DNA from: Comamonas sp. GB3 AK4-5
Lineage (GTDB): Bacteria > Pseudomonadota > Gammaproteobacteria > Burkholderiales > Burkholderiaceae_C
Direction: 5' to 3'
NCBI RefSeq assembly: GCF_041320665.1
Contig: NZ_CP166730.1
Coordinates: 2,728,001 to 2,792,000 of the forward strand
Length of the DNA stretch: 64,000 bases
Below are positions 1 to 64,000 of this stretch, in pieces. The notes below the pieces were generated by a model. The model was not told the DNA's origin and did not search any database. It worked only from the letters and a program-made list of their open reading frames with translations. How positions within the stretch are numbered: position 1 is the stretch's first letter; each line of letters starts with the position of its first letter. The translations under genes and the position numbers were made by a program.

Positions 1-2
1 TG

Positions 3-224
3 GCCGCCGTGATCGTGGGCGAATCCATACTACCCTCGCGCAAAATCATCTGGTGCACGCTGGCCGTGGTGGTCGGCGCCATCGTCTACCGCTTCTTCAT
101 TGCGGCGGCCCTCAACAGCGACTTCATCGGCCTCAAGGCCCAGGATTTGAACCTGGTGACCGCCGTGCTGGTGACCGTGGCCCTGGTCATTCCCCAGCTC
201 AAGCGCAAGCTGAAAAGAAAGTAA
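3..224 (+). CDS. ABC transporter permease, C-terminal fragment
   Basis: The reading frame is open to the left edge of the window, so only the last 73 codons or so are present. The fragment has a hydrophobic segment, the phrase FIGLKAQDLNLVTAVLVTVALVIP and a basic tail (KRKLKRK). This matches the C-terminus of BPD_transp_2-type inner-membrane permeases, where the last helix follows a conserved loop of the form GLxxxDLxL. The ATPase gene 130 bp downstream has the same orientation, so the two probably form one importer for an amino acid or similar small substrate. The substrate cannot be told from this fragment. Confidence 0.75.
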   Translation, partial: AAVIVGESILPSRKIIWCTLAVVVGAIVYRFFIAAALNSDFIGLKAQDLNLVTAVLVTVALVIPQLKRKLKRK

Positions 225-302
225 CCCCTGAGCGGCTGCCGCTTCCCTCTTGAAGAGGGGCGGCACCCTCGCTGGGCCCTTGCTCGGTGCCCCCCACAAA
301 GG
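225..302 (+). repeat. CCCCTGAG-type palindromic repeat, copy 1
   Basis: It begins with CCCCTGAG directly after the TAA of the permease fragment. It shares the GC-rich hairpin and the CCCTTGC..GGTG.CCC end seen in the copies at 16214, 20998, 29555 and 47310. It separates the permease from its partner ATPase. Confidence 0.6.
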
Positions 303-354
303 CCCCACCAGATTTCAGTGCAGCGCCTCACTGCCGCTGACCGGAGAACACCCC

Positions 355-1149
355 ATGCTGAGCGCTAAAAACCTCGAACTCACCTTCAACCCCGGCACGC
401 CGATTGAAACCCGCGCCCTGCGCGGTCTGTCGCTGGAGATTCCCGACGGCCAGTTCGTCACCGTCATCGGCTCCAATGGGGCCGGAAAGTCCACTTTTTT
501 GAACGCCGTCTCCGGCGACCAGAGCGTGGACAAGGGCAGCATCCACATTGCCGGCGAAGACATGACCCGCCGCCCCGTCTGGGACCGTGCCCACCGCGTG
601 GCCCGCGTGTTTCAAGACCCCATGGCCGGCACCTGTGAAGACCTGACCATCGAAGAAAACATGGCCCTGGCCCAATGTCGGGGAACATCGCGCGGCCTGT
701 CCTCGGCCGTCAAAACCCAGCAGCGCGAGCTTTACCGTGCGCGCCTGGCCACGCTGGGCCTGGGCCTGGAAAACCGCCTCACCGACCGCATCGGCCTGCT
801 CTCGGGCGGCCAGCGCCAGGCCGTGAGCCTGTTGATGGCTGCACTCCAGCCCTCGCGTATTTTGCTGCTTGATGAACACACGGCCGCCCTGGACCCGCGC
901 ACCGCCGACTTTGTGCTGCAGCTCACCGCCCGCATCGTGGCCGAGAGCAAACTGACCACCATGATGGTGACCCACAGCATGCGCCAGGCCCTGGACGTGG
1001 GCGAGCGCACCGTGATGCTGCACCAGGGCAATGTGGTGCTAGACGTGAGCGGCGAGGAACGCGCGAACATGGACGTGCCCGACCTGCTGCACATGTTCGA
1101 GAAAGTGCGTGGCGAAAAACTGGCCGATGACGCCCTGCTGCTGGGATAA
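355..1149 (+). CDS. ABC transporter ATP-binding protein
   Basis: The protein has 264 residues. The start is the ATG preceded by GGAGAA; the frame stays open upstream only because the repeat between the genes has no stop in that frame. Walker A GSNGAGKST lies at about residues 39-47, the signature LSGGQ at 149-153, Walker B ILLLDE at 169-174, and an H-loop THS follows. It resembles the stand-alone ATPases of the uncharacterised importer group (COG1101 type) whose permease is the BPD_transp_2 type encoded just before it. It would power uptake at the inner membrane. Substrate unknown. A strong terminator follows, so it is the last gene of its operon. Confidence 0.85.
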   Translation: MLSAKNLELTFNPGTPIETRALRGLSLEIPDGQFVTVIGSNGAGKSTFLNAVSGDQSVDKGSIHIAGEDMTRRPVWDRAHRVARVFQDPMAGTCEDLTIEENMALAQCRGTSRGLSSAVKTQQRELYRARLATLGLGLENRLTDRIGLLSGGQRQAVSLLMAALQPSRILLLDEHTAALDPRTADFVLQLTARIVAESKLTTMMVTHSMRQALDVGERTVMLHQGNVVLDVSGEERANMDVPDLLHMFEKVRGEKLADDALLLG

Positions 1150-1175
1150 GCCCCTCGCTTCTTTCGCACCACCAG

Positions 1176-1200
1176 GCAGCCTGCGGGCTGCTTTTTTTTT
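1176..1200 (+). terminator. Rho-independent terminator after the ABC ATPase
   Basis: GCAGCC-TGCG-GGCTGC stem at 1176-1191 followed by nine T, 27 bp after the ATPase stop codon. Confidence 0.85.
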
Positions 1201-1382
1201 GCGCCTAGCAATCAACGGAAAAACACCGCAAACGCTTGCTATATAAGTACAGAGCGCTATTCTAAAAATAGCATCCCATGCAGCGCGCCCCAGCGCTGCA
1301 CATGAAACTGGCACAACCCATGCGCGGGACGGCCAGCAAGGGCCTAGACCGTCCGCGCCACCCTGCAGCATGGGCTGCCCCA

Positions 1383-1430
1383 GCAAAGGCCGCCGTCCCC
1401 TCGAAGGAAGGTGCGCAGCGCCTCAGGGGG
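1383..1430 (-). repeat. CCCCTGAG-type palindromic repeat, short copy 2
   Basis: On the minus strand CCCCCTGAGGCGCTGCGC begins inside the last codons of the retropepsin-like gene, and the TGA inside the repeat is that gene's stop codon. The remainder is a shortened version of the element. Confidence 0.55.
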
Positions 1431-1914
1431 AGCGAATGACCATCACATCCCCCGCCATGCGCACCTCGAACTGCTTGAGAAAGTTCTGCCCCAGCAAGGC
1501 GGACTGCGGCGTGTCGCCGGTGTAGCCCGTGCCCACGGTGAGCCGGCGCACCGTCAGCGGCCCCACGCTCACGGTGTCGGCCCGCACCAGCCGGCCGGGA
1601 CGCTCGCCATTGGCCGTGGAAAAAGTGGCCTCACGTCCGCCCTGCAATCCGGCCGCCTCGGCCAGGGCATCGGTCACGGCAATGGCCGTGGCGCCGGTGT
1701 CCACCAGAAAGCGCACCGGCTGGCCATTGATGCTGCCATCGGCATAGAAATGGCCGTCGCGGTGGCGGGAAAGCTGCAAGCTGCCGTCGGCCTGCACGGT
1801 CACGGCGGCGGGCTGCAGCCAGCGGTCCATGGCCAGATACAGTGCCCCCAGCGCCGCCAGCCAGAACAGCGCCATGGCCAGCTGGGTCCGCCACAGGGTG
1901 CTGCGCGCGTTCAT
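1423..1914 (-). CDS. Retropepsin-like aspartic protease, membrane anchored
   Basis: The protein has 163 residues: one N-terminal membrane segment (about residues 8-27, ALFWLAALGALYLAM), then a single aspartic protease domain with the catalytic motif FLVDTGATAIAV and a C-terminal LLGQNFLKQFEV. This is the layout of the small periplasmic clan AA proteases (TIGR02281 type). The chosen ATG overlaps the stop of the upstream pirin gene in an ATGA, so the two are translationally coupled. The stop codon is supplied by the repeat at 1383-1430, so the original C-terminus may have been slightly different. Substrate unknown. Confidence 0.8.
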   Translation of the reverse strand: MNARSTLWRTQLAMALFWLAALGALYLAMDRWLQPAAVTVQADGSLQLSRHRDGHFYADGSINGQPVRFLVDTGATAIAVTDALAEAAGLQGGREATFSTANGERPGRLVRADTVSVGPLTVRRLTVGTGYTGDTPQSALLGQNFLKQFEVRMAGDVMVIRSP

Positions 1915-2810
1915 GGCAGCGCAGGCGCGGGGATGCGCCGGTCTTCCCCGCCCGGCACGCTGCCAAAACGGGGGCTGGCAGCCTCCCAATCGGCGCGGTA
2001 GCCGCGAATGGTGGCCAGGTCCGGGCCGACAAAATTCCACCACATGCTCACCGGCTCATTCAGGGGCTGGCCGCCCAGCAGCAGCACGCGGGCGCCGGGC
2101 GCAAGCTGCAGCGTCAGCTGCCTGGGCCCGGGCGCCAGATAGGCCAGCTCGTCCATGGAGAAGTCCTCTCCCGCCAGGGTGAAACCGCCCTCCAAGGCCA
2201 TCAATCCATGCTCGAAGGCGGCATCCAGGGTCAGGGTCAGCGTGGCGGCATTCTTTCCGTCATGGAGCAACTCCAGCCCCAGCAGCGGGGAATGCACGGC
2301 CGTGGGCGCCTGGTGGCCGCCGTACTGCCCTGCCATCAGGCTGCAGCGCACGGCGGGGGCTTGTGCATCGCGCCACTGCGGCAGCTCGGGGTAATGGGCA
2401 AAGTCCGGTGGACAGTCGGCCACAGCATCCGGCAGCGCAATCCACAGCTGGGCGGCATGCATGCGCTGGCCGGGCTGCACGGAGTCTTCGGTGTGGGAAA
2501 TGCCATGGCCTGCCGTCATCAGGTTCACCTGGCCGGGGCGTATCACCTGCTCGCTGCCCAGGCTATCACGGTGCAGCAGCTCGCCTTCAATCATCCAGGT
2601 AAAGGTCTGCAGCCGGGTGTGCGGATGCGCGCCCACATGCAGGCCCTGCTCGGCCGCAAACTGCACCGGACCGATATGGTCCAGAAAACACCAGGCGCCA
2701 ATCAGGCGTCGCCCACGGCTGGGCAAGGTGCGCGCCACCATCAGGCCTTCGCCCAGACTGCTGCTGCGCGGGGCGATGCGCTGGATTTGAATTTCGGTGT
2801 GCTCGGTCAT
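1911..2810 (-). CDS. Pirin family protein (bicupin)
   Basis: The protein has 299 residues. Pirin signatures include GEGLMVARTLPSRGRRLIG, HPHTRLQTFTWMIEG, MTAGHGISHTE and the C-terminal cupin phrase GEDFSMDELAYL. The His residues of the first cupin (HPHT, HTE) are the expected metal ligands. The start at 2810 is chosen because AGGAG sits seven bases upstream; a further in-frame ATG at 2831 would lie before that site. Some bacterial pirins act as quercetin 2,3-dioxygenases or redox sensors, but the role here cannot be read from sequence. It overlaps the protease gene downstream by four bases. Confidence 0.85.
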   Translation of the reverse strand: MTEHTEIQIQRIAPRSSSLGEGLMVARTLPSRGRRLIGAWCFLDHIGPVQFAAEQGLHVGAHPHTRLQTFTWMIEGELLHRDSLGSEQVIRPGQVNLMTAGHGISHTEDSVQPGQRMHAAQLWIALPDAVADCPPDFAHYPELPQWRDAQAPAVRCSLMAGQYGGHQAPTAVHSPLLGLELLHDGKNAATLTLTLDAAFEHGLMALEGGFTLAGEDFSMDELAYLAPGPRQLTLQLAPGARVLLLGGQPLNEPVSMWWNFVGPDLATIRGYRADWEAASPRFGSVPGGEDRRIPAPALP

Positions 2811-2843
2811 ACAAAACTCCTGGTCACTCACTCTGCAAGGCTA

Positions 2844-2872
2844 TTGCCTCTCAGGTAACTATTAGATATTAG
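2844..2872 (+). promoter_or_regulatory. Possible promoter for the amino acid permease leader
   Basis: TTGCCT at 2844-2849 and TATTAG at 2867-2872 are separated by 17 bp in a locally AT-rich patch. Both boxes are imperfect, so this is a weak prediction. Confidence 0.3.
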
Positions 2873-3022
2873 AGCCTGTTTACAGCCTCCTCAGACCCGC
2901 ATACCTCATGCAGACGCTCCACATTAGAGACGCTTAACCGGATGTAGGGTCATTAACGCCATCGTCACCGACGACGCATTCCATCGCAGACAATCCACGC
3001 CAGAACGTTCCCGCCCTGTTTC

Positions 3023-3050
3023 AAGGCCGCTGCTGCGGCCTTTGTCTTTT
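3023..3050 (+). promoter_or_regulatory. Leader hairpin 1, terminator-like
   Basis: A perfect eight-pair stem AAGGCCGC/GCGGCCTT with loop TGCT, followed by TGTCTTTT. It lies in the untranslated leader of the amino acid permease, 66 bp before its start. Confidence 0.5.
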
Positions 3051-3064
3051 GGCGCGGGCAAGAA

Positions 3065-3097
3065 GTGCCAGGCCCTTGCCTGGCACATTGTTTTTTT
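3065..3097 (+). promoter_or_regulatory. Leader hairpin 2, terminator-like, just before the permease start
   Basis: A perfect eight-pair stem GTGCCAGG/CCTGGCAC with a six-base loop, then ATTG and seven T. This has the full form of an intrinsic terminator and ends 18 bp before the permease ATG. That suggests either attenuation of the permease or the end of a small RNA made from the 2.88-3.1 kb stretch. The rest of 2811-3115 holds no gene that I can see. Confidence 0.55.
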
Positions 3098-3115
3098 GGA
3101 CGACACATCTGCACC

Positions 3116-4594
3116 ATGGCAGCTGATTCTTCTCTTCCCAGCCAAGGCCCTTCGCTGCAACGCAGCCTGAAGGCCCGCCACATGTCCATGATCGCCATTG
3201 GCGGCTCCATTGGCACAGGGCTTTTCGTGGCCTCGGGCGCCACCATTTCGCAGGCCGGCCCTGGCGGCGCGCTGCTGGCCTATATGGTGGTGGGCCTGAT
3301 GGTCTACTTCCTGATGACCAGCCTGGGCGAAATGGCCTCGCACATGCCGGTCTCCGGCTCTTTCGCCACCTACGGCGCCAAGTATGTGGATGAAGGCTTT
3401 GGCTTTGCCCTGGGCTGGAACTATTGGTACAACTGGGCGGTGACGATTGCCGTGGACCTGGTGGCCGCCCAACTGGTGATGGCCTACTGGTTCCCCGATA
3501 TCAACGGCGTCATGTGGAGCGCGCTGTTCCTGGCGCTGATGTTCGGCCTCAATGCCTTGTCCGCACGCGGCTTTGGCGAGTCGGAATTCTGGTTCGCGGC
3601 CATCAAGGTGCTCACGGTGCTGGTCTTCATCGGCGTGGGTCTGCTGATGATTCTGGGCATTTTGCAGGGCGGTGCGCCCGAGGGTGTCTGGGGCAATATC
3701 GCCAACTTCACCATTGCCGACGCCCCCTTTGCCGGTGGTTTTGCCGCGCTGATCGGTGTGGCCATGGTGGTGGGCTTTTCCTTTCAGGGCACGGAGCTGA
3801 TCGGCATTGCCGCTGGCGAATCCGAAGACCCGGCCAAGAACGTGCCGCGCGCCATCCGCAAGGTGTTCTGGCGCATTTTGCTGTTCTATGTCTTCGCCAT
3901 TTTGATCATTGGCCTGCTGATTCCCTATACCGACCCCAAGCTGCTGAAGAACGAGCTGGGCGACATCAGCGTCAGCCCCTTCACCCTGGTGTTTGAACGC
4001 GCCGGCCTGCTGGGCGCTGCAGCGGTGATGAATGCCGTGGTGCTGACCTCGGTGCTGTCGGCTGGTAACTCGGGCATGTATGCCTCCACCCGCATGATGT
4101 ATGCGCTGGCCAAGCAGGGCATGGCCCCCAAGGTGTTTGCCCGCGTGAATGCGCGCGGCGTACCCATGATGGCGCTGCTGGCCACCACGGCAATTGCCGC
4201 CCTGTGCTTTCTGACCAATATCTTCAGCCCCCAGGCGGTGTACATCTGGCTGCTGAATCTCTCGGGCATGTGCGGCTTTGTCGCCTGGCTGGGCATTGCG
4301 GTGAGCCACTATCGCTTCCGCAAGGGTTGCGAGGCGCAGAACTTTGACCTGAACCAGCTGCCCTACCGCGCTGCGGCCTTCCCCTTTGGCCCGGTGTTCG
4401 CCTTTGTGCTGTGCCTGATCATCACCCTGGGCCAGAACTACGAGAACTTCCTCTCCGACAAGATCGACTGGGTGGGCGCCATCGCCACCTATATCGGACT
4501 GCCCCTGTTCCTGCTGATCTGGTTTGGCTACAAGTGGACCAAGGGCACGCGCATCGTGCGCTACGAAGAGATGGACCTGTCGGGCAGCCGCTGA
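3116..4594 (+). CDS. Amino acid permease, APC superfamily (AAT type)
   Basis: The protein has 492 residues and about 12 hydrophobic segments. The N-terminal phrase HMSMIAIGGSIGTGLFVASG is the signature of the proton-driven amino acid transporter family that contains LysP, AroP and GabP. FQGTELIGIAAGES and SGMYASTRMMYALAKQG are also typical. The start is the ATG 18 bp after a terminator-like hairpin; there is no strong ribosome-binding site, only GGA. It imports an amino acid across the inner membrane. The overall look is closest to lysine-specific permeases, but the substrate is not certain. It is a single-gene unit ending at a strong terminator. Confidence 0.85.
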   Translation: MAADSSLPSQGPSLQRSLKARHMSMIAIGGSIGTGLFVASGATISQAGPGGALLAYMVVGLMVYFLMTSLGEMASHMPVSGSFATYGAKYVDEGFGFALGWNYWYNWAVTIAVDLVAAQLVMAYWFPDINGVMWSALFLALMFGLNALSARGFGESEFWFAAIKVLTVLVFIGVGLLMILGILQGGAPEGVWGNIANFTIADAPFAGGFAALIGVAMVVGFSFQGTELIGIAAGESEDPAKNVPRAIRKVFWRILLFYVFAILIIGLLIPYTDPKLLKNELGDISVSPFTLVFERAGLLGAAAVMNAVVLTSVLSAGNSGMYASTRMMYALAKQGMAPKVFARVNARGVPMMALLATTAIAALCFLTNIFSPQAVYIWLLNLSGMCGFVAWLGIAVSHYRFRKGCEAQNFDLNQLPYRAAAFPFGPVFAFVLCLIITLGQNYENFLSDKIDWVGAIATYIGLPLFLLIWFGYKWTKGTRIVRYEEMDLSGSR

Positions 4595-4614
4595 CACGTT
4601 CACGCCCTCTCCCA

Positions 4615-4651
4615 CCAAACAAAAGCCGGGCAATGCCCGGCTTTTGTTTGG
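4615..4651. terminator. Bidirectional terminator between the permease and metC
   Basis: A long palindrome CCAAACAAAAGCCGGGC-AAT-GCCCGGCTTTTGTTTGG with A and T tracts on both sides. It lies between two convergent genes and can serve both. Confidence 0.9.
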
Positions 4652-4666
4652 CTGGCTGCGTGAGGC

Positions 4667-5917
4667 TCAGCCAAAGGCCTTGGTCAGTGCCTGTGCCAGA
4701 TCGGCGCGCAGGTCTTGAACCTGCTCCAGGCCAATGGCGAAACGCACCACCGTGCCGGCCTTGAGCTGCGTATGCGGCTGGCTGCGCATGCGCTCGATCT
4801 CGTAGGGCACGACCAGGCTGATGGGGCCGCCCCAGCTGTAACCCAGCTTGAACAGTTGCAGGCTGTCGCAAAAGCGGTCCACCGCAGTCTGGCTGTGCTG
4901 GGGGTCGATCACCACGCTGAACAGGCCGGCCGCCGCGCCCTGGCCCTCATTGGCGGCTCCGCACAAGGCCTGCCAATGCGCATGGCCGGGCGCACCTTCC
5001 AATGCCGGGTGCAGCACCTGGACCACGGCAGGCTGCTGCCCCAGCCACTGCGCCAGCGCGCGCGCGGCCACATCATGGGCCCGGTAGCGCAGGCCCACGC
5101 TGGGCAGAGAGCGCAGCAGCAGCTCGGCATCGTTGGCGCCAATGCCAATACCCAGGCGCATATGGGTGAGCTTGATGCGCATGTGCAGGCCGGCGTCGCG
5201 GGTGATGATGCTGCCCATGAGCACATCGCCGCCGCCGCTAGGGTATTTGGTCAGCGCATGGGCCGTGATGTCCGCCCCCAGGCTGCCGCCGTCGGCCAGC
5301 AGGTCAAAGGGCCTGAAGGCCAGGCCCGCGCCCCAGGTGTTGTCCAGCACCGTGGTCACACCGCGCGCGCGGCACAGCTGCACCATGGCGATCAGATCGG
5401 GAAACTCCATGCTGACCGAGCCCGGAGCCTCCAGCCACACCAGCTTGGTGGCGGGCGTGATCTTGGCCTGCAGATCGGCCAGGTTCATGGGGTCGTAAAG
5501 CGCATGGTCAATGCCCAGGCGCTTCAGCTCGATCTCGGTGAAATCCTTGTTGGGGCCGTAGGCGTTGTCGGGCAGCAGCACCTGATCGCCTGCGTTGAGC
5601 AGCGCCAGCGACACCGTGGTCAGGGCCGACAGCCCGCTGGGCACCAGCAGACACTGCAAGCCGCCCTCGAGCGCGCACAGGCGCTCTTCGAGCTGGTAGG
5701 TGGTGGGCGTGCCATGCAGACCGTAGGTGTAGCTGCTCTTGTCCAGCCAGCGGCGCTCGCGCATGGCAGCCACATTGGGAAACAACACGCTGGAGCCCTT
5801 GTGCACCGGCGGCTGCGGGGAGACAAAGCCGGCCGGTGGCGTATAGGGATGGTGAACCAGTTGGGTGATCAGATCACGCGCCGCGCCCTGTGCGGTATCG
5901 GAATGGGATGAGGTCAT
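4667..5917 (-). CDS. metC: Cystathionine beta-lyase
   Basis: The protein has 416 residues and belongs to the Cys/Met-metabolism PLP enzymes. Lys224 in ALTKYPSGGGD is the expected Schiff-base lysine and Asp192 in LDNTWGAG the PLP-ring ligand. YGLHGTPTTYQLEERLCALEGG near residue 70 is typical of cystathionine beta-lyases, which cleave cystathionine to homocysteine, pyruvate and ammonia in methionine synthesis. Related gamma-lyases and sulfhydrylases share the fold, but HGTPT and SWGGPISLV favour MetC. It is a single gene on the minus strand. Confidence 0.85.
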   Translation of the reverse strand: MTSSHSDTAQGAARDLITQLVHHPYTPPAGFVSPQPPVHKGSSVLFPNVAAMRERRWLDKSSYTYGLHGTPTTYQLEERLCALEGGLQCLLVPSGLSALTTVSLALLNAGDQVLLPDNAYGPNKDFTEIELKRLGIDHALYDPMNLADLQAKITPATKLVWLEAPGSVSMEFPDLIAMVQLCRARGVTTVLDNTWGAGLAFRPFDLLADGGSLGADITAHALTKYPSGGGDVLMGSIITRDAGLHMRIKLTHMRLGIGIGANDAELLLRSLPSVGLRYRAHDVAARALAQWLGQQPAVVQVLHPALEGAPGHAHWQALCGAANEGQGAAAGLFSVVIDPQHSQTAVDRFCDSLQLFKLGYSWGGPISLVVPYEIERMRSQPHTQLKAGTVVRFAIGLEQVQDLRADLAQALTKAFG

Positions 5918-6108
5918 AGCCCGCCTATCCTAGCCGCAGCCCGGGGGCGACCGCTCGCTCGACCGCCACAGAGGGGACATGGCCGCAGCAGAAACACCAC
6001 AGGCTGCGAGTGAGGCAGCCTGTGAATAAAGCGGGAGCCTGCGCTCGGCAAGCCCCTACGCGGGGAATGGGGGGAAGAATGGGCTGGAGAGAGCTCGTGG
6101 ACGCGAAC

Positions 6109-6618
6109 TCAACCGGCCTTGATCGTCAGATCGTTTTGTACGGTGCTCACGCCCTGCACCGCCTTGGCGATTTCACCCGCACGGTCCTTGGCGCCTTGGT
6201 TGGGGGCTTCACCACTGAGTGTCACCACCCCGTCCTTGGCGGCCACCTGGATCTTCAGCATCCGGAGCTCCGCATCCTTGAGCAAACCGGCATGGACTGC
6301 GGCGGTGATGGCTGCGGCATCCACCACGGAAGCCACTGCGGTGCCGGCCTCCTGGGCTGCATCCTTGATGTCGGCCGCTGCGACCTTGGCGGCATCGGTG
6401 GCGCCGGAGGCCGCGTTCAGCGCTGCGGTGGACGCATCCACCGCAGCCGTCTTGGCCTCAGCGGCCGCATTGCCTGCGGCCTGCTCGGTGTTGGCAATCG
6501 CCTCGTCCAGTTTCTGACCCGCGGTCTGGCTTTCAGCGGGCTTGTCGCAAGCGGCCAGGCCAAAAGCCAGGGCGGTTACGGCAATGATCTGTGCAATGCG
6601 TTGGGTAGGCTTGCTCAT
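6109..6618 (-). CDS. BON-domain lipoprotein
   Basis: The protein has 169 residues. A signal peptide ends in the lipobox LAAC (Cys24), so it should be a lipid-anchored envelope protein. Residues 30-105 are an Ala-rich, probably helical stretch. The C-terminal 60 residues (LLKDAELRMLKIQVAAKDGVVTLSGEA ... VSTVQNDLTIK) form one BON domain, as in the osmotic-stress protein OsmY. BON domains are thought to bind membranes or ligands. The start has a good GGAGACTGTC ribosome site. It stands alone in its locus. Confidence 0.85.
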   Translation of the reverse strand: MSKPTQRIAQIIAVTALAFGLAACDKPAESQTAGQKLDEAIANTEQAAGNAAAEAKTAAVDASTAALNAASGATDAAKVAAADIKDAAQEAGTAVASVVDAAAITAAVHAGLLKDAELRMLKIQVAAKDGVVTLSGEAPNQGAKDRAGEIAKAVQGVSTVQNDLTIKAG

Positions 6619-6877
6619 GACAGTCTCCTTCTCTTATTGCCAAGAATGAAGCCCTCCGCAAACTGCACGGGCTTCGTGTACGTATTTTCCACAGGCAACT
6701 ATGCCGAGGGGGCCACACCCCGACCTGTAGGACAACTCCGGATTTCCGTACCGGCGGTGCGCACCCAGGCCTTGCCCGCTTTTTGCCCGGTGCAAATTCT
6801 AGAAAAACCATAGCAGCCCAAGCGCATGGAATACGTGCAGGACAGTGATTGCACTGCAAATCACAGACAATGCGGCC

Positions 6878-8584
6878 ATGCCACGTTCGCTTGCTTCCAT
6901 CTTCCCGTTCCTGGATTGGCCACGCCCCACCCCTCAGTTGCTGCGCGGCGAATTGTGGGCAGGCATGACCGTAGGCCTGATGCTGCTGCCCCAGGGCGTG
7001 GCCTATGCAGCGCTGGCAGGCATGCCGCTGATCACGGGTATTTACGCCTCCATCATCCCGGCCCTGGTGGCCGTGCTGTTCAGCGGCTCTCCCCGCCTGG
7101 GCGTGGGCCCCACGGCGCTGAGTGCGCTGCTGATTGGCGCTTCCCTGTCGGGCATGGCCGAGCCAGGCTCGGCCCAATGGGTGCAGCTGGCAGCCTGGAT
7201 GGCGATTCTGGCGGGGCTGCTGCAATGGGGGCTGGGCCTGGTGCGTGCGGGCTGGCTGCTGAATCTGGTGACCTCGCCCGTGCTCACGGGCTTTACCCAG
7301 GCGGCTGCGCTGCTGATTCTGGCCTCGCAACTGCCCACGCTGCTAGGGCTGCATTCAAGCTGGACTGCCGTGTGGCATACCCCCTCTTGGCAGCATTTCG
7401 ATGGGCATTCCATTGCCTATGGCGCGGCCAGCATTGCCTTGCTGTCGCTGGCCAAGCGCTGGCGGCCGGCCTTTCCCTCGGCCATAGTCATCATCGCGCT
7501 GACAGGATGCATCAGCTGGGCCACCGGCTTTGCCGATGAAGGCGGCCAGGTGGTGGGCCATTTGCCCAGCGGCATGCCCCATTTCCAGGCACCCGGATGG
7601 CTGGAGTGGGAGGCGTTCACCGCCCTGGTCATGCCGGTGCTGGTGATTGCGCTGGTGAGCTTTTTGGAGACCGCCTCCAGCGCCCAGGTGGAGCACCAGC
7701 AGGCCGGCACGCGCTGGAATGAAAACCAGGACTTGATCGCCCAAGGGGTGTCCAAGATCAGCGCCGGACTGTTTGGCAGCTTTGCCACCAGCGCCTCTTT
7801 TTCACGCTCGGCCGTCAATCTGCTGGCCGGCGCCAAGACGGGTTATGCCAATTTGTTCGCCATTGCCCTGGTCATCGTGGTGGTGCTGTGGTTTATTCCA
7901 GCCCTCTACCATGTGCCCCAGTCGGCGCTGGCGGCCATCGTGATCACGGCCGTGGTCAATCTGATCAAGCCCCGCGCCATCCTCTATCTCTTCAAGCTGT
8001 CCCGGATCGAAGGCGGCATTGCCGTGGCCACCCTGCTGCTGACCTTGCTGACCGCCCCCCGCATGTACTGGGGCGTGCTGGCCGGCATTGTGCTGAGCCT
8101 GGGATATTTCCTCTACCAGCGGCTGCACCCCCGCATCATCGAGGTGGCCCCCCATCCAGATGGCAGTCTGCGCGACCGGCATCTGTGGCAGTTGCCGCCC
8201 ATCGCCCCCGGCGTGCTGGCCCTGCGCATGGATGCGGCGCTGGACTTTGCCTCCGCCAGCGCCCTGGAGCACCGCATCAGCGACGCCCTGGCCGGGCGCA
8301 GCGACATCCGTGTGCTGTATCTGGCAGCGCAACCCGTCAACCGCATCGATGTGACGGGCGTGGAAATGTTCATGCGGCTGCGCCTATCCCTGCAAAAGCA
8401 GGGAATTGCCCTGCATATCGGCGGAATGAAACTTCCCGTGGAACGGATACTTTCACGCGCTGGTGCATTGGTGCCCAGCCCCGATTTAGTGCTTTATCGA
8501 ACCGATGCCCAAGCGCTCTCCACCCTCCAGCACACACCACCGTCGCCAAATTCGCCGGTGCCGCCAGAGCGTGCACGAGACTGA
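6878..8584 (+). CDS. SulP family anion transporter
   Basis: The protein has 568 residues. An SLC26/SulP transport domain spans residues 15-430 (ELWAGMTVGLMLLPQGVAYA, GVGPTALSAL, GSFATSASFSRSAVN). It is followed by a C-terminal STAS domain at roughly 440-540 (RVLYLAAQPVNRIDVTGVEMF). These proteins carry sulfate, bicarbonate or other anions across the inner membrane. The ATG at 6878 is chosen; a GTG at 6845 with AGGA just before it is an alternative that would add 11 residues. The gene precedes a diguanylate cyclase by 31 bp. Confidence 0.85.
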   Translation: MPRSLASIFPFLDWPRPTPQLLRGELWAGMTVGLMLLPQGVAYAALAGMPLITGIYASIIPALVAVLFSGSPRLGVGPTALSALLIGASLSGMAEPGSAQWVQLAAWMAILAGLLQWGLGLVRAGWLLNLVTSPVLTGFTQAAALLILASQLPTLLGLHSSWTAVWHTPSWQHFDGHSIAYGAASIALLSLAKRWRPAFPSAIVIIALTGCISWATGFADEGGQVVGHLPSGMPHFQAPGWLEWEAFTALVMPVLVIALVSFLETASSAQVEHQQAGTRWNENQDLIAQGVSKISAGLFGSFATSASFSRSAVNLLAGAKTGYANLFAIALVIVVVLWFIPALYHVPQSALAAIVITAVVNLIKPRAILYLFKLSRIEGGIAVATLLLTLLTAPRMYWGVLAGIVLSLGYFLYQRLHPRIIEVAPHPDGSLRDRHLWQLPPIAPGVLALRMDAALDFASASALEHRISDALAGRSDIRVLYLAAQPVNRIDVTGVEMFMRLRLSLQKQGIALHIGGMKLPVERILSRAGALVPSPDLVLYRTDAQALSTLQHTPPSPNSPVPPERARD

Positions 8585-8615
8585 TACACTGCAGTCACAC
8601 TTCTGTACATTTTTC

Positions 8616-9407
8616 GTGACTGGATTCGAGGCTTCCCCACAAATATCGCTACAGGATTTGCACCTGGAGACAGCTCGCGCCCTGGTAGGCCGAGACCAGC
8701 TGCCCGAGCAAGATCCTGGCGATACGGCGCACTACTTGCAAGCGCTGATTGATGGCCTGTGCGAGCTATCACTCAAAGACCCGCTGACAGGGCTGGGCAA
8801 CCGCCGTCAGCTGTTCAGCCTGATCGACGGCGAGCTGGACCGTGTGGCCCGCTCTGGCGAAGCTGCTCTCCTGCTGATGCTGGACATCGACCACTTCAAA
8901 CACATCAACGACGCCCACGGCCATGGTGCCGGCGACCTGGTGCTGCAGGCCGTGGCCAAGGTTCTGTCCGACAGCGTGCGCCCCATGGACTCCCTGGTCC
9001 GCTTTGGAGGTGAAGAATTCGCCATCATCTTGCCGGCCTGCCACGCCGCTTTCGGCAAATCCGTGGCCGAACGCGTGCGCCGCGCGGTGGAAAGCGTGCG
9101 TGTTCGCATCAGTCCCGTGCAAGAGTTGCAAGTAACTGTAAGCATTGGCGGCGCTTTTGCACTGCAATGGATTCGCAGCACCCGCCAGCTGTGGCTGGAG
9201 CGCGCCGACCAACAGCTCTACCGCTCCAAGAGCGGCGGCCGCAATTGCGTACATATCGAGGAGCAGCCCGACAGCACCGTGAGCGCAGAGGAAAAAAGCC
9301 TGCTCTTTGCCCCCCTCAATGCCATGCCATCCACCTGGGCGGACAGCTCGGAGGGTGCCACAATGCACAGCGCTGCGGATCTACCTACCGCCGGCAACGT
9401 CAACTGA
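8616..9407 (+). CDS. Diguanylate cyclase (GGDEF domain)
   Basis: If translation starts at the GTG shown, the protein has 263 residues. It has a short N-terminal part, then a GGDEF domain beginning at DPLTGLGNRRQLF. The metal-binding site DIDHFKHIND lies at residues 90-99 and the active-site loop GGEEF at 131-135. The inhibitory I-site RPMD sits exactly five residues before it, so it should make c-di-GMP and be feedback inhibited. No membrane segment is seen. There is no ATG before the domain downstream of the SulP stop, which is why GTG is used; the exact start is uncertain. The MinD-like gene starts 10 bp after its stop. Confidence 0.8.
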   Translation: MTGFEASPQISLQDLHLETARALVGRDQLPEQDPGDTAHYLQALIDGLCELSLKDPLTGLGNRRQLFSLIDGELDRVARSGEAALLLMLDIDHFKHINDAHGHGAGDLVLQAVAKVLSDSVRPMDSLVRFGGEEFAIILPACHAAFGKSVAERVRRAVESVRVRISPVQELQVTVSIGGAFALQWIRSTRQLWLERADQQLYRSKSGGRNCVHIEEQPDSTVSAEEKSLLFAPLNAMPSTWADSSEGATMHSAADLPTAGNVN

Positions 9408-9417
9408 AAGCAACAAG

Positions 9418-10272
9418 ATGAGCGACGTGCTGTCCCCTCCTACCCCACCCCGTGCGAGCGCCCAAGCGGTACCCGCACCGGCTGCGCGCGGTCCGCGCGC
9501 ACACATCATGGCCGTCACCAGTGGCAAAGGTGGCGTAGGCAAGACTTTTGTTTCTGCCAATCTGGCTGCCGCGCTGACCCGCCATGGCCTGCGCGTGCTG
9601 GTGCTCGACGCCGACCTGGGCCTGGCCAATCTGGACGTGGTGCTCAACCTCTACCCCAAGGTCACGCTGCATGACGTGTTCACCGGCAAGGCCACGCTCG
9701 AAGAGGCCGTGATCACTGCACCCGGCGGCTTCTCGGTGCTGCTGGCGGGCTCCGGCATGGTCGAGTACTCGCGCCTGACGCCGGAAATCCGCAACCAGCT
9801 GATGCATGTCATCGACACCATGGCCCCACGCTATGACGTGGTGCTGCTGGACACTGGCGCCGGCATTTCGGATGTGGTGCTGTTTTCCGTGTCGCTGGCC
9901 GCCGAAGTGCTGGTCGTGGCCACGCCCGAGCCCACCTCGCTGACCGATGCCTATGCAGCCATCAAGGTGCTGACCACCCAGCAAAAGCGCAACAGCATGC
10001 GCCTGGTCATCAACCAGGCCGCACGCCCCGGTGACGGCCGTGCCATCACCGGCCAGCTGCAGCAGGTGCTCAACCGCTTTGTCAGCACCGAGTCCGGCCA
10101 GCCCATGCGCCTGATTCACATGGGCGATATTCCCGCCGACAAGGCAGTGCGCGAGTCGGTGATGCGCCGCCAGCTGCTGCTGCACAGCATGCCCGGTAGC
10201 CCTGCCGCCCTGGCCGTGGCCCAGCTGGCCAACAAGATCAAGACCATGCTGACGCCGGTGGAGTACGCCTGA
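9418..10272 (+). CDS. MinD/ParA-family ATPase, FlhG-like
   Basis: The protein has 284 residues. A short disordered Pro/Ala-rich N-terminus is followed by a deviant Walker A KGGVGKT at residues 37-43, DADLGLANLD and the phrase YDVVLLDTGAGIS. This is the FlhG/YlxH branch of MinD ATPases rather than cell-division MinD; no minC or minE is nearby. FlhG proteins set flagellar number and placement with FlhF, but no flagellar genes lie here. Its gene starts 10 bp after a diguanylate cyclase, so the pair may link c-di-GMP to polar placement of a surface structure. That link is inference. Confidence 0.75.
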   Translation: MSDVLSPPTPPRASAQAVPAPAARGPRAHIMAVTSGKGGVGKTFVSANLAAALTRHGLRVLVLDADLGLANLDVVLNLYPKVTLHDVFTGKATLEEAVITAPGGFSVLLAGSGMVEYSRLTPEIRNQLMHVIDTMAPRYDVVLLDTGAGISDVVLFSVSLAAEVLVVATPEPTSLTDAYAAIKVLTTQQKRNSMRLVINQAARPGDGRAITGQLQQVLNRFVSTESGQPMRLIHMGDIPADKAVRESVMRRQLLLHSMPGSPAALAVAQLANKIKTMLTPVEYA

Positions 10273-10312
10273 ACGGCAGCCAAGTGCTTGGCGCACCCTC
10301 CTTTCCATAGCA

Positions 10313-10346
10313 GCTGACGCAGGTCTACCCTGCGCCAGCGTTGTTT
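10313..10346. terminator. Hairpin between convergent genes
   Basis: GCTG-A-CGCAGG / CCTGCG-C-CAGC stem at 10313-10339 followed by GTTGTTTT. It lies between the MinD-like gene and the convergent pirin gene. It resembles the second repeat family also seen at 13921 and 45308. Confidence 0.5.
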
Positions 10347-10390
10347 TGGGCCGCTGAAAGATGTGTCCGAGCAGCGGCACGGCGCTGCTG

Positions 10391-10399
10391 CTCAGGGGG
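10391..10399 (-). repeat. CCCCCTGAG repeat end, short
   Basis: The nine-base start of the CCCCTGAG element lies eight bases after the pirin stop codon, in the same orientation as every other copy. The remainder of the element is not recognisable here. Confidence 0.35.
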
Positions 10400-10407
10400 C
10401 GTGAACC

Positions 10408-11109
10408 TCACCCCTGCAGATCAAACACCAGCAATTCGGCGTTCCGGGCCTGGTCCAGCGTCAGCTGGGGCTCTTGCTCCAACAGGGCCGCATCCCCGGC
10501 CGACAGCGCATACCCATTGAGCTGCACGCTGCCCGCCACCACAAACACATAGCCTTTGCGCCCTGCGGGCAGGTTCAGCGACAGCGGCGCGCTGCCATCC
10601 ATCAGCGTGGCATAGATGCGGGCATCGGCATTCAGATGCACCGAGCCCTCGGCACCATCGGGCGATGCCACCAGACGCAGCTGGTTGTGCTTTTGCGCAT
10701 CGGGGAAATGCTTTTGCTCGTAGCCCGGTGCCTGTCCCTGCTGGGATGGCAGCAGCCAGATCTGCAGAAAGTGCGTGGTCTGCCCCGGCGCATGGTTGTG
10801 CTCGCTGTGCACCACCCCGGTGCCGGCCGTCATGCGTTGCACCTCGCCTGGCGCAATCACCTGCTCGTTGCCCATGCTGTCCTTGTGCGAGAGCTCACCG
10901 GACATCACATAGCTGACGATTTCCATGTCCCGGTGTCCATGGGAGCCAAAACCCGTGCCCGGGGCAATGCGGTCTTCGTTGATGACGCGCAGATTGCCCC
11001 AGCCCATGTGGGCGGGGTCGTAGTAGTTGGCAAACGAGAAGCTGTGCTTGGACTTGAGCCAGCCATGGTCGGCATGGCCCCGGTCAGCGGATTGGCGGAT
11101 ATGGATCAT
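10408..11109 (-). CDS. Pirin family protein, YhhW-like
   Basis: The protein has 233 residues, the short pirin class to which E. coli YhhW (quercetin 2,3-dioxygenase activity) belongs. Signatures: KHSFSFANYYDP, GFGSHGHRDMEIVSYVMSGEL with metal-ligand His residues, and AGTGVVHSEHNH. The ATG is preceded by GGAGG at a good distance. It is divergent from a LysR regulator whose start is 130 bp away, a common arrangement in proteobacteria where the regulator controls the pirin. The physiological substrate is unknown. Confidence 0.88.
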   Translation of the reverse strand: MIHIRQSADRGHADHGWLKSKHSFSFANYYDPAHMGWGNLRVINEDRIAPGTGFGSHGHRDMEIVSYVMSGELSHKDSMGNEQVIAPGEVQRMTAGTGVVHSEHNHAPGQTTHFLQIWLLPSQQGQAPGYEQKHFPDAQKHNQLRLVASPDGAEGSVHLNADARIYATLMDGSAPLSLNLPAGRKGYVFVVAGSVQLNGYALSAGDAALLEQEPQLTLDQARNAELLVFDLQG

Positions 11110-11238
11110 CAAGGCCTCCAGAAAAAGTGTGTGGGCCGCACTGGTGCAGCGATGTTTCTCACTGTAAATGCCTGCCGGGCAAGCGGGAGCCGAGCGCTTT
11201 GATGGCATCATTCAAATCTTTTGCACCCTTGCCCTCCC

Positions 11239-12201
11239 ATGCCCCATCCCCGCGACGTGCTCACCCCTGACAGCCTGTCCATGCTGCGGGTGATTGCCGA
11301 GACCGGCAGCTTTGCCGCTGCTGCGCGCAGCCTGGGCCTGGTGCCCAGCGCCCTGACCTACCGCGTGCGCCAAATGGAAGAAGCACTGGATGTGCTGCTG
11401 TTCGACCGCCGCTCGCGCCAGGCCCAGCCCACCGAGGCCGGCCAGGCCCTGCTGCAGGAAGCCGACCGGCTGCTGCAGGACATGGACGCCGTGGCCCACC
11501 GCGTCAAACGCGTGGCCACTGGCTGGGAGCCGCAACTGACTGTTGTGGCCGACGGCGTCATCCACCGCCGCACCTTGCTGGATCTGGTCGAATCCTTTTA
11601 CGGCCAGCAGCCACCCACCCGCATCAAGCTGGTGGAAGGCATTTTGTCGGGCACGCTGGAGACGCTCACCTCGGGCCGCGCCGACCTGGCCATTGGCGTG
11701 AGCGTGCAGCCCAACAACAGCCACAGCCTGCAAACGCGTGACCTGGGCGATATGACCTTTTGTTTTGCCGTGGCGCCCCACCACCCACTGGCACAGGCCA
11801 CCACCCCAATTGATGACGAAACCCTGCTGGCCCATAGACTGATCGTGGTGGCCGACTCCGGCATGCGCGAGGCCGCCAGCATCGGCCTGCTGGGGGGACA
11901 AGACACCCTCACGGTGGACAGCATGCCCGCCAAGATCGAAGCCCAGATCCGCGGTCTGGGCTGCGGCTTTCTGCCCGAGTCCATGGCTGCTCCTTATATT
12001 GAAGCAGGCTTGCTGTTGGTCAAGGATGTCACCAGGCCCACGCGTACCATACGCCTACGCTATGCCTGGACGCCCTCGGTTCACACCCGGCCAGGTAGGG
12101 CCTTGCAATGGTGGCTGGAACAGCTGGAAAGCCCCACCACCCGCCATGCCCTGTTGACCCACGCCACCCCGCTGCCCGGCAGCAGGATGGATGCGGTGTA
12201 G
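11239..12201 (+). CDS. LysR-type transcriptional regulator
   Basis: The protein has 320 residues. The N-terminal winged helix-turn-helix covers residues 12-70 (MLRVIAETGSFAAAARSLGLVPSALTYRVRQMEE). The effector-binding domain follows from about residue 100 (LVEGILSGTLETLTSGRADLAIG). It likely controls the divergent pirin gene and possibly itself; this is inferred from the shared 129 bp intergenic region. The start at 11239 is the first ATG; a TTG at 11221 is in frame but less likely. The effector is unknown. Confidence 0.88.
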   Translation: MPHPRDVLTPDSLSMLRVIAETGSFAAAARSLGLVPSALTYRVRQMEEALDVLLFDRRSRQAQPTEAGQALLQEADRLLQDMDAVAHRVKRVATGWEPQLTVVADGVIHRRTLLDLVESFYGQQPPTRIKLVEGILSGTLETLTSGRADLAIGVSVQPNNSHSLQTRDLGDMTFCFAVAPHHPLAQATTPIDDETLLAHRLIVVADSGMREAASIGLLGGQDTLTVDSMPAKIEAQIRGLGCGFLPESMAAPYIEAGLLLVKDVTRPTRTIRLRYAWTPSVHTRPGRALQWWLEQLESPTTRHALLTHATPLPGSRMDAV

Positions 12202-12255
12202 AGTGTGACCGCTGTGCAACCCCCTCCCCTCATACCCCATCCACGGAGACTCTCC

Positions 12256-13359
12256 ATGTCGCGCCCCGCAGCCTCTGACGCTCCACTGCCCCCCGCTTCC
12301 CGCCCCTATCACATCGCCATCGTCGGCGCCGGCATGGCCGGCACCACCTGCGCCCGCACCCTGGTGCAAGCTGGTTTTCGCGTCAGCGTATTCGAGCAAG
12401 CCGCCCATGCCGGCGGCCGTATGGACCACATTGACACCAGCAAGGGCAGTTTTGATTCCGGGGTGCAATTCTTCACCGTGCGCGACCCACGCTTTGCCCA
12501 GGCACTGGATGTCACCGTGCCAGGCCTGTGCCGCCCCTGGAGCGCCACCACCATCGTGGTGCTGGACGAGAGCGGCAAGAAAATCGCACGCCCCAACAAC
12601 CAGGAGCCCCACTGGGTAGCCTGCCCAGGCATGGGCGACCTGGTGCGCAACTGGGCGGCACCGCTGGCCCAGGCTGGCATGCTGCACACCGGTACCGAAG
12701 TGCTGGCCATGGAGCGTGACCGCCTGCAGCCCGCGCAATGGCAGTTGCGCGTTGCCGGCCCCGAAGGCTCACCCAGCGTGTTTGCCGGCTTTGATGCCGT
12801 GGTGCTGGCCATCCCTGCGCCTGCCGCCACCCAGCTGCTGCGCAGCAGCGCCGTGCAAAGCCCGCTGCTGCTGCCGCTGTCGGAAGTGCAGATGGCCCCC
12901 TGCTGGACGCTGATGCTCTCCTACCCCCAGGCCATGCAGCCTGGCATGACCACGCTGGGCCCCAACTGGAACGTGGCCAGCAGCACCCACCACCGCATTG
13001 CATGGCTGGCACGCGAGTCGTCCAAGCCCGGGCGCTCGCTGCTCGAGCGCTGGACCGTGCACGCCAGCGCCGACTGGTCGCAAAAACACCTCAACGACAG
13101 CCCGGCGCGCGTGCTGGCCAAGCTGCACAAGGCCTTCAGCGAAGTCACCGGCATCCGCGTCCAGCCCGGTCACATGGATGTGCGCCTGTGGCCCCATGCC
13201 CGCACCACCGCACCGCTGGGCCAGCCCTTTGCCTGGGATTCGCAGGAGCAGTTCGGCATCTGCGGCGACTGGTGCGTGGGCATGCGGGTGGAAGACGCCT
13301 TCCTCTCCGGCCTGGAGCTGGCGCTGGCCATTGCCGAGCAGGCAGACCACGCCCACTGA
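12256..13359 (+). CDS. FAD-dependent amine-oxidase-like oxidoreductase
   Basis: The protein has 367 residues. The dinucleotide-binding motif is IAIVGAGMAGTTCARTL near residues 18-34, with the conserved Glu (VFEQAAHAGGRM) after the second strand. DSGVQFFTVRDPRF and a C-terminal WCVGMRVEDAFLSGLELA that closes over the FAD are typical of the renalase/NAD(P)-binding amine oxidoreductase group. A GGAGA ribosome site supports the start. It lies 54 bp after the LysR gene in the same direction. The substrate is not evident. Confidence 0.8.
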   Translation: MSRPAASDAPLPPASRPYHIAIVGAGMAGTTCARTLVQAGFRVSVFEQAAHAGGRMDHIDTSKGSFDSGVQFFTVRDPRFAQALDVTVPGLCRPWSATTIVVLDESGKKIARPNNQEPHWVACPGMGDLVRNWAAPLAQAGMLHTGTEVLAMERDRLQPAQWQLRVAGPEGSPSVFAGFDAVVLAIPAPAATQLLRSSAVQSPLLLPLSEVQMAPCWTLMLSYPQAMQPGMTTLGPNWNVASSTHHRIAWLARESSKPGRSLLERWTVHASADWSQKHLNDSPARVLAKLHKAFSEVTGIRVQPGHMDVRLWPHARTTAPLGQPFAWDSQEQFGICGDWCVGMRVEDAFLSGLELALAIAEQADHAH

Positions 13360-13446
13360 TTGCACCCAGGGCCCCCACACCCTGGGTGCGGTGCCTGGCA
13401 GGCGCTTCCGCCTGCCAGGCCACCTCCTGCGATACCGCTTTTCTGC

Positions 13447-14442
13447 ATGCCTGCTTCCGTTACCACCGCCCACTACCGTGGCCGCTTTGCCCCCTCGCCC
13501 ACCGGCCCTTTGCACGCGGGCTCCCTGGTCGCCGCCCTGGCCAGTTGGCTGGATGCCCGCGCCCATGATGGCACCTGGCTGGTGCGTATCGAAGACATCG
13601 ACCCCCCGCGCTGCCAGCCCGGCGCGGATCAACTGATCCTGCAGCAGTTGGCTGCCTGCGGCCTGGTTCCGGACGAGCCCCCGACCTGGCAATCACAGCG
13701 CCACGCCCACTATGCCCGCGCCCTGCAGCAGCTGCAGGCCAGGCAGTTGGCCTACCCCTGTGCCTGCACCCGCAAAGACCTGGAAGCGGCCTGGGCCCAG
13801 CAGGGCCTGACCCATGCCCGGCATGTGGAGCGCCCCTACCCCGGCACCTGCCGCCAGGGCCTGCAGGGCCGCTCCGCCCGCAGCTGGCGCTTTCGGCTGG
13901 AAGAATATGCAGAAAAAAGCACGCTTGCGCAGACTACATGCGCAAGGGCTGCTCCTTTTTTCATAGAGAACGCTTGCCTGCACTGGCAGGATCGCCGCCT
14001 GGGCCCACAGACCCAGCAGCTCGCAGACGAGGCCGGCGACTTCATCTTGCTGCGCGCAGACGGTCTGTACGCCTACCAGCTGGCCGTGGTAGTGGATGAC
14101 GGCATGCAGGCCATCACCCATGTGGTGCGCGGCGAAGACCTTGCCGACAACACCCCGCGCCAGTTGCTGCTGCAGCAGGCCTTGGGCTGGCCGGCACCCC
14201 GCTATTTGCATACCCCGTTGGTGCGCATGGCCAATGGCGAAAAACTCTCCAAGCAGCATGGCGCCCCCGCGCTGGACCTGCAAAACCCCTTGTTTGTGCT
14301 GAATCAAGCCGCTGCCGCACTGCAATTGCCCCAGCTGCCCCAAGGCACGAGAATTGCGTGCGCCTTACACACCTGGGTGCAGGTGTGGCAAGGCTTTTAC
14401 AATGCGGCCCGTGACCGATATTCCAAAGAACCCCGCTGCTGA
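13447..14442 (+). CDS. gluQ: Glutamyl-Q tRNA(Asp) synthetase
   Basis: The protein has 331 residues. It is the anticodon-domain-free paralogue of glutamyl-tRNA synthetase that attaches glutamate to queuosine of tRNA(Asp). The class I signature appears as [12 protein letters not shown] (residues 14-25) and the KMSKS-like loop as KLSKQHG. The zinc-site region CACTRKDL is present. Two oddities: a Lys/Thr/Ala-rich insertion at about residues 156-173, encoded by a palindromic repeat; and a C-terminus running 41 bases into trmB, longer than expected, as if an earlier stop had been lost. Confidence 0.88.
13912..13965 (+). repeat. Palindromic repeat inside gluQ
   Basis: CTTGCGCA-GACTACA-TGCGCAAG (13924-13946) is a perfect eight-pair hairpin flanked by A-rich and T-rich tracts, with a base composition unlike the gene around it. 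It keeps the reading frame. Similar AT-edged hairpins lie at 10313 and 45308. Confidence 0.5.
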
Positions 14443-15151
14443 TGCAGCCCCCACCTTGCCAGGCCAAGCGCCGGCAGGCGTTCCCTTTCCCAAGACCATC
14501 CGCAGCTTTGTGCGCCGCACAGGCCGCGTGACCACCGGCCAGGCCAAGGCCTTCGCCGATCTGGGCCCGCAATTCATTCTGAACTACCAGCCTGCGCCGC
14601 TGGACGCAGCCGCCACCTACGGCCGCAGCGCCCCGCTGATTCTGGAGATCGGCTTTGGCATGGGCGAAGCCACCGCCCATATTGCCCGAGTGCGCCCGGA
14701 CGACAACTTCCTGTGCTGCGAAGTGCATGAACCCGGCGTGGGCGCCCTGCTCAAACGCCTGGGCGAGCAGGACATTCACAACATCCGCATCCTGCAGCAT
14801 GACGCCGTGGAGGTGCTGGACCAGATGCTGCCCGAGGGCAGCCTGGACGGCATACACATCTTCTTTCCAGACCCCTGGCATAAGAAAAAACATAACAAGC
14901 GGCGCTTGATTCAAAGCGAATTTGTTGCCAAATTGGCCGCCCGCCTGAAAACAGGTGGCTACATTCACTGTGCGACCGATTGGCAGCCCTACGCCGAGCA
15001 AATGCTGGAAGTGCTGGGTGCCGAACCCTTGCTGCGCAACAGTGTGTCGGGCTATGCACCACAGCCCGACTACCGCCCACTGACCAAATTCGAGAACCGC
15101 GGCCTGCGTCTGGGCCATGGCGTTTGGGATCTGGTGTTCCACCGCATCTGA
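14402..15151 (+). CDS. trmB: tRNA (guanine-N7-)-methyltransferase
   Basis: The protein has 249 residues. Family signatures: [17 protein letters not shown], the SAM-binding [28 protein letters not shown], the catalytic and tRNA-binding [19 protein letters not shown], and [10 protein letters not shown]. It methylates G46 in the variable loop of tRNAs. The first 35 residues are a less conserved, Pro/Ala-rich extension. The start lies within the 3' end of gluQ, so the two tRNA-modification genes are coupled. Confidence 0.93.
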
Positions 15152-15185
15152 CACCCAGGTGCTTCTTCGTCGATTCCAAGACCGC

Positions 15186-16211
15186 ATGCAAATTCTCCAG
15201 AACCTGGTAGAGATGACAGGCCACCGCGACCACCTCCGCCTGGAGGTGTCCGTGCTGTCCACCTTGCAGCAGCTGCCCCATGTCACCTATGTGCGGGCCT
15301 TGGAGCTGTCGGAAATGCCCGAAGGCTGGGTGGTGCGCCCGCGCACCTGGTCGGAGGGCGGTGAGATGGTCACCAGTGGCAGCGATGCCCTGGCGGACAC
15401 ACAAAGCCAGCCCCTGCACAGCATTGCACCGCTGGCCGAAGGCATAGCGCAAGCGCTCAGCAGCTTCAGCCACAGCTACCCCGGACGGCGCTATGTGCTG
15501 TGGCTGCCGGTGTGGATGCACAACAAGGCCCGCACCTGCGTGGAAATCACCCAGTCCCGGCCTTTCAGTGCCCGGCGCATGGAGGTGCTGATGAGCATCT
15601 TCCGCGTCTATCAAAACTACCAAAGCCTGCTGGACTACAGCGAGCGCGATGCCCTCACCGGCCTGCTCAACCGCAAGACCTTTGAAGAGCAGTTCATCCG
15701 CTTTGCCAGCCTGGCTGCCAACGCCCCCATCAGCCTCCCCGAGCTGACCGGCAGCAGCGAGCTGCCCCAGCAATGGCTGGCCGTGGTGGACATCGACCAT
15801 TTCAAGCAAGTCAACGACCGCTATGGCCATTTGTTTGGTGACGAGGTGCTGATCCTGGTGGCCAATCTGCTGCGCACCTCGTTCCGCGCCCAGGACCGTA
15901 TCTTCCGCTTTGGCGGCGAAGAATTCGTCATCTTGCTGCGCTCGGTAACCCTGCAAGATGCACAGCAAATCTTCGAGCGCTTTCGCCGCAACGTGGAAGC
16001 CCATCCCTTCCCGCAAATCGGGCAGGTCACCGTCAGCCTGGGCTTTAGCAGCACCAGGCTGTGCTCACCGGTGGAAATCATCGGGCAGTCCGATCAGGCG
16101 CTGTACTTCGCCAAGCAAAACGGCCGCAACCGGGTCTGCCACTACGAAAGCCTGCTGTCCGAAGGCAATCTGGGCCTGAAGGTGGCCCATGAGGACATAG
16201 AGCTGTTCTAG
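15186..16211 (+). CDS. Diguanylate cyclase with N-terminal sensory domain
   Basis: The protein has 341 residues. Residues 1-145 form an unrecognised domain, probably GAF-like (RTWSEGG ... VLWLPVWMHNKARTCVEITQSRPFS). A GGDEF domain follows with DALTGLLNRKTFEEQF, DIDHFKQVNDRYGH and GGEEF at 243-247. The I-site RAQD lies five residues before GGEEF, so c-di-GMP synthesis with product inhibition is expected. No membrane segment is seen. The ATG at 15186 is used; a GTG at 15159 is possible. It follows trmB by 34 bp and may be cotranscribed. Confidence 0.85.
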   Translation: MQILQNLVEMTGHRDHLRLEVSVLSTLQQLPHVTYVRALELSEMPEGWVVRPRTWSEGGEMVTSGSDALADTQSQPLHSIAPLAEGIAQALSSFSHSYPGRRYVLWLPVWMHNKARTCVEITQSRPFSARRMEVLMSIFRVYQNYQSLLDYSERDALTGLLNRKTFEEQFIRFASLAANAPISLPELTGSSELPQQWLAVVDIDHFKQVNDRYGHLFGDEVLILVANLLRTSFRAQDRIFRFGGEEFVILLRSVTLQDAQQIFERFRRNVEAHPFPQIGQVTVSLGFSSTRLCSPVEIIGQSDQALYFAKQNGRNRVCHYESLLSEGNLGLKVAHEDIELF

Positions 16212-16213
16212 CG

Positions 16214-16310
16214 CCCCCTGAGCCGCCCGCGGCGCCCCGTCCCCCCCGAGGGGGCGACGGCCTTGGCTGCGGGGCGGTGCGGTGCGGCCGGCATAGGCCC
16301 TTGCTCCCTG
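16214..16310 (+). repeat. CCCCTGAG-type palindromic repeat, copy 3
   Basis: It starts with CCCCCTGAG three bases after the diguanylate cyclase stop, contains a CCCCCCGAGGGGGCGACG hairpin and ends in the GGGGCGG..CCCTTGC block shared with other copies. Confidence 0.7.
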
Positions 16311-16320
16311 TCCGCTGACC

Positions 16321-16352
16321 TGGACCTGGACCTGGACCTGGACCTGGACCTG
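16321..16352. repeat. Hexanucleotide tandem repeat (TGGACC)5
   Basis: Five perfect copies of TGGACC plus two further bases, preceded by one degenerate copy. It lies in the intergenic stretch between the diguanylate cyclase and alaS. The rest of 16212-16543 holds the palindromic repeat at its left end and the alaS terminator at its right; no gene is seen. Confidence 0.9.
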
Positions 16353-16495
16353 CGCCGATCTTGCACGCCAGTGCGCTAATCCAGGAATCAATCCAGGCTG
16401 CTAGCCGGAGCCAACCCAAGCTGCCTCGTCTCCCACAGCGGCCAGATGGATGGCCGCTGTAAAACGGATAAACCTTTCATAGCAGCCCACAACGC

Positions 16496-16519
16496 AAAAA
16501 AGCCCGCACAGGGCGGGCT
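16496..16519 (-). terminator. Terminator of alaS
   Basis: On the minus strand AGCCCGCC-CTG-TGCGGGCT is followed by a T tract. It lies 25 bp after the alaS stop. Confidence 0.85.
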
Positions 16520-16543
16520 TGATGGGGATATAACGCGCAGGTT

Positions 16544-19168
<2,625 letters not shown>

Positions 19169-19260
19169 GGATATATGGTTTCGGTGTGCGCCAAGCACAA
19201 GATGCTGCCGGAGCACGAAAGCGGGTAGAGAACGCTCCTTGCAGAGCCGTCTCACCGAAG

Positions 19261-19313
19261 AGCGTGTTCACGATCTCCTCGCGGCGCGCCTGCGTAGAGA
19301 TCGTGAACACGCT
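19261..19313. repeat. Long perfect inverted repeat upstream of alaS
   Basis: AGCGTGTTCACGATCTC at 19261-19277 is exactly inverted at 19297-19313, giving a 17-pair stem with a 19-base GC-rich loop. It lies in the 452 bp divergent gap between alaS and the class III aminotransferase. Apart from it, 19169-19620 holds no gene I can support; two tRNA T-loop-like stretches near 19366 and 19410 do not form a tRNA. Confidence 0.85.
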
Positions 19314-19620
19314 TCTAAGACCGGACTTGCAGCTTGCACCCTATTCGGCCCAAGCGCAGCAGGTTCGATCCCAAAGCCCTCGATTTTACCCGGAGTGTCG
19401 CCCGAGAATCGAACTCCCACCTTGTCGGGGAGGTCACCGCAACCGCAAGCCCACCTCGCCCACACCGGCACCTTGCGGCCGAAGCCTGAGCCCGCTGCTT
19501 GCGGCACACCACGCAAGGCCCGAACGCGTCGTCTCCACATTCCATCCATCATCCATCAACCGTCGATCCAACTAGGCCTTGCACACTGCCGCCGAATGCC
19601 TTTTTTGGAGAGCCGCATCC

Positions 19621-20994
19621 ATGTCCATCGACACCACCCGTCTGTTAGCTGACGAAGCCAAGTACTGCTCTTTCGGGGACACCGTCCACTACGTCAATCC
19701 CCCGAAGATCTTCTCGGGCTGCGAAGGCAGCTATATGTACGACGATGCAGGCACGGCCTACCTTGATCTGCAGATGTGGTATTCGGCCGTGAACTTCGGC
19801 TACAAGAACAAGCGCCTTGAGGCCAAGATGATCGAGCAGCTGCAGACGCTGCCCCAGGTCGCCAGCCAGTACCTGCATCCCACCAAGATCGAGCTGGCCA
19901 AGTTCATCGCTGAAGATGCCAAGCAAAAATGGGGCAATGACGGCCGCGTGCACTTCAACGTGGGCGGCGCCCAGGCCATCGAGGATTCGCTCAAGGTCGT
20001 GCGCAATGCCACCGGTGGCAAAAGCCTGATGTTTGCCTTTGAAGGTGGCTACCACGGCCGCACACTGGGCGCCTCCAGCATCACCTCCAGCTACCGCTAT
20101 CGCCGCCGCTACGGCCACTTTGGCGACCGCGCACAGTTCATCCCCTTCCCCTACCCCTTCCGCCGCCCCAAGGGCATGACCTCGGAAGAGTATGCGGACT
20201 CCATCGTGCGCGAATTTGCACGCAAGTTCGAAAACGAATACCACGCGGTCTGGGACCCCAAGACCAACCAGTGCGAGTACGCGGCCTTCTACATCGAGCC
20301 CATCCAGGGCACGGGTGGCTACGTTGTACCGCCTCCCAATTTCTTCAAGGGCCTGAAGAAGGTGCTGGACGACCACGGCGTGCTGCTGGTGGTCGACGAA
20401 ATCCAGATGGGCTTCTGGCGCACGGGCACGCTGTGGTCGGTGGAGAACTTCGGCATCAAGCCTGACGTGCTGGTGTTTGCCAAGGCGCTGACCAATGGCC
20501 TCAACGCCCTGTCCGGCCTGTGGGCACGTGAAGAGCTGATCAACCCCACGGTGTTCCCGCCCGGCTCGACCCACTCCACTTTCGCCTCCAACCCCCTGGG
20601 TACGGCCCTGGGCCTGGAAGTCATGAAGATGACCCACGAAATGGACTTCGGCCGCCAGGTGCGCGAATCCGGTGCCTACTTCCTCGAAGGCCTCAAGGAG
20701 CTGCAAAAGCGCCACAAGGAAATCGGCGATGTCGATGGCCTGGGTCTGGCCCTGCGCGCCGAAATCTGCACCGAAGACGGCTTCACACCCAACAAGGCCC
20801 TGCTGGACAAGATGGTGGACATCGGTCTGGAAGGCGGCCTCGAGTACCAAGGCCAAAAGCGCGGCCTGGTGCTGGACGTGGGCGGCTACTACAAGAACGT
20901 GATCACCTTCGCGCCCTCGCTGATGATCACCCGCCCCGAGATCGACGAAGCCATGGTGCTGCTGGATCAACTGCTCACCAAAGCGAAAAAGTAA
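19621..20994 (+). CDS. Class III PLP-dependent aminotransferase
   Basis: The protein has 457 residues. Fold-type I class III features: GGAQAIEDSLKVVRNATG, FEGGYHGRTLGASS (residues 140-152), IEPIQGTGGYVVPP, Asp259 in VVDEIQMGFWRTG, and the Schiff-base Lys288 in VFAKALTNGLN. The family includes ornithine, GABA and diaminobutyrate aminotransferases, which transfer terminal amino groups. YRYRRRYGHFG is not a stretch I can assign to a known substrate class. It heads a plus-strand trio with an acyltransferase-like gene and an arginase-fold gene, which suggests polyamine or basic amino acid chemistry. The start is the ATG after GGAGAGCCGCATCC. Confidence 0.85.
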   Translation: MSIDTTRLLADEAKYCSFGDTVHYVNPPKIFSGCEGSYMYDDAGTAYLDLQMWYSAVNFGYKNKRLEAKMIEQLQTLPQVASQYLHPTKIELAKFIAEDAKQKWGNDGRVHFNVGGAQAIEDSLKVVRNATGGKSLMFAFEGGYHGRTLGASSITSSYRYRRRYGHFGDRAQFIPFPYPFRRPKGMTSEEYADSIVREFARKFENEYHAVWDPKTNQCEYAAFYIEPIQGTGGYVVPPPNFFKGLKKVLDDHGVLLVVDEIQMGFWRTGTLWSVENFGIKPDVLVFAKALTNGLNALSGLWAREELINPTVFPPGSTHSTFASNPLGTALGLEVMKMTHEMDFGRQVRESGAYFLEGLKELQKRHKEIGDVDGLGLALRAEICTEDGFTPNKALLDKMVDIGLEGGLEYQGQKRGLVLDVGGYYKNVITFAPSLMITRPEIDEAMVLLDQLLTKAKK

Positions 20995-20997
20995 GCT

Positions 20998-21095
20998 CCC
21001 CTGAGGCGCTGCGCGCCTTCCCCCTCTCTCGCTACGCGGGAGGGGGACGACGCCCTCACTGCGGGGCGGCCCTTGCTAGGCGTCCCTGGCTTGCA
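20998..21095 (+). repeat. CCCCTGAG-type palindromic repeat, copy 4
   Basis: A full-length copy two to three bases after the aminotransferase stop: CCCCTGAGGCGCTGCGCGCC, then the hairpin CCCCCTCTCTCGC/GCGGGAGGGGG, GACGACG, and CTGCGGGGCGGCCCTTGC. Confidence 0.85.
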
Positions 21096-21161
21096 CCGTG
21101 CCGGTTTCGAGTGCGACAGGCCATGCAGGCACATGGAAAACCGAATACAAAGAAAAGCGAG

Positions 21162-22241
21162 ATGGAGCAGCAAAGCTTTCGCAACCAGCTCGAACCCTCT
21201 GGCCTGCTGCAGCAGTTCATGGCGCATCCTCCCCAAGGATTTGCCTTGCTGCCACACTGGCCGGCACCGGCTTTTACGGCCCCGTTCGATCTATTGACTA
21301 CCGCAGACGACGCGCTCAAGGCGCGTCTTTTGTCTTTTCCGGGCGGGCCCTGGCTCAGCCGCCGCCTGCGCCTGACCACCGACTTTGTCGGCACCACGGT
21401 CAGCGAATACGCCGTACTTCCGCAAGGGGCAGACGCCAAGGCCCAAGCCGCAGCGCTGCGCCAATGCGCGGGCCGCACTCTGCTCACCATCGTCAAGGAC
21501 CTGCCCCAGGATTCGCCCCTGCTCAGCGATGCGGACAACGCCCATGCGCGCGCGCTGGCCCAGGCGCTGGAGCAAAACGGCTTTCTCCTGCTCGAAGGCC
21601 AGGCTCTGGCCTATGTGCGCATGGATTTCTCCAACCTGGACGAATACCTGGGTCGCCTCTCCAAAAGCCGGCGCAGCAATCTGCGACGCAAGCTCAAGAG
21701 CCGCGCCCAGCTGCACATAGAGCGGGTGCCCACGGGGCCGGCCTTTGCCGATGATGCCCGCATCGATGCCTATTACGCCTTGTTCGAAGCCGTGTACGCG
21801 CAGAGCGACATCCATTTCGACAAGCTCACGCGCGCGTTTTTTGCGGATCTCTTGCGCGATGCCGACAACGCCGGCCTGGTCTTTGAATACCGCGCGCTGG
21901 ATGCAGCGGGCCAGCCCGGCGCCCTGCTGGGCTGGAATCTGTGCTTTGAGCATGGCGGCAAGCTGATCGACAAATACATAGGCCTGTCCTACCCGGCCGC
22001 ACGCGAGGCCAATCTTTACTTCGTCAGCTGGATGGTGAACCTGGAGTACGCCCTGGAGCGAGGCCTGAGCCACTATGTCGCGGGCTGGACCGATCCCGAG
22101 GTCAAGGCCCAGCTCGGTGCGTGCTTTACGCCGACCCGCCACGCCGTTTACGTGCGCAACGCTTTGCTGCGCGCCCTCGCGCGGCGGCTCTCCGCTCATT
22201 TTGAAATGGACAAGCAATGGCTGCAGGAAACCAGCACATGA
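21162..22241 (+). CDS. GNAT/FemAB-like N-acyltransferase
   Basis: The protein has 359 residues. The central part (DFSNLDEYLGRLSKSRRSNLRRKLK at about 165-190) and the later GWNLCFEHGGKLIDKYIGLSYPAAREANLYFVSWM resemble the Acetyltransf_6/FemAB branch of the GNAT fold. These enzymes transfer an acyl or aminoacyl group to an amine; the acceptor here is unknown. The gene starts 67 bp after the repeat that follows the class III aminotransferase. Its TGA overlaps the ATG of the arginase-like gene (ATGA), so the two are coupled. Confidence 0.7.
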   Translation: MEQQSFRNQLEPSGLLQQFMAHPPQGFALLPHWPAPAFTAPFDLLTTADDALKARLLSFPGGPWLSRRLRLTTDFVGTTVSEYAVLPQGADAKAQAAALRQCAGRTLLTIVKDLPQDSPLLSDADNAHARALAQALEQNGFLLLEGQALAYVRMDFSNLDEYLGRLSKSRRSNLRRKLKSRAQLHIERVPTGPAFADDARIDAYYALFEAVYAQSDIHFDKLTRAFFADLLRDADNAGLVFEYRALDAAGQPGALLGWNLCFEHGGKLIDKYIGLSYPAAREANLYFVSWMVNLEYALERGLSHYVAGWTDPEVKAQLGACFTPTRHAVYVRNALLRALARRLSAHFEMDKQWLQETST

Positions 22242-23125
22242 CACCACCGCCTCTGGTGCTCGATACCGACGCCTCGGTGGGCCCGCTGCCGGGCGAGATC
22301 CGCATCCCCCTGAGCGATGACTGGCGTGAAGCCGTGCGCTTTGGCTGCAGCCAAAGCACGCTGCAAGCGCGCATGGACGGGCTGGAGCCCCTGATGCCGA
22401 GCTTTTCCGGCCATGGCACGGTCTTCATGGGCAGCGGCGACTTCCATCACCTGAGCTTGCCGCTGATCCTCCGTTGCCTGCACACCCAGCGCCAGCCGGT
22501 GGAAATCGTGGTGCTGGACAACCACCCGGACAATATGCGCTTCCCCTGGGGCGTGCACTGCGGCTCCTGGGTGCGCCATGTGGCCTTGCTGCCCGAGGTG
22601 GCGCATATGCATGTCATAGGCATCACCTCCAACGACCTGAGCCTGGGCCATGCCTGGGAACACCAGCTGGCCGCACTGCGCGCCGGCAAGCTCACCTACT
22701 GGAGCTGCGGCGTAAACACCCGCTGGGCCCGGTATCTGGGCCTGGGTGAACGGTTCCGCTCCTTCTCGCACACCGACGCCTTGATCACGGCCGCAGCAGG
22801 CCAGCTGGCACAGTCGTGCCATCCGGTCTACCTGAGCATAGACAAGGATGTCTTCGCGCCCGATGTGGTGCGCACCAACTGGGACCAGGGCCAGATGCGC
22901 GAGGCCCATCTGGAACAGCTGCTGCCCGCATTGCGCGGCCGGCTGGTGGGCAGCGATGTCACCGGCGATGTCTCCACCTGGCAATACCGCAGTGCCTGGA
23001 AGCGCTGGCTGAGCGCGGCCGATGGCCAGAAAACCGAGCGCGAAGAAGCCGAGCTGCCCCGCTGGCAAGCGCGCCAGCACGCCTTCAATCTGCAATTGCT
23101 GGATTGGCTGGCGGCGCTACGCTGA
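22238..23125 (+). CDS. Arginase/deacetylase-fold protein
   Basis: The protein has 295 residues. It shows the spaced metal-ligand motifs of the arginase (ureohydrolase) fold: SGDFHH at 66-71, LDNHPDN at 93-99 and SIDKDVF at 200-206. Arginases and agmatinases have GGDHS, DAHxD and SxDxD at these places, so metal binding is likely, but the variant motifs leave the substrate open. Its start overlaps the stop of the acyltransferase gene by four bases. It ends a plus-strand trio and faces the sensor kinase gene head-on. Confidence 0.75.
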   Translation: MTPPPLVLDTDASVGPLPGEIRIPLSDDWREAVRFGCSQSTLQARMDGLEPLMPSFSGHGTVFMGSGDFHHLSLPLILRCLHTQRQPVEIVVLDNHPDNMRFPWGVHCGSWVRHVALLPEVAHMHVIGITSNDLSLGHAWEHQLAALRAGKLTYWSCGVNTRWARYLGLGERFRSFSHTDALITAAAGQLAQSCHPVYLSIDKDVFAPDVVRTNWDQGQMREAHLEQLLPALRGRLVGSDVTGDVSTWQYRSAWKRWLSAADGQKTEREEAELPRWQARQHAFNLQLLDWLAALR

Positions 23126-23256
23126 AAGCCAAAGCCCCCCTACTTAGCAGCCCTCCTGCGCTTGGGCCCGCGTTCCACTCGGCTCAAGCAGCGCCTGACA
23201 CCCTCGGCAGCAGGGAGGTCAGGCAGGAAGTGGCCAGAACAGCGCGCACGCTGTGG

Positions 23257-24423
23257 CTATGCGACATCGGCGCCTTCTGCGACAAGGGCAAAGTGAATCC
23301 GTATGCAGGCGCCTCCACGCGCCGAGGTTCCCACCTCAACGCGGCCGCCCTGCAGCTCCACCAGGGATTGCACAATGGACAGCCCCAGGCCAGAGCCGTT
23401 GTGCCGCCCACCAGGCTGATTCGGAAAACGCTGAAAAGGCCGCTCACGCATGGTGTCCGGCAAGCCCGGCCCCGCGTCGCTGAACTCCAGCGTGACCTGC
23501 CCATCGCGGGTGGTCAGCACCACACCGATCCAGCGGCCACTGACGGCATAGCGCAGGCAGTTCTCCAGCAAATTGCCAACGATCTGGCGCATGCGATTCA
23601 GATCGGCCCGCACCGGCACTGCATCTGCAGGCAGTTGAATGTCGACCTCGAAGCCTTTCTCCTGCAAGCGCGTGTCAAAGCGCGCCAGCTCTTCCTGCAC
23701 AAGGTTGGCGAGATCCAGCCGCTCGCTGTGCAGCGACAGCCGGCCTGCGGAAACCAGTGAGATCGTGTGCAGGTCCGTGACCAGCCGCCCCAGGTGCAGC
23801 GACTGCTGCAGCAGCCCCTTCATTTCCTCGTCGCTGCCCGGAATCACGCCATCGACAATGGCATGCAAGCGGGCGCTCAACACGGCCAGCGGCGTACGCA
23901 GCTCATGCGACAGCGAGGCCACCGTCATGCGCCGCTCGCGGTCCAGCGCCTCGAGCGAATCGATCATGTGGTTGAAGTCCCGCACCATCTCGGCCATCTC
24001 ACCGCGCGCGTGCCCGCCTTCCGCTCGCACGGCAAAGTCGCCCACTGCCACCCGGGTGGCAGCCTCCGCCATGGAGGCCAGCGGCTGCGTCACCAGCCGA
24101 GACACCCAAAACCCGGTCGCCAGGCCGAAAGGCAAGCCCAGCATCAGTGCAAACAACAGGGCAAAGCGCTCGCTGCCCCAGGGGTCGCCGCGCCAGTACT
24201 CACCATAGATCTGCATGGCCCGCGGTCCTTCATCCAGGCCTTGCGCCACCAGTTGGTCGTACTCCACGCGCACCTCCGCAGGCAGCGTGCGATAAAAGCG
24301 GGCCTCTTCCAGCTTCCAGAACAACAGCAAGCTGGTCGTCAGCACGGCCAGCGTGACGGCGATTGCCACCGCGACCGCCAGCCCGAAACGCACCCAGATG
24401 CGGTCCAGCAACCGCACCATCAT
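23257..24423 (-). CDS. Sensor histidine kinase, BaeS-like
   Basis: The protein has 388 residues. Membrane segments lie at about 12-35 and 88-108 around a short periplasmic loop of some 50 residues. A HAMP domain follows (VTQPLASMAEAATRVAVGDF), then the phospho-acceptor His173 in SLSHELRTPLAVL, the N box LLENCLRYA, and the G boxes DAGPGLP and GSGLGL. The start is the ATG with GAGGAG six bases upstream. It lies 256 bp beyond the DegT-like gene on the same strand. The only response regulator in the window without a kinase beside it is at 33196, so those two probably pair. Confidence 0.88.
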   Translation of the reverse strand: MMVRLLDRIWVRFGLAVAVAIAVTLAVLTTSLLLFWKLEEARFYRTLPAEVRVEYDQLVAQGLDEGPRAMQIYGEYWRGDPWGSERFALLFALMLGLPFGLATGFWVSRLVTQPLASMAEAATRVAVGDFAVRAEGGHARGEMAEMVRDFNHMIDSLEALDRERRMTVASLSHELRTPLAVLSARLHAIVDGVIPGSDEEMKGLLQQSLHLGRLVTDLHTISLVSAGRLSLHSERLDLANLVQEELARFDTRLQEKGFEVDIQLPADAVPVRADLNRMRQIVGNLLENCLRYAVSGRWIGVVLTTRDGQVTLEFSDAGPGLPDTMRERPFQRFPNQPGGRHNGSGLGLSIVQSLVELQGGRVEVGTSARGGACIRIHFALVAEGADVA

Positions 24424-24679
24424 CGACACTCCTCGACGCAAACAGCTTTCACCATATGGTTGACCTCCACTCCCTGCAGCTTACGCCAGCGCTTGAAAGC
24501 GCGAATCCCTCACCAGCCCCTGCAGGCCCAGCGCCATCAAAAAGCCTCGCCAGGCACACCCGCAGGCCCAAGAGAATGGGTCTTAATCTTGCCAATGGCA
24601 ACGCCATCCCCCTCGGGCTATTTGCCCGCCGCAAACCTTGAGAGGACGGCGGACTGGCTTTCGCAGAATGCAAAAGGCG

Positions 24680-25975
24680 TCATTCCTTCAAGCTTTGCGC
24701 CATCTCGCATGTATGGGCTTGCCCCGCCGCCCTGGCGATCTGGGCCAGCAGCCGCTCAAAGCGCGCACCGTCCAACCAGGGGCTGTTGCTGACGGCCACC
24801 AGGCGTGAAGCCCAGTCACGCGCACAGTCCACCTTGTCGTTGCGGGTCGCGGCGAGCACATGGTCGTAGCGGCCGTAGTCGGGTAGCACATGCACAAAAG
24901 GCAGGGACAGCCCGCTGCCATCCCCCCAGTGCTGGGCCATGAGTGCATCGCGCGCAGCGGCGGTTGGCAGGCGCAGCAAAATGACCGGCCAGGTTCCATG
25001 CGCCTTGTTCGCGCCCTCGCCACCCACCTCTGTCACGACTTCAACGCCAGACAGGGCTGCCAGGCGTGCACAGCGGCAGGCAGCCTGTTGTGCCGTCTGC
25101 TGCAAAAAAGCCAGTAAGCGCTGCAAGGCCCTGGCACCCACACGCTGGCGCCAGCGACCCAGAGGGTGCTGGGGAATGAGGTCGTCAAAATCGTCACCCG
25201 CGGCCTCCACCCAGTCACCACGCGACAGGGATTTTTTCAGCGGTGCGCCGTAAGCCAATGCCAGGCCGCGTGGGCGGTACAGCGCCGCATAGGCGATCAG
25301 CTCCACGCTGCGGCGCAGCTCCCAGAACAGGCTGGGCCTGACCTGCTCGCCAGCCCGCGCCAAGGCCTGGCGCAAACGCTCATCACGGGCCAGCAGCACA
25401 CCACCTTCAAAGGTGGTCAGGCCCTTGCCCACGGCCAGGCTGTAAAAACCGATATCGCCCTGCCAGCCTACGGGCTCACCCAGCGGGCTGCCGCCCTGCA
25501 ATGTGCCCAGGCGCGCACCCAGTGCCTGGGCCGCATCTTCGATCACATAGGCGCCCACCGCATGTGCGCAAGCCAGGGCCTGGGCCACATCGGCCACACG
25601 CCCGCACAAATGCGTGGGCATGACGGCCAGGGTCTGCGGGCTGCAGAGGCTGCGCAAGACATTGCCATCCATGTCCAGCGCATCGGCACGCAAATCACAC
25701 AGGCGCAGCTTGAGCCCGCACTGGGCCACGGCCAAGGCCACCAGGGGGCAGGTATAGGCAGGAGCAATGACCTCATCGCGCTGCGGCGCGATGGCGCGCA
25801 GCGCACGCAGTGCCACCATGAGGGCCGAAGTGCCCGAGCATTCAAGCTGCACGGCAGGCACGCCCAGCCATTGCGCCAATGCCGACGCCAGGTCGTCAGC
25901 ACCACCGCCCCAGGGCAACAGGTCGGCCAGGCCCAGCGGCAATCCCGCCGTGGGCGGAACCACGGGCTCAGCCAT
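24680..25975 (-). CDS. DegT/DnrJ/EryC1-type PLP aminotransferase
   Basis: The protein has 431 residues. It has the DegT fold: CSGTSALMVALRAL (residues 47-60), PAYTCPLVALAVAQCG, VIEDAAQALGA with Asp147 as PLP ligand, and the catalytic Lys184 in FYSLAVGKGLTTFEGG. These enzymes usually aminate nucleotide-linked keto-sugars, but members of this branch without a sugar operon act on other carbonyls. No nucleotide-sugar enzyme is present here, so the substrate is open. The ATG overlaps the stop of the upstream EamA gene (ATGGCTGA). It is the last gene of the efflux/modification run before the kinase. Confidence 0.82.
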   Translation of the reverse strand: MAEPVVPPTAGLPLGLADLLPWGGGADDLASALAQWLGVPAVQLECSGTSALMVALRALRAIAPQRDEVIAPAYTCPLVALAVAQCGLKLRLCDLRADALDMDGNVLRSLCSPQTLAVMPTHLCGRVADVAQALACAHAVGAYVIEDAAQALGARLGTLQGGSPLGEPVGWQGDIGFYSLAVGKGLTTFEGGVLLARDERLRQALARAGEQVRPSLFWELRRSVELIAYAALYRPRGLALAYGAPLKKSLSRGDWVEAAGDDFDDLIPQHPLGRWRQRVGARALQRLLAFLQQTAQQAACRCARLAALSGVEVVTEVGGEGANKAHGTWPVILLRLPTAAARDALMAQHWGDGSGLSLPFVHVLPDYGRYDHVLAATRNDKVDCARDWASRLVAVSNSPWLDGARFERLLAQIARAAGQAHTCEMAQSLKE

Positions 25976-26441
25976 GGCGGTCAGGCTCGGCAAGATGGGC
26001 TACCCCAGCGCTGGTCGAACCCGCGCCCGGATTACCCCCCGCGTGGCCTGCCGTGTCCTCATGGCCCTCGGCCTCCGACGTTTCGCTCATGGCAAGGCAG
26101 GCGATGCCGGCCACGATGAAGCCGCAACCTATGATTTGCGACCAGCCGATCTGCTCGTTGAACAGCCAATAGGAAAAGGCCAGCACCGACAGAATTTCCA
26201 GGTGCGAGGCGGCAAACGCCGGCCCTATGGGCGCGCGCTGCAGCAAGGTCATCCACGAAAAAAACGCGCCGATGTAGCCGACGAAGGCACCGTAAATCCA
26301 GGGCTGGCTGAACACGCGCAGCAGCCATTCAGATGAAAACTCCAGTGGCAGCGCCGCATTGCCGGCCTGCTTGAAACTCAGCTGGGCCAGGGTGTCAAAC
26401 GCCATGAGCACCAAAAAGCCAATGATGTAGAAGCGTTTCAT
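25968..26441 (-). CDS. Small EamA/SMR-type membrane protein A
   Basis: The protein has 157 residues with four membrane helices (IIGFLVLMAFDTLAQLSFKQAG, IYGAFVGYIGAFFSWM, an SHLEILSVLAFSYWLF segment, IIGCGFIVAGIACLAM). A hydrophilic Gly/His/Glu-rich tail of about 35 residues follows. The four-helix size and the LAQLSFKQAG phrase match the SMR/ArnE-ArnF type within the drug/metabolite transporter superfamily. It is two bases from a second such gene, so the two are probably halves of one heterodimeric flippase or exporter. Confidence 0.8.
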   Translation of the reverse strand: MKRFYIIGFLVLMAFDTLAQLSFKQAGNAALPLEFSSEWLLRVFSQPWIYGAFVGYIGAFFSWMTLLQRAPIGPAFAASHLEILSVLAFSYWLFNEQIGWSQIIGCGFIVAGIACLAMSETSEAEGHEDTAGHAGGNPGAGSTSAGVAHLAEPDRHG

Positions 26442-26443
26442 GC

Positions 26444-26800
26444 CTAGCCCAGCCCCACAATCCCTACACCGACAGACACCAGCACAATGCCTGCCACCCG
26501 CATGGGCGCGAGCTTTTCCTTGAACAGCACACGCCCCAGCACCATGATGGCCACGATGTTGATCGAGCCCAGCAGCACGCCGTCAGACAGCGGCACCAGG
26601 GACAAAAAGGCCAGCCACAGCACAAACTCGGCCACATAACAGCCCACGCCCACCCACAGCCAGGGACGGGCTGCCATGAAGCGCCAGCGCTGCGTGCCGG
26701 CCAGCTCGCCAGGCTCGCTGGCCGCGGCCTTGAAGGCCAGCTGACCACCGCTGTCCACCAACACGTTCAAAACCCAGAGCGTGATGACCAGGGGCGACAT
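26444..26800 (-). CDS. Small EamA/SMR-type membrane protein B
   Basis: The protein has 118 residues and four predicted helices. LVDSGGQLAFKAAASEPG in helix 1 mirrors the LAQLSFKQAG of its neighbour. SDGVLLGSINIVAIMVLG and the C-terminal IVLVSVGVGIVGLG are typical of DMT-superfamily repeats. The start at 26800 follows the hydrolase stop by one base; an ATG at 26812 is also in frame. With protein A it likely forms a heterodimer, as ArnE and ArnF do when flipping aminoarabinose-lipid. Confidence 0.78.
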   Translation of the reverse strand: MSPLVITLWVLNVLVDSGGQLAFKAAASEPGELAGTQRWRFMAARPWLWVGVGCYVAEFVLWLAFLSLVPLSDGVLLGSINIVAIMVLGRVLFKEKLAPMRVAGIVLVSVGVGIVGLG

Positions 26801-26801
26801 A

Positions 26802-27761
26802 TCACTGCCCATGCACACCACCCGCCACTGCCGGCGCCTGAACGCCAGCGGTGTTCACAGGTTCTGCCACAGCCCCGACCGCAGGCACGGACATGTTGGC
26901 AATCCGGGCCACGAACTCGTTCACCTTGGCAATCACCGTGCGCCGCTCGCGGTCTATGGTGATCATGTGATAGCTGTTGTCCAGCAGCACCAGCTCCACA
27001 TGGGCATGGCTTGCACGGCGCACGATGTCATGGGCGTTGCCTACGGCCGAGATGTCGTCTTCCTTGGCATGGATCACCAGACAGGGCGAGCGCAGCCTGT
27101 CCAGCCTTGCCAGCACATGGGCCGACAGCCTGCGCAGCTCCACCACCGACCACCAGGGGTTGCCCGGCAGGCCTGCGGCCGCGCTGTCGCCGCCCAGCAT
27201 CTGCTCGACAACACGCGCACGCAGCGCCTCGTCCTTGATTCCGTAGGGTGGCTGTTCCATGAAGACGCTGTTTCGGCCAATGCCCAGCGCGCGAAACAGA
27301 GGCAGCAAAAAAGACAGTTTGGTGTAGATGGGCATGCTCCAGCCGTCATAGCGGAACGTGGTGGACAGAGCGCAGACCCCGGCCACCTTGTCCGCATGTT
27401 TTTCAGCCACGGCCAGGGACAGCAAAGCCCCCATGGACAGGCCGCCCACCACCACCTGGTCCACCTGCCCGGCCAGGCGCAGCAAGCCCTGCTCCACACT
27501 GGCCAGCCAGTCACTCCAACGCGTGTGCAGCAAATCCTCCATGCTGCCGCAATGGCCTGCGAGCTGCACCGCATACACGCTGAAGCCTTGCTTGTTCAAG
27601 CCCTTGGCCAGCACCCGCATCTCGGCCGGCGTGCCGGTCAGGCCATGTACCAGCAGCACGCCCGTGCGCGCGGCCCGGCCATGGCCTGGCATGGCGAACT
27701 CATGCTCGGTCACGCAGATCTGCGCCAGCGGCGCGGCCGCCAGCTCCGGTCTTGCATTCAT
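26802..27761 (-). CDS. Alpha/beta hydrolase, carboxylesterase/lipase-like
   Basis: The protein has 319 residues. The oxyanion phrase is LLVHGLTGTPAEM (residues 37-49), the nucleophile Ser109 lies in GGLSMGALLSL, an acid residue is likely in HAKEDDISAVGNA, and the catalytic His is in DNSYHMITIDRERR. The pattern is that of EstA/monoacylglycerol-lipase-type enzymes. No signal peptide is seen, so it should act in the cytoplasm on an ester, thioester or lipid. The start overlaps the HAD phosphatase stop (ATGA). The C-terminal 25 residues are low-complexity Ala/Val/Gly. Confidence 0.82.
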   Translation of the reverse strand: MNARPELAAAPLAQICVTEHEFAMPGHGRAARTGVLLVHGLTGTPAEMRVLAKGLNKQGFSVYAVQLAGHCGSMEDLLHTRWSDWLASVEQGLLRLAGQVDQVVVGGLSMGALLSLAVAEKHADKVAGVCALSTTFRYDGWSMPIYTKLSFLLPLFRALGIGRNSVFMEQPPYGIKDEALRARVVEQMLGGDSAAAGLPGNPWWSVVELRRLSAHVLARLDRLRSPCLVIHAKEDDISAVGNAHDIVRRASHAHVELVLLDNSYHMITIDRERRTVIAKVNEFVARIANMSVPAVGAVAEPVNTAGVQAPAVAGGVHGQ

Positions 27762-28591
27762 GCCATGGCCTCCTGGCCCAGCACCACCTTGGCCAGCAAT
27801 TGCGTGGCCTCGGCGAAATCGGTGAACGGCACATGGGCGATGCCCATGCTTTCGCAGTGGGCGATGAGCTTGTACTTGGCAAGCACCAGGTCGGCCTGAC
27901 CCGAAACGCAGAAGTCCGAGGTGCTGTCGCCCACATAGAGCACGCGGCCATGCACGGCCTGCTGCTCGGCCAGGCGCTCGCATTTACAGTTGCCGCTGGC
28001 ACGCTTGCAGCGCGCGCTGGCCCAGGGCGACTCCAGGCGCCAACGGCGCTCGCCCACCTGCTCCAGCCGGTTGGCGATGACTTCGAGATGGCCCAGACCA
28101 TGGCGGCTCAGCACATGGTGTATGGCACGGTCTATGCCGTCGCTGACCACCTGCACCACCATGCCATGGGCCTGGGCTTGCGCCACAAAGCCTGCAAAGC
28201 CGGGGTCAACAGCAATCGTGTCCAGGTGGGCACGGAGCTCCGCCTCGCTCATGTCGAGCAAGGCCACCTGGCCCTTCATGCATTCACGCGAGCCTATCTT
28301 GCCGTTCTCCCAGTCTTCTTCCAGCTGCTGCCAGCCCGGCAGGCCAAAGCGGTTGAGCAGGCTGTCGGTGACATCGACCAGGCTGATGGTGCCGTCAAAA
28401 TCGCTTTGCACCATCCAGCCAGGATTGGGCTGCGCCCTCGACAAAGCATGGCCCATCAAACCGCCACGCTCGAACTCAGAGACACCGCGCAAGGGCTGTG
28501 CAAACTCAGGCAAGACAAAGCCGCAGTCCTCTTGTCTTCCTATTTCAGGGGAAGCCGCGCAGCCGCTCAGGGGGTGTGTAAGTTCATTCAT
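27758..28591 (-). CDS. HAD-IB phosphatase, MtnX/SerB-like
   Basis: The protein has 277 residues if translated from 28591. The HAD motif I is DFDGT (residues 64-68) with a second nucleophile region SLVDVTDSLL; motif II is VVSDGID and motif III/IV VLYVGDSTSDFCVSGQADLVLAK. It resembles the MtnX-like HAD-IB group that removes phosphate from small molecules. Cys-rich ARCKRASGNCKCERL could bind a metal and is unusual. The first 59 residues are encoded by a degenerate CCCCTGAG repeat; an ATG at 28414 would give the compact 218-residue domain. The 28591 start overlaps the HlyD stop, which keeps both options open. Confidence 0.8.
   Translation of the reverse strand: MNELTHPLSGCAASPEIGRQEDCGFVLPEFAQPLRGVSEFERGGLMGHALSRAQPNPGWMVQSDFDGTISLVDVTDSLLNRFGLPGWQQLEEDWENGKIGSRECMKGQVALLDMSEAELRAHLDTIAVDPGFAGFVAQAQAHGMVVQVVSDGIDRAIHHVLSRHGLGHLEVIANRLEQVGERRWRLESPWASARCKRASGNCKCERLAEQQAVHGRVLYVGDSTSDFCVSGQADLVLAKYKLIAHCESMGIAHVPFTDFAEATQLLAKVVLGQEAMA
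28455..28574 (-). repeat. CCCCTGAG-type palindromic repeat, degenerate copy 5
   Basis: On the minus strand CCCCCTGAGCGGCTGCGCGG lies nine bases after the HlyD stop. A worn-down series of blocks (GACTGCGGCT, AGCCCTTGCGCGGTGTC) follows in the same order as in full copies. It is in frame with the HAD phosphatase. Confidence 0.5.
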
Positions 28592-29657
28592 GGAATTGCA
28601 CCCTCACGTTCTGCCCCACGCGCACGCCTGCCGGGGGCTGGTCAAAACTCAGCACGCTTTCAATCACGCGCACAGGGCCGCGCTGCTGGTCTTCCTGCAA
28701 GCGGGCCAGGCCATAAACCGGGCTGATGCGCGTCACCTTGGCCTCTGGCAAGGCCGTGGCCGAGCCGGCGTCGCCGTCCAGCACCACCGTGGCCTTCATG
28801 CCCTGCTTCACGGCCGAAGCAAAGCTTTCGTTGATTTCCACACGCACCTGCAGCGGCCTTGCCGGCAGCAGAACCAGGGCGGCAAGCCCCGGCTGTGCCT
28901 GGCTGCCCACAGCCGTATTCAGGCGCGCCACAACAGCGGCCTCGGGTGCGCGCAGCTCATGGCGCTTTTGCAGGGCACGCAATTGCTCCAGCTTGCGCTG
29001 GGCAACCTTGGCCTCGGCCTGGCTCAACTCGACCTCGGCCTCGGCATCGCGCAGCGCCTGGGCCGCCTCGTCCACATTTTGGGCATCGGCTGCGGCTTCG
29101 CGTGCAGCGGCACGCCAGCGCTCCAGGCTTTGCTTGAGCTGAGGCAGGCGCGCCTGGCGCGACTTGTGACGTGCCTGTGCCAGGGCCAGCTCGGACTCTG
29201 CGACCCCTAAATCGGCCTGGGCGGCTTCATCGGCCAGACGCAGCAACAACTGGCCGCGTTCCACGCTTTGGCCTTCCTTGACCGCAATCTGCTGCACCAC
29301 GCCGGCCGTGGCCGGAGACAGCTCCAGCAAACCACCGTCCACCTCAACCTTGCCGCGCGCAACGGCCACTACCCGAGCGGGCTGTGCCCTGGCGCTCGAC
29401 GCGGCCTGGTTTGCAGGCTGCGCATCATTCGAGGGGCCGCAGCCCGCAACCAAAGCTGCCATGGACAGAGCGGCCAGCAGGCTGGCGCTACGGCTGGGGG
29501 AGGAAACCAGGCTCCACACCTTGGCGAGCAGCAGGGGCGAGGGCGTAAGGCCCAGGGCGCGGCCCCAGGCCAGGGACAGCAAGCAAGGGCCGCCCCGCAG
29601 CGAAGCTGTCGTCCCCCTCTGGGGGAAGGCGCGTACGCGACTCAGGGGGTACTTCAT
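28584..29657 (-). CDS. HlyD/DevB-type membrane fusion protein
   Basis: The protein has 357 residues from 29657. A lipoprotein signal ending in AALVAGC sits at residues 66-72. Then come a biotinyl-lipoyl-like half (LSPATAGVVQQIAVKEGQSVERGQ), a long Ala/Glu/Gln-rich coiled-coil hairpin of about 100 residues, and the returning lipoyl and beta-barrel parts (RHELRAPEAAVVARLN). It would bridge the ABC pump in the inner membrane to the TolC-like channel. The first 45 or so residues are encoded by a palindromic repeat. A GTG at 29519 would start the protein at a normal signal peptide; the ATG at 29657 overlaps the ATPase stop. Confidence 0.85.
   Translation of the reverse strand: MKYPLSRVRAFPQRGTTASLRGGPCLLSLAWGRALGLTPSPLLLAKVWSLVSSPSRSASLLAALSMAALVAGCGPSNDAQPANQAASSARAQPARVVAVARGKVEVDGGLLELSPATAGVVQQIAVKEGQSVERGQLLLRLADEAAQADLGVAESELALAQARHKSRQARLPQLKQSLERWRAAAREAAADAQNVDEAAQALRDAEAEVELSQAEAKVAQRKLEQLRALQKRHELRAPEAAVVARLNTAVGSQAQPGLAALVLLPARPLQVRVEINESFASAVKQGMKATVVLDGDAGSATALPEAKVTRISPVYGLARLQEDQQRGPVRVIESVLSFDQPPAGVRVGQNVRVQFHE
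29555..29649 (-). repeat. CCCCTGAG-type palindromic repeat, copy 6
   Basis: A near full-length copy on the minus strand starting four bases after the ABC ATPase stop: CCCCCTGAGTCGCGTACGCGCC, CCCCCAGAGGGGGACGAC, CTGCGGGGCGGCCCTTGCTTG. It is read in frame as the beginning of the HlyD-type protein. Confidence 0.8.
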
Positions 29658-30421
29658 AGATTTTCCTTGATGGCAGCAAGCTGGCGCCTGTCACTGCGTA
29701 TGGCGCCGTCTTCCATGCCGAGCACGCGGTCGGCATGGCGCACCAGACGCGGGTCATGGCTCACGCACAGCACCGTCGTGCCATGCCTGCGCGCCGCGCG
29801 GTGCAAGATATCGATGACGCGCTGGCCGCTCTCGGCGTCCAGCGCACTGGTGGGCTCGTCGGCAAACAGCAGCTCGGGCTGTTTGGCCATGGCGCGTGCA
29901 ATCGCCACGCGCTGCTTTTCACCGCCCGAGAGCTGGGCTGGCCGCATATGGCTGCGGTGGGACATGCCCACCTCTTCCAGCACCTCATGCGAGCGTTGCA
30001 AGGACTCCTTCGTGCTGAGCCCCATATAGCCCAGCGGCAGCTGGACCTGCTCCAGCGCCGTGAGCGCGGGGAAAAGATTGAAGCCCTGGAACACAAAACC
30101 CGTATGGCGCAGCCGAAATTTTTCCAGCGCACGCACACTCATGCCGCCCAGATCCTGGCCCAGGGCCATGGCCTGACCGCTGTCCGGCGACTGCAGGCCA
30201 GACATCAGCGACAGCAAGGTACTCTTGCCACAGCCCGAGGGGCCGGAGATCAGGCTGAGCTCGCCCGGGTAGAGGCTGACCGACAGGGACTGCAGCACCT
30301 GCACGCTGACCACGCCCGACAAAAAGGACTTGCTCAGGCGCACGGCTTCCAGGCTGGGCGGTGCCTTGGGGAGGTCCGGGGCGGTCTGGATGGTTTGCAT
30401 GGTAGGGGGCGACATGATCAT
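29654..30421 (-). CDS. ABC exporter ATP-binding protein, MacB/DevA type
   Basis: The protein has 255 residues. Walker A GPSGCGKST lies at residues 60-68, the Q-loop at FQGFNLFPALTALEQV, the signature LSGGE at 164-168, Walker B LLFADEP at 184-190 and the H-loop at SHD. FNLFPALTALEQVQLPL is characteristic of the LolD/MacB/DevA subfamily that works with FtsX-fold permeases to extrude lipids, peptides or drugs rather than to import. It lies three bases after the permease gene and overlaps the HlyD gene. Confidence 0.92.
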   Translation of the reverse strand: MIMSPPTMQTIQTAPDLPKAPPSLEAVRLSKSFLSGVVSVQVLQSLSVSLYPGELSLISGPSGCGKSTLLSLMSGLQSPDSGQAMALGQDLGGMSVRALEKFRLRHTGFVFQGFNLFPALTALEQVQLPLGYMGLSTKESLQRSHEVLEEVGMSHRSHMRPAQLSGGEKQRVAIARAMAKQPELLFADEPTSALDAESGQRVIDILHRAARRHGTTVLCVSHDPRLVRHADRVLGMEDGAIRSDRRQLAAIKENL

Positions 30422-30424
30422 GGC

Positions 30425-31582
30425 TTAGCGCAACAAGCTGGCCGGATCGGCGCGCAGCAGGCTGCGCATGGCGCCCAGGCCTGACAACAGGGAAAGCACG
30501 GCCACCAGCAGCGCGCACAGCAGGACGGCCATGGGCGTCAGCGCCACCGGCACGCGATAAGCCATGGCCAGAGCCAAAAGCAGGCTGCTGGCCACAGCGG
30601 CCAGCACAAAGCCCAGGGCGCCTATCCAAAACGACTGCTCAACCACGACCCGGCCCAGGGCGCCACGGCTCACACCCAGGGCGTTGAGCACCGCGTATTC
30701 ACGCGCCGAGGCCGCGACCACGGCCTTGAGCGATTGGCTGGTAACCACCGACCCCACCAGGCACACGATAAGGGCCATGAACAGCACGCCCGCACCGGCA
30801 CCCGTATCCAGCATCCAATAGCGCTGGGAGCGGCGGGCAAAATCCCTGGCCGTCCAGGCTTCATAGGGGCCAAAACTGGCTTGCGCCTGGCCGGTCTGGT
30901 TGAGCCGATCTCTCACCACCGTGGGCTTGATGCCCTGACGCAGACGGGCCACGAAATAGGTACTGCCCGGCCCATGTTCGGGCCCTGCGATCTCACGCGC
31001 CGTGGCCAGCGAAGACAGCACATTGGCGCCACCCAGGCCGCGCAATCCGCTAACAGCCGCCACCACGCGCACGCGGTGGCCGTTGATCCAGGCCACACCG
31101 CCCTCTTGCACGCCCAGCGTGCCCAGATCGGCATGGTCAACAATGACAGCGCCGGGCTCGCGCAGACGTGCACGCTGCCAGGGCCGCAGCACGCGCGCAA
31201 ACAGCATGGACTCCGCCTCGGTGGCGATGCCGGACAAATAGATGGAGACCCCGCCATGGGCCTGGGCTTCCGCCGCGTTGGCCGCACGCCAGTCGCCGTC
31301 GACCCAGACATAGGGTTCCACGGCCGTGATGTCAGGGTCCATGCGCATGCGCATCTCCACATCGCGGCCTATGTCCCGTCCGAAATTCACGCTTTGCGTG
31401 CCTGGGTAGCCCACCCAGATGTCGGCCGACGAGGCCGTCACATACAGCGCGGCCGAGCCGAAAATGCCCAGCACCAGCGCAGCCTGCATGGCCAGCAGCA
31501 CACCCGAGAAGCCCACGGCAAAAACCGAGGGTATGAAGCGCCGCCACTCATGCACCAGCGTCTTGCGCGCCAGTGCAATCAT
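30425..31582 (-). CDS. FtsX/DevC-type ABC permease
   Basis: The protein has 385 residues. A membrane segment lies at about 18-45 (FAVGFSGVLLAMQAALVLGIFG), a large periplasmic domain of about 200 residues follows (ADIWVGYPGTQSVNFGRDIG), then three C-terminal segments (FMALIVCLVGSVVTSQSLKAVV, FWIGALGFVLAAVASSLLLALAM, VLLCALLVAVLSLLSGLGAM). This is the MacB/DevC topology. Such permeases act as mechanotransmitters that drive periplasmic substrate through a TolC-type channel. The start overlaps the outer-membrane protein stop (ATGA). Confidence 0.9.
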   Translation of the reverse strand: MIALARKTLVHEWRRFIPSVFAVGFSGVLLAMQAALVLGIFGSAALYVTASSADIWVGYPGTQSVNFGRDIGRDVEMRMRMDPDITAVEPYVWVDGDWRAANAAEAQAHGGVSIYLSGIATEAESMLFARVLRPWQRARLREPGAVIVDHADLGTLGVQEGGVAWINGHRVRVVAAVSGLRGLGGANVLSSLATAREIAGPEHGPGSTYFVARLRQGIKPTVVRDRLNQTGQAQASFGPYEAWTARDFARRSQRYWMLDTGAGAGVLFMALIVCLVGSVVTSQSLKAVVAASAREYAVLNALGVSRGALGRVVVEQSFWIGALGFVLAAVASSLLLALAMAYRVPVALTPMAVLLCALLVAVLSLLSGLGAMRSLLRADPASLLR

Positions 31583-33000
31583 GATCCGGCCTCCTCGGTC
31601 TCGGCCGTCGCCGCCCCGGGCTCCTTATCCGGCAGCGGCGCTGCCCCCAAGGCCTTGTAGAGCGCCACATAGGCCAGGGCCTGGGCAGCCTGCGCCGTGG
31701 CCTGATCGCTGCGTGCAACCAGCTCGGCGCGCCGCCCGGCCAGGCCGCCAAATTCGCTGTCCAGCCCCAGCTGCTGGCGCTTTTGCTGGCGCTGGCTGCC
31801 CTGCAACAGGCTGCGCTGGGTCTGCTGCAACGCAGCCAGGCGCTGCCCCTGTGCCGTCAGGCCGGCCAGGGCGATTTCCACCTCGGCAACGGCATCCAGC
31901 ACGCATTGTCTGTAAGCCTGGCCTGCGGCCTGCAGCGCCAGCTCGCTGGCATCGGCGCGCGCGCGGCGCTGGCCCCAGTCGAACAGCGGAATATCAATTT
32001 GCGGCCCGAACGTCGGGCTGTTGTCCGAGGTGGTACGAAAGTTCTGCGTGAGGTTGTAGGAGTACAGCAGCGAACCCATCAGCACCACACGCGGATAGAG
32101 CGCGGCCTGCGCCAACCCGGCGTCGGCAGCCGCACGCTCCACCGCAGCCTGGGCCATCTGCAGATCAGGCCGCGTGCGCAGCAGATCGGCAGGCAGGGCC
32201 GTCAAGCCCAAGGCCTGTGCCGGAGGCAGGCGGGCCTGCGCGTCAGCCGCCAACCATTCGGCATGGGGCCGGGTCTGGCCCAGCAGGGCCGCGAGACCGT
32301 GGGCCGCACGCGCCTGGGCCAACTCCATGTCGGCCAGTTGCGCCGCACTCTGGCTGGCCTGGTTTTGCAACTGCAGCACGGCCTCGGTCGTCCCCAGGCG
32401 CTGCTGCTGGCGCACGCGGGCCAGGGCCAGGGCGCGCTCGTCAAGTCGGCGCTGCTCACCCAGCAGGCTGCGCTGGCGCTGGGCCAGGCGCAGGTCCAGA
32501 TAGCGATGGACCACATCGGCCACCAAGGCCACGCGTGCCGCCTGCAGGCGCGCCTTGGCGTCCAGCAATTCGGCCTTGCTCGCGCGCTGGCTGGACTCGG
32601 ATGCACCGAACAGCCCCAGATCCCAGGCCATGTCGATGCTGGCGTGGAAATAGGAGTCTATGGCCGCGATATCTTGCAGCGTGCGCGCACCGGCCGAGAA
32701 GCCAGGCCTGAAAGCTGCATCGGACACACCGGCGAGCACACGCTTTTGGCCCAACCTGAGCTCAGCCTGGGCCAGATCCTGGTTGGCAGCCAAGGCTTGC
32801 TCCACGATGGCATTGAGCTGCTCGTCCCCCCAGGCTTTCCACCAGTTGCGCAGATCGGGGCCGGGGGCGGCGAGGTCCAGGCCTTGCGTCCAGGCCGTGG
32901 GCACCGAGCGATCAAGCTGAGGCTCAGACGGCGCGGCACACCCGCCCAGCACCAGGGCAACGCCCAGGCTCAAGGCGAAAAAACGGGGCGTTGCGACCAT
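31579..33000 (-). CDS. TolC/NodT-family outer membrane efflux lipoprotein
   Basis: The protein has 473 residues. A signal peptide ends in the lipobox LVLGGC (Cys21). Two outer membrane efflux repeats follow, each with long Gln/Ala/Leu-rich coiled-coil helices, and the central NodT phrase LPADLLRTRPDLQMAQAAVERAAADAGLAQAALYPRVVLMGSLLYSY. It would form the trimeric exit duct for the ABC-HlyD pump encoded downstream. It is the first gene of the long minus-strand run and is divergent from the response regulator, so its promoter should lie in 33001-33195. The frame is open further upstream, but only the ATG at 33000 gives a signal peptide. Confidence 0.9.
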   Translation of the reverse strand: MVATPRFFALSLGVALVLGGCAAPSEPQLDRSVPTAWTQGLDLAAPGPDLRNWWKAWGDEQLNAIVEQALAANQDLAQAELRLGQKRVLAGVSDAAFRPGFSAGARTLQDIAAIDSYFHASIDMAWDLGLFGASESSQRASKAELLDAKARLQAARVALVADVVHRYLDLRLAQRQRSLLGEQRRLDERALALARVRQQQRLGTTEAVLQLQNQASQSAAQLADMELAQARAAHGLAALLGQTRPHAEWLAADAQARLPPAQALGLTALPADLLRTRPDLQMAQAAVERAAADAGLAQAALYPRVVLMGSLLYSYNLTQNFRTTSDNSPTFGPQIDIPLFDWGQRRARADASELALQAAGQAYRQCVLDAVAEVEIALAGLTAQGQRLAALQQTQRSLLQGSQRQQKRQQLGLDSEFGGLAGRRAELVARSDQATAQAAQALAYVALYKALGAAPLPDKEPGAATAETEEAGS

Positions 33001-33195
33001 AGGGAGAGAGTTGGGGGAAGACAAGGCAAGGGGATGAAAACAAGCGGGGAAACAAAACCCCGAAAGCCTATTCAAGCAAGCCAACCTTGCGCCGCATTGC
33101 AGGCTTTGTGTAGCGAATATGGAGGCACTGCAGCACCTGCCACCGCCCCCATAATGCGAGTTTGCCAACGACCAGATGTCTGTAGATTGCGCCCC

Positions 33196-33918
33196 ATGAA
33201 CGCCAGCACCTCGTCCGCCCCCATGCCTTTGGTGCTCGTCGTCGAAGATGAACCCGGTATTGCCAGCGTCCTGGCCGCTTATCTGGAGCGGGATGGACTG
33301 CGCTCCCGTCTGGCCCAGGACGGCATGGAAGCCTTGCAACTGTTTCGCCAGTTCCGGCCCGACCTGGTCTTGCTGGACATCCACCTGCCAGGCATGGATG
33401 GCATCGATGTGCTGCGCGCCATCCGCGATGAAGACCAAACACCGGTCATCATGGTCACCGCCCTGGCCGATGATGTGGACAAGCTGCTGGCTCTGCGCCT
33501 GGGCGCCGACGACTATGTGGTCAAGCCCTTCAACCCACCCGAGGTCGTGGCCCGCGTGCGCGCCGTGCTTCGACGCACGCACGCAGCGCCAAGTGCGGCT
33601 CCCGCGCCACTGCGTGTGGGGCCCATAGAGATAGACACCGAGGGGCATATCGCCACCGTCTATGGTGAGGACGGTCGTGCCGCACCCCTGTCGCTCACGC
33701 TGACCGAGTTTCGCCTGCTGGCCTGCCTGGCTGCCCAGCCCAGGCGCTGCTTTTCACGCGCCCATTTGATCGAGCATTGCCTGCCGGAAAGCGAAGCCCT
33801 GGAGCGTGTGATCGACTCCCACCTGTCCAAGCTGCGCCGCAAGCTGCAGCTTGCGGGTCAGGAGGGTCTGATCGAGACCGTGCGCGGCATAGGCTACCGC
33901 CTCTGGCCCTGGGACTGA
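33196..33918 (+). CDS. OmpR-family response regulator, BaeR-like
   Basis: The protein has 240 residues. In the receiver domain, the acidic pocket is EDEP (17-20), the phospho-acceptor Asp61 is in LLDIHLPGMDG and the conserved Lys110 is in YVVKPF. The C-terminal winged helix (about 140-238) has SLTLTEFRLLACLAAQPRRCFSRAHLIEH and the IDSHLSKLRRKL recognition region. BaeR-type regulators control efflux and envelope stress. Its gene is divergent from nodT at 195 bp and probably activates that operon. Its likely kinase is 9 kb away at the far end of the run. Confidence 0.9.
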   Translation: MNASTSSAPMPLVLVVEDEPGIASVLAAYLERDGLRSRLAQDGMEALQLFRQFRPDLVLLDIHLPGMDGIDVLRAIRDEDQTPVIMVTALADDVDKLLALRLGADDYVVKPFNPPEVVARVRAVLRRTHAAPSAAPAPLRVGPIEIDTEGHIATVYGEDGRAAPLSLTLTEFRLLACLAAQPRRCFSRAHLIEHCLPESEALERVIDSHLSKLRRKLQLAGQEGLIETVRGIGYRLWPWD

Positions 33919-33935
33919 ATGCCACGCGGGCTCAG

Positions 33936-33978
33936 AGCGTGTTCACGCGCTCAGGCGCAACACGCGCCGAGCGGTGAA
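33936..33978. terminator. Long imperfect hairpin between response regulator and rng
   Basis: GTTCAC-GC-GCTC-A-GGCGC / GCGCC-GAGC-G-GTGAAC forms a long imperfect stem between two convergent genes, ending next to the rng stop. It shares AGCGTGTTCACG with the inverted repeat at 19261. Confidence 0.45.
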
Positions 33979-33979
33979 C

Positions 33980-35467
33980 TCACAGCAGCACGATATCGTG
34001 CTGCTCCTGGCCCATGCCGGTTTCGGCCTGCAGCGAAATGGGCTTGCCAATGAAGTCCGACAGCCCGGCCAGATGCTGGCTTTCCTCGTCCAGGAACATT
34101 TCCACCACCTTGGGATTGGCCACGATGCGGAACTCTTTGGGGTTGAACTGGCGCGCCTCGCGCAGGATTTCACGCAGCACCTCATAGCACACGCTGCGCA
34201 CGGTTTTCACACTGCCCTTGCCCATGCACTGCGGGCAGGGCTCACACAGCATATGGGCCAGGGATTCACGGGTGCGCTTGCGCGTCATCTCTACCAGACC
34301 CAGCTGCGAGAAATTGCCCGCCATGGTCTTGACCCTGTCTCGCACCAGTTGCTTACGGAACTCGGCCAACACCTCCTGCTGGTGCTCTTCGCGCACCATG
34401 TCGATGAAGTCCACGATGATGATGCCGCCCAGATTGCGCAGCCGCAGCTGGCGGGCAATGGCCTGGGCGGCCTCCAGATTGGTCTTGAAGATGGTGTCGT
34501 CGAAATTGCGCGCACCAACAAAACCGCCGGTGTTGACGTCGATGGTAGTCAGCGCCTCGGTCTGGTCCACGATCAAATAGCCACCGGACTTGAGATCCAC
34601 CCGCCGCCCCAGCGCGCGGGCGATTTCCTCGTCCACGGCATACAGGTCAAAGATGGGGCGCTCGCCCTTGTACATCTGCAGCTTGGGCACCGCACTGGGC
34701 ATGTATTCCTTGCCAAAGGCCATCAGCGCAGCGAATTGCTCCTTGGAGTCGATGCGTATGCTTTGCGTATGCTCGCCCACCAGATCGCGCAGCACGCGCT
34801 GCAGCAGGTTCAAATCCTGGTGCAGCACAGACATGGGGGGCAGCCGCACCGAGGCGTCCTTGATCCGCGCCCAGGTCTTGCGCAAATAGGCAATGTCGTC
34901 GGCCAGTTCTGCATCGTTGGCGTCTTCACCATTGGTGCGCAAAATAAAGCCGCCACCGCCACCAGCCTCCTTGGTGCCCACCAGGGCCTGCAAACGGCCA
35001 CGCAGCGCATCACGCTCTTCGGACGGGATTTTCTGTGACACGCCAATGTGGTCGTCCTGCGGCAAAAACACCAGCAGGCGCCCGGCAATGCTGATCTGCG
35101 TGGACAGGCGCGCGCCCTTGGTGCCTATGGGGTCCTTGATGACCTGGACCATGATGGACTGGCCCTCGAACACCTGTTTTTCAATCGGTACCTGGGGCTC
35201 GTTCTTGCGCGCGAACATGGGGGCGTCGCCGTTTTCCTGGCGGTGCCACACATCGGCCACATGCAAAAAGGCCGCACGCTCCAGGCCGATGTCGATAAAG
35301 GCCGACTGCATGCCCGGCAGCACACGCGAGACCTTGCCCAGGTAGATATTGCCCACCAGGCCACGCTCCAGCGGCCGTTCGATATGCAGCTCCTGCACGG
35401 CGCCGCTTTCGATGATGGCGACACGGGTTTCCTGGGGTGACCAGTTGATCAAAATATCTTGTTGCAT
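33980..35467 (-). CDS. rng: Ribonuclease G
   Basis: The protein has 495 residues, matching RNase G rather than the much longer RNase E. An S1 RNA-binding domain lies at about 35-130 (GNIYLGKVSRVLPGMQSAFIDIGLERAAFLH), then the catalytic region with the magnesium ligands in TTIDVNTGGFVG and DFIDM, and the zinc-link CEPCPQCMGKG. It processes the 5' end of 16S rRNA and takes part in mRNA decay. The start MQQDILINWSPQETRVA is the usual one. It lies downstream of maf, as is common in betaproteobacteria. Confidence 0.95.
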   Translation of the reverse strand: MQQDILINWSPQETRVAIIESGAVQELHIERPLERGLVGNIYLGKVSRVLPGMQSAFIDIGLERAAFLHVADVWHRQENGDAPMFARKNEPQVPIEKQVFEGQSIMVQVIKDPIGTKGARLSTQISIAGRLLVFLPQDDHIGVSQKIPSEERDALRGRLQALVGTKEAGGGGGFILRTNGEDANDAELADDIAYLRKTWARIKDASVRLPPMSVLHQDLNLLQRVLRDLVGEHTQSIRIDSKEQFAALMAFGKEYMPSAVPKLQMYKGERPIFDLYAVDEEIARALGRRVDLKSGGYLIVDQTEALTTIDVNTGGFVGARNFDDTIFKTNLEAAQAIARQLRLRNLGGIIIVDFIDMVREEHQQEVLAEFRKQLVRDRVKTMAGNFSQLGLVEMTRKRTRESLAHMLCEPCPQCMGKGSVKTVRSVCYEVLREILREARQFNPKEFRIVANPKVVEMFLDEESQHLAGLSDFIGKPISLQAETGMGQEQHDIVLL

Positions 35468-35624
35468 ACGCGAAAACTTCCAGGAAATCGTGCGCCGCAG
35501 CCCGAAAAGCAAGCTGCAGCCCTATCAAAATTCAAAGCAGGCCCTGCCCCGCCAAACTGGTGCAGCACAGCCCAGAGACAGCGCACCAAAGCCTACGCCA
35601 GCCGCGCAAGCGGCCCAGGGCTGA

Positions 35625-36245
35625 TCACAAACTCCAGCCCGCCTGTCGCAGCAGCTGCGCCGTCTCATGCACCGGCAGACCCATGATGCCCGAATAGCTG
35701 CCCGCCATGTGCTCGACATAGGCGGCAGCCAAGCCCTGAATGCCATAGCTGCCAGCCTTGCCCATGGGCTCGCCACTGGCCACATAGGCCGCAATCTGCG
35801 CCTTTGTCATGGCCGCGAAGCGCACCTGCGACACCGACAGTGCCTGCAGCCGCTGGCTACCCACCTGCAAGGCCACGGCGGTCAACACCTCGTGTGTCTG
35901 CCCGGCCAGCAGGCCCAGCATGCGCGCAGCATCTGCGGCATCTGCCGGCTTGCCCAGAATCTGCGCCCCCAGGGCCACCGTGGTGTCGGAACACAAAATG
36001 GGGGCAGCCGGCAGCTGGCGGCGCGTATGGCGGGCCACAGCGGCGTCGAGCTTCAGCCCGGTGACGCGCACCACATAGTCACGCGGTGCTTCACCGGGCA
36101 GCTCGACCTCGATGGCTTCTGCGTCCTCGGCCAGGTCGCCCGCAGCATTGGGCAGCAACAGTTCGTGGCGCACCGCCAGCTGTTCGAGCAGCTGGCGGCG
36201 GCGGGGACTTTGGGAGGCAAGATAGAGAAAAGGGGCTGCAGACAT
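35625..36245 (-). CDS. maf: Maf-family nucleotide pyrophosphatase
   Basis: The protein has 206 residues. Signatures: [15 protein letters not shown] at the N-terminus, [28 protein letters not shown] (the catalytic Asp in SDTTV) and [33 protein letters not shown]. Maf proteins hydrolyse non-canonical nucleoside triphosphates, either dTTP/UTP or m7GTP and others depending on the subgroup. KAGSYGIQG is typical of the YhdE-like (dTTP/UTP) subgroup. It precedes rng by 157 bp. Confidence 0.92.
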
Positions 36246-36392
36246 AGCGGATAAAAAAGCAGGTCAAGCGCACCACAGCGGCGCCGGAAGCTATGAAAAC
36301 CATAGTATCACGCCCACCCGAAAGCTGCGCTGCGGGACACGCGCCCTCCGAGACATGCACCCTGCCCCCATATGCGCAGCGCCCCTTTCTTG

Positions 36393-37982
36393 CTAGGCGC
36401 GCTCCAGCGCCAGCAAGGCCGTGCCGCCCGGCATAACAAAACGGCGCACCGCACCATCCAGCGAATAGGCCTGCTCCCGCAGGGCAGACGAGGCTGCGGC
36501 GGACTCTTCTACCAAGGCTGCGTTTTGCTGGGTCATTTGCTCCAGATCGGCCACCGAGGCCGAGACCTCGCCGATCTGCCGGTCCTGCACCTCACAGGCG
36601 CGCGAGACCTCGGCAATCGTGGTGGCCACCCGCTCTACGCTGCTGACAATGGCTTGCATGGTCTGGCCGGCACGCGCCACCTGGGCACTGCCGCTGTCGG
36701 CACAGCGCACGGAGTCACCGGTGAGCTGCTTGATCTGCTTGGCCGCCTCGGCACTGCGCTGCGCCAAGACCCGCACCTCGCCGGCCACCACCGCAAAGCC
36801 GCGGCCCTGCTCACCCGCACGGGCGGCCTCCACGGCCGCATTCAACGCCAGGATGTTGGTCTGAAACGCAATGGCATCGATGACGCTGGTGATCTCGCCG
36901 ATGCGGTGGGCGCTGGCGGTGATCTCGCTCATGGTCTGCACCACACTGTCCACGGCCTGACCGCCCTGCGCGGCCACGCTGGCGGCGCTGTCGGCCTGCT
37001 CGCGTGCCTGGGCACTGGCCTGGGCGCTGTGGCGCACCTCCTGGCCCAGGTTGCCCATGGCACGGGCGGTTTGTTCCAGGTGGCTGGCAGTCTGCTCGGT
37101 GCGCTCGCTCAAGTTGGCATTGCCGCCAGCAATCTCTCCGCTGGCCACCGACACCTGGCCCGATGCCTGCTGCACCTGTTGCACCAGGGTGCGCAGCGAC
37201 TGCTGCATGCGATCCATGGACAGCATCAGCTGACCCAGCTCATCGCGCTGGCGCACCTGCACGTTCTGGGTCAGATCACCCTCGGCAATACGCTGGGCCA
37301 GCGCCTGCGCATCGGCCAGCGCCCGGGTAATGGCGCGCACGCCAAAGTAGGTGGTGGGCAGCAGCACGGCCACCGCCACCATCAGCAGCACGCCCAGCCA
37401 CAAGCCCATTTTCCGCCCCGCCTCCTCCACCGCACGGCGGGTGAACTCCATGTCGGTGCGGGCATTTTCGGCCGTAGTGGTCAGCACCGAATCCATGCCC
37501 TCAATGGTGCTGCGCTGGTTGTCGGCGTAGGCCGCAGCAGCCATGCTGTCCATCAAGGCGTCCTCCACCTTGCCAAACACCTCATTCATGGCCTTGGCAT
37601 AGTCTTCCAGATAGGTGATGCCGGACTCCAGATTCAGCGCCATATCGGACGGTGTTCCCGGCGATTGCTGCAGCTCCTGCAGCCGGGTGCGCAGCGCCGT
37701 CATGCCCCCAGTCCAGCGCTCGCGCAGCTCCTGCACCTGGGTGGTGTTGTTGGCGCTGATGATGATGCCCTTCTCCAGCAGGCGCAGCTCGGCCAGCCGA
37801 TTGCGCACCTCCTCCATCTGGCTGAGCACCTGCACCTTGTTGCTGAACATATCCTGGACCTGGAGATGGGTGGTGGTCAGCGCCCCGTAGCCCACGCCCC
37901 CGACCAGCAAGAGCATCACCACGGAAAACAACGTGCCCAGATACAGACGCACGCGGATAGAGAGCTTGTTGAGCCACTGCAT
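36393..37982 (-). CDS. Methyl-accepting chemotaxis protein
   Basis: The protein has 529 residues. TM1 lies at about 11-33 and TM2 at 192-214; between them is a helical four-helix-bundle sensor of about 160 residues, the Tar-like type with no recognised ligand motif. A HAMP domain follows ([21 protein letters not shown]), then the long signalling coiled coil with the hairpin tip [20 protein letters not shown]. It ends without the NWETF-type pentapeptide that binds CheR. It lies between maf and rlmH, genes that are usually adjacent, so it looks inserted into a conserved housekeeping block. Confidence 0.92.
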
Positions 37983-38132
37983 GGATTGGTTTCTCCCTCG
38001 TTGTATGCAAGCGCCCGGGGTACAGGCGGCTGGCCGTATTAAGCAGCAGCCGCCTCATCCGCTCTACGGTGCTTGCCCGTAGAACAGATGGTCCCGGGGC
38101 CCCTGCATGCGCCCATGCCCCACACAGCAAAA

Positions 38133-38162
38133 AGCCCCGCGGTGACCAGGCACAGCAGGGCT
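38133..38162 (-). terminator. Terminator of rlmH
   Basis: On the minus strand AGCCCTGC...GCGGGGCT is followed by TTTTTGC, 25 bp after the rlmH stop. It separates the rsfS-rlmH pair from the chemotaxis gene. Confidence 0.7.
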
Positions 38163-38187
38163 TTGAAAAACGTGGGCAGCATCTGCC

Positions 38188-38655
38188 CTATTCGCGGTGG
38201 TAGGGGTGGCCGGCATTCACCGACCAGGCACGGTAGAGCTGCTCGATCAACAGCACACGCACCATGGCGTGCGGCAGGGTCAGATCCGAGAGGCGAATCT
38301 TCTCGTGTGCGGCCTGCTTGAAGGCGGGGTCCAGTCCGTCGGGGCCACCAATGATGAGGGCCACATCGTCACCTTCCAGCTGCCAATGCTGCAGGCGCTG
38401 GGCCAGAGCCTTGGTGGTGAGATTGGTCCCGCGCTCGTCCAGCACCACGATGCGGGTGCCACGTGCAATGGCGGCTTCGATGCGCTTGCGCTCGGCGGCA
38501 TACAACGTCTCCACCGTCTTGGAGCCGCGGGGCTCCGTCTTGACGGTCTTGAGCTCCACCTTCAACTCTGGCGGAAAGCGCTTGGCGTAGTCGTCGTAGG
38601 CCGTCTGCGCCCAATCGGGCACATGCTGGCCTACGGCCACGATCTGCAGCCTCAT
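38188..38655 (-). CDS. rlmH: 23S rRNA pseudouridine-1915 N3-methyltransferase
   Basis: The protein has 155 residues, the normal size for RlmH, a SPOUT-family knotted methyltransferase. Signatures: [27 protein letters not shown], the SAM-binding [11 protein letters not shown] and the C-terminal [29 protein letters not shown]. It methylates pseudouridine 1915 of helix 69 in the assembled 70S ribosome. Its start overlaps the stop of rsfS by four bases, so the two are coupled. Confidence 0.97.
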
Positions 38656-39341
38656 GCCTTGGTGCGGGGGGCGCGCTTGGCAGCAGGCTTGGCCGTGGTC
38701 TTGGCAGTACGCGGCACGCTGGGCTTGACCACCACGGTCTTGATGGGAGCCTTCGCCGCTGCGGTCTTTTTGGCAGCAGGTTTTTTGGCCGCTGGCTTGG
38801 CGCTGGCAGCACCTGCAGCAGGCTTTTTGGCCGCTACGGGCTTCTTGGCGGCTGGCTTGGCAGACGCTGCGGCATCCTTGGCAGCCGCAGGCTTTTTGGC
38901 CGCTGCCTTCTTGGCGGGCTTGGCCTCAGCGTCCGGCTTGGTGCGGGCCGCAGGCTTGGCTGCGCCCAGCTTCAGGCGCACAGGCTTGTCGCCCCAGATC
39001 TCTTCGAGGCGGTAGTACTGGCGGATGGCGGGCTGCATGATGTGGGCCACAGCTGCGCCGCAGTCCACAATAATCCATTCACCGTTTTCCTCGCCTTCTT
39101 GGCGCGGCACGGCAAAGCCGGCCTTCTTCACGGCTTCGCGCACGCTGGAGGCCAGGGCCTTGGTCTGGCGATTGGAAGTACCCGATGCCACGATCACTCG
39201 CTCAAACAGGGGCGAGAGATGTTCCGTATTGAAGACCTGAATGTCTTGCGCCTTGACGTCCTCCAGGCCATCGACGATGGCGCGCTGAAGTTTGGTCACG
39301 TCTTTTTTGGCGGCGGATTCCGATTGGGTGGTGGTGCTCAT
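38652..39341 (-). CDS. rsfS: Ribosome silencing factor with long Lys/Ala-rich tail
   Basis: The protein has 229 residues, about twice the usual RsfS. Residues 10-120 are the canonical domain ([78 protein letters not shown]), which binds ribosomal protein uL14 and blocks subunit joining. Residues 125-229 are a repetitive basic tail of AAKKPA-type units, like a histone H1 or the C-terminus of bacterial AlgP/H1-like proteins. The tail should be disordered and bind nucleic acid. A nadD gene is normally found upstream but is absent here. Confidence 0.93.
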
Positions 39342-39452
39342 CAGGCAGTGTGTGGTTGCGTTCCGGTCAATATAGCGCGGCAGCGCCGTGCGTGCCATGG
39401 GGCAGGTCATGCCTTGCCCACCATCCGGACTCAAAGGTTCTTGAGAGGTTCC

Positions 39453-39489
39453 GCCAGTCCACAATGGACTGGCAGCTATCGAAATTATA
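39453..39489 (-). promoter_or_regulatory. Possible rsfS promoter with hairpin
   Basis: On the minus strand TATAAT (39489-39484) is followed by a perfect nine-pair hairpin GCCAGTCCA-TTG-TGGACTGGC at 39473-39453. No good -35 box is at the right distance. It lies between hemF and rsfS; the hairpin could be an operator or a 5' leader stem. Confidence 0.35.
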
Positions 39490-39520
39490 GTTTTCTAGCA
39501 ATGCCAGCGCTGCATGCAGA

Positions 39521-40459
39521 TCAAATCCAGTCCCTGCGGACCAAGAATTGCTGCGTCAGCGCATGTTCTGGCGTGCCAGGTGCATCAGCACGCTGGTAGC
39601 TCCAGCTGGCGTGGGCCGGCATGGACAGCAAAATGGACTCCGTGCGCCCGCCTGACTGCAGGCCGAAATGAGTGCCCCGGTCCCAGACCAGATTGAACTC
39701 CACATAACGTCCCCTGCGGTAGCGCTGGAAATCCACTTGCTGCTCGCCATAGGCCATGTGCTGGCGGCGCTCCACGATGGGCAGATAGGCCTCCAGGAAA
39801 GCGTCACCCACCGCACGTAGCATGGCAAAGCTCTGGTCCTGACCCAGCTCGGCAAAGTCGTCAAAGAAGATGCCGCCAATGCCGCGCTGCTCATCGCGGT
39901 GCTTGAGGTGGAAATACTCGTCGCACCAGGTCTTGAAGCGCGGGTAAAGCTGCGCACCAAAGGGCTGCAGGGCGTCGCGGCAGGCACGGTGAAAATGCAC
40001 CGCGTCTTCCTCGAAGCCATAGCAGGGTGTGAGGTCCATGCCGCCACCGAACCAGCAGGTCTTGGGCTGGCCTGGGTGGCCGGCCGCAATCATGCGTACA
40101 TTCATGTGCACCGTGGGCACATAGGGGTTGCGCGGGTGGAACACCAGCGAGACCCCCATGGCTTCGAACGGAGCACCCGCCAGTTCCGGACGGTGCTGGG
40201 TCGCCGACGGCGGCAGCTGAGGCCCACGCACATGCGAGAAGCCGCAGCCGGCGCGCTCGAACACCTGCCCGCCTTCCAGGATCTTGGTCAGGCCATCGCC
40301 CTGCAGGCGCTCCTCGGGGCCTTTGCGCCAGGCATCGGCCAGGAATTGGGCTCCGCCCTCGCCTTCCACCTCCTGCAAGGCCGCGGTGATCCGCGCCTGC
40401 AGGCCCTCCAGGTAGGCCCGCACCTTTTCTGGCGTGGCCTCCATGCTCGCATCCGTCAT
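39521..40459 (-). CDS. hemF: Oxygen-dependent coproporphyrinogen III oxidase
   Basis: The protein has 312 residues. HemF signatures: [104 protein letters not shown]. It oxidatively decarboxylates coproporphyrinogen III to protoporphyrinogen IX in heme synthesis. An ATG at 40444 could also be used. It follows purD by 12 bp, so the two are almost certainly cotranscribed. Confidence 0.96.
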
Positions 40460-40471
40460 CTGCGGCGCCTC

Positions 40472-41755
40472 TTAGTTTTTGATAGCGCGATAGCCAATGT
40501 CGCGGCGGTATTGGGCGCCATCGAAATGGATGCCACGCGCCACGTCATACACTTTTTGCTGGGCCTGCTTGACGCTGTCGGCCAGCACCGTCACGCACAG
40601 CACGCGGCCACCGCTGGTGCGGGGCACGCCGGCCTCATCCAGCACCGTGCCGGCATGAAAGACCATGGCGTCGTCGGCGTCCGCAGGCAGGCCGCTGATG
40701 GCGTCACCCTTGCGCGGGGCCTCGGGATAGCCTGCGGCCGCCATCACCACGCCCAGCGCGGTGCGGCGGTCCCATTCCAGCTCCACCTGGTCGAGCTTGC
40801 CATCCACAGCGGCCAGCAACACCTCGACCAGATCGCTCTTGAGGCGCATCAGAATCGGCTGGGTTTCCGGGTCACCCATGCGGGTATTGAACTCCAGCGT
40901 CTTGGTGTGACCGTTGCTGTCGATCATCAGGCCGGCATACAGGAAACCGGTGAAGGGCACGCCATCCTTTTCCATGCCACGGATGGTGGGCAGGATGATT
41001 TCGCGCATGGCGCGGGCATGCACATCGGCCGTGACCACGGGCGCGGGCGAATAAGCACCCATGCCCCCGGTGTTGGGGCCTTCGTCGCCGTCCTTGAGGC
41101 GTTTGTGGTCCTGGCTGGTGGCCATGGCAACCACGTTTTTGCCATCACACAGCACGATGAAGCTGGCTTCTTCCCCGGAGAGGAACTCCTCGATCACCAC
41201 GCGTGCGCCGCCGTCGTTGTGCTGCACGCCGTATTTGTTGTCCACCAGCATGAAGTCCACGGCGTCATGGGCTTCTTGCAGCGTCATGGCCACGACCACG
41301 CCCTTGCCTGCAGCAAGGCCATCGGCCTTGATGACGATGGGCGCACCCAGGCGCTCCACAAAAGCGTGGGCCGCCACCGGGTCGGTGAAGGTGTCGTAGT
41401 CGGCCGTGGGGATGCCATGGCGGCGCATGAATGCCTTGGAAAAGGCCTTGGAGCTCTCCAGCTGGGCCGCGGCCTTGGTGGGGCCAAAGACCTTGAGGCC
41501 GTGGGCGCGGAACTCGTCCACCACGCCGGCAGCCAGTGGCGCCTCGGGGCCGACCACGGTCAGCGCAATCTTCTGGGCCTGGGCCCATTCACGCAGCTGC
41601 ACCACATCGGTGATGGCCACGTTTTCGTATTTGTTGCTCAAGGCCGTGCCGCCGTTGCCGGGGGCCACAAACACCTTGGTCGCCTTGGGCGAATGGGCCA
41701 ATTTCCACGCCAGAGCGTGTTCACGGCCACCGCCGCCAATCACAAGAATTTTCAT
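40472..41755 (-). CDS. purD: Phosphoribosylamine-glycine ligase
   Basis: The protein has 427 residues, standard for PurD. It begins [20 protein letters not shown] (the GGGGREHA nucleotide-binding start). The ATP-grasp core has [16 protein letters not shown], the catalytic metal site [16 protein letters not shown] and a C-terminal domain. It joins glycine to phosphoribosylamine in the second step of purine synthesis. Its start overlaps the yebC stop (ATGA), and hemF follows closely, forming a yebC-purD-hemF unit. Confidence 0.97.
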
Positions 41756-42471
41756 AGTTCTGCGTTATGGTAGACGTCTTGCACGTCGTCCAGGTCTTCG
41801 ATGATATCCAGCAGTTTTTGCATGCGCTCGGCGTCTTCGCCGGCCAGCTCGATGGTGTTTTCGGGGCGCATGGTCACTTCGGCCACCTCAGGTTGGAGGC
41901 CTGCCGCTTCCAGCGCGTTGCGCACAGCTTCCAGCTCACCTGGCGCTGTCAGTACTTCGATGGCACCGTCTTCGTCGGTGATCACATCCTCGGCGCCGGC
42001 TTCCAGCGCCACTTCCATGACCTTGCTCTCGTCGGTACCCGGTGCAAAAATGATCTGGCCGCAGTGTTTGAACTGGAAGGCCACCGACCCTTCGGTGCCC
42101 ATGTTGCCACCATGCTTGCTGAAAGCGTGACGTACTTCAGCCACAGTCCGCACCCGATTGTCGGTCATGGTATCCACAATGATGGCAGCACCGCCAATGC
42201 CATAACCTTCGTAGCGAATTTCCTCGTAGGTCACACCTTCGAGGTTGCCGGTGGCCTTGTCGATGTTGCGCTTGATGTTGTCGGCCGGCATGTTGGCAGC
42301 CTTGGCCTTGTCCACAGCCAGACGCAGCCGGGGGTTGGCATTGAGATCAGCTCCGCCCTGGCGGGCAGCCACCATGATTTCACGGATGATGCGTGTCCAC
42401 ACCTTGCCACGCTTTTCATCCTGGCGCCCCTTTCGGTGCTGGATATTGGCCCATTTGCTATGTCCTGCCAC
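41752..42471 (-). CDS. yebC: YebC/PmpR-family regulator
   Basis: The protein has 239 residues. It begins [32 protein letters not shown], the family hallmark. It continues with [69 protein letters not shown] and the acidic C-terminus. Members act as DNA-binding regulators or as translation factors that help ribosomes through poly-proline stretches. It heads the yebC-purD-hemF run. Its start is divergent from the HerA-like ATPase gene, 78 bp apart. Confidence 0.95.
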
Positions 42472-42549
42472 AGGAAATCCTTTGGTCTTGATTTAATCTA
42501 TCAGGCTTGATTTTACTTTTGACGCCTCACCCCTCAGAGGAAACCCGAA

Positions 42550-44061
42550 ATGGCATCTCCCCTTCTGATCGCCCAGCATGGTGATATCCATTGCGAACTG
42601 CTCCCCGGTCTGGCCAACCGCCACGGCCTCATCACCGGCGCCACAGGCACGGGCAAGACCGTCACCCTGCAAAAAATCGCCGAAGGCTTCTCGCAGATTG
42701 GCGTGCCGGTCTTCATGGCCGACATCAAGGGCGACCTGGGTGGCATCAGCCAACCGGGCAGTGTAGGCGACAAGCTGGCCGCCTCGCTCAAAGACCGCGG
42801 CATTGCCCTACCCACCCCATTGGCCTGCCCCACCACGCTGTGGGATGTGTTTGGCGAGCAGGGCCACCCGGTGCGGGCCACCATCTCCGACATGGGCCCG
42901 CTGCTGCTGGGCCGCATGCTGAACCTGAACGACACGCAAATGGGCGTGCTGAACCTGGTGTTCAAGATCGCCGACGACAGCGGCATGCTCTTGCTGGACC
43001 TCAAGGACCTGCGTGCCATGCTCCAGTATGTGGGCGACAACGCCAAGCAATACACCACCGAGTACGGCAACATCAGCGCTGCCAGCGTGGGGGCCATTCA
43101 GCGCGGCCTGCTGCAGATCGAGAGCGAAGGCGGCGACAAGTTCTTTGGCGAGCCCATGCTCAACATCCAGGATTTGATGCAGACCGACGCTGCAGGCCAC
43201 GGCGTGGTCAACATCCTGGCGGCCGACAAGCTGATGAACTCGCCGCGCCTGTACTCCACCTTTTTGCTGTGGATGTTGTCCCAGCTGTTCGAGCAACTGC
43301 CCGAGATTGGCGACCCAGACAAACCCAAGCTGGCCTTCTTCTTTGACGAGGCCCATTTGCTGTTCAACGACGCACCCAAGGTGCTGCTGGAGCGCATCGA
43401 GCTGGTGGTGCGCCTGGTGCGCTCCAAGGGTGTGGGCGTGTATTTCGTCACCCAAAACCCCCTGGACATTCCCGACAGCGTGCTGGCCCAGTTGGGCAAC
43501 CGCGTGCAGCATGCGCTGCGCGCCTTCACCCCGCGTGACCAAAAGGCCGTCAAGGCCACGGCCACCACCATGCGTCCCAACCCGGGGCTGAACATCGAGG
43601 CGGCCATCACCGAAGTCGCCGTGGGCGAAGCCCTGATCAGCCTGCTGGATGAAAAAGGCCGCCCGGGCATCACACAGCGCGTGTACGTGATTCCGCCCGG
43701 CAGCCAGATTGGCACCATCACCACGGCCCAGCGCCAGCAGCTGATGCAGCAATCGCTGGTGGCCGGCGTCTACGAACAAACCGTGGACCGTGAATCCGCC
43801 TACGAAGTGCTGCGCGGCCGCGCCGAAAGCACGGCCTCTGCACCGGGCAGCACGGGCAAGCCCGGTGCGGCAGCGGAAGGCGGCGGCATGATGGGCGAGC
43901 TCAACGACCTGCTGTTCGGCTCCACCGGCCCACGCGGCGGCAAGCGCGACGGCATTGTGCAATCCGTGGTCAAGTCCACGGCCCGCACCATGGGCACCCA
44001 GTTGGGCCGCCAGATTCTGCGCGGTGTGCTGGGTGGGATTTTCGGCGACAAAAAACGCTGA
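42550..44061 (+). CDS. HerA-like ATPase, DUF853/YjgR family
   Basis: The protein has 503 residues. The P-loop is [10 protein letters not shown] (residues 29-38), the next conserved block [13 protein letters not shown], Walker [13 protein letters not shown], a sensor-like [13 protein letters not shown] and arginine-finger region [19 protein letters not shown]. This is the family of E. coli YjgR, relatives of the FtsK-HerA DNA-translocase ATPases, whose cellular role is unknown. A Gly/Ala linker precedes a short basic C-terminus ([18 protein letters not shown]). It is a single-gene unit. Confidence 0.9.
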
Positions 44062-44070
44062 AGCCAAGCC

Positions 44071-44093
44071 GGAGCGGGCCTCCCAGCCCGCTC
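44071..44093 (+). terminator. Hairpin after the HerA-like gene
   Basis: GGAGCGGGC-CTCCCA-GCCCGCTCC stem a few bases after the stop; the following sequence is only moderately T-rich. Confidence 0.5.
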
Positions 44094-44280
44094 CCTGCCT
44101 TCACTTTTTATCGGCCAAATAGGTGTTTTAGGCATACCCCATCTGCATAGGAAGCTCACTTTTTTGAGTAGACCACCCCATCGCCACCGCCGCAGCGTGC
44201 ATGGCTTTGCGCTTGGCGCAGCGGCTTTCGCATCTATCATCTCTGCAACAGCAACAGACAGATACACCTGAAAGGCCGAC

Positions 44281-45255
44281 ATGAGCGTGGTGACCTTCCC
44301 CTTGCCAACCTACGACGATGTACTGGCCGCGGCCGAGCGCCTGAAGAACATCGCCCACACCACACCTGTGCTGCGCTGCGGCACTGCCGACCGCATGTAC
44401 CGCGCCCAGTTCTTCTTCAAGTCGGAGAATCTGCAGCGCTCCGGCTCCTTCAAATTCCGCGGGGCTTTCAACACCCTCGCGCGCTTCACGCCCGAGCAGC
44501 GCAAGGCCGGCGTGCTGACGTTTTCTGCCGGCAACCATGCCCAGGCCATTGCCCTGTCGGCGCGCCTGCTGGACATACCGGCATTGATCGTGATGCCCGA
44601 AGATGCCGCAGCCAGCAAGATGGCGGCCACGCGCGAATACGGCGCCCAGGTCGTTACCTACAACCCGCGCACCGAAGACCGCCTGGCCATCAGCCGTAAA
44701 CTGGCCCTGGAGCGTGGCATGACCTTGGTGCCCCCCAGCGAACACCCCGACGTGATTGCCGGCCAGGGCACCGTGGTCACGGAATTTCTGGAGCAAGTGC
44801 CCAAGCTGGACTATTTGTTCGTCTGCCTGGGCGGCGGGGGCCTGCTGTCCGGCAGTGTGCTGGCCGCACAGGCATTGGCACCGCATTGCCAGGTCATCGG
44901 CGTGGAGCCCGAGGCCGCCAATGACGGCCAGCAATCGCTGCGCAAGGGTGAGATTGTGGAGATCTCCTACCCCACCACCATTGCCGACGGCGCCCAGGCC
45001 TGCTCCCTGGGCCCGCTGACCTTCCCCCTGATTCGCCAAGGGGTCGAAGAAATCGTCACCGTCTCCGACCTGCAGCTGATGCAGGCCATGCGCTTTTTTG
45101 CCGAGCGCATGAAGATCGTGGTCGAGCCCACCGGCGCCCTGGCCTTTGCCGGCGCCTGCAACAGCAATATTTCCCTGGGTGGCAAGCGCGTGGGCATCAT
45201 CGTCAGCGGCGGCAATGTGGACCTGAAGCGCTACGCCCGCTTTATCGCTGTTTGA
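44281..45255 (+). CDS. PLP-dependent serine/threonine ammonia-lyase family
   Basis: The protein has 324 residues and belongs to fold type II. The PLP lysine lies in [14 protein letters not shown] (about residue 59), the phosphate-binding loop is [10 protein letters not shown], and [14 protein letters not shown] is conserved. It lacks the C-terminal ACT domains of biosynthetic IlvA. Its length and the [11 protein letters not shown] segment match catabolic threonine or threo-3-hydroxyaspartate ammonia-lyases and serine racemases. It would deaminate a beta-hydroxy amino acid; which one is not settled. Confidence 0.82.
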
Positions 45256-45307
45256 CATCTCTCCCGCCAGGCTCGGCGCCATGCCGAGCCTGGCAAGACC
45301 GAAAAAC

Positions 45308-45357
45308 ACAAAAACCATAGCTGCCTTTGCGCACCCTCTTTGCGTCAGCAGCCTTTT
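45308..45357. repeat. AT-edged palindromic repeat before upp
   Basis: AAAACCATAGCTGC..TTGCGCA..TTGCGTCAGCAGCCTTTTT is an imperfect palindrome with A- and T-rich edges. The same layout is seen at 10306-10346 and inside gluQ at 13912-13965. Confidence 0.45.
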
Positions 45358-45529
45358 TCACCACAACGCTGACAGGTTTGCGCCAGGCCGGCAACTCCCA
45401 CGCCCAGCAGCCTTGCCATGGCCGTGGGCGATAAATCCGAGCACGCCACCCGTCGTTATGGCCGCAGTACACTGCGCCCCAAAGCGCCGTCTGCGCCCGC
45501 CTGATTCAACCAACAAGAAGCCTCTCTCC

Positions 45530-46162
45530 ATGAGCCAACTGCACCTCATCGATCACCCCCTGGTTCAACACAAGCTCACCCTGATGCGCCGCAAAGAAGC
45601 GTCGACCAATAGCTTTCGCCGCATGCTGGGCGAGCTGTCCACGCTGATGGCCTACGAAATCACCCGCGACTTCCCGCTGCAGGATCTGGAAATCGAAACC
45701 CCCATGGAAAAGATGGTGGGCAAGGTCATCGACGGCAAGAAGCTGGCCCTGGTGTCCATTCTGCGTGCCGGCAATGGCTTTCTGGATGGCATGCTGAACG
45801 TGGTGCCCGGCGCCCGCATCGGCCATATCGGCCTGTACCGCGACCCGCAAACCCTGCAGCCCGTCGAGTACTACTACAAGATGCCCGACAACATGGCCGA
45901 GCGCGATGTGATTGTGGTGGACCCCATGCTGGCCACCGGCAACTCCGCCGCCGCCGCCGTGCAGCAGCTCAAGGACAAGAGCGCCCCCAAGTCCATCAAA
46001 TTCATGTGCCTGCTGGCCGCCCCCGAAGGCATCAAGACCATGCAGGACGCCCACCCCGACGTCGACATCTACACCGCCGCCGTGGACCGCCAGCTGGACG
46101 AGCATGGCTATATCCTGCCCGGCCTGGGTGATGCCGGCGACCGCATCTTCGGCACCAAGTAA
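45530..46162 (+). CDS. upp: Uracil phosphoribosyltransferase
   Basis: The protein has 210 residues, the normal length. It begins [38 protein letters not shown], the PRPP-binding [10 protein letters not shown] and the uracil-binding C-terminal [19 protein letters not shown] are all diagnostic. It salvages uracil to UMP. A terminator follows directly. The 274 bp upstream hold the palindromic repeat and presumably the promoter. Confidence 0.97.
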
Positions 46163-46193
46163 ACCGTGCCCCGCATGTGGGGCTGCCAACAAA

Positions 46194-46222
46194 AAGCCCC
46201 GCGCTGTCACCAGCCGGGGCTT
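46194..46222 (+). terminator. Terminator of upp
   Basis: AAGCCCCG...CGGGGCTT stem with six T, 32 bp after the upp stop. Confidence 0.9.
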
Positions 46223-46304
46223 TTTTGATGCAACACAGTTTGGAAGTCTTGGACTGCTGGAGCGGGCCTGTGCAGCACAGCGGGCGCTCAACCCTAGCCC
46301 ACAA

Positions 46305-46397
46305 CGCCCATACAGCGTCTCAGGCGCGGCGCCTCACCCGCTGACAGTATGCGGTACGGCAAGGGTGAGCAACAAAGCATGAGACGCTGTATGGGCG
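46305..46397. repeat. Nested inverted repeat between upp and dnaQ
   Basis: CGCCCATACAGCGTCTCA at 46305-46322 is perfectly inverted at 46380-46397 (18 pairs). Inside it CTCACCC and GGGTGAG form a second, inner stem. The whole 93 bp could fold as one cruciform. It lies after the upp terminator and 31 bp from the dnaQ stop. Confidence 0.9.
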
Positions 46398-46427
46398 CCT
46401 CCAAACGATTCACCCCATCCAAGTATT

Positions 46428-47153
46428 TCAAGCCGCCGCAGTGCGCCAGATGGTTTTGCCGTCGCTGGACTTGTCGAGCTCGGTAAGCACCTGCTCATGC
46501 GCCGCCAACTCATGCTCGCTGGCCTGCAGCACTGGCAAGCGAATGCTGCGCAAATCCACCTTGTTGTGCTGCTGCAGCAAGGCCGCGCCGGCATCGGCCG
46601 GGCCATCGTCCTCGGCCATCAACAGCGCGTCCTGGCCCCGGGTCATGTTGATGTAGACATCGGCCAGCAGCTCGGCATCCAGCAAGGCGCCGTGCAGCGT
46701 ACGGCCGCTGTTGTCCACTTCCAGGCGGTCGCACAGGGCGTCCAGCGAATTGCGCTTGCCCGGGAACAACTCCTTGGCCATCACCAGCGTGTCGGTGACG
46801 ACACTGACATGCTGCTTGAAGGGCGGAAGACCTACGCGCTCCAGCTCCTTGTTCAGAAAGCCCACGTCGAACGGCGCGTTGTGGATGATGACCTCATCTG
46901 CACCTTGCAGATAGGCCAGGATGTCCCGGGCCTTCTCGGCAAACTTGGGCTTGTCGCGCAGGAACTCGGTGGTCAGGCCGTGCACACGCAAGGCCTCTTC
47001 GTGGCTGTCGCGCTCGGGGTTGAAGTACAGGTGCAGATTGTTGCCCGTGAGCTTGCGGTTCACCAGCTCCACGCAACCCAGCTCCACGATGCGGTCACCA
47101 TCGACCGCCGACAAACCCGTGGTTTCCGTATCTAAAACAATCAGTCGGGACAC
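46428..47153 (-). CDS. dnaQ: DNA polymerase III epsilon subunit (proofreading exonuclease)
   Basis: The protein has 241 residues. The DEDDh exonuclease motifs are LDTETTGL (residues 7-14), IHNAPFDVGFLN and HGALLDAELLADVY. A C-terminal tail (HELAAHEQVLTELDKSSDGKTIW) binds the polymerase alpha subunit. It removes misincorporated nucleotides during replication. It begins MSRLIVLDTETTGLS and stands alone between the palindrome at 46305 and the 47.2 kb repeats. Confidence 0.95.
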   Translation of the reverse strand: MSRLIVLDTETTGLSAVDGDRIVELGCVELVNRKLTGNNLHLYFNPERDSHEEALRVHGLTTEFLRDKPKFAEKARDILAYLQGADEVIIHNAPFDVGFLNKELERVGLPPFKQHVSVVTDTLVMAKELFPGKRNSLDALCDRLEVDNSGRTLHGALLDAELLADVYINMTRGQDALLMAEDDGPADAGAALLQQHNKVDLRSIRLPVLQASEHELAAHEQVLTELDKSSDGKTIWRTAAA

Positions 47154-47220
47154 ATCAATTCTCCATGGCGCTGTGCGCCGCCCTCATCTCACCAAACCAA
47201 AGCACGCGCAGCCAACCAGA

Positions 47221-47260
47221 GGCACCGCACGGCTCAGGGGTGTTACTTTATTTCAGGTGT
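47221..47260 (-). repeat. CCCCTGAG-type repeat, partial copy
   Basis: On the minus strand ACCCCTGAGCCGTGCGGTGCC lies about 150 bp beyond the full copy at 47310-47400, with a TGAAATAAAGTAA lead-in like the one before copy 1. Only the first third of the element is recognisable. Confidence 0.4.
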
Positions 47261-47309
47261 CCAAGTGCTGCACGTCACCCACATCGCATGCAACGGGTAG
47301 GCACTCGGC

Positions 47310-47400
47310 CAGGGCACCGCGCAAGGGCCGCCCCGCCGCGCTGGTGCCGTCCCCCTCCCGCGCAGCGAGAGAGGGGGAAGACGCGAAGCGGCTCAGGGGG
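47310..47400 (-). repeat. CCCCTGAG-type palindromic repeat, copy 7
   Basis: A full-length copy on the minus strand starting one base after the fdx stop: CCCCCTGAGCCGCTTCGCG, CCCCCTCTCTCGCTGCGCGGGAGGGGG hairpin, GCGGGGCGGCCCTTGCGCGGTGCCC. Confidence 0.85.
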
Positions 47401-47401
47401 T

Positions 47402-47740
47402 TCAATGGTTCTCTTTGGCGTGGTTGATGGAGTATTTGGGAATTTCCACCGTCACGTCTTCCTGGGCCAGGATGGCCTGGCAGGACAGGCGCGACTGCGG
47501 CTCCAGGCCCCAGGCGCGGTCGAGCAGGTCTTCCTCTTCGTCCTCGGCTTCGTTGAGTGAATTCAGACCTTCGCGCACGATCACGTGGCAGGTGGTGCAG
47601 GCACGGCTCATATCGCAGGCATGCTCGATATGGATGCCGTTGTCCAGCAGGGCTTCGCAGATGGAGGTACCCGCAGGCGCCTTCACTTGTGCGCCCTGCG
47701 GACAGTATTCGGGGTGGGGAAGAATTTTGATTACAGGCAT
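47402..47740 (-). CDS. fdx: ISC-system [2Fe-2S] ferredoxin
   Basis: The protein has 112 residues. Cluster ligands are Cys42, Cys48, Cys51 (CDMSRACTTC) and Cys87 (RLSCQAI), the adrenodoxin-type spacing. The acidic helix NEAEDEEEDLLDRAWGL is the partner-binding face. It donates electrons for iron-sulfur cluster assembly on IscU. It is the last gene of the isc operon, 11 bp after hscA, and a palindromic repeat begins at its stop codon. Confidence 0.96.
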   Translation of the reverse strand: MPVIKILPHPEYCPQGAQVKAPAGTSICEALLDNGIHIEHACDMSRACTTCHVIVREGLNSLNEAEDEEEDLLDRAWGLEPQSRLSCQAILAQEDVTVEIPKYSINHAKENH

Positions 47741-47751
47741 GGGTTCATCGT

Positions 47752-49620
47752 TCAGGAAATGGATTGCACGTTCTTGCCGGCCAGCGCCTCGCGGATGCCG
47801 CGGTTCATGCGCTCGGCCGCAAAGGCTTCCGTGCCTTTGGCCAGGGCCTGGGTGGCTGCTTCGATTTCCGCAGCACTCGCAGCGCCCAGCGTCTGCTGCA
47901 GCGCGGCCATTAACGTATCAACCTCGGCACGCTGTGCAGGTTGCAGCAAGTCACCATCTGCGGCCAGCGCGCTGTGCGTGGCCAGCAGCATGCGGTCAGC
48001 ATCCACACGCGCTTCCACCAGGGCACGGGCCTGTATGTCTTGCTCGGCGGTGTCAAAACCGTCCTGCAGCATCTGCGCAATCTGCGCATCAGACAGGCCA
48101 TAAGACGGCTTGACGTCGATATGCGCCTCCACGCCGCTGACCTGTTCCTTGGCGCTCACGGACAGCAGGCCATCTGCATCGACCGTGAAGGTGACGCGAA
48201 TGCGCGCCGCACCCGCCGCCATGGGCGGGATGCCGCGCAGCTCAAAGCGGGCCAGGCTGCGGCAGTCGGCCACCAGATCGCGCTCACCCTGGACCACATG
48301 GATGGCCATGGCGGTTTGTCCGTCCTTGTAGGTGGTGAAGTCCTGGGCCCGGGCCGAGGGAATGGTTTCATTGCGCGCCACAATGCGCTCCACCAGGCCA
48401 CCCATGGTTTCCACGCCCAGCGACAGCGGAATCACGTCCAGCAGCAGCAGGTCGCCCGCAGCGCTGTTGCCCGCCAGCTGGTTGGCCTGGATGGCGGCAC
48501 CCAAGGCCACGACTTCGTCGGGGTTCAGATTGGTCAGCGGCGTCTGGCCAAAGTAGTCGCCCACGGCGCGCTGCACCAGGGGCATGCGGGTGGAGCCGCC
48601 CACCATGACCACGCCCTGCACCTCATCGGCCGTCAGCTCGGCATCACGCAAGGCTCGGCGCACGGCGGCCAAAGAGCGCTGGGTCAGCGCGGCAGTGGCC
48701 GCTTCAAAATCGCTACGGTGCACGACATGCTGCAGCTGGACACCATTCGCCAGCGGGGCGCTGAAGGTGGCGCTTTCGCTGTCGGTCAAGGCTTGCTTGC
48801 ATTGCTTGGCGGCCACGCGCACAGCGGCACGGTCTTCTGCCGTGGCCAACTGAGCACCGCTTTGCTGCAGCACCCATTGCGCCAGCGCGGCGTCGTAGTC
48901 GTCACCACCCAGGGCCGAGTCGCCACCGGTGGCAATCACCTCAAACACCCCTTGCGTCAGGCGCAGGATGGAGATGTCAAACGTGCCACCACCCAGGTCA
49001 TAGACGGCATACACGCCTTCGCTGCCGTTATCCAGGCCATAGGCAATGGCGGCGGCCGTGGGCTCGTTGATCAGGCGCAGCAAATGGATGCCGGCCAACT
49101 GGGCCGCGTCCTTGGTGGCCTGGCGCTGTGCATCGTCAAAATAGGCTGGCACGGTGATGACGGCGCCATACAGATCGTCGTCAAAGCTGTCTTCGGCGCG
49201 GTAGCGCAAGGTGGCCAGAATTTCGGCACTGATCTCCACCGGGCTCTTGTTGCCTGCACGCGTGGCCAGCGACACCATGCCCTGCTCTGCGGGCTGTGTC
49301 AGCGCATAGGGCAGTTGCGCCGCATTGGCAATATCGGCCAGCGCACGGCCCATGAAGCGCTTGACGGAAACGATGGTGTTGGCAGCGTCTTCCACTTCAT
49401 GACCGCGGGCGTCATAGCCGATCTGGCGCTTGCCATCGGGCAGATAACGCACCACCGAAGGCAGCAACACCTGGCCTTGCGCATCGGGCAGGCACTCGGC
49501 CACACCATTGCGCACGGCGGCCACCAGCGAGTGGGTGGTTCCCAGATCAATGCCCACCGCAATCCGTCGCTGGTGGGGATCTGGAGATTGACCGGGCTCT
49601 GAAATTTGCAATAACGCCAT
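47752..49620 (-). CDS. hscA: Fe-S assembly chaperone HscA (Hsp70 family)
   Basis: The protein has 622 residues. The ATPase domain begins [16 protein letters not shown] and has [14 protein letters not shown] and [13 protein letters not shown]. The substrate-binding domain starts near residue 395 ([14 protein letters not shown]), and the C-terminal lid lacks the DnaK EEVD end. It releases clusters from IscU with its J-protein partner HscB. The start is the second in-frame methionine, MALLQISEP, at 49620. A 24-base hairpin lies just upstream. Confidence 0.96.
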
Positions 49621-49638
49621 GGCTGTTCGCACTCACAA

Positions 49639-49662
49639 GGCCCGCTGCAATCCATGCGGGCC
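49639..49662 (-). promoter_or_regulatory. Hairpin between hscB and hscA
   Basis: GGCCCGC-(10)-GCGGGCC, a perfect seven-pair stem 18 bp before the hscA start on the same strand, with no T tract. It may be a processing or stability element within the operon transcript. Confidence 0.4.
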
Positions 49663-49737
49663 GTTAGGGATAGGCCACGCTACCGACTTGAAGCGGCTGG
49701 TGCGTGGCGCCATCTGAAATTGAAATCGGGAAAAAAG

Positions 49738-50256
49738 TTATTGTCCCAGCTGCTCGCGCCGCTGATCGATGTCCTGGACAAAGCGCTCAACAAACATGAG
49801 GGCTCTCACCACCTGCACGGCGGCCTGTGCGCCTTGGGCCGAGGCCAGCAACTCCTCGCATTGCTGCAGCATGTCGCGCCGCTCGGACATGACTTCACGC
49901 TCCAAAGCGTCCACATCGACCACGCTGGCGGCCTCTTCCAGCGCCTCGCGCCATTCCATCTGCTGCATCAAGAAGGCAGCAGGCATGGCCGTGTTGTCTT
50001 CGGCGCGCACCGGCACGCCATACAGCTCGCACAGATAGGCCGCGCGCTTGAGCGGATTTTTCAGGCGCTGGTAGGCCTCGTTGATGCGCACCGACCATTG
50101 CATGGCCACGCGCTGGGCCACCCCGCCCTCGGCGGCGAAGCGGTCCGGATGGGCCTTTTTTTGCAGCGCTTTCCAGCGCGTATCCAACAGGGCTCGGTCC
50201 AGCACAAACTGGCGCGGCAGGCCCATCAGTTCAAAATCGTCAGACTGCAGATTCAT
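49738..50256 (-). CDS. hscB: Fe-S assembly J-domain co-chaperone HscB
   Basis: The protein has 172 residues. The J domain occupies the first 75 with the essential HPD in KKAHPDRFA; the C-terminal three-helix bundle binds IscU (QQMEWREALEEA). It delivers IscU to HscA and stimulates its ATPase. The start at 50256, MNLQSDDFELMGLP, is the usual one; an upstream in-frame ATG at 50301 lies within the terminator hairpin and is unlikely. Confidence 0.95.
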   Translation of the reverse strand: MNLQSDDFELMGLPRQFVLDRALLDTRWKALQKKAHPDRFAAEGGVAQRVAMQWSVRINEAYQRLKNPLKRAAYLCELYGVPVRAEDNTAMPAAFLMQQMEWREALEEAASVVDVDALEREVMSERRDMLQQCEELLASAQGAQAAVQVVRALMFVERFVQDIDQRREQLGQ

Positions 50257-50261
50257 GTCAA

Positions 50262-50294
50262 TAAAAAACCGCCAGCACAGGAGCGGTGGCGGTT
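50262..50294 (-). terminator. Terminator-like hairpin between iscA and hscB
   Basis: On the minus strand AACCGCCA-(12)-TGGCGGTT is followed by TTTTAT. It sits between iscA and hscB, inside the isc operon, and would let iscRSUA be made in excess of hscBA-fdx. Confidence 0.7.
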
Positions 50295-50331
50295 TTTGCA
50301 AAAGGGCAACCCCACAAGAGGCTGCGGTGCT

Positions 50332-50655
50332 TTAGATGCGGAAGCTCTCGCCACAGCCACAACGGTCACGCTCGTTGGGGTTGCGGAACTTGAAGCCTTC
50401 GTTCAGGCCTTCGCGCACGAAATCCAGCTCGGTTCCGTCCAGATAGGCCAAGCTCTTGGGGTCGATCAGCACCTTCACACCCTGGCTGTCGAACACCATG
50501 TCTTCCGGCTCTGCTTCGTCCACATACTCCAGCTTGTATGCCAAGCCCGAGCAACCCGTGGTCTTGACCCCCAGGCGCACGCCAACACCCTTGCCGCGCC
50601 GCGTCAGATAGCGGCTGACGTGGCGGGCAGCGGCTTCAGTCAGAGTGATGGCCAT
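50332..50655 (-). CDS. iscA: A-type Fe-S carrier IscA
   Basis: The protein has 107 residues. The three conserved cysteines are Cys35 (TTGCSG), Cys99 and Cys101 (RCGCGESF). It carries or transfers clusters between the IscU scaffold and target proteins. It lies five bases after iscU and is followed by a terminator-like hairpin. Confidence 0.95.
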
Positions 50656-50660
50656 TTTGT

Positions 50661-51059
50661 TCAGGCTTCCGCAGGGGCCGTGTGCTTGGTGCGGTAGTCG
50701 TTGACGGCTGCCTTGATGGCGTCTTCCGCCAGGATGGAGCAGTGCACCTTGACGGGAGGCAGGGCCAACTCTTCAGCGATCTGGCTGTTCTTCAGCGCAG
50801 CGGCTTCATCCAGCGTCTTGCCCTTGACCCATTCGGTCACCAGCGACGAGGAAGCAATGGCAGAACCGCAGCCATAGGTCTTGAAGCGCGCGTCTTCGAT
50901 CACACCCGTGGAAGGGTTGACCTTGATCTGCAGCTTCATCACGTCGCCGCAGGCGGGAGCGCCCACCATGCCAGTGCCCACCGAGTCGTCGCCCTTGTCG
51001 AAGGAGCCGACGTTGCGGGGGTTTTCATAGTGATCGATAACTTTGTCAGAGTAAGCCAT
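50661..51059 (-). CDS. iscU: Fe-S cluster scaffold IscU
   Basis: The protein has 132 residues. Cluster ligands are Cys37, Cys64 and Cys107, with Asp39 in [12 protein letters not shown]. The HscA-recognition motif is PPVKVHC (LPPVK, residues 100-104). It is the platform on which IscS-derived sulfur and iron are built into [2Fe-2S] clusters. It lies 65 bp after iscS. Confidence 0.97.
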
Positions 51060-51124
51060 GTGTCTACCTCTACTTTTTCCGTATTAGCTCTTGCAGCGCC
51101 GTCTTTGCTGTGCACGCATGCACA

Positions 51125-52345
51125 TCAGTGCGCGGCCCATTGGATGGTGCTCAAATCAACACCATCTTGGTACATTTCCCACAAGGGGCTCAACGCGCGC
51201 AGCTTCTCCACGTTCGTGCGGATGGAGCTGATGGCGTAGTCGATTTCTTCTTCGGTGGTGAAGCGCCCAATCGTCATGCGCAGCGAGCTGTGTGCCAGCT
51301 CGTCGCTGCGACCCAGGGCGCGCAGCACATAGCTGGGCTCCAGACTGGCCGAGGTGCAGGCCGAACCGGACGAAACCGCCAGACCCTTGATGCCCATGAT
51401 CAGCGATTCGCCTTCGACGAAGTTGAAGCTGATGTTCAGATTCTGGGGAACACGGCGCTCCAGGCTGCCGTTCACAAAAACCTGCTCGATGTCCTTGAGG
51501 CCGTCCAGCAGGCGCTGTTGCAGAACCTTGGCGTGGGCCAGATCCTTGCTCATGTCTTCCTTGGCAATGCGGAAGGCTTCGCCCATGCCCACAATTTGGT
51601 GCGTGGGCAGCGTGCCGGAGCGCATACCGCGCTCATGACCACCGCCATGCATCTGCGCTTCCAGGCGCACGCGGGGCTTGCGGCGCACATACAAGGCGCC
51701 CACGCCCTTGGGGCCGTAGGTCTTGTGCCCTGTCATGCTCATCAGGTCGATGGGCATGCTCGCCATGTCGATGTCGACACGGCCCGTAGCCTGGGCGGCA
51801 TCCACATGGAACAAAATGCCTTTTTCGCGGCAGATGGCACCGATCGCAGGAATGTCCTGGATCACACCGATCTCGTTGTTCACAAACAGCACGCTCACCA
51901 AAATGGTGTCGGGACGCAGGGCCGCCTTGAAGGCCTCCAGGTCGAGCAAACCGTCTTCCTGAACGTCCAGATAAGTGACCTCAAAGCCTTGGCGCTCCAG
52001 CTCACGCATGGTGTCCAGCACCGCCTTGTGCTCGGTCTTGAGCGTGATGAGGTGCTTGCCCTTGCCTTGGTAGAAATGCGCTGCACCCTTGATGGCCAGG
52101 TTGATGGACTCGGTGGCACCACTGGTCCAGACGATTTCACGCGAATCCGCACCGATCAGGTCAGCGACTTGCTTGCGTGCATTTTCGATGGCCTCTTCCG
52201 CCTCCCAGCCCCAGGCATGGCTGCGCGATGCCGCGTTGCCAAAATGCTCACGCAGCCAGGGGATCATGGCGTCGACAACGCGCGGATCCACAGGCGTGGT
52301 CGCGCCGTAGTCGAGATAGATGGGGAAATGCGGGGTCATGTCCAT
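51125..52345 (-). CDS. iscS: Cysteine desulfurase IscS
   Basis: The protein has 406 residues, the group I desulfurase length. The PLP lysine is Lys208 in [12 protein letters not shown]. The catalytic cysteine is Cys330 in the flexible loop [17 protein letters not shown]. It extracts sulfur from cysteine for clusters, thiolated tRNA and cofactors. It follows iscR by 111 bp on the same strand. Confidence 0.97.
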
Positions 52346-52456
52346 GGCTGGCTCTATGAAATCAGGCTGGCAAACAAGAAATGCCGGGAATGCCGAAAAA
52401 ACTGGCTGAGCAGGAGGCGAGGCGGCCAGCAGATGACCGACCCGCGCCTTCCGGCA

Positions 52457-52993
52457 TCAGGATTTGGCGAAGGCGTTGCCCAGTGCGAACACCGAGTTGG
52501 GCGCATTCACGCGGATGGGCTTGACCACGGGTGCGGTCGAGATGGCGCGACGCACCACGGGCTTGTCTTCAATCTGCACGCCCTTGGCGATCTGCTCGTC
52601 CACCAGCTTTTGCAGGGTGACGGAGTCGAGGAATTCGACCATGCGCTGGTTCAGCGCGGCCCACAGCTCGTGGGTCATGCAACGGCCGGCTTCGCCCAGA
52701 CAGTTTTCCTTGCCGCCACACTGGGTGGCGTCAATGGGTTCGTCCACCGAGACGATGATGTCGGCCACGGTGATGTCGGCAGCCTTGCGGGCCAGGGTAT
52801 AGCCACCGCCAGGGCCACGGGTGGATTCCACCAGTTCGTGGCGGCGCAGCTTGCCAAACAATTGCTCCAGGTAGGAGAGCGAAATTTGCTGACGCTGGCT
52901 GATGGCGGCCAGGGTCACTGGACCGTTGTTCTGGCGCAAGGCCAAGTCGATCATGGCTGTGACCGCAAAGCGGCCTTTGGTGGTGAGACGCAT
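52457..52993 (-). CDS. iscR: Fe-S cluster-sensing repressor IscR
   Basis: The protein has 178 residues and an Rrf2-type winged helix (MRLTTKGRFAVTAMIDLALRQ). Cluster ligands are Cys92, Cys98 and Cys105 with His108 nearby, as in E. coli IscR. With a [2Fe-2S] cluster it represses the isc operon; without one it controls other sites. The extra C-terminal 25 residues are variable. It heads the operon and has its own putative operator 130 bp upstream. Confidence 0.97.
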   Translation of the reverse strand: MRLTTKGRFAVTAMIDLALRQNNGPVTLAAISQRQQISLSYLEQLFGKLRRHELVESTRGPGGGYTLARKAADITVADIIVSVDEPIDATQCGGKENCLGEAGRCMTHELWAALNQRMVEFLDSVTLQKLVDEQIAKGVQIEDKPVVRRAISTAPVVKPIRVNAPNSVFALGNAFAKS

Positions 52994-53126
52994 CGCGAGC
53001 TCCTTCTATCAGGCTTGTTGGTTACAGAAACGTCGGCACAGCAGTGGCTTTGGCCGACACCGTCTCCGCCCTTACTCCGGCCTTAACAAAGGTTCAGAGC
53101 CCTTCTTGGTTCGAAGTGTTTTGTTG

Positions 53127-53151
53127 TTGAGTATTTGACCGGAGTATAGCA
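53127..53151 (-). promoter_or_regulatory. iscR: Putative iscR promoter and IscR operator
   Basis: On the minus strand an extended -10 TGCTATACT (53151-53143) runs into CCGGTCAAATACTCAA. The plus-strand reading TTGAGTATTTGACCGGAGTAT resembles a type 1 IscR site (GAGTA...GAC...GTAT blocks). No clear -35 box is seen, which fits an extended -10 promoter. The match is by eye. Confidence 0.5.
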
Positions 53152-53248
53152 TAAACCCCATCAAATTTGTCGGATACCATGGATTTTGTCGTTTGCAGGC
53201 ATAGCGAAACCTTATCGGCATCACAGTTTCCCACGACAGACGGCCTTC

Positions 53249-55306
53249 CTAGACACCCAACATCCGCGTCTTCAACGCAGCCAACTGATCGCGCGCACGG
53301 GCGGCCTGTTCGAATTCCAGGTTGCGCGCAAACTCCAGCATCTCCTTTTCCAGACGCTTGATTTCTTTGGCAACTTCCTTTTCCGAAAGTTCCTGAACTT
53401 CTTCAACTTGGCGCTGCCGCACCTCCAGCAGCCTGGCCTCTTTCCCACTCTTCTCGCTATAGACCCCATCAATCAGGTCTTTCACCCTCTTGACAATTGC
53501 CTGAGGAACCACTCCTCTTTCCTCGTTGTAAGCCATTTGCTTGATCCGGCGACGCTCGGTCTCGTCCATGGCCTTGCGCATGGAGTCGGTGATACGGTCG
53601 GCATACAAAATGGCTTTGCCACGCAGATTGCGGGCAGCACGGCCTATGGTCTGGATCAGACTGCGCTCGGCACGCAAAAAGCCCTCCTTGTCCGCATCCA
53701 GGATGGCCACCAAGGAGACTTCGGGAATGTCCAGGCCTTCGCGCAGCAGGTTGATACCCACCAGCACGTCAAAAACGCCCAAACGCAGGTCGCGGATGAT
53801 TTCCACGCGCTCCACCGTGTCCACATCCGAGTGCAAATAGCGCACCCTCACCCCGTTGTCGGTCAGGTAGTCGGTGAGCTGCTCGGCCATGCGCTTGGTC
53901 AGCGTGGTGATCAGCACACGCTCTTCCAGCTCCGCCCGCTTGCGGATCTCCTGCAGCACATCGTCCACCTGGTGGGTGGCGGGCCGCACTTCGATCTCGG
54001 GATCCACCAGGCCCGTGGGACGCACCACCTGGTCCACCACCTGGCCCGAATGGGTTTTTTCGTAGTCGGCCGGCGTGGCGGAAACAAAGACCACCTGGCG
54101 CATGCGCTGCTCAAACTCTTCGAATTTCAGCGGGCGGTTGTCCAGCGCCGAAGGCAGGCGAAAGCCATATTCCACCAGCGTGGTCTTGCGCGCCCGGTCG
54201 CCGTTGTACATGGCATTGAGCTGGCCAATCATCTGGTGGCTCTCGTCCAGGAACATGATGGAGTCCTTGGGCATGTAATCGGTCAACGTGCTGGGCGGAT
54301 CCCCCGGCGCCGCACCCGAGAGATGGCGGGTGTAGTTCTCAATCCCCTTGCAGTGCCCGACTTCGCTGAGCATCTCCAGATCAAAGCGCGTGCGTTGCTC
54401 CAGGCGCTGGGCCTCCACCAGCTTGCCGTCGGCCACCAGTTGCTTGAGGCGCTCGGCCAGCTCCAGCTTGATGGTTTCCACGGCTGCCAGCACCTTGTCG
54501 CGCGGCGTCACATAGTGGCTGCTGGGGTAGACCGTGAAACGCGGAATGTTTTGCTTGACACGCCCGGTCAAGGGATCAAACAGCTGGAGGCTGTCCACCT
54601 CGTCGTCAAACAGCTCGATGCGGATGGCCAGCTCGGAGTGCTCAGCCGGGAACACATCGATGGTGTCACCGCGCACGCGGAACTTGCCCCGCGTGAAGTC
54701 CTGGTCATTGCGCTGGTACTGCATGCGAATCAGCTGGGCAATGGCATCGCGCTGGCTCAGGCGGTCGCCGGTACGCAGCGTCATCACCATGCGGTGGTAG
54801 CTCTCGGGCTCGCCAATGCCGTAAATGGCAGACACCGTGGCCACAATGACCACATCGCGTCGCTCCATCAGGCTCTTGGTGCAGGACAGGCGCATCTGCT
54901 CGATGTGCTCGTTGATGGCGCTGTCTTTTTCGATGAACAGGTCACGCTGCGGCACATAGGCTTCGGGCTGGTAGTAGTCGTAGTAGCTGACGAAGTACTC
55001 CACCGCATTGTTCGGAAAGAACTCGCGAAACTCGCTGTACAGCTGCGCCGCCAGCGTCTTGTTGGGCGCAAACACAATGGCCGGACGCCCCAGGCGCGCA
55101 ATGACATTGGCCATGGTGAAGGTCTTGCCCGAGCCCGTCACGCCCAGCAAGGTTTGAAAAGCCTCGCCGTCCTCCACCCCCTCCACCAGCTTGTCAATGG
55201 CTGCAGGCTGGTCACCTGCCGGCAGATAGGGCTGAAACAGCTCAAATGGCGAATCAGGAAAGTGCACGAAAGTGCCCTGGGGCACAGAATCTATAGCTTC
55301 TTGCAT
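53249..55306 (-). CDS. uvrB: Excinuclease ABC subunit B
   Basis: The protein has 685 residues, normal for UvrB. Walker A is GVTGSGKT (55-62). The beta-hairpin region is [25 protein letters not shown], motif II is FLDESH, and helicase motifs V-VI are [29 protein letters not shown] and QTIGRAARN. The UvrC-binding UVR domain ends the protein ([23 protein letters not shown]). It verifies and opens DNA around bulky lesions in nucleotide excision repair. The start at 55306 gives [11 protein letters not shown]; an ATG at 55327 is also in frame. It is divergent from the aminotransferase gene. Confidence 0.97.
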
Positions 55307-55420
55307 GGTGTTATGTCTTCGGCGCATGAGGCCACCCATGGCTAAAATAGCGGGGCAACTCTCAAGACTACCGCAGTACTTGGGGATGCTCTGCTTTATT
55401 TCCACCATCGAGGACTTTTC

Positions 55421-56617
55421 ATGTCTCTGTTTACCGCCGTCGAGATGGCCCCCCGTGACCCGATCCTGGGCCTGAACGATCAATTCGCCGCCGACAGCAA
55501 CCCCAACAAAGTGAACCTGGGCGTGGGCGTGTATTTCGACGATAACGGCAAGCTGCCCCTGCTGCAGTGTGTTCAGGCCGCTGAAAAGGCCATGATGGAC
55601 AAGCCCACGCCCCGCGGCTATCTGCCCATCGACGGCATTGCCGCCTACGACAACGGCGTCAAGGCTCTGGTGTTTGGCGCCGACTCCGACGTGGTGAAGT
55701 CCGGCCGCGTGTCCACCGTGCAAGCCATTGGCGGCACCGGTGGCCTGAAGATCGGCGCCGACTTTCTGAAAAAGCTCAACCCCAACGCCAAGGTACTGAT
55801 CTCCGACCCCAGCTGGGAAAACCACCGCGCCATCTTTCAGAATTCGGGCTTTGAAGTCGACAGCTATCGGTACTACGACGCCGCCAACCGCGCTATCAAC
55901 TTTGAAGGCATGTTGGCCGACCTGAGCGCTGCAGCGCCCGGAACCATCGTGGTACTGCACGCCTGCTGTCACAACCCCACCGGCTACGACATCACCGCCG
56001 CGCAGTGGGAGCAGGTGATTGCCGTGGTCAAGGCCAAGGGCCTGGTGGCCTTCTTGGACATGGCCTACCAAGGCTTTGGCTACGGCATCGCCGAAGACGG
56101 CGCCGTGATCGGCAAGTTCGTGGCTGCCGGCCTGAACATTTTTGTCTCCACCTCCTTCTCCAAGAGCTTCAGCCTGTATGGCGAGCGCGTGGGCGCCCTG
56201 TCCGTGGTGGCCAACGACAAGGAAGAAGCCGCCCGCGTGCTGTCGCAGCTGAAGATTGCCATCCGCACTAACTACTCCAACCCACCCACCCACGGTGGCG
56301 CTGTGGTGGCCGCCGTACTGAACACCCCCGAGCTGCGCGCGCAGTGGGAGGCCGAGCTGGGTGAAATGCGCGTGCGCATCAAGGCCATGCGCCAAAAACT
56401 GGTCGACAGCCTCAAGGCCGCCGGCGTGCAGCAGGACATGAGCTTTATCACCACCCAGATCGGTATGTTCAGCTACTCCGGCCTGTCCAAGGAACAGATG
56501 GTGCGCCTGCGCTCCGAGTTCGGCGTGTACGGCACCGACACCGGTCGCATGTGCGTGGCTGCACTGAACAGCAAAAACATCGATTACGTCTGCAAGGCCA
56601 TTGCTGCCGTGATCTAA
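55421..56617 (+). CDS. Aromatic-amino-acid/aspartate aminotransferase
   Basis: The protein has 398 residues and fold type I, class I. Signatures: [17 protein letters not shown] at the N-terminus, the substrate-carboxylate and PLP region [21 protein letters not shown], the Schiff-base Lys in [18 protein letters not shown], and Arg near the C-terminus in [16 protein letters not shown]. This is the AspC/TyrB group; which substrate is preferred cannot be told. An isolated gene with a terminator after it. Confidence 0.93.
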
Positions 56618-56676
56618 GCCTTGAACACAACGCGCGTGCTGCTAGGCAGCACTTGCGTTTGGCATGGTTTCTTCCA

Positions 56677-56698
56677 AGCCGCCTGCGGGCGGCTTTTT
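56677..56698 (+). terminator. Terminator of the aminotransferase gene
   Basis: AAGCCGCC-TGCG-GGCGGCTT followed by further T, 60 bp after the stop. Confidence 0.85.
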
Positions 56699-56863
56699 TG
56701 CGCCGATATGCGCGGCAGGCGTATGCCGGTACACCCTGCAACTTCACATTGCAGTGCGCGGGTATAAACAAGCTCCACGCCGATTCCGCGCAGCGCCTCC
56801 TACGAGGTGAAGGCGCCTGCAGCAGAACGAACTGGACGCCTTCGACCACAACACCAAGAACGC

Positions 56864-57760
56864 ATGAGACACCCACACAGCCTTCAAGGCATTCGCATTC
56901 TCAGCCTGGCACTCAATCTTCCCGGCCCTGCTGCTTTGCAGCGCTGCCAGGAGATGGGCGCCATCTGCACCAAGATCGAGCCACCGACCGCGGATGGCAG
57001 CAGCGGCGACCCCATGGCCTTGTACAGCCCTGCGGCCTACCAGGCTCTGCACCAAGGCATCCGCATACTCCAGGCCCACCTCAAAACCACGGAGGGCCTG
57101 CACAAGCTGCAACATGAGCTGCAGACTACCGACGTACTGCTGACCTCCTTCCGTCCCTCGGCTCTGCACAAACTGGGGCTGGACTGGGCCGCACTCCACG
57201 CCCGCTATCCACGGTTGTGCATGGTGCGCATCCTGGGCGATGCGCGCCCCGAAGCAGCCGACCTGCCAGGGCATGACCTGACCTACCAGGCAGAGGCGGG
57301 TCTGGTGCATCCCGGCCATATGCCCACCAGCTTGCACGCGGACATGGCCGGCGCGCTCTGCGCCAGCGAAGCACTGCTCCAAACCCTGGTGGAACGCGAG
57401 CACACAGGCATCGGCGCCCTGCGCGATGTGGGCCTGGCCCAGGCGGCCCAGTGGCTGGCACACCCGCTGCACTGGGGGTTGACCACACCGGACGGCGATG
57501 TGGGCGGCGCCCATGCCGGCTACCGCGTATATGCCACCGCCGACGGGCATGTGGCCGTGGCGGCACTGGAGCCACATTTCGCCCAGCGCTTGTGCGCCGC
57601 AGCCGGCATTGACTGCGACGGCCAGGCCATCCACATGCGCAGCCCAGCGCTGCATACGCAGCTGGCCACTTTTCTGCGTCACACCGCCGGTACAGATTTG
57701 AAACGCATTGCAGCGGAACGAGACATTCCCCTACATGTACTGTCAAGTCACGCCAAATAA
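56864..57760 (+). CDS. CaiB/BaiF-family CoA transferase, short
   Basis: The protein has 298 residues. The start RHPHSLQGIRILSLALNLPGPAALQRCQEMGA matches the CoA-binding N-terminus. The pair His137-Asp138 in PGHDLTYQAEAGL corresponds to the catalytic Asp region of alpha-methylacyl-CoA racemase (GHDINY). Family members usually have 360-400 residues, so the C-terminal part is cut short, though HIGIGALRDVGLAQAA is retained. It may be an active racemase-like enzyme or a relic. No fatty acid gene is adjacent. Confidence 0.7.
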   Translation: MRHPHSLQGIRILSLALNLPGPAALQRCQEMGAICTKIEPPTADGSSGDPMALYSPAAYQALHQGIRILQAHLKTTEGLHKLQHELQTTDVLLTSFRPSALHKLGLDWAALHARYPRLCMVRILGDARPEAADLPGHDLTYQAEAGLVHPGHMPTSLHADMAGALCASEALLQTLVEREHTGIGALRDVGLAQAAQWLAHPLHWGLTTPDGDVGGAHAGYRVYATADGHVAVAALEPHFAQRLCAAAGIDCDGQAIHMRSPALHTQLATFLRHTAGTDLKRIAAERDIPLHVLSSHAK

Positions 57761-57933
57761 TTGACACGCAAGACGCCGACACATTGCCACGCCCGGTGGA
57801 TGGCATAAACAAACATGCCGCTGGCACCAAGCATCCGCCCTGCGGAGGTGGCGCAATCTGGCACTGTATGCAAACTGCAGAAATCCGATTACCGGAATTT
57901 TGTGCTGCCCTTTTGCAGAAGCGTTCACTGTCA

Positions 57934-60426
57934 ATGCCCACAAAGGCCCACATGCCGTCCTGGAGCCACGTTCACCGCCTGCTGTCACGCACTTGGCCTT
58001 TTGTGCTTGTCGCATGCGTGCAACTGGTGCTGGCCACCGCCAGCATCCAGCTGCTGTCGGGTGTTCGCACCCTCGTGGCAGGAGAGAGCATCTGGTCCCG
58101 CGCGCAAATGGATGCCATCTTCTACCTGGACCGCTATGCGAGCCAGGGCAATGAAGAGACCTACCAGCAGTTCCGCCGCGCACTTGAAGCCCCACTGGGC
58201 GACCGCCTGGCTCGCCAAGCACTGGATCAAGCCCCCGTCAATCTCCAACAGGCACGCGAAGGCCTGCTGCGTGGCGGCAACCATCCAGACGACATCGGCA
58301 CGGCCATTACCGTGCTGCGTGCGACCTGGAATATGGAATGGATGCGCTCCACCATCGCCTTATGGCGCGCAGCCGACAGCTACCTCGACCAGATGATCAG
58401 CCTGGCTGCCGAGATCCACCATGCCCGCACCCAATCCGGCCACCCCATCGATACGCTGCAAGTGCAGGCATGGCAGATGGAGATTGACCAGATCCGCAAC
58501 AGCACTGCACCACTCACCAAGGCCTTCAGCGAATCCCTGGGCGTGCATTCACGCACCATCACCAACACATTGCTAGTGATTCATCTCAGCGCGGCCGCCT
58601 TGCTGGTGCTGCTCGTTACGCTGTCTCTGCACAGAATGCAAACCCGAAGCCACAGCACCGAAAGTGCATTGCACTCCGAGCGCGAGCGCGGCTTCTCCAC
58701 CCTGGCAGCATTGGGCGACGGCGTACTGACACTGCACAGCGACGGCACCGTGCTCGACGCCAACCCTGCAGCCGAAAGCCTGCTGGGCATGCGCAGCGAT
58801 CAGATACTGGGCCAGCCGCTGGAGAAGGTGCTGAGCTTCGAACACTCCGAGCGGGAAGGTCGCGACCCTGTCTTCATCCGGCTCAGGGAATCGGCCCACC
58901 CATTCCGCGATGAAACAGTGCGCTGGATACGCCGCAGCACCGACCAGCAGAAGCTGGCCGTCAAGCTGATGGGCTCCCCCATACACCACGACGGCCGCCT
59001 GAGCGGCGCCGTATTGGTGTTGCATGACGTGACGCGCGAGCAGAACTTCATGCACCAGCTCAGCTGGCAGGCCGACCACGACGCGCTGACCGGGCTCGAA
59101 AATCGCGGCGGATTCCGCTCCCGGCTGGAGCAGCTGCTCAGCACCCCGCGCAACCTGATGCGCCCCGCAACCCTGCTTCACCTGAATCTGGACCAGTTCA
59201 AACTCATCAACGACAGCAACGGCTATGCCGCTGGCGATGAGGTGCTGCGCGAAGTCTGCCAGTGCATCAACCGCAGCATCCAGGATGGTGATGCCGTCGC
59301 CCGCCTGGGCGGAGACGAGTTTGCCGTCCTTCTGCACAACTGCGATGCCGAGCAAGGCATGGGCATTGCCGAGCAGTTGCGCCAAGGCATACAGCAGCTG
59401 CATCTGCAATGGGGCAGCCGGCTTCTTCGCACTGGCGTGAGCATTGGCATGGTGCACATCACTGCCGCAGATGCCTGTGCCCAAGACCTGCTGCGCATGG
59501 CCGACATGGCCTGCCTGCGCGCCAAGGAAATGGGACGCAACAAGGTGTTCGTCTATGAGCATGAGGACCATGCCTTCAAGCACTATATGGGCGAGATGGA
59601 CTGGGTAGAACGTGTCCGCGCCGCCCTGGAGCAAAACCGTTTTTGTCTGTTTGCTCAGACGCTGGCTCCGCTGCAAACCGGCGAAGAACAGGGGGTGCAC
59701 TTTGAAGTGCTGCTGCGCATGCTGGACCCGCATGGACAGATCGTGCCGCCTGGCCACTTCATCCCCGCTGCCGAGCGCTACGGCCTGATGCCGGCATTGG
59801 ACCGCTGGGTCATCACCCAAGCCATGCGCACCCTGGCACGCTTTCCCAAGCAAATGCACCAGGTGCATTCCTGCGCCATCAACCTCTCAGGCACCAGCCT
59901 GGGCGATCCCAGCCTGCTGGGCTTCATCCAGCAGCAGATTGCCGAATTCCAGATTCCGGCAGAGATTCTGTGCTTTGAGATCACCGAAACCAGCGCCATT
60001 GCCAATATGGACAATGCCGTCCGCCTCATGGCCGAGCTGCAAAAACAGGGTTGCCGCTTTTCGCTGGATGACTTCGGTGCCGGCATGTCCAGCTTCAACT
60101 ACCTCAAGCGCCTGCCGGTGGACTACCTCAAGATCGACGGCGGCTTTGTCTGCGACATGTTGAGCAACACCTCCAACTACGCCATGGTGGAGATGATCAA
60201 TCAGATCGGCCACATGATGGGCAAGCGCACCGTGGCGGAATTCGTCGAAGACGAAGCCACCATTACCGCCCTGCAAAAAATGGGCGTCGACTACGGCCAG
60301 GGTTACTGCATCGCCAAACCCATGCCCTGGAATTTCGAGTACTTCTCGGCCTCCGTCACCTTGGCCGCGCAGCGCTTCGGTGCGAGAGCACAAGCCGAGC
60401 TGCGCACCACCAGCCGCCTCGCCTGA
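57934..60426 (+). CDS. Membrane GGDEF-EAL c-di-GMP enzyme with PAS domain
   Basis: The protein has 830 residues. TM1 lies at about 21-42 and TM2 at 212-233, around a helical periplasmic sensor of about 170 residues. A PAS domain follows (256-365; VLDANPAAESLLGMRSDQILGQPLEKVL), then GGDEF with the intact motif at 459-463 (ARLGGDEFAV) and an EAL domain from about 560 to 815. The EAL signature is EVLLR (591-593), and downstream metal-binding and catalytic parts are kept (EITETSAI, LDDFGAGMSSFNYLKRLPVDYLKIDG, EFVED). Both synthesis and breakdown of c-di-GMP are possible. Confidence 0.9.
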   Translation: MPTKAHMPSWSHVHRLLSRTWPFVLVACVQLVLATASIQLLSGVRTLVAGESIWSRAQMDAIFYLDRYASQGNEETYQQFRRALEAPLGDRLARQALDQAPVNLQQAREGLLRGGNHPDDIGTAITVLRATWNMEWMRSTIALWRAADSYLDQMISLAAEIHHARTQSGHPIDTLQVQAWQMEIDQIRNSTAPLTKAFSESLGVHSRTITNTLLVIHLSAAALLVLLVTLSLHRMQTRSHSTESALHSERERGFSTLAALGDGVLTLHSDGTVLDANPAAESLLGMRSDQILGQPLEKVLSFEHSEREGRDPVFIRLRESAHPFRDETVRWIRRSTDQQKLAVKLMGSPIHHDGRLSGAVLVLHDVTREQNFMHQLSWQADHDALTGLENRGGFRSRLEQLLSTPRNLMRPATLLHLNLDQFKLINDSNGYAAGDEVLREVCQCINRSIQDGDAVARLGGDEFAVLLHNCDAEQGMGIAEQLRQGIQQLHLQWGSRLLRTGVSIGMVHITAADACAQDLLRMADMACLRAKEMGRNKVFVYEHEDHAFKHYMGEMDWVERVRAALEQNRFCLFAQTLAPLQTGEEQGVHFEVLLRMLDPHGQIVPPGHFIPAAERYGLMPALDRWVITQAMRTLARFPKQMHQVHSCAINLSGTSLGDPSLLGFIQQQIAEFQIPAEILCFEITETSAIANMDNAVRLMAELQKQGCRFSLDDFGAGMSSFNYLKRLPVDYLKIDGGFVCDMLSNTSNYAMVEMINQIGHMMGKRTVAEFVEDEATITALQKMGVDYGQGYCIAKPMPWNFEYFSASVTLAAQRFGARAQAELRTTSRLA

Positions 60427-60511
60427 AAACAGCCCGCCACCAGGCTGCACGCAAGCGCTAGGCAGGCAGCGCACTGCCGCCTCGCCCCTCACTCACCCAC
60501 TAAGCGAGATC

Positions 60512-62977
<2,466 letters not shown>

Positions 62978-63268
62978 GGGTGAATGGCTGCTAGAAGGCA
63001 AAGAACCGGGCAGTGTACGTTTGCATGCACACCATTGCTGCTGTGGGTGTATCCGTGGAGCGGCCTGGGCCTGCTTTGGGGTCTGCTTTCGCGGCATACA
63101 CAACAGATACAACTCCATGCCTACTTTCAACACCAGGCAGTCACAACATCCTTGCCAACATGGGCTTCGACGGCCATCAAAGGCCAGAATCCCCCTTTTT
63201 TCCCGGCTTTAGCAACGTAACATCCAATCTACATTTCCCTCACTGTTTTGTTTGTCAGGGAGATGGTT

Positions 63269-63490
63269 ATGGACATTTCATTCGCCGCCGCCGTTCGCAA
63301 TGCCAGCAATGCCTGGGCACAAGGCCGTACCACGGATGCAGTGACCATGGCCGAGCTCACCAAGCGCCAACTGGGCAACCAGTCTCCCGCCCAGTTGACC
63401 GGACAGCTCTCGGCCTCCCAGTTGGCCGTGCTGCAACCCGAGTTGGCCCGCTATGGCCAACTGGGCACCAAACTCAATCTGTATGCCTGA
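63269..63490 (+). CDS. Small protein of unknown function
   Basis: The protein has 73 residues, MDISFAAAVRNASNAWAQGRTTDAVTM and so on, ending GTKLNLYA. It is helical and polar, rich in Gln, Ala and Leu, with no signal or membrane segment. A good AGGGAG ribosome site eight bases before the ATG at 63269 supports real translation. I do not recognise a family. It precedes the XRE-type regulator by 99 bp in the same direction. The 291 bp between it and ygiQ hold nothing else I can identify. Confidence 0.5.
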   Translation: MDISFAAAVRNASNAWAQGRTTDAVTMAELTKRQLGNQSPAQLTGQLSASQLAVLQPELARYGQLGTKLNLYA

Positions 63491-63589
63491 GCACTGCACC
63501 CGCAGTTGCCGCACGCACTGCGACGCATGGCACGCCAGACACCCAGGCTGGCGACTACAGTGACCGCCCCACTCCACCACCGCACAGCT

Positions 63590-63892
63590 ATGTCAGACAG
63601 CAGCACCTCTCAGGCTTCGGATACCTTGACCTCCATCACTCCCCTGGTGGCCACCCTGGCGCAGGCACGCAAGCTTCAGCAGATGACGCAGGCAGAGCTG
63701 GCCAGCCAGGCCGGACTGTCCCGCATGACCGTGCAACGCCTGGAAAGCAATGGCCTGGATCCACGCCTTTCCACCCTGAATGAAATGGCCCGGGTACTGG
63801 GCTATGTGCTGCTGGCCGTTCCGCAAAACTCGGAAGGCTTGGTTCTGCGGGCACTCCAGCAACACGCTGCCGCCTCGGCGCCAACGCTGTAG
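63590..63892 (+). CDS. XRE-family helix-turn-helix regulator
   Basis: The protein has 100 residues. The HTH lies at about 25-80: LAQARKLQQMTQAELASQAGLSRMTVQRLESNGLDPRLSTLNEMARVLGYVL, the HipB/XRE type. HipB-like proteins are often antitoxins, but no kinase toxin is visible before the window ends, and the small upstream gene is not HipA. A strong terminator follows, so it ends its unit. Confidence 0.85.
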   Translation: MSDSSTSQASDTLTSITPLVATLAQARKLQQMTQAELASQAGLSRMTVQRLESNGLDPRLSTLNEMARVLGYVLLAVPQNSEGLVLRALQQHAAASAPTL

Positions 63893-63914
63893 CCACAGCC
63901 ATACCCCATATCCA

Positions 63915-63945
63915 GCGCACGGTGACTACACCGTGCGCTTTTTTC
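63915..63945 (+). terminator. Terminator after the XRE regulator
   Basis: GCGCACGG-TGACTACA-CCGTGCGC followed by six T, 22 bp after the stop. The remaining 55 bases of the window hold no recognisable feature. Confidence 0.9.
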
Positions 63946-64000
63946 GTTTTGGCCTTACATGCCATTTCCTGCCGGGAATGGCTGCTGCACCTGGAAAGCG

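Follow-up and report, generated by a model that had tools for sequence, protein, structure and literature searches.

A recurring gene cluster in Comamonas sp. GB3 AK4-5 that looks like a production line for an amine-bearing, probably fatty molecule

The locus lies at positions 19621..33918 of the window (the whole stretch of DNA that was analysed, 64,000 nt) and comprises about 14 neighbouring genes, flanked by alaS and rng. Every component listed in an earlier reading made from the sequence only was found to be present: two PLP aminotransferases, a FemAB/GNAT-like transferase, an arginase-fold protein, a HAD-IB phosphatase, an alpha/beta hydrolase (ABH), a pair of SMR proteins, an exporter and a two-component pair. 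A separate plus-strand run holds the cluster's hub, the class-III PLP enzyme, hereafter AT3 (19621..20994), the FemAB-like gene (21162..22241; an ATG start was assumed, and a GTG at 21111 is possible) and the arginase-fold gene (22217..23125; the start may be 22238), the latter two overlapping. The nine minus-strand genes from the nodT-like gene to the DegT-like gene overlap or nearly touch, as that reading had noted, with successive gaps of -4, +3, -4, -8, -16, -20, +2 and -26 bp when computed with the ORF starts as used. By comparison with locus L012, however, the HAD protein may start ~58 residues later, and the ABH and DegT proteins probably start ~4 and ~6 residues later, so that some overlaps are probably smaller and the junction between the HlyD and HAD genes may be a gap of ~165 bp. 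The histidine kinase gene (23257..24441, minus strand) lies 238 bp from the DegT gene and thus outside the tight run, and the response regulator gene (33196..33918) is on the plus strand. A promoter scan gave no sigma-70-like site (1.9 in shuffled sequence) and terminators were at the chance level (15 against 12.3 expected, sd 3.9), and so these scans, being at or below chance, are uninformative on transcription.

AT3 was assigned to the class-III PLP enzymes (PF00202, 238.4 bits against a cut-off of 30.5), and its catalytic lysine, K288, is conserved in 38 of 38 aligned rows. Aligned by sequence to the GABA aminotransferase chain 1szk, which we take to be itself a variant at the first of the two positions, AT3 carries T231 and T429 (both in 38/38 rows) opposite E211 and R398, presumably the gate glutamate and the carboxylate-binding arginine of the E. 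coli enzyme. With threonine at both positions, AT3 was rejected as a 2-oxoglutarate-dependent omega-aminotransferase of the GABA-AT type, and its substrate pair is probably other than the usual 2-oxoglutarate and glutamate. The HAD protein (27758..28591, minus strand; true start possibly ~28417) belongs to the MtnX-like subfamily (TIGR01489, 92.1 bits, cut-off 81.55) and also reaches the HAD-IB model TIGR01488 (66.1 bits, cut-off 45), while MtnX phosphatase proper was rejected (PRK09552, 87.2 of the 292 bits needed); its catalytic DxD is kept in 35 of 36 rows, the remaining row ending short there. ABH (26802..27761, minus strand; PF12146, 88 bits; start inferred, the ORF being open further upstream) has monoacylglycerol lipases as its closest solved relatives by sequence. 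The DegT/ArnB-like aminotransferase (24680..25993, minus strand; PF01041) keeps K190, a lysine shared by all 10 rows, the window's included. A serinol route, in which AT3 would act on dihydroxyacetone phosphate and the HAD phosphatase would follow, an idea prompted by rhizobitoxine, was supported by no test and was dropped.

The FemAB-like protein matches PF04339, as do all 24 aligned members, and its predicted model (pLDDT 91.6) has aminoacyl-tRNA-dependent transferases as its nearest PDB folds; by sequence it had no significant match among solved structures (best E 0.13), and no NCBIfam model matched it. Its neighbour matches the arginase-fold family PF00491 weakly (26 bits, cut-off 22), with both the ureohydrolase superfamily fold and the binuclear-metal ligand motifs present. 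It was rejected as an arginase or agmatinase proper: the window protein matched no NCBIfam family at E up to 0.001, and a Rhizobium homologue scored 23.3 of 174.3 bits for agmatinase.

As to transport, the two EamA/SMR membrane proteins, SMR2 (25968..26441; PF00892, 35 bits) and SMR1 (26444..26821; PF00892, 26.2 bits, under the cut-off of 28.2), both on the minus strand, are accompanied on that strand by a complete set of exporter genes, namely a HlyD/RND-type periplasmic adaptor (28584..29657; PF13437, PF16576; start uncertain), which is a putative lipoprotein given a cysteine after its hydrophobic stretch, an ABC ATPase (29654..30421), a DevC-like permease (30425..31582; TIGR01185) and a NodT-type outer-membrane factor (31579..32997; TIGR01845, 198.7 bits, cut-off 210.05; start uncertain). 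The ATPase, permease, adaptor and outer-membrane factor resemble DevBCA-TolC and MacAB, the permease being FtsX-like. DevA is the best NCBIfam model of the ATPase and DevC the sole NCBIfam match of the permease, but the curated or equivalog cut-offs by which we judged family membership were missed (226.6 of 295.8 and 47.8 of 290.35 bits, respectively), and so the DevABC affinity drawn earlier does not extend to membership. DevBCA-TolC exports heterocyst glycolipid; the exporter described here differs in that it accompanies a biosynthetic cluster of Pseudomonadota. Likewise, the small EamA/SMR pair beside a DegT/ArnB-like aminotransferase, with a two-component pair in the cluster, recalls the arn pathway, yet SMR1 reached 27.6 of 92 bits for ArnE and SMR2 23.6 of 99 bits for ArnF, DegT is optional here, and searches of the window cluster named no other arn enzyme.

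Assignment of the two-component pair to BaeSR fell short by the same measure, with 194.8 of 500 bits for the kinase (HAMP, HisKA and HATPase_c domains) against BaeS and 192.4 of 380 for the OmpR-family regulator against BaeR; AdeRS was rejected as well (AdeS 176 of 500 bits, AdeR, the regulator's best NCBIfam model, 246.5 of 340). The proposal that the cluster answers to envelope stress has as its basis the presence of this pair and is not supported as it stands.

The core of the cluster, consisting of the MtnX-like HAD, AT3, ABH, the SMR pair, FemAB/GNAT and the arginase-fold gene, recurs as a conserved unit across Pseudomonadota, with gains and losses, and related sets are scattered in distant bacteria and on plasmids of Rhizobium, Agrobacterium and Xanthomonas. 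The flanking alaS and rng were rejected as cluster partners, since of eight family members examined three (G133, G171, G204) have alaS and rng on different contigs from the cluster and five are without an AT3 match. We compared 27 loci by codon-trained gene calls, of which 26 are distinct because L017 and L076 come from the same genome; 24 of 29 AT3 genomes were gene-called, the window's own serving as query, G328, G440 and G444 being left out and G133 being compared by tblastn alone (L045, L111). The most constant partners of AT3 were HAD, found in 26 of these loci (the miss being a truncated duplicate), and ABH, found in all 27, while DegT (10/27) and the exporter were optional. Of 17 FemAB loci, L030 to L035, all six weak, were left out; L041 to L044 have no AT3 cluster, and L036 shows no AT3 match in 19 kb, with distant FemAB, SMR and arginase homologues there, and these five stand outside the 27. 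Among 15 DegT loci, 11 have every member of the set and two (L016, L018) are without AT3, FemAB and arginase within ~10 kb.

Phylogenetic profiles over a phylum sample of 299 genomes, given as raw counts that ignore relatedness, placed AT3 in 20 (E-value limits of 1e-120 for AT3, 1e-15 for arginase and exporter, 1e-40 for DegT and 1e-8 for FemAB). The arginase (11/11), the permease at 52% identity or more (10/10; the split against matches at 31% or less was picked after the gap had been seen) and DegT (7/7) occurred exclusively in AT3 genomes, even when exporter or arginase was unlinked. FemAB was inside this set in 17 of 19 genomes (outside it in G442 and G459); all 11 arginase genomes had FemAB, and the eight FemAB genomes without arginase carried weak matches (28-31% identity) that may be paralogues. 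The distances of FemAB and arginase correlate (r 0.97), as do those of AT3 and HAD (r 0.84).

Plasmid carriage extends to 34 plasmid records. In nine of the ten plasmid loci read the seven-gene core was present; on a Bartonella plasmid, the 31 kb examined hold AT3, FemAB and arginase alone. A homologous exporter adjoins the core at four plasmid loci, three from Agrobacterium and one from Xanthomonas (permease 41-65% identity), and in a 1.28 Mb genome a MacB-type exporter is in the same run as the core. Linkage, plasmid loci and the 299-genome profiles thus bear out the expectation that the genes travel together as one synthesis-plus-export unit, and the genes of the cluster belong together. 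Regular separation of the parts had been named as the observation that would count against this, and in that strong form it is not borne out by the 299 genomes; the parts are at times unlinked on the chromosome, with the exporter far from AT3 in G391, G524 and G568. FemAB and arginase were not found in G302, where AT3, HAD, ABH, the SMRs and the exporter are kept. The exporter, the FemAB-arginase pair and the HAD-AT3-ABH trio are each separable, as would be expected of two or three unrelated operons (drug pump with regulator, lipid, amino-acid) lying side by side by chance; against this stand the correlated distances and the confinement of exporter, arginase and DegT orthologues to AT3 genomes among the 299 sampled, and we regard chance adjacency as very improbable.

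What the cluster makes is suggested by the genes that accompany it elsewhere. The window cluster itself is without ketosynthase (KS), acyl carrier protein (ACP) or lipid-modifying genes, and other loci carry a FabF-like synthase (KS in 11/27), an ACP (9/27), a cyclopropane synthase or a desaturase, either of the latter two being found on Rhizobium, Sinorhizobium and Phyllobacterium plasmids; these genes point to an acylated product. Together with the relatives of ABH, they make the earlier suggestion of an amine-bearing, acylated or lipid-linked product a probable one. A soluble secreted small molecule (a metallophore, signal or antibiotic), for which the SMR pair and the pump would be alternative exits, would agree with the patchy distribution and plasmid carriage, which fit specialised metabolism, and with the top PDB matches of the FemAB model, which are peptide synthases and include two structures determined with streptothrisamine. 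It accords poorly with the cyclopropane synthase, desaturase, KS and ACP genes and with retention in the 1.28 Mb genome, taken as unusual for an antibiotic cluster, and we consider it possible, though doubtful. As an anti-phage defence system the cluster was rejected (PADLOC, 0/7 proteins at E up to 1e-10, with 7 of the 14 cluster proteins given).

From gene content and conservation, we judge it reasonably probable that the cluster has moved horizontally and that it serves to make an amine-bearing, probably acylated (lipid-linked) molecule, to flip it and to export it. A small amino compound would be the product of AT3 and the HAD phosphatase; acyl chains would be drawn from general fatty acid synthesis in this strain, and in other loci from a synthase and a carrier protein devoted to the task, and ABH may trim or release an acyl group. 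FemAB would add an aminoacyl or acyl unit, after which the arginase-fold enzyme would hydrolyse a guanidino (or similar) group on the FemAB product, with a further amine possibly added by DegT in some lineages. The SMR pair could then flip the product over the inner membrane and the ABC-HlyD-NodT pump carry it out, the whole cluster perhaps being controlled by the two-component pair.

In one specific version of this scheme, FemAB would arginylate a lipid amine or alcohol from arginyl-tRNA and the arginase-fold enzyme would strip urea to leave an ornithyl lipid, which would be flipped and exported as a new class of cationic aminolipid. Ornithine has no tRNA of its own. This version is consistent with the presence of FemAB in every arginase genome and with the correlated distances of the two proteins, and we hold it to be an unlikely, speculative option. 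FemAB, the arginase-fold enzyme, the SMR pair and the pump would then constitute a gene-separated analogue of MprF, an aminoacyl-phosphatidylglycerol synthase and flippase. FemAB differs from MprF, however, in its ~11% identity in a fold alignment, in being a lone soluble transferase and in its arginase-fold partner; we know of no such partner for MprF. An amine-bearing lipid arising via a GNAT-fold enzyme is also the outcome of ornithine-lipid synthesis by OlsB and OlsA, from which the cluster differs in that FemAB is without an NCBIfam model and no OlsA-type acyltransferase is named among the cluster genes.

Alternatively, FemAB may be an acyl-ACP (or acyl-CoA) dependent N-acyltransferase giving an N-acylated amino lipid or N-acyl amine, with the arginase-fold enzyme acting on a small amine before acylation, a serious contender to which we give slightly less than even chances. 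This would liken FemAB to the proposed CerS of Caulobacter, where ceramide is made by Spt, AcpR, AasR, CerR and CerS and where the lipid cluster likewise has its own carrier protein and an N-acyltransferase alongside genes for transport (PMC11324152). In the passages compared, the AT3, HAD and arginase-fold genes are without counterpart (PMC11324152), and Spt, CerR and AasR are not among the gene names in the annotated neighbourhoods, a comparison by annotation name.

Literature searches, mostly judged short of full text, found no published description of the cluster, and its gene content gives it the look of an undescribed production line for an amine-bearing, probably fatty molecule. If the proposal of an exported, amine-bearing and acylated product is right, this would be a widespread pathway so far without assignment, and since the cluster combines three enzymes of unusual signature with an exporter and a flippase-like pair, a function could be assigned to several uncharacterised families at once. 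In annotated plasmid records the parts bear no more specific names than aminotransferase, arginase, GNAT and EamA protein. Among 8,000 candidates scored in a search with an AT3 relative (L086), 5,564 proteins reached an E-value of 1e-150 or better, a figure that counts AT3 relatives and not clusters.

All of the genes named in the sequence-only reading, which had placed a 14-kb cluster between alaS (16544-19177, minus strand) and rng (33980-35512, minus strand), were found in the window (bases 2,728,001 to 2,792,000 of a 5.05 Mb genome in a single contig), with 14 genes lying between the two flanking genes. A plus-strand run encodes a class-III PLP enzyme (AT3), a FemAB_like/GNAT enzyme (FemAB) and an arginase-fold enzyme (ARG), and nine genes form one packed minus-strand run encoding an outer-membrane factor, an ABC permease, an ABC ATPase, a HlyD adaptor, a HAD-IB phosphatase (HAD), an alpha/beta hydrolase (ABH), two small SMR/EamA membrane proteins (SMRs) and a DegT/ArnB-like aminotransferase (DegT), with neighbours overlapping or at most 3 bp apart (by the ORF starts used, some of which are uncertain). 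A histidine kinase and a response regulator, the latter divergently placed, complete the set. Just downstream of alaS (16317-16352), the hexamer GACCTG also occurs in six perfect copies.

Among 300 genomes sampled from the order, 13 carry AT3 (E ≤1e-120), as do 20 of 299 sampled from the phylum, making 29 genomes across both samples. In the phylum sample, ARG (11 genomes), the exporter permease with ≥52% identity (10 genomes; all other matches ≤31%) and DegT (7 genomes) were found exclusively inside the 20 AT3 genomes, as was FemAB in 17 of its 19 genomes (G442 and G459 being outside), with overlaps of 0.7, 0.7, 0.5 and 1.3, respectively, expected by chance (hypergeometric p ≤2e-9, a value that does not account for relatedness, the AT3 genomes representing nine families). 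Within the window's own family, four genomes of this sample carry all five genes (G000, G133, G171 and G204) and four carry none (G049, G234, G264 and G093, the last of the window's genus). The proposal that the cluster genes travel together held for genome content but not for strict linkage: G391, G524 and G568 encode the exporter in a separate operon that lies far from AT3 or on another contig. G524 further carries a second FemAB, together with ARG and two SMRs, on another contig (L108). The parts of the cluster thus stay together even when chromosomally apart, and we conclude that its genes belong to one functional set, made up of enzymes of established biochemical types.

Gene calling covered 27 loci, comprising the neighbourhoods of 24 AT3 genomes and three DegT loci (26 distinct loci, since L017 and L076 are one genome by shared 31-mers). 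AT3 was present in all by selection, ABH in all 27 and HAD in 26, the sole miss being a truncated duplicate, followed by at least one SMR (18), FemAB (16), ARG (14), a FabF-like synthase (KS, 11), DegT (10), an acyl carrier protein (ACP, 9) and the exporter permease (7). In L080, from a 1.28 Mb single-contig genome (G222), the core shares one packed run with ACP, KS and a MacB-type ABC-HlyD-OEP exporter, as well as a gene for a DUF2147 protein; the stretch read contains neither FemAB nor ARG. DUF2147 also adjoins the cluster in L089, MipA/OmpV-family outer-membrane proteins adjoin it in L039, L085, L099, L100, L101 and L103, and in L038 (12644-18927) the genes that follow it encode a two-component pair and, in one run, ArnT-like, SMR and ArnB/DegT-like proteins.

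A DegT scan of named genomes yielded 15 loci, in records labelled Acidovorax, Comamonas, Xylophilus, Burkholderiaceae MAGs or Proteobacteria MAGs. Eleven of them hold the full set with AT3 (one, L013, being truncated by a contig end); two (L007, L009) are interrupted by contig ends, and two (L016, L018) show no AT3, FemAB or ARG up to about 10 kb from DegT. L012 (C. testosteroni) has a cyclopropane-fatty-acid-synthase-like gene inserted between ARG and DegT, and L005 a gene that reads as similar, plus further insertions. In the phylum sample, the DegT matches in G204 (C28, 55% identity) and G391 (C68, 52%) were each reported with one internal TGA.

AT3 (E ≤1e-100) was also found on 34 of 72,556 PLSDB plasmid records. 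Nine of the ten records read carry HAD, AT3, ARG, two SMRs, ABH and FemAB together, with the exporter also present in three from Agrobacterium and the one from Xanthomonas, and a desaturase or cyclopropane synthase on some from Rhizobium, Sinorhizobium and Phyllobacterium. The tenth, a Bartonella sp. HY406 plasmid (L097), holds a minimal version, in which the 31 kb read contain no cluster genes other than AT3, FemAB and ARG; neighbouring genes encode an MBOAT acyltransferase as well as an AlgX-like protein.

We infer that the product is an amine-bearing acyl molecule. The KS, ACP, cyclopropane synthase and desaturase of clusters elsewhere lend indirect support to its acyl nature; they are absent from the window, whose genome has, far from the cluster, one cyclopropane-synthase homologue (39% identity) as well as four FabF-like matches. 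The SMR pair would flip the product and the pump would export it, the latter because a four-part pump is repeatedly present, including that of L080; the biosynthetic order of steps is likewise putative. A bold possibility would be tRNA-dependent arginylation with subsequent removal of urea on the lipid.

Scores of the SMR pair for ArnE/F, of the exporter for DevA/C and of the two-component pair for BaeSR and AdeRS all stayed below the curated family cut-offs, and those for MtnX, arginase and agmatinase were not reached either. Searches covering mainly open-licence papers found no description of this cluster, though one may exist elsewhere.

The cluster has probably moved horizontally, a view well supported by its distribution and position. 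Among the 20 loci listed, the window's AT3 is closer to its counterparts on the Xanthomonas plasmid and in gammaproteobacterial-class families from outside the window's order (71-77% identity) than to those in the order's remaining families (57-64%). HAD (42-50% outside the order versus 30-45% within) and ABH (45-54% versus 34-44%) show the same tendency, with some overlap, whereas FemAB does not (55% for both L082 and L038). In G133, G171 and G204, neither alaS nor rng shares a contig with the cluster. Ten comparisons of protein distances between cluster members, each drawing on 21 to 35 loci, all gave a correlation (r from 0.63 to 0.97, with a permutation p of 0.0005 throughout). Shared host ancestry, two deep subtypes and one duplicate genome account for part of this, and the strongest correlation is that of FemAB with ARG (r 0.97).
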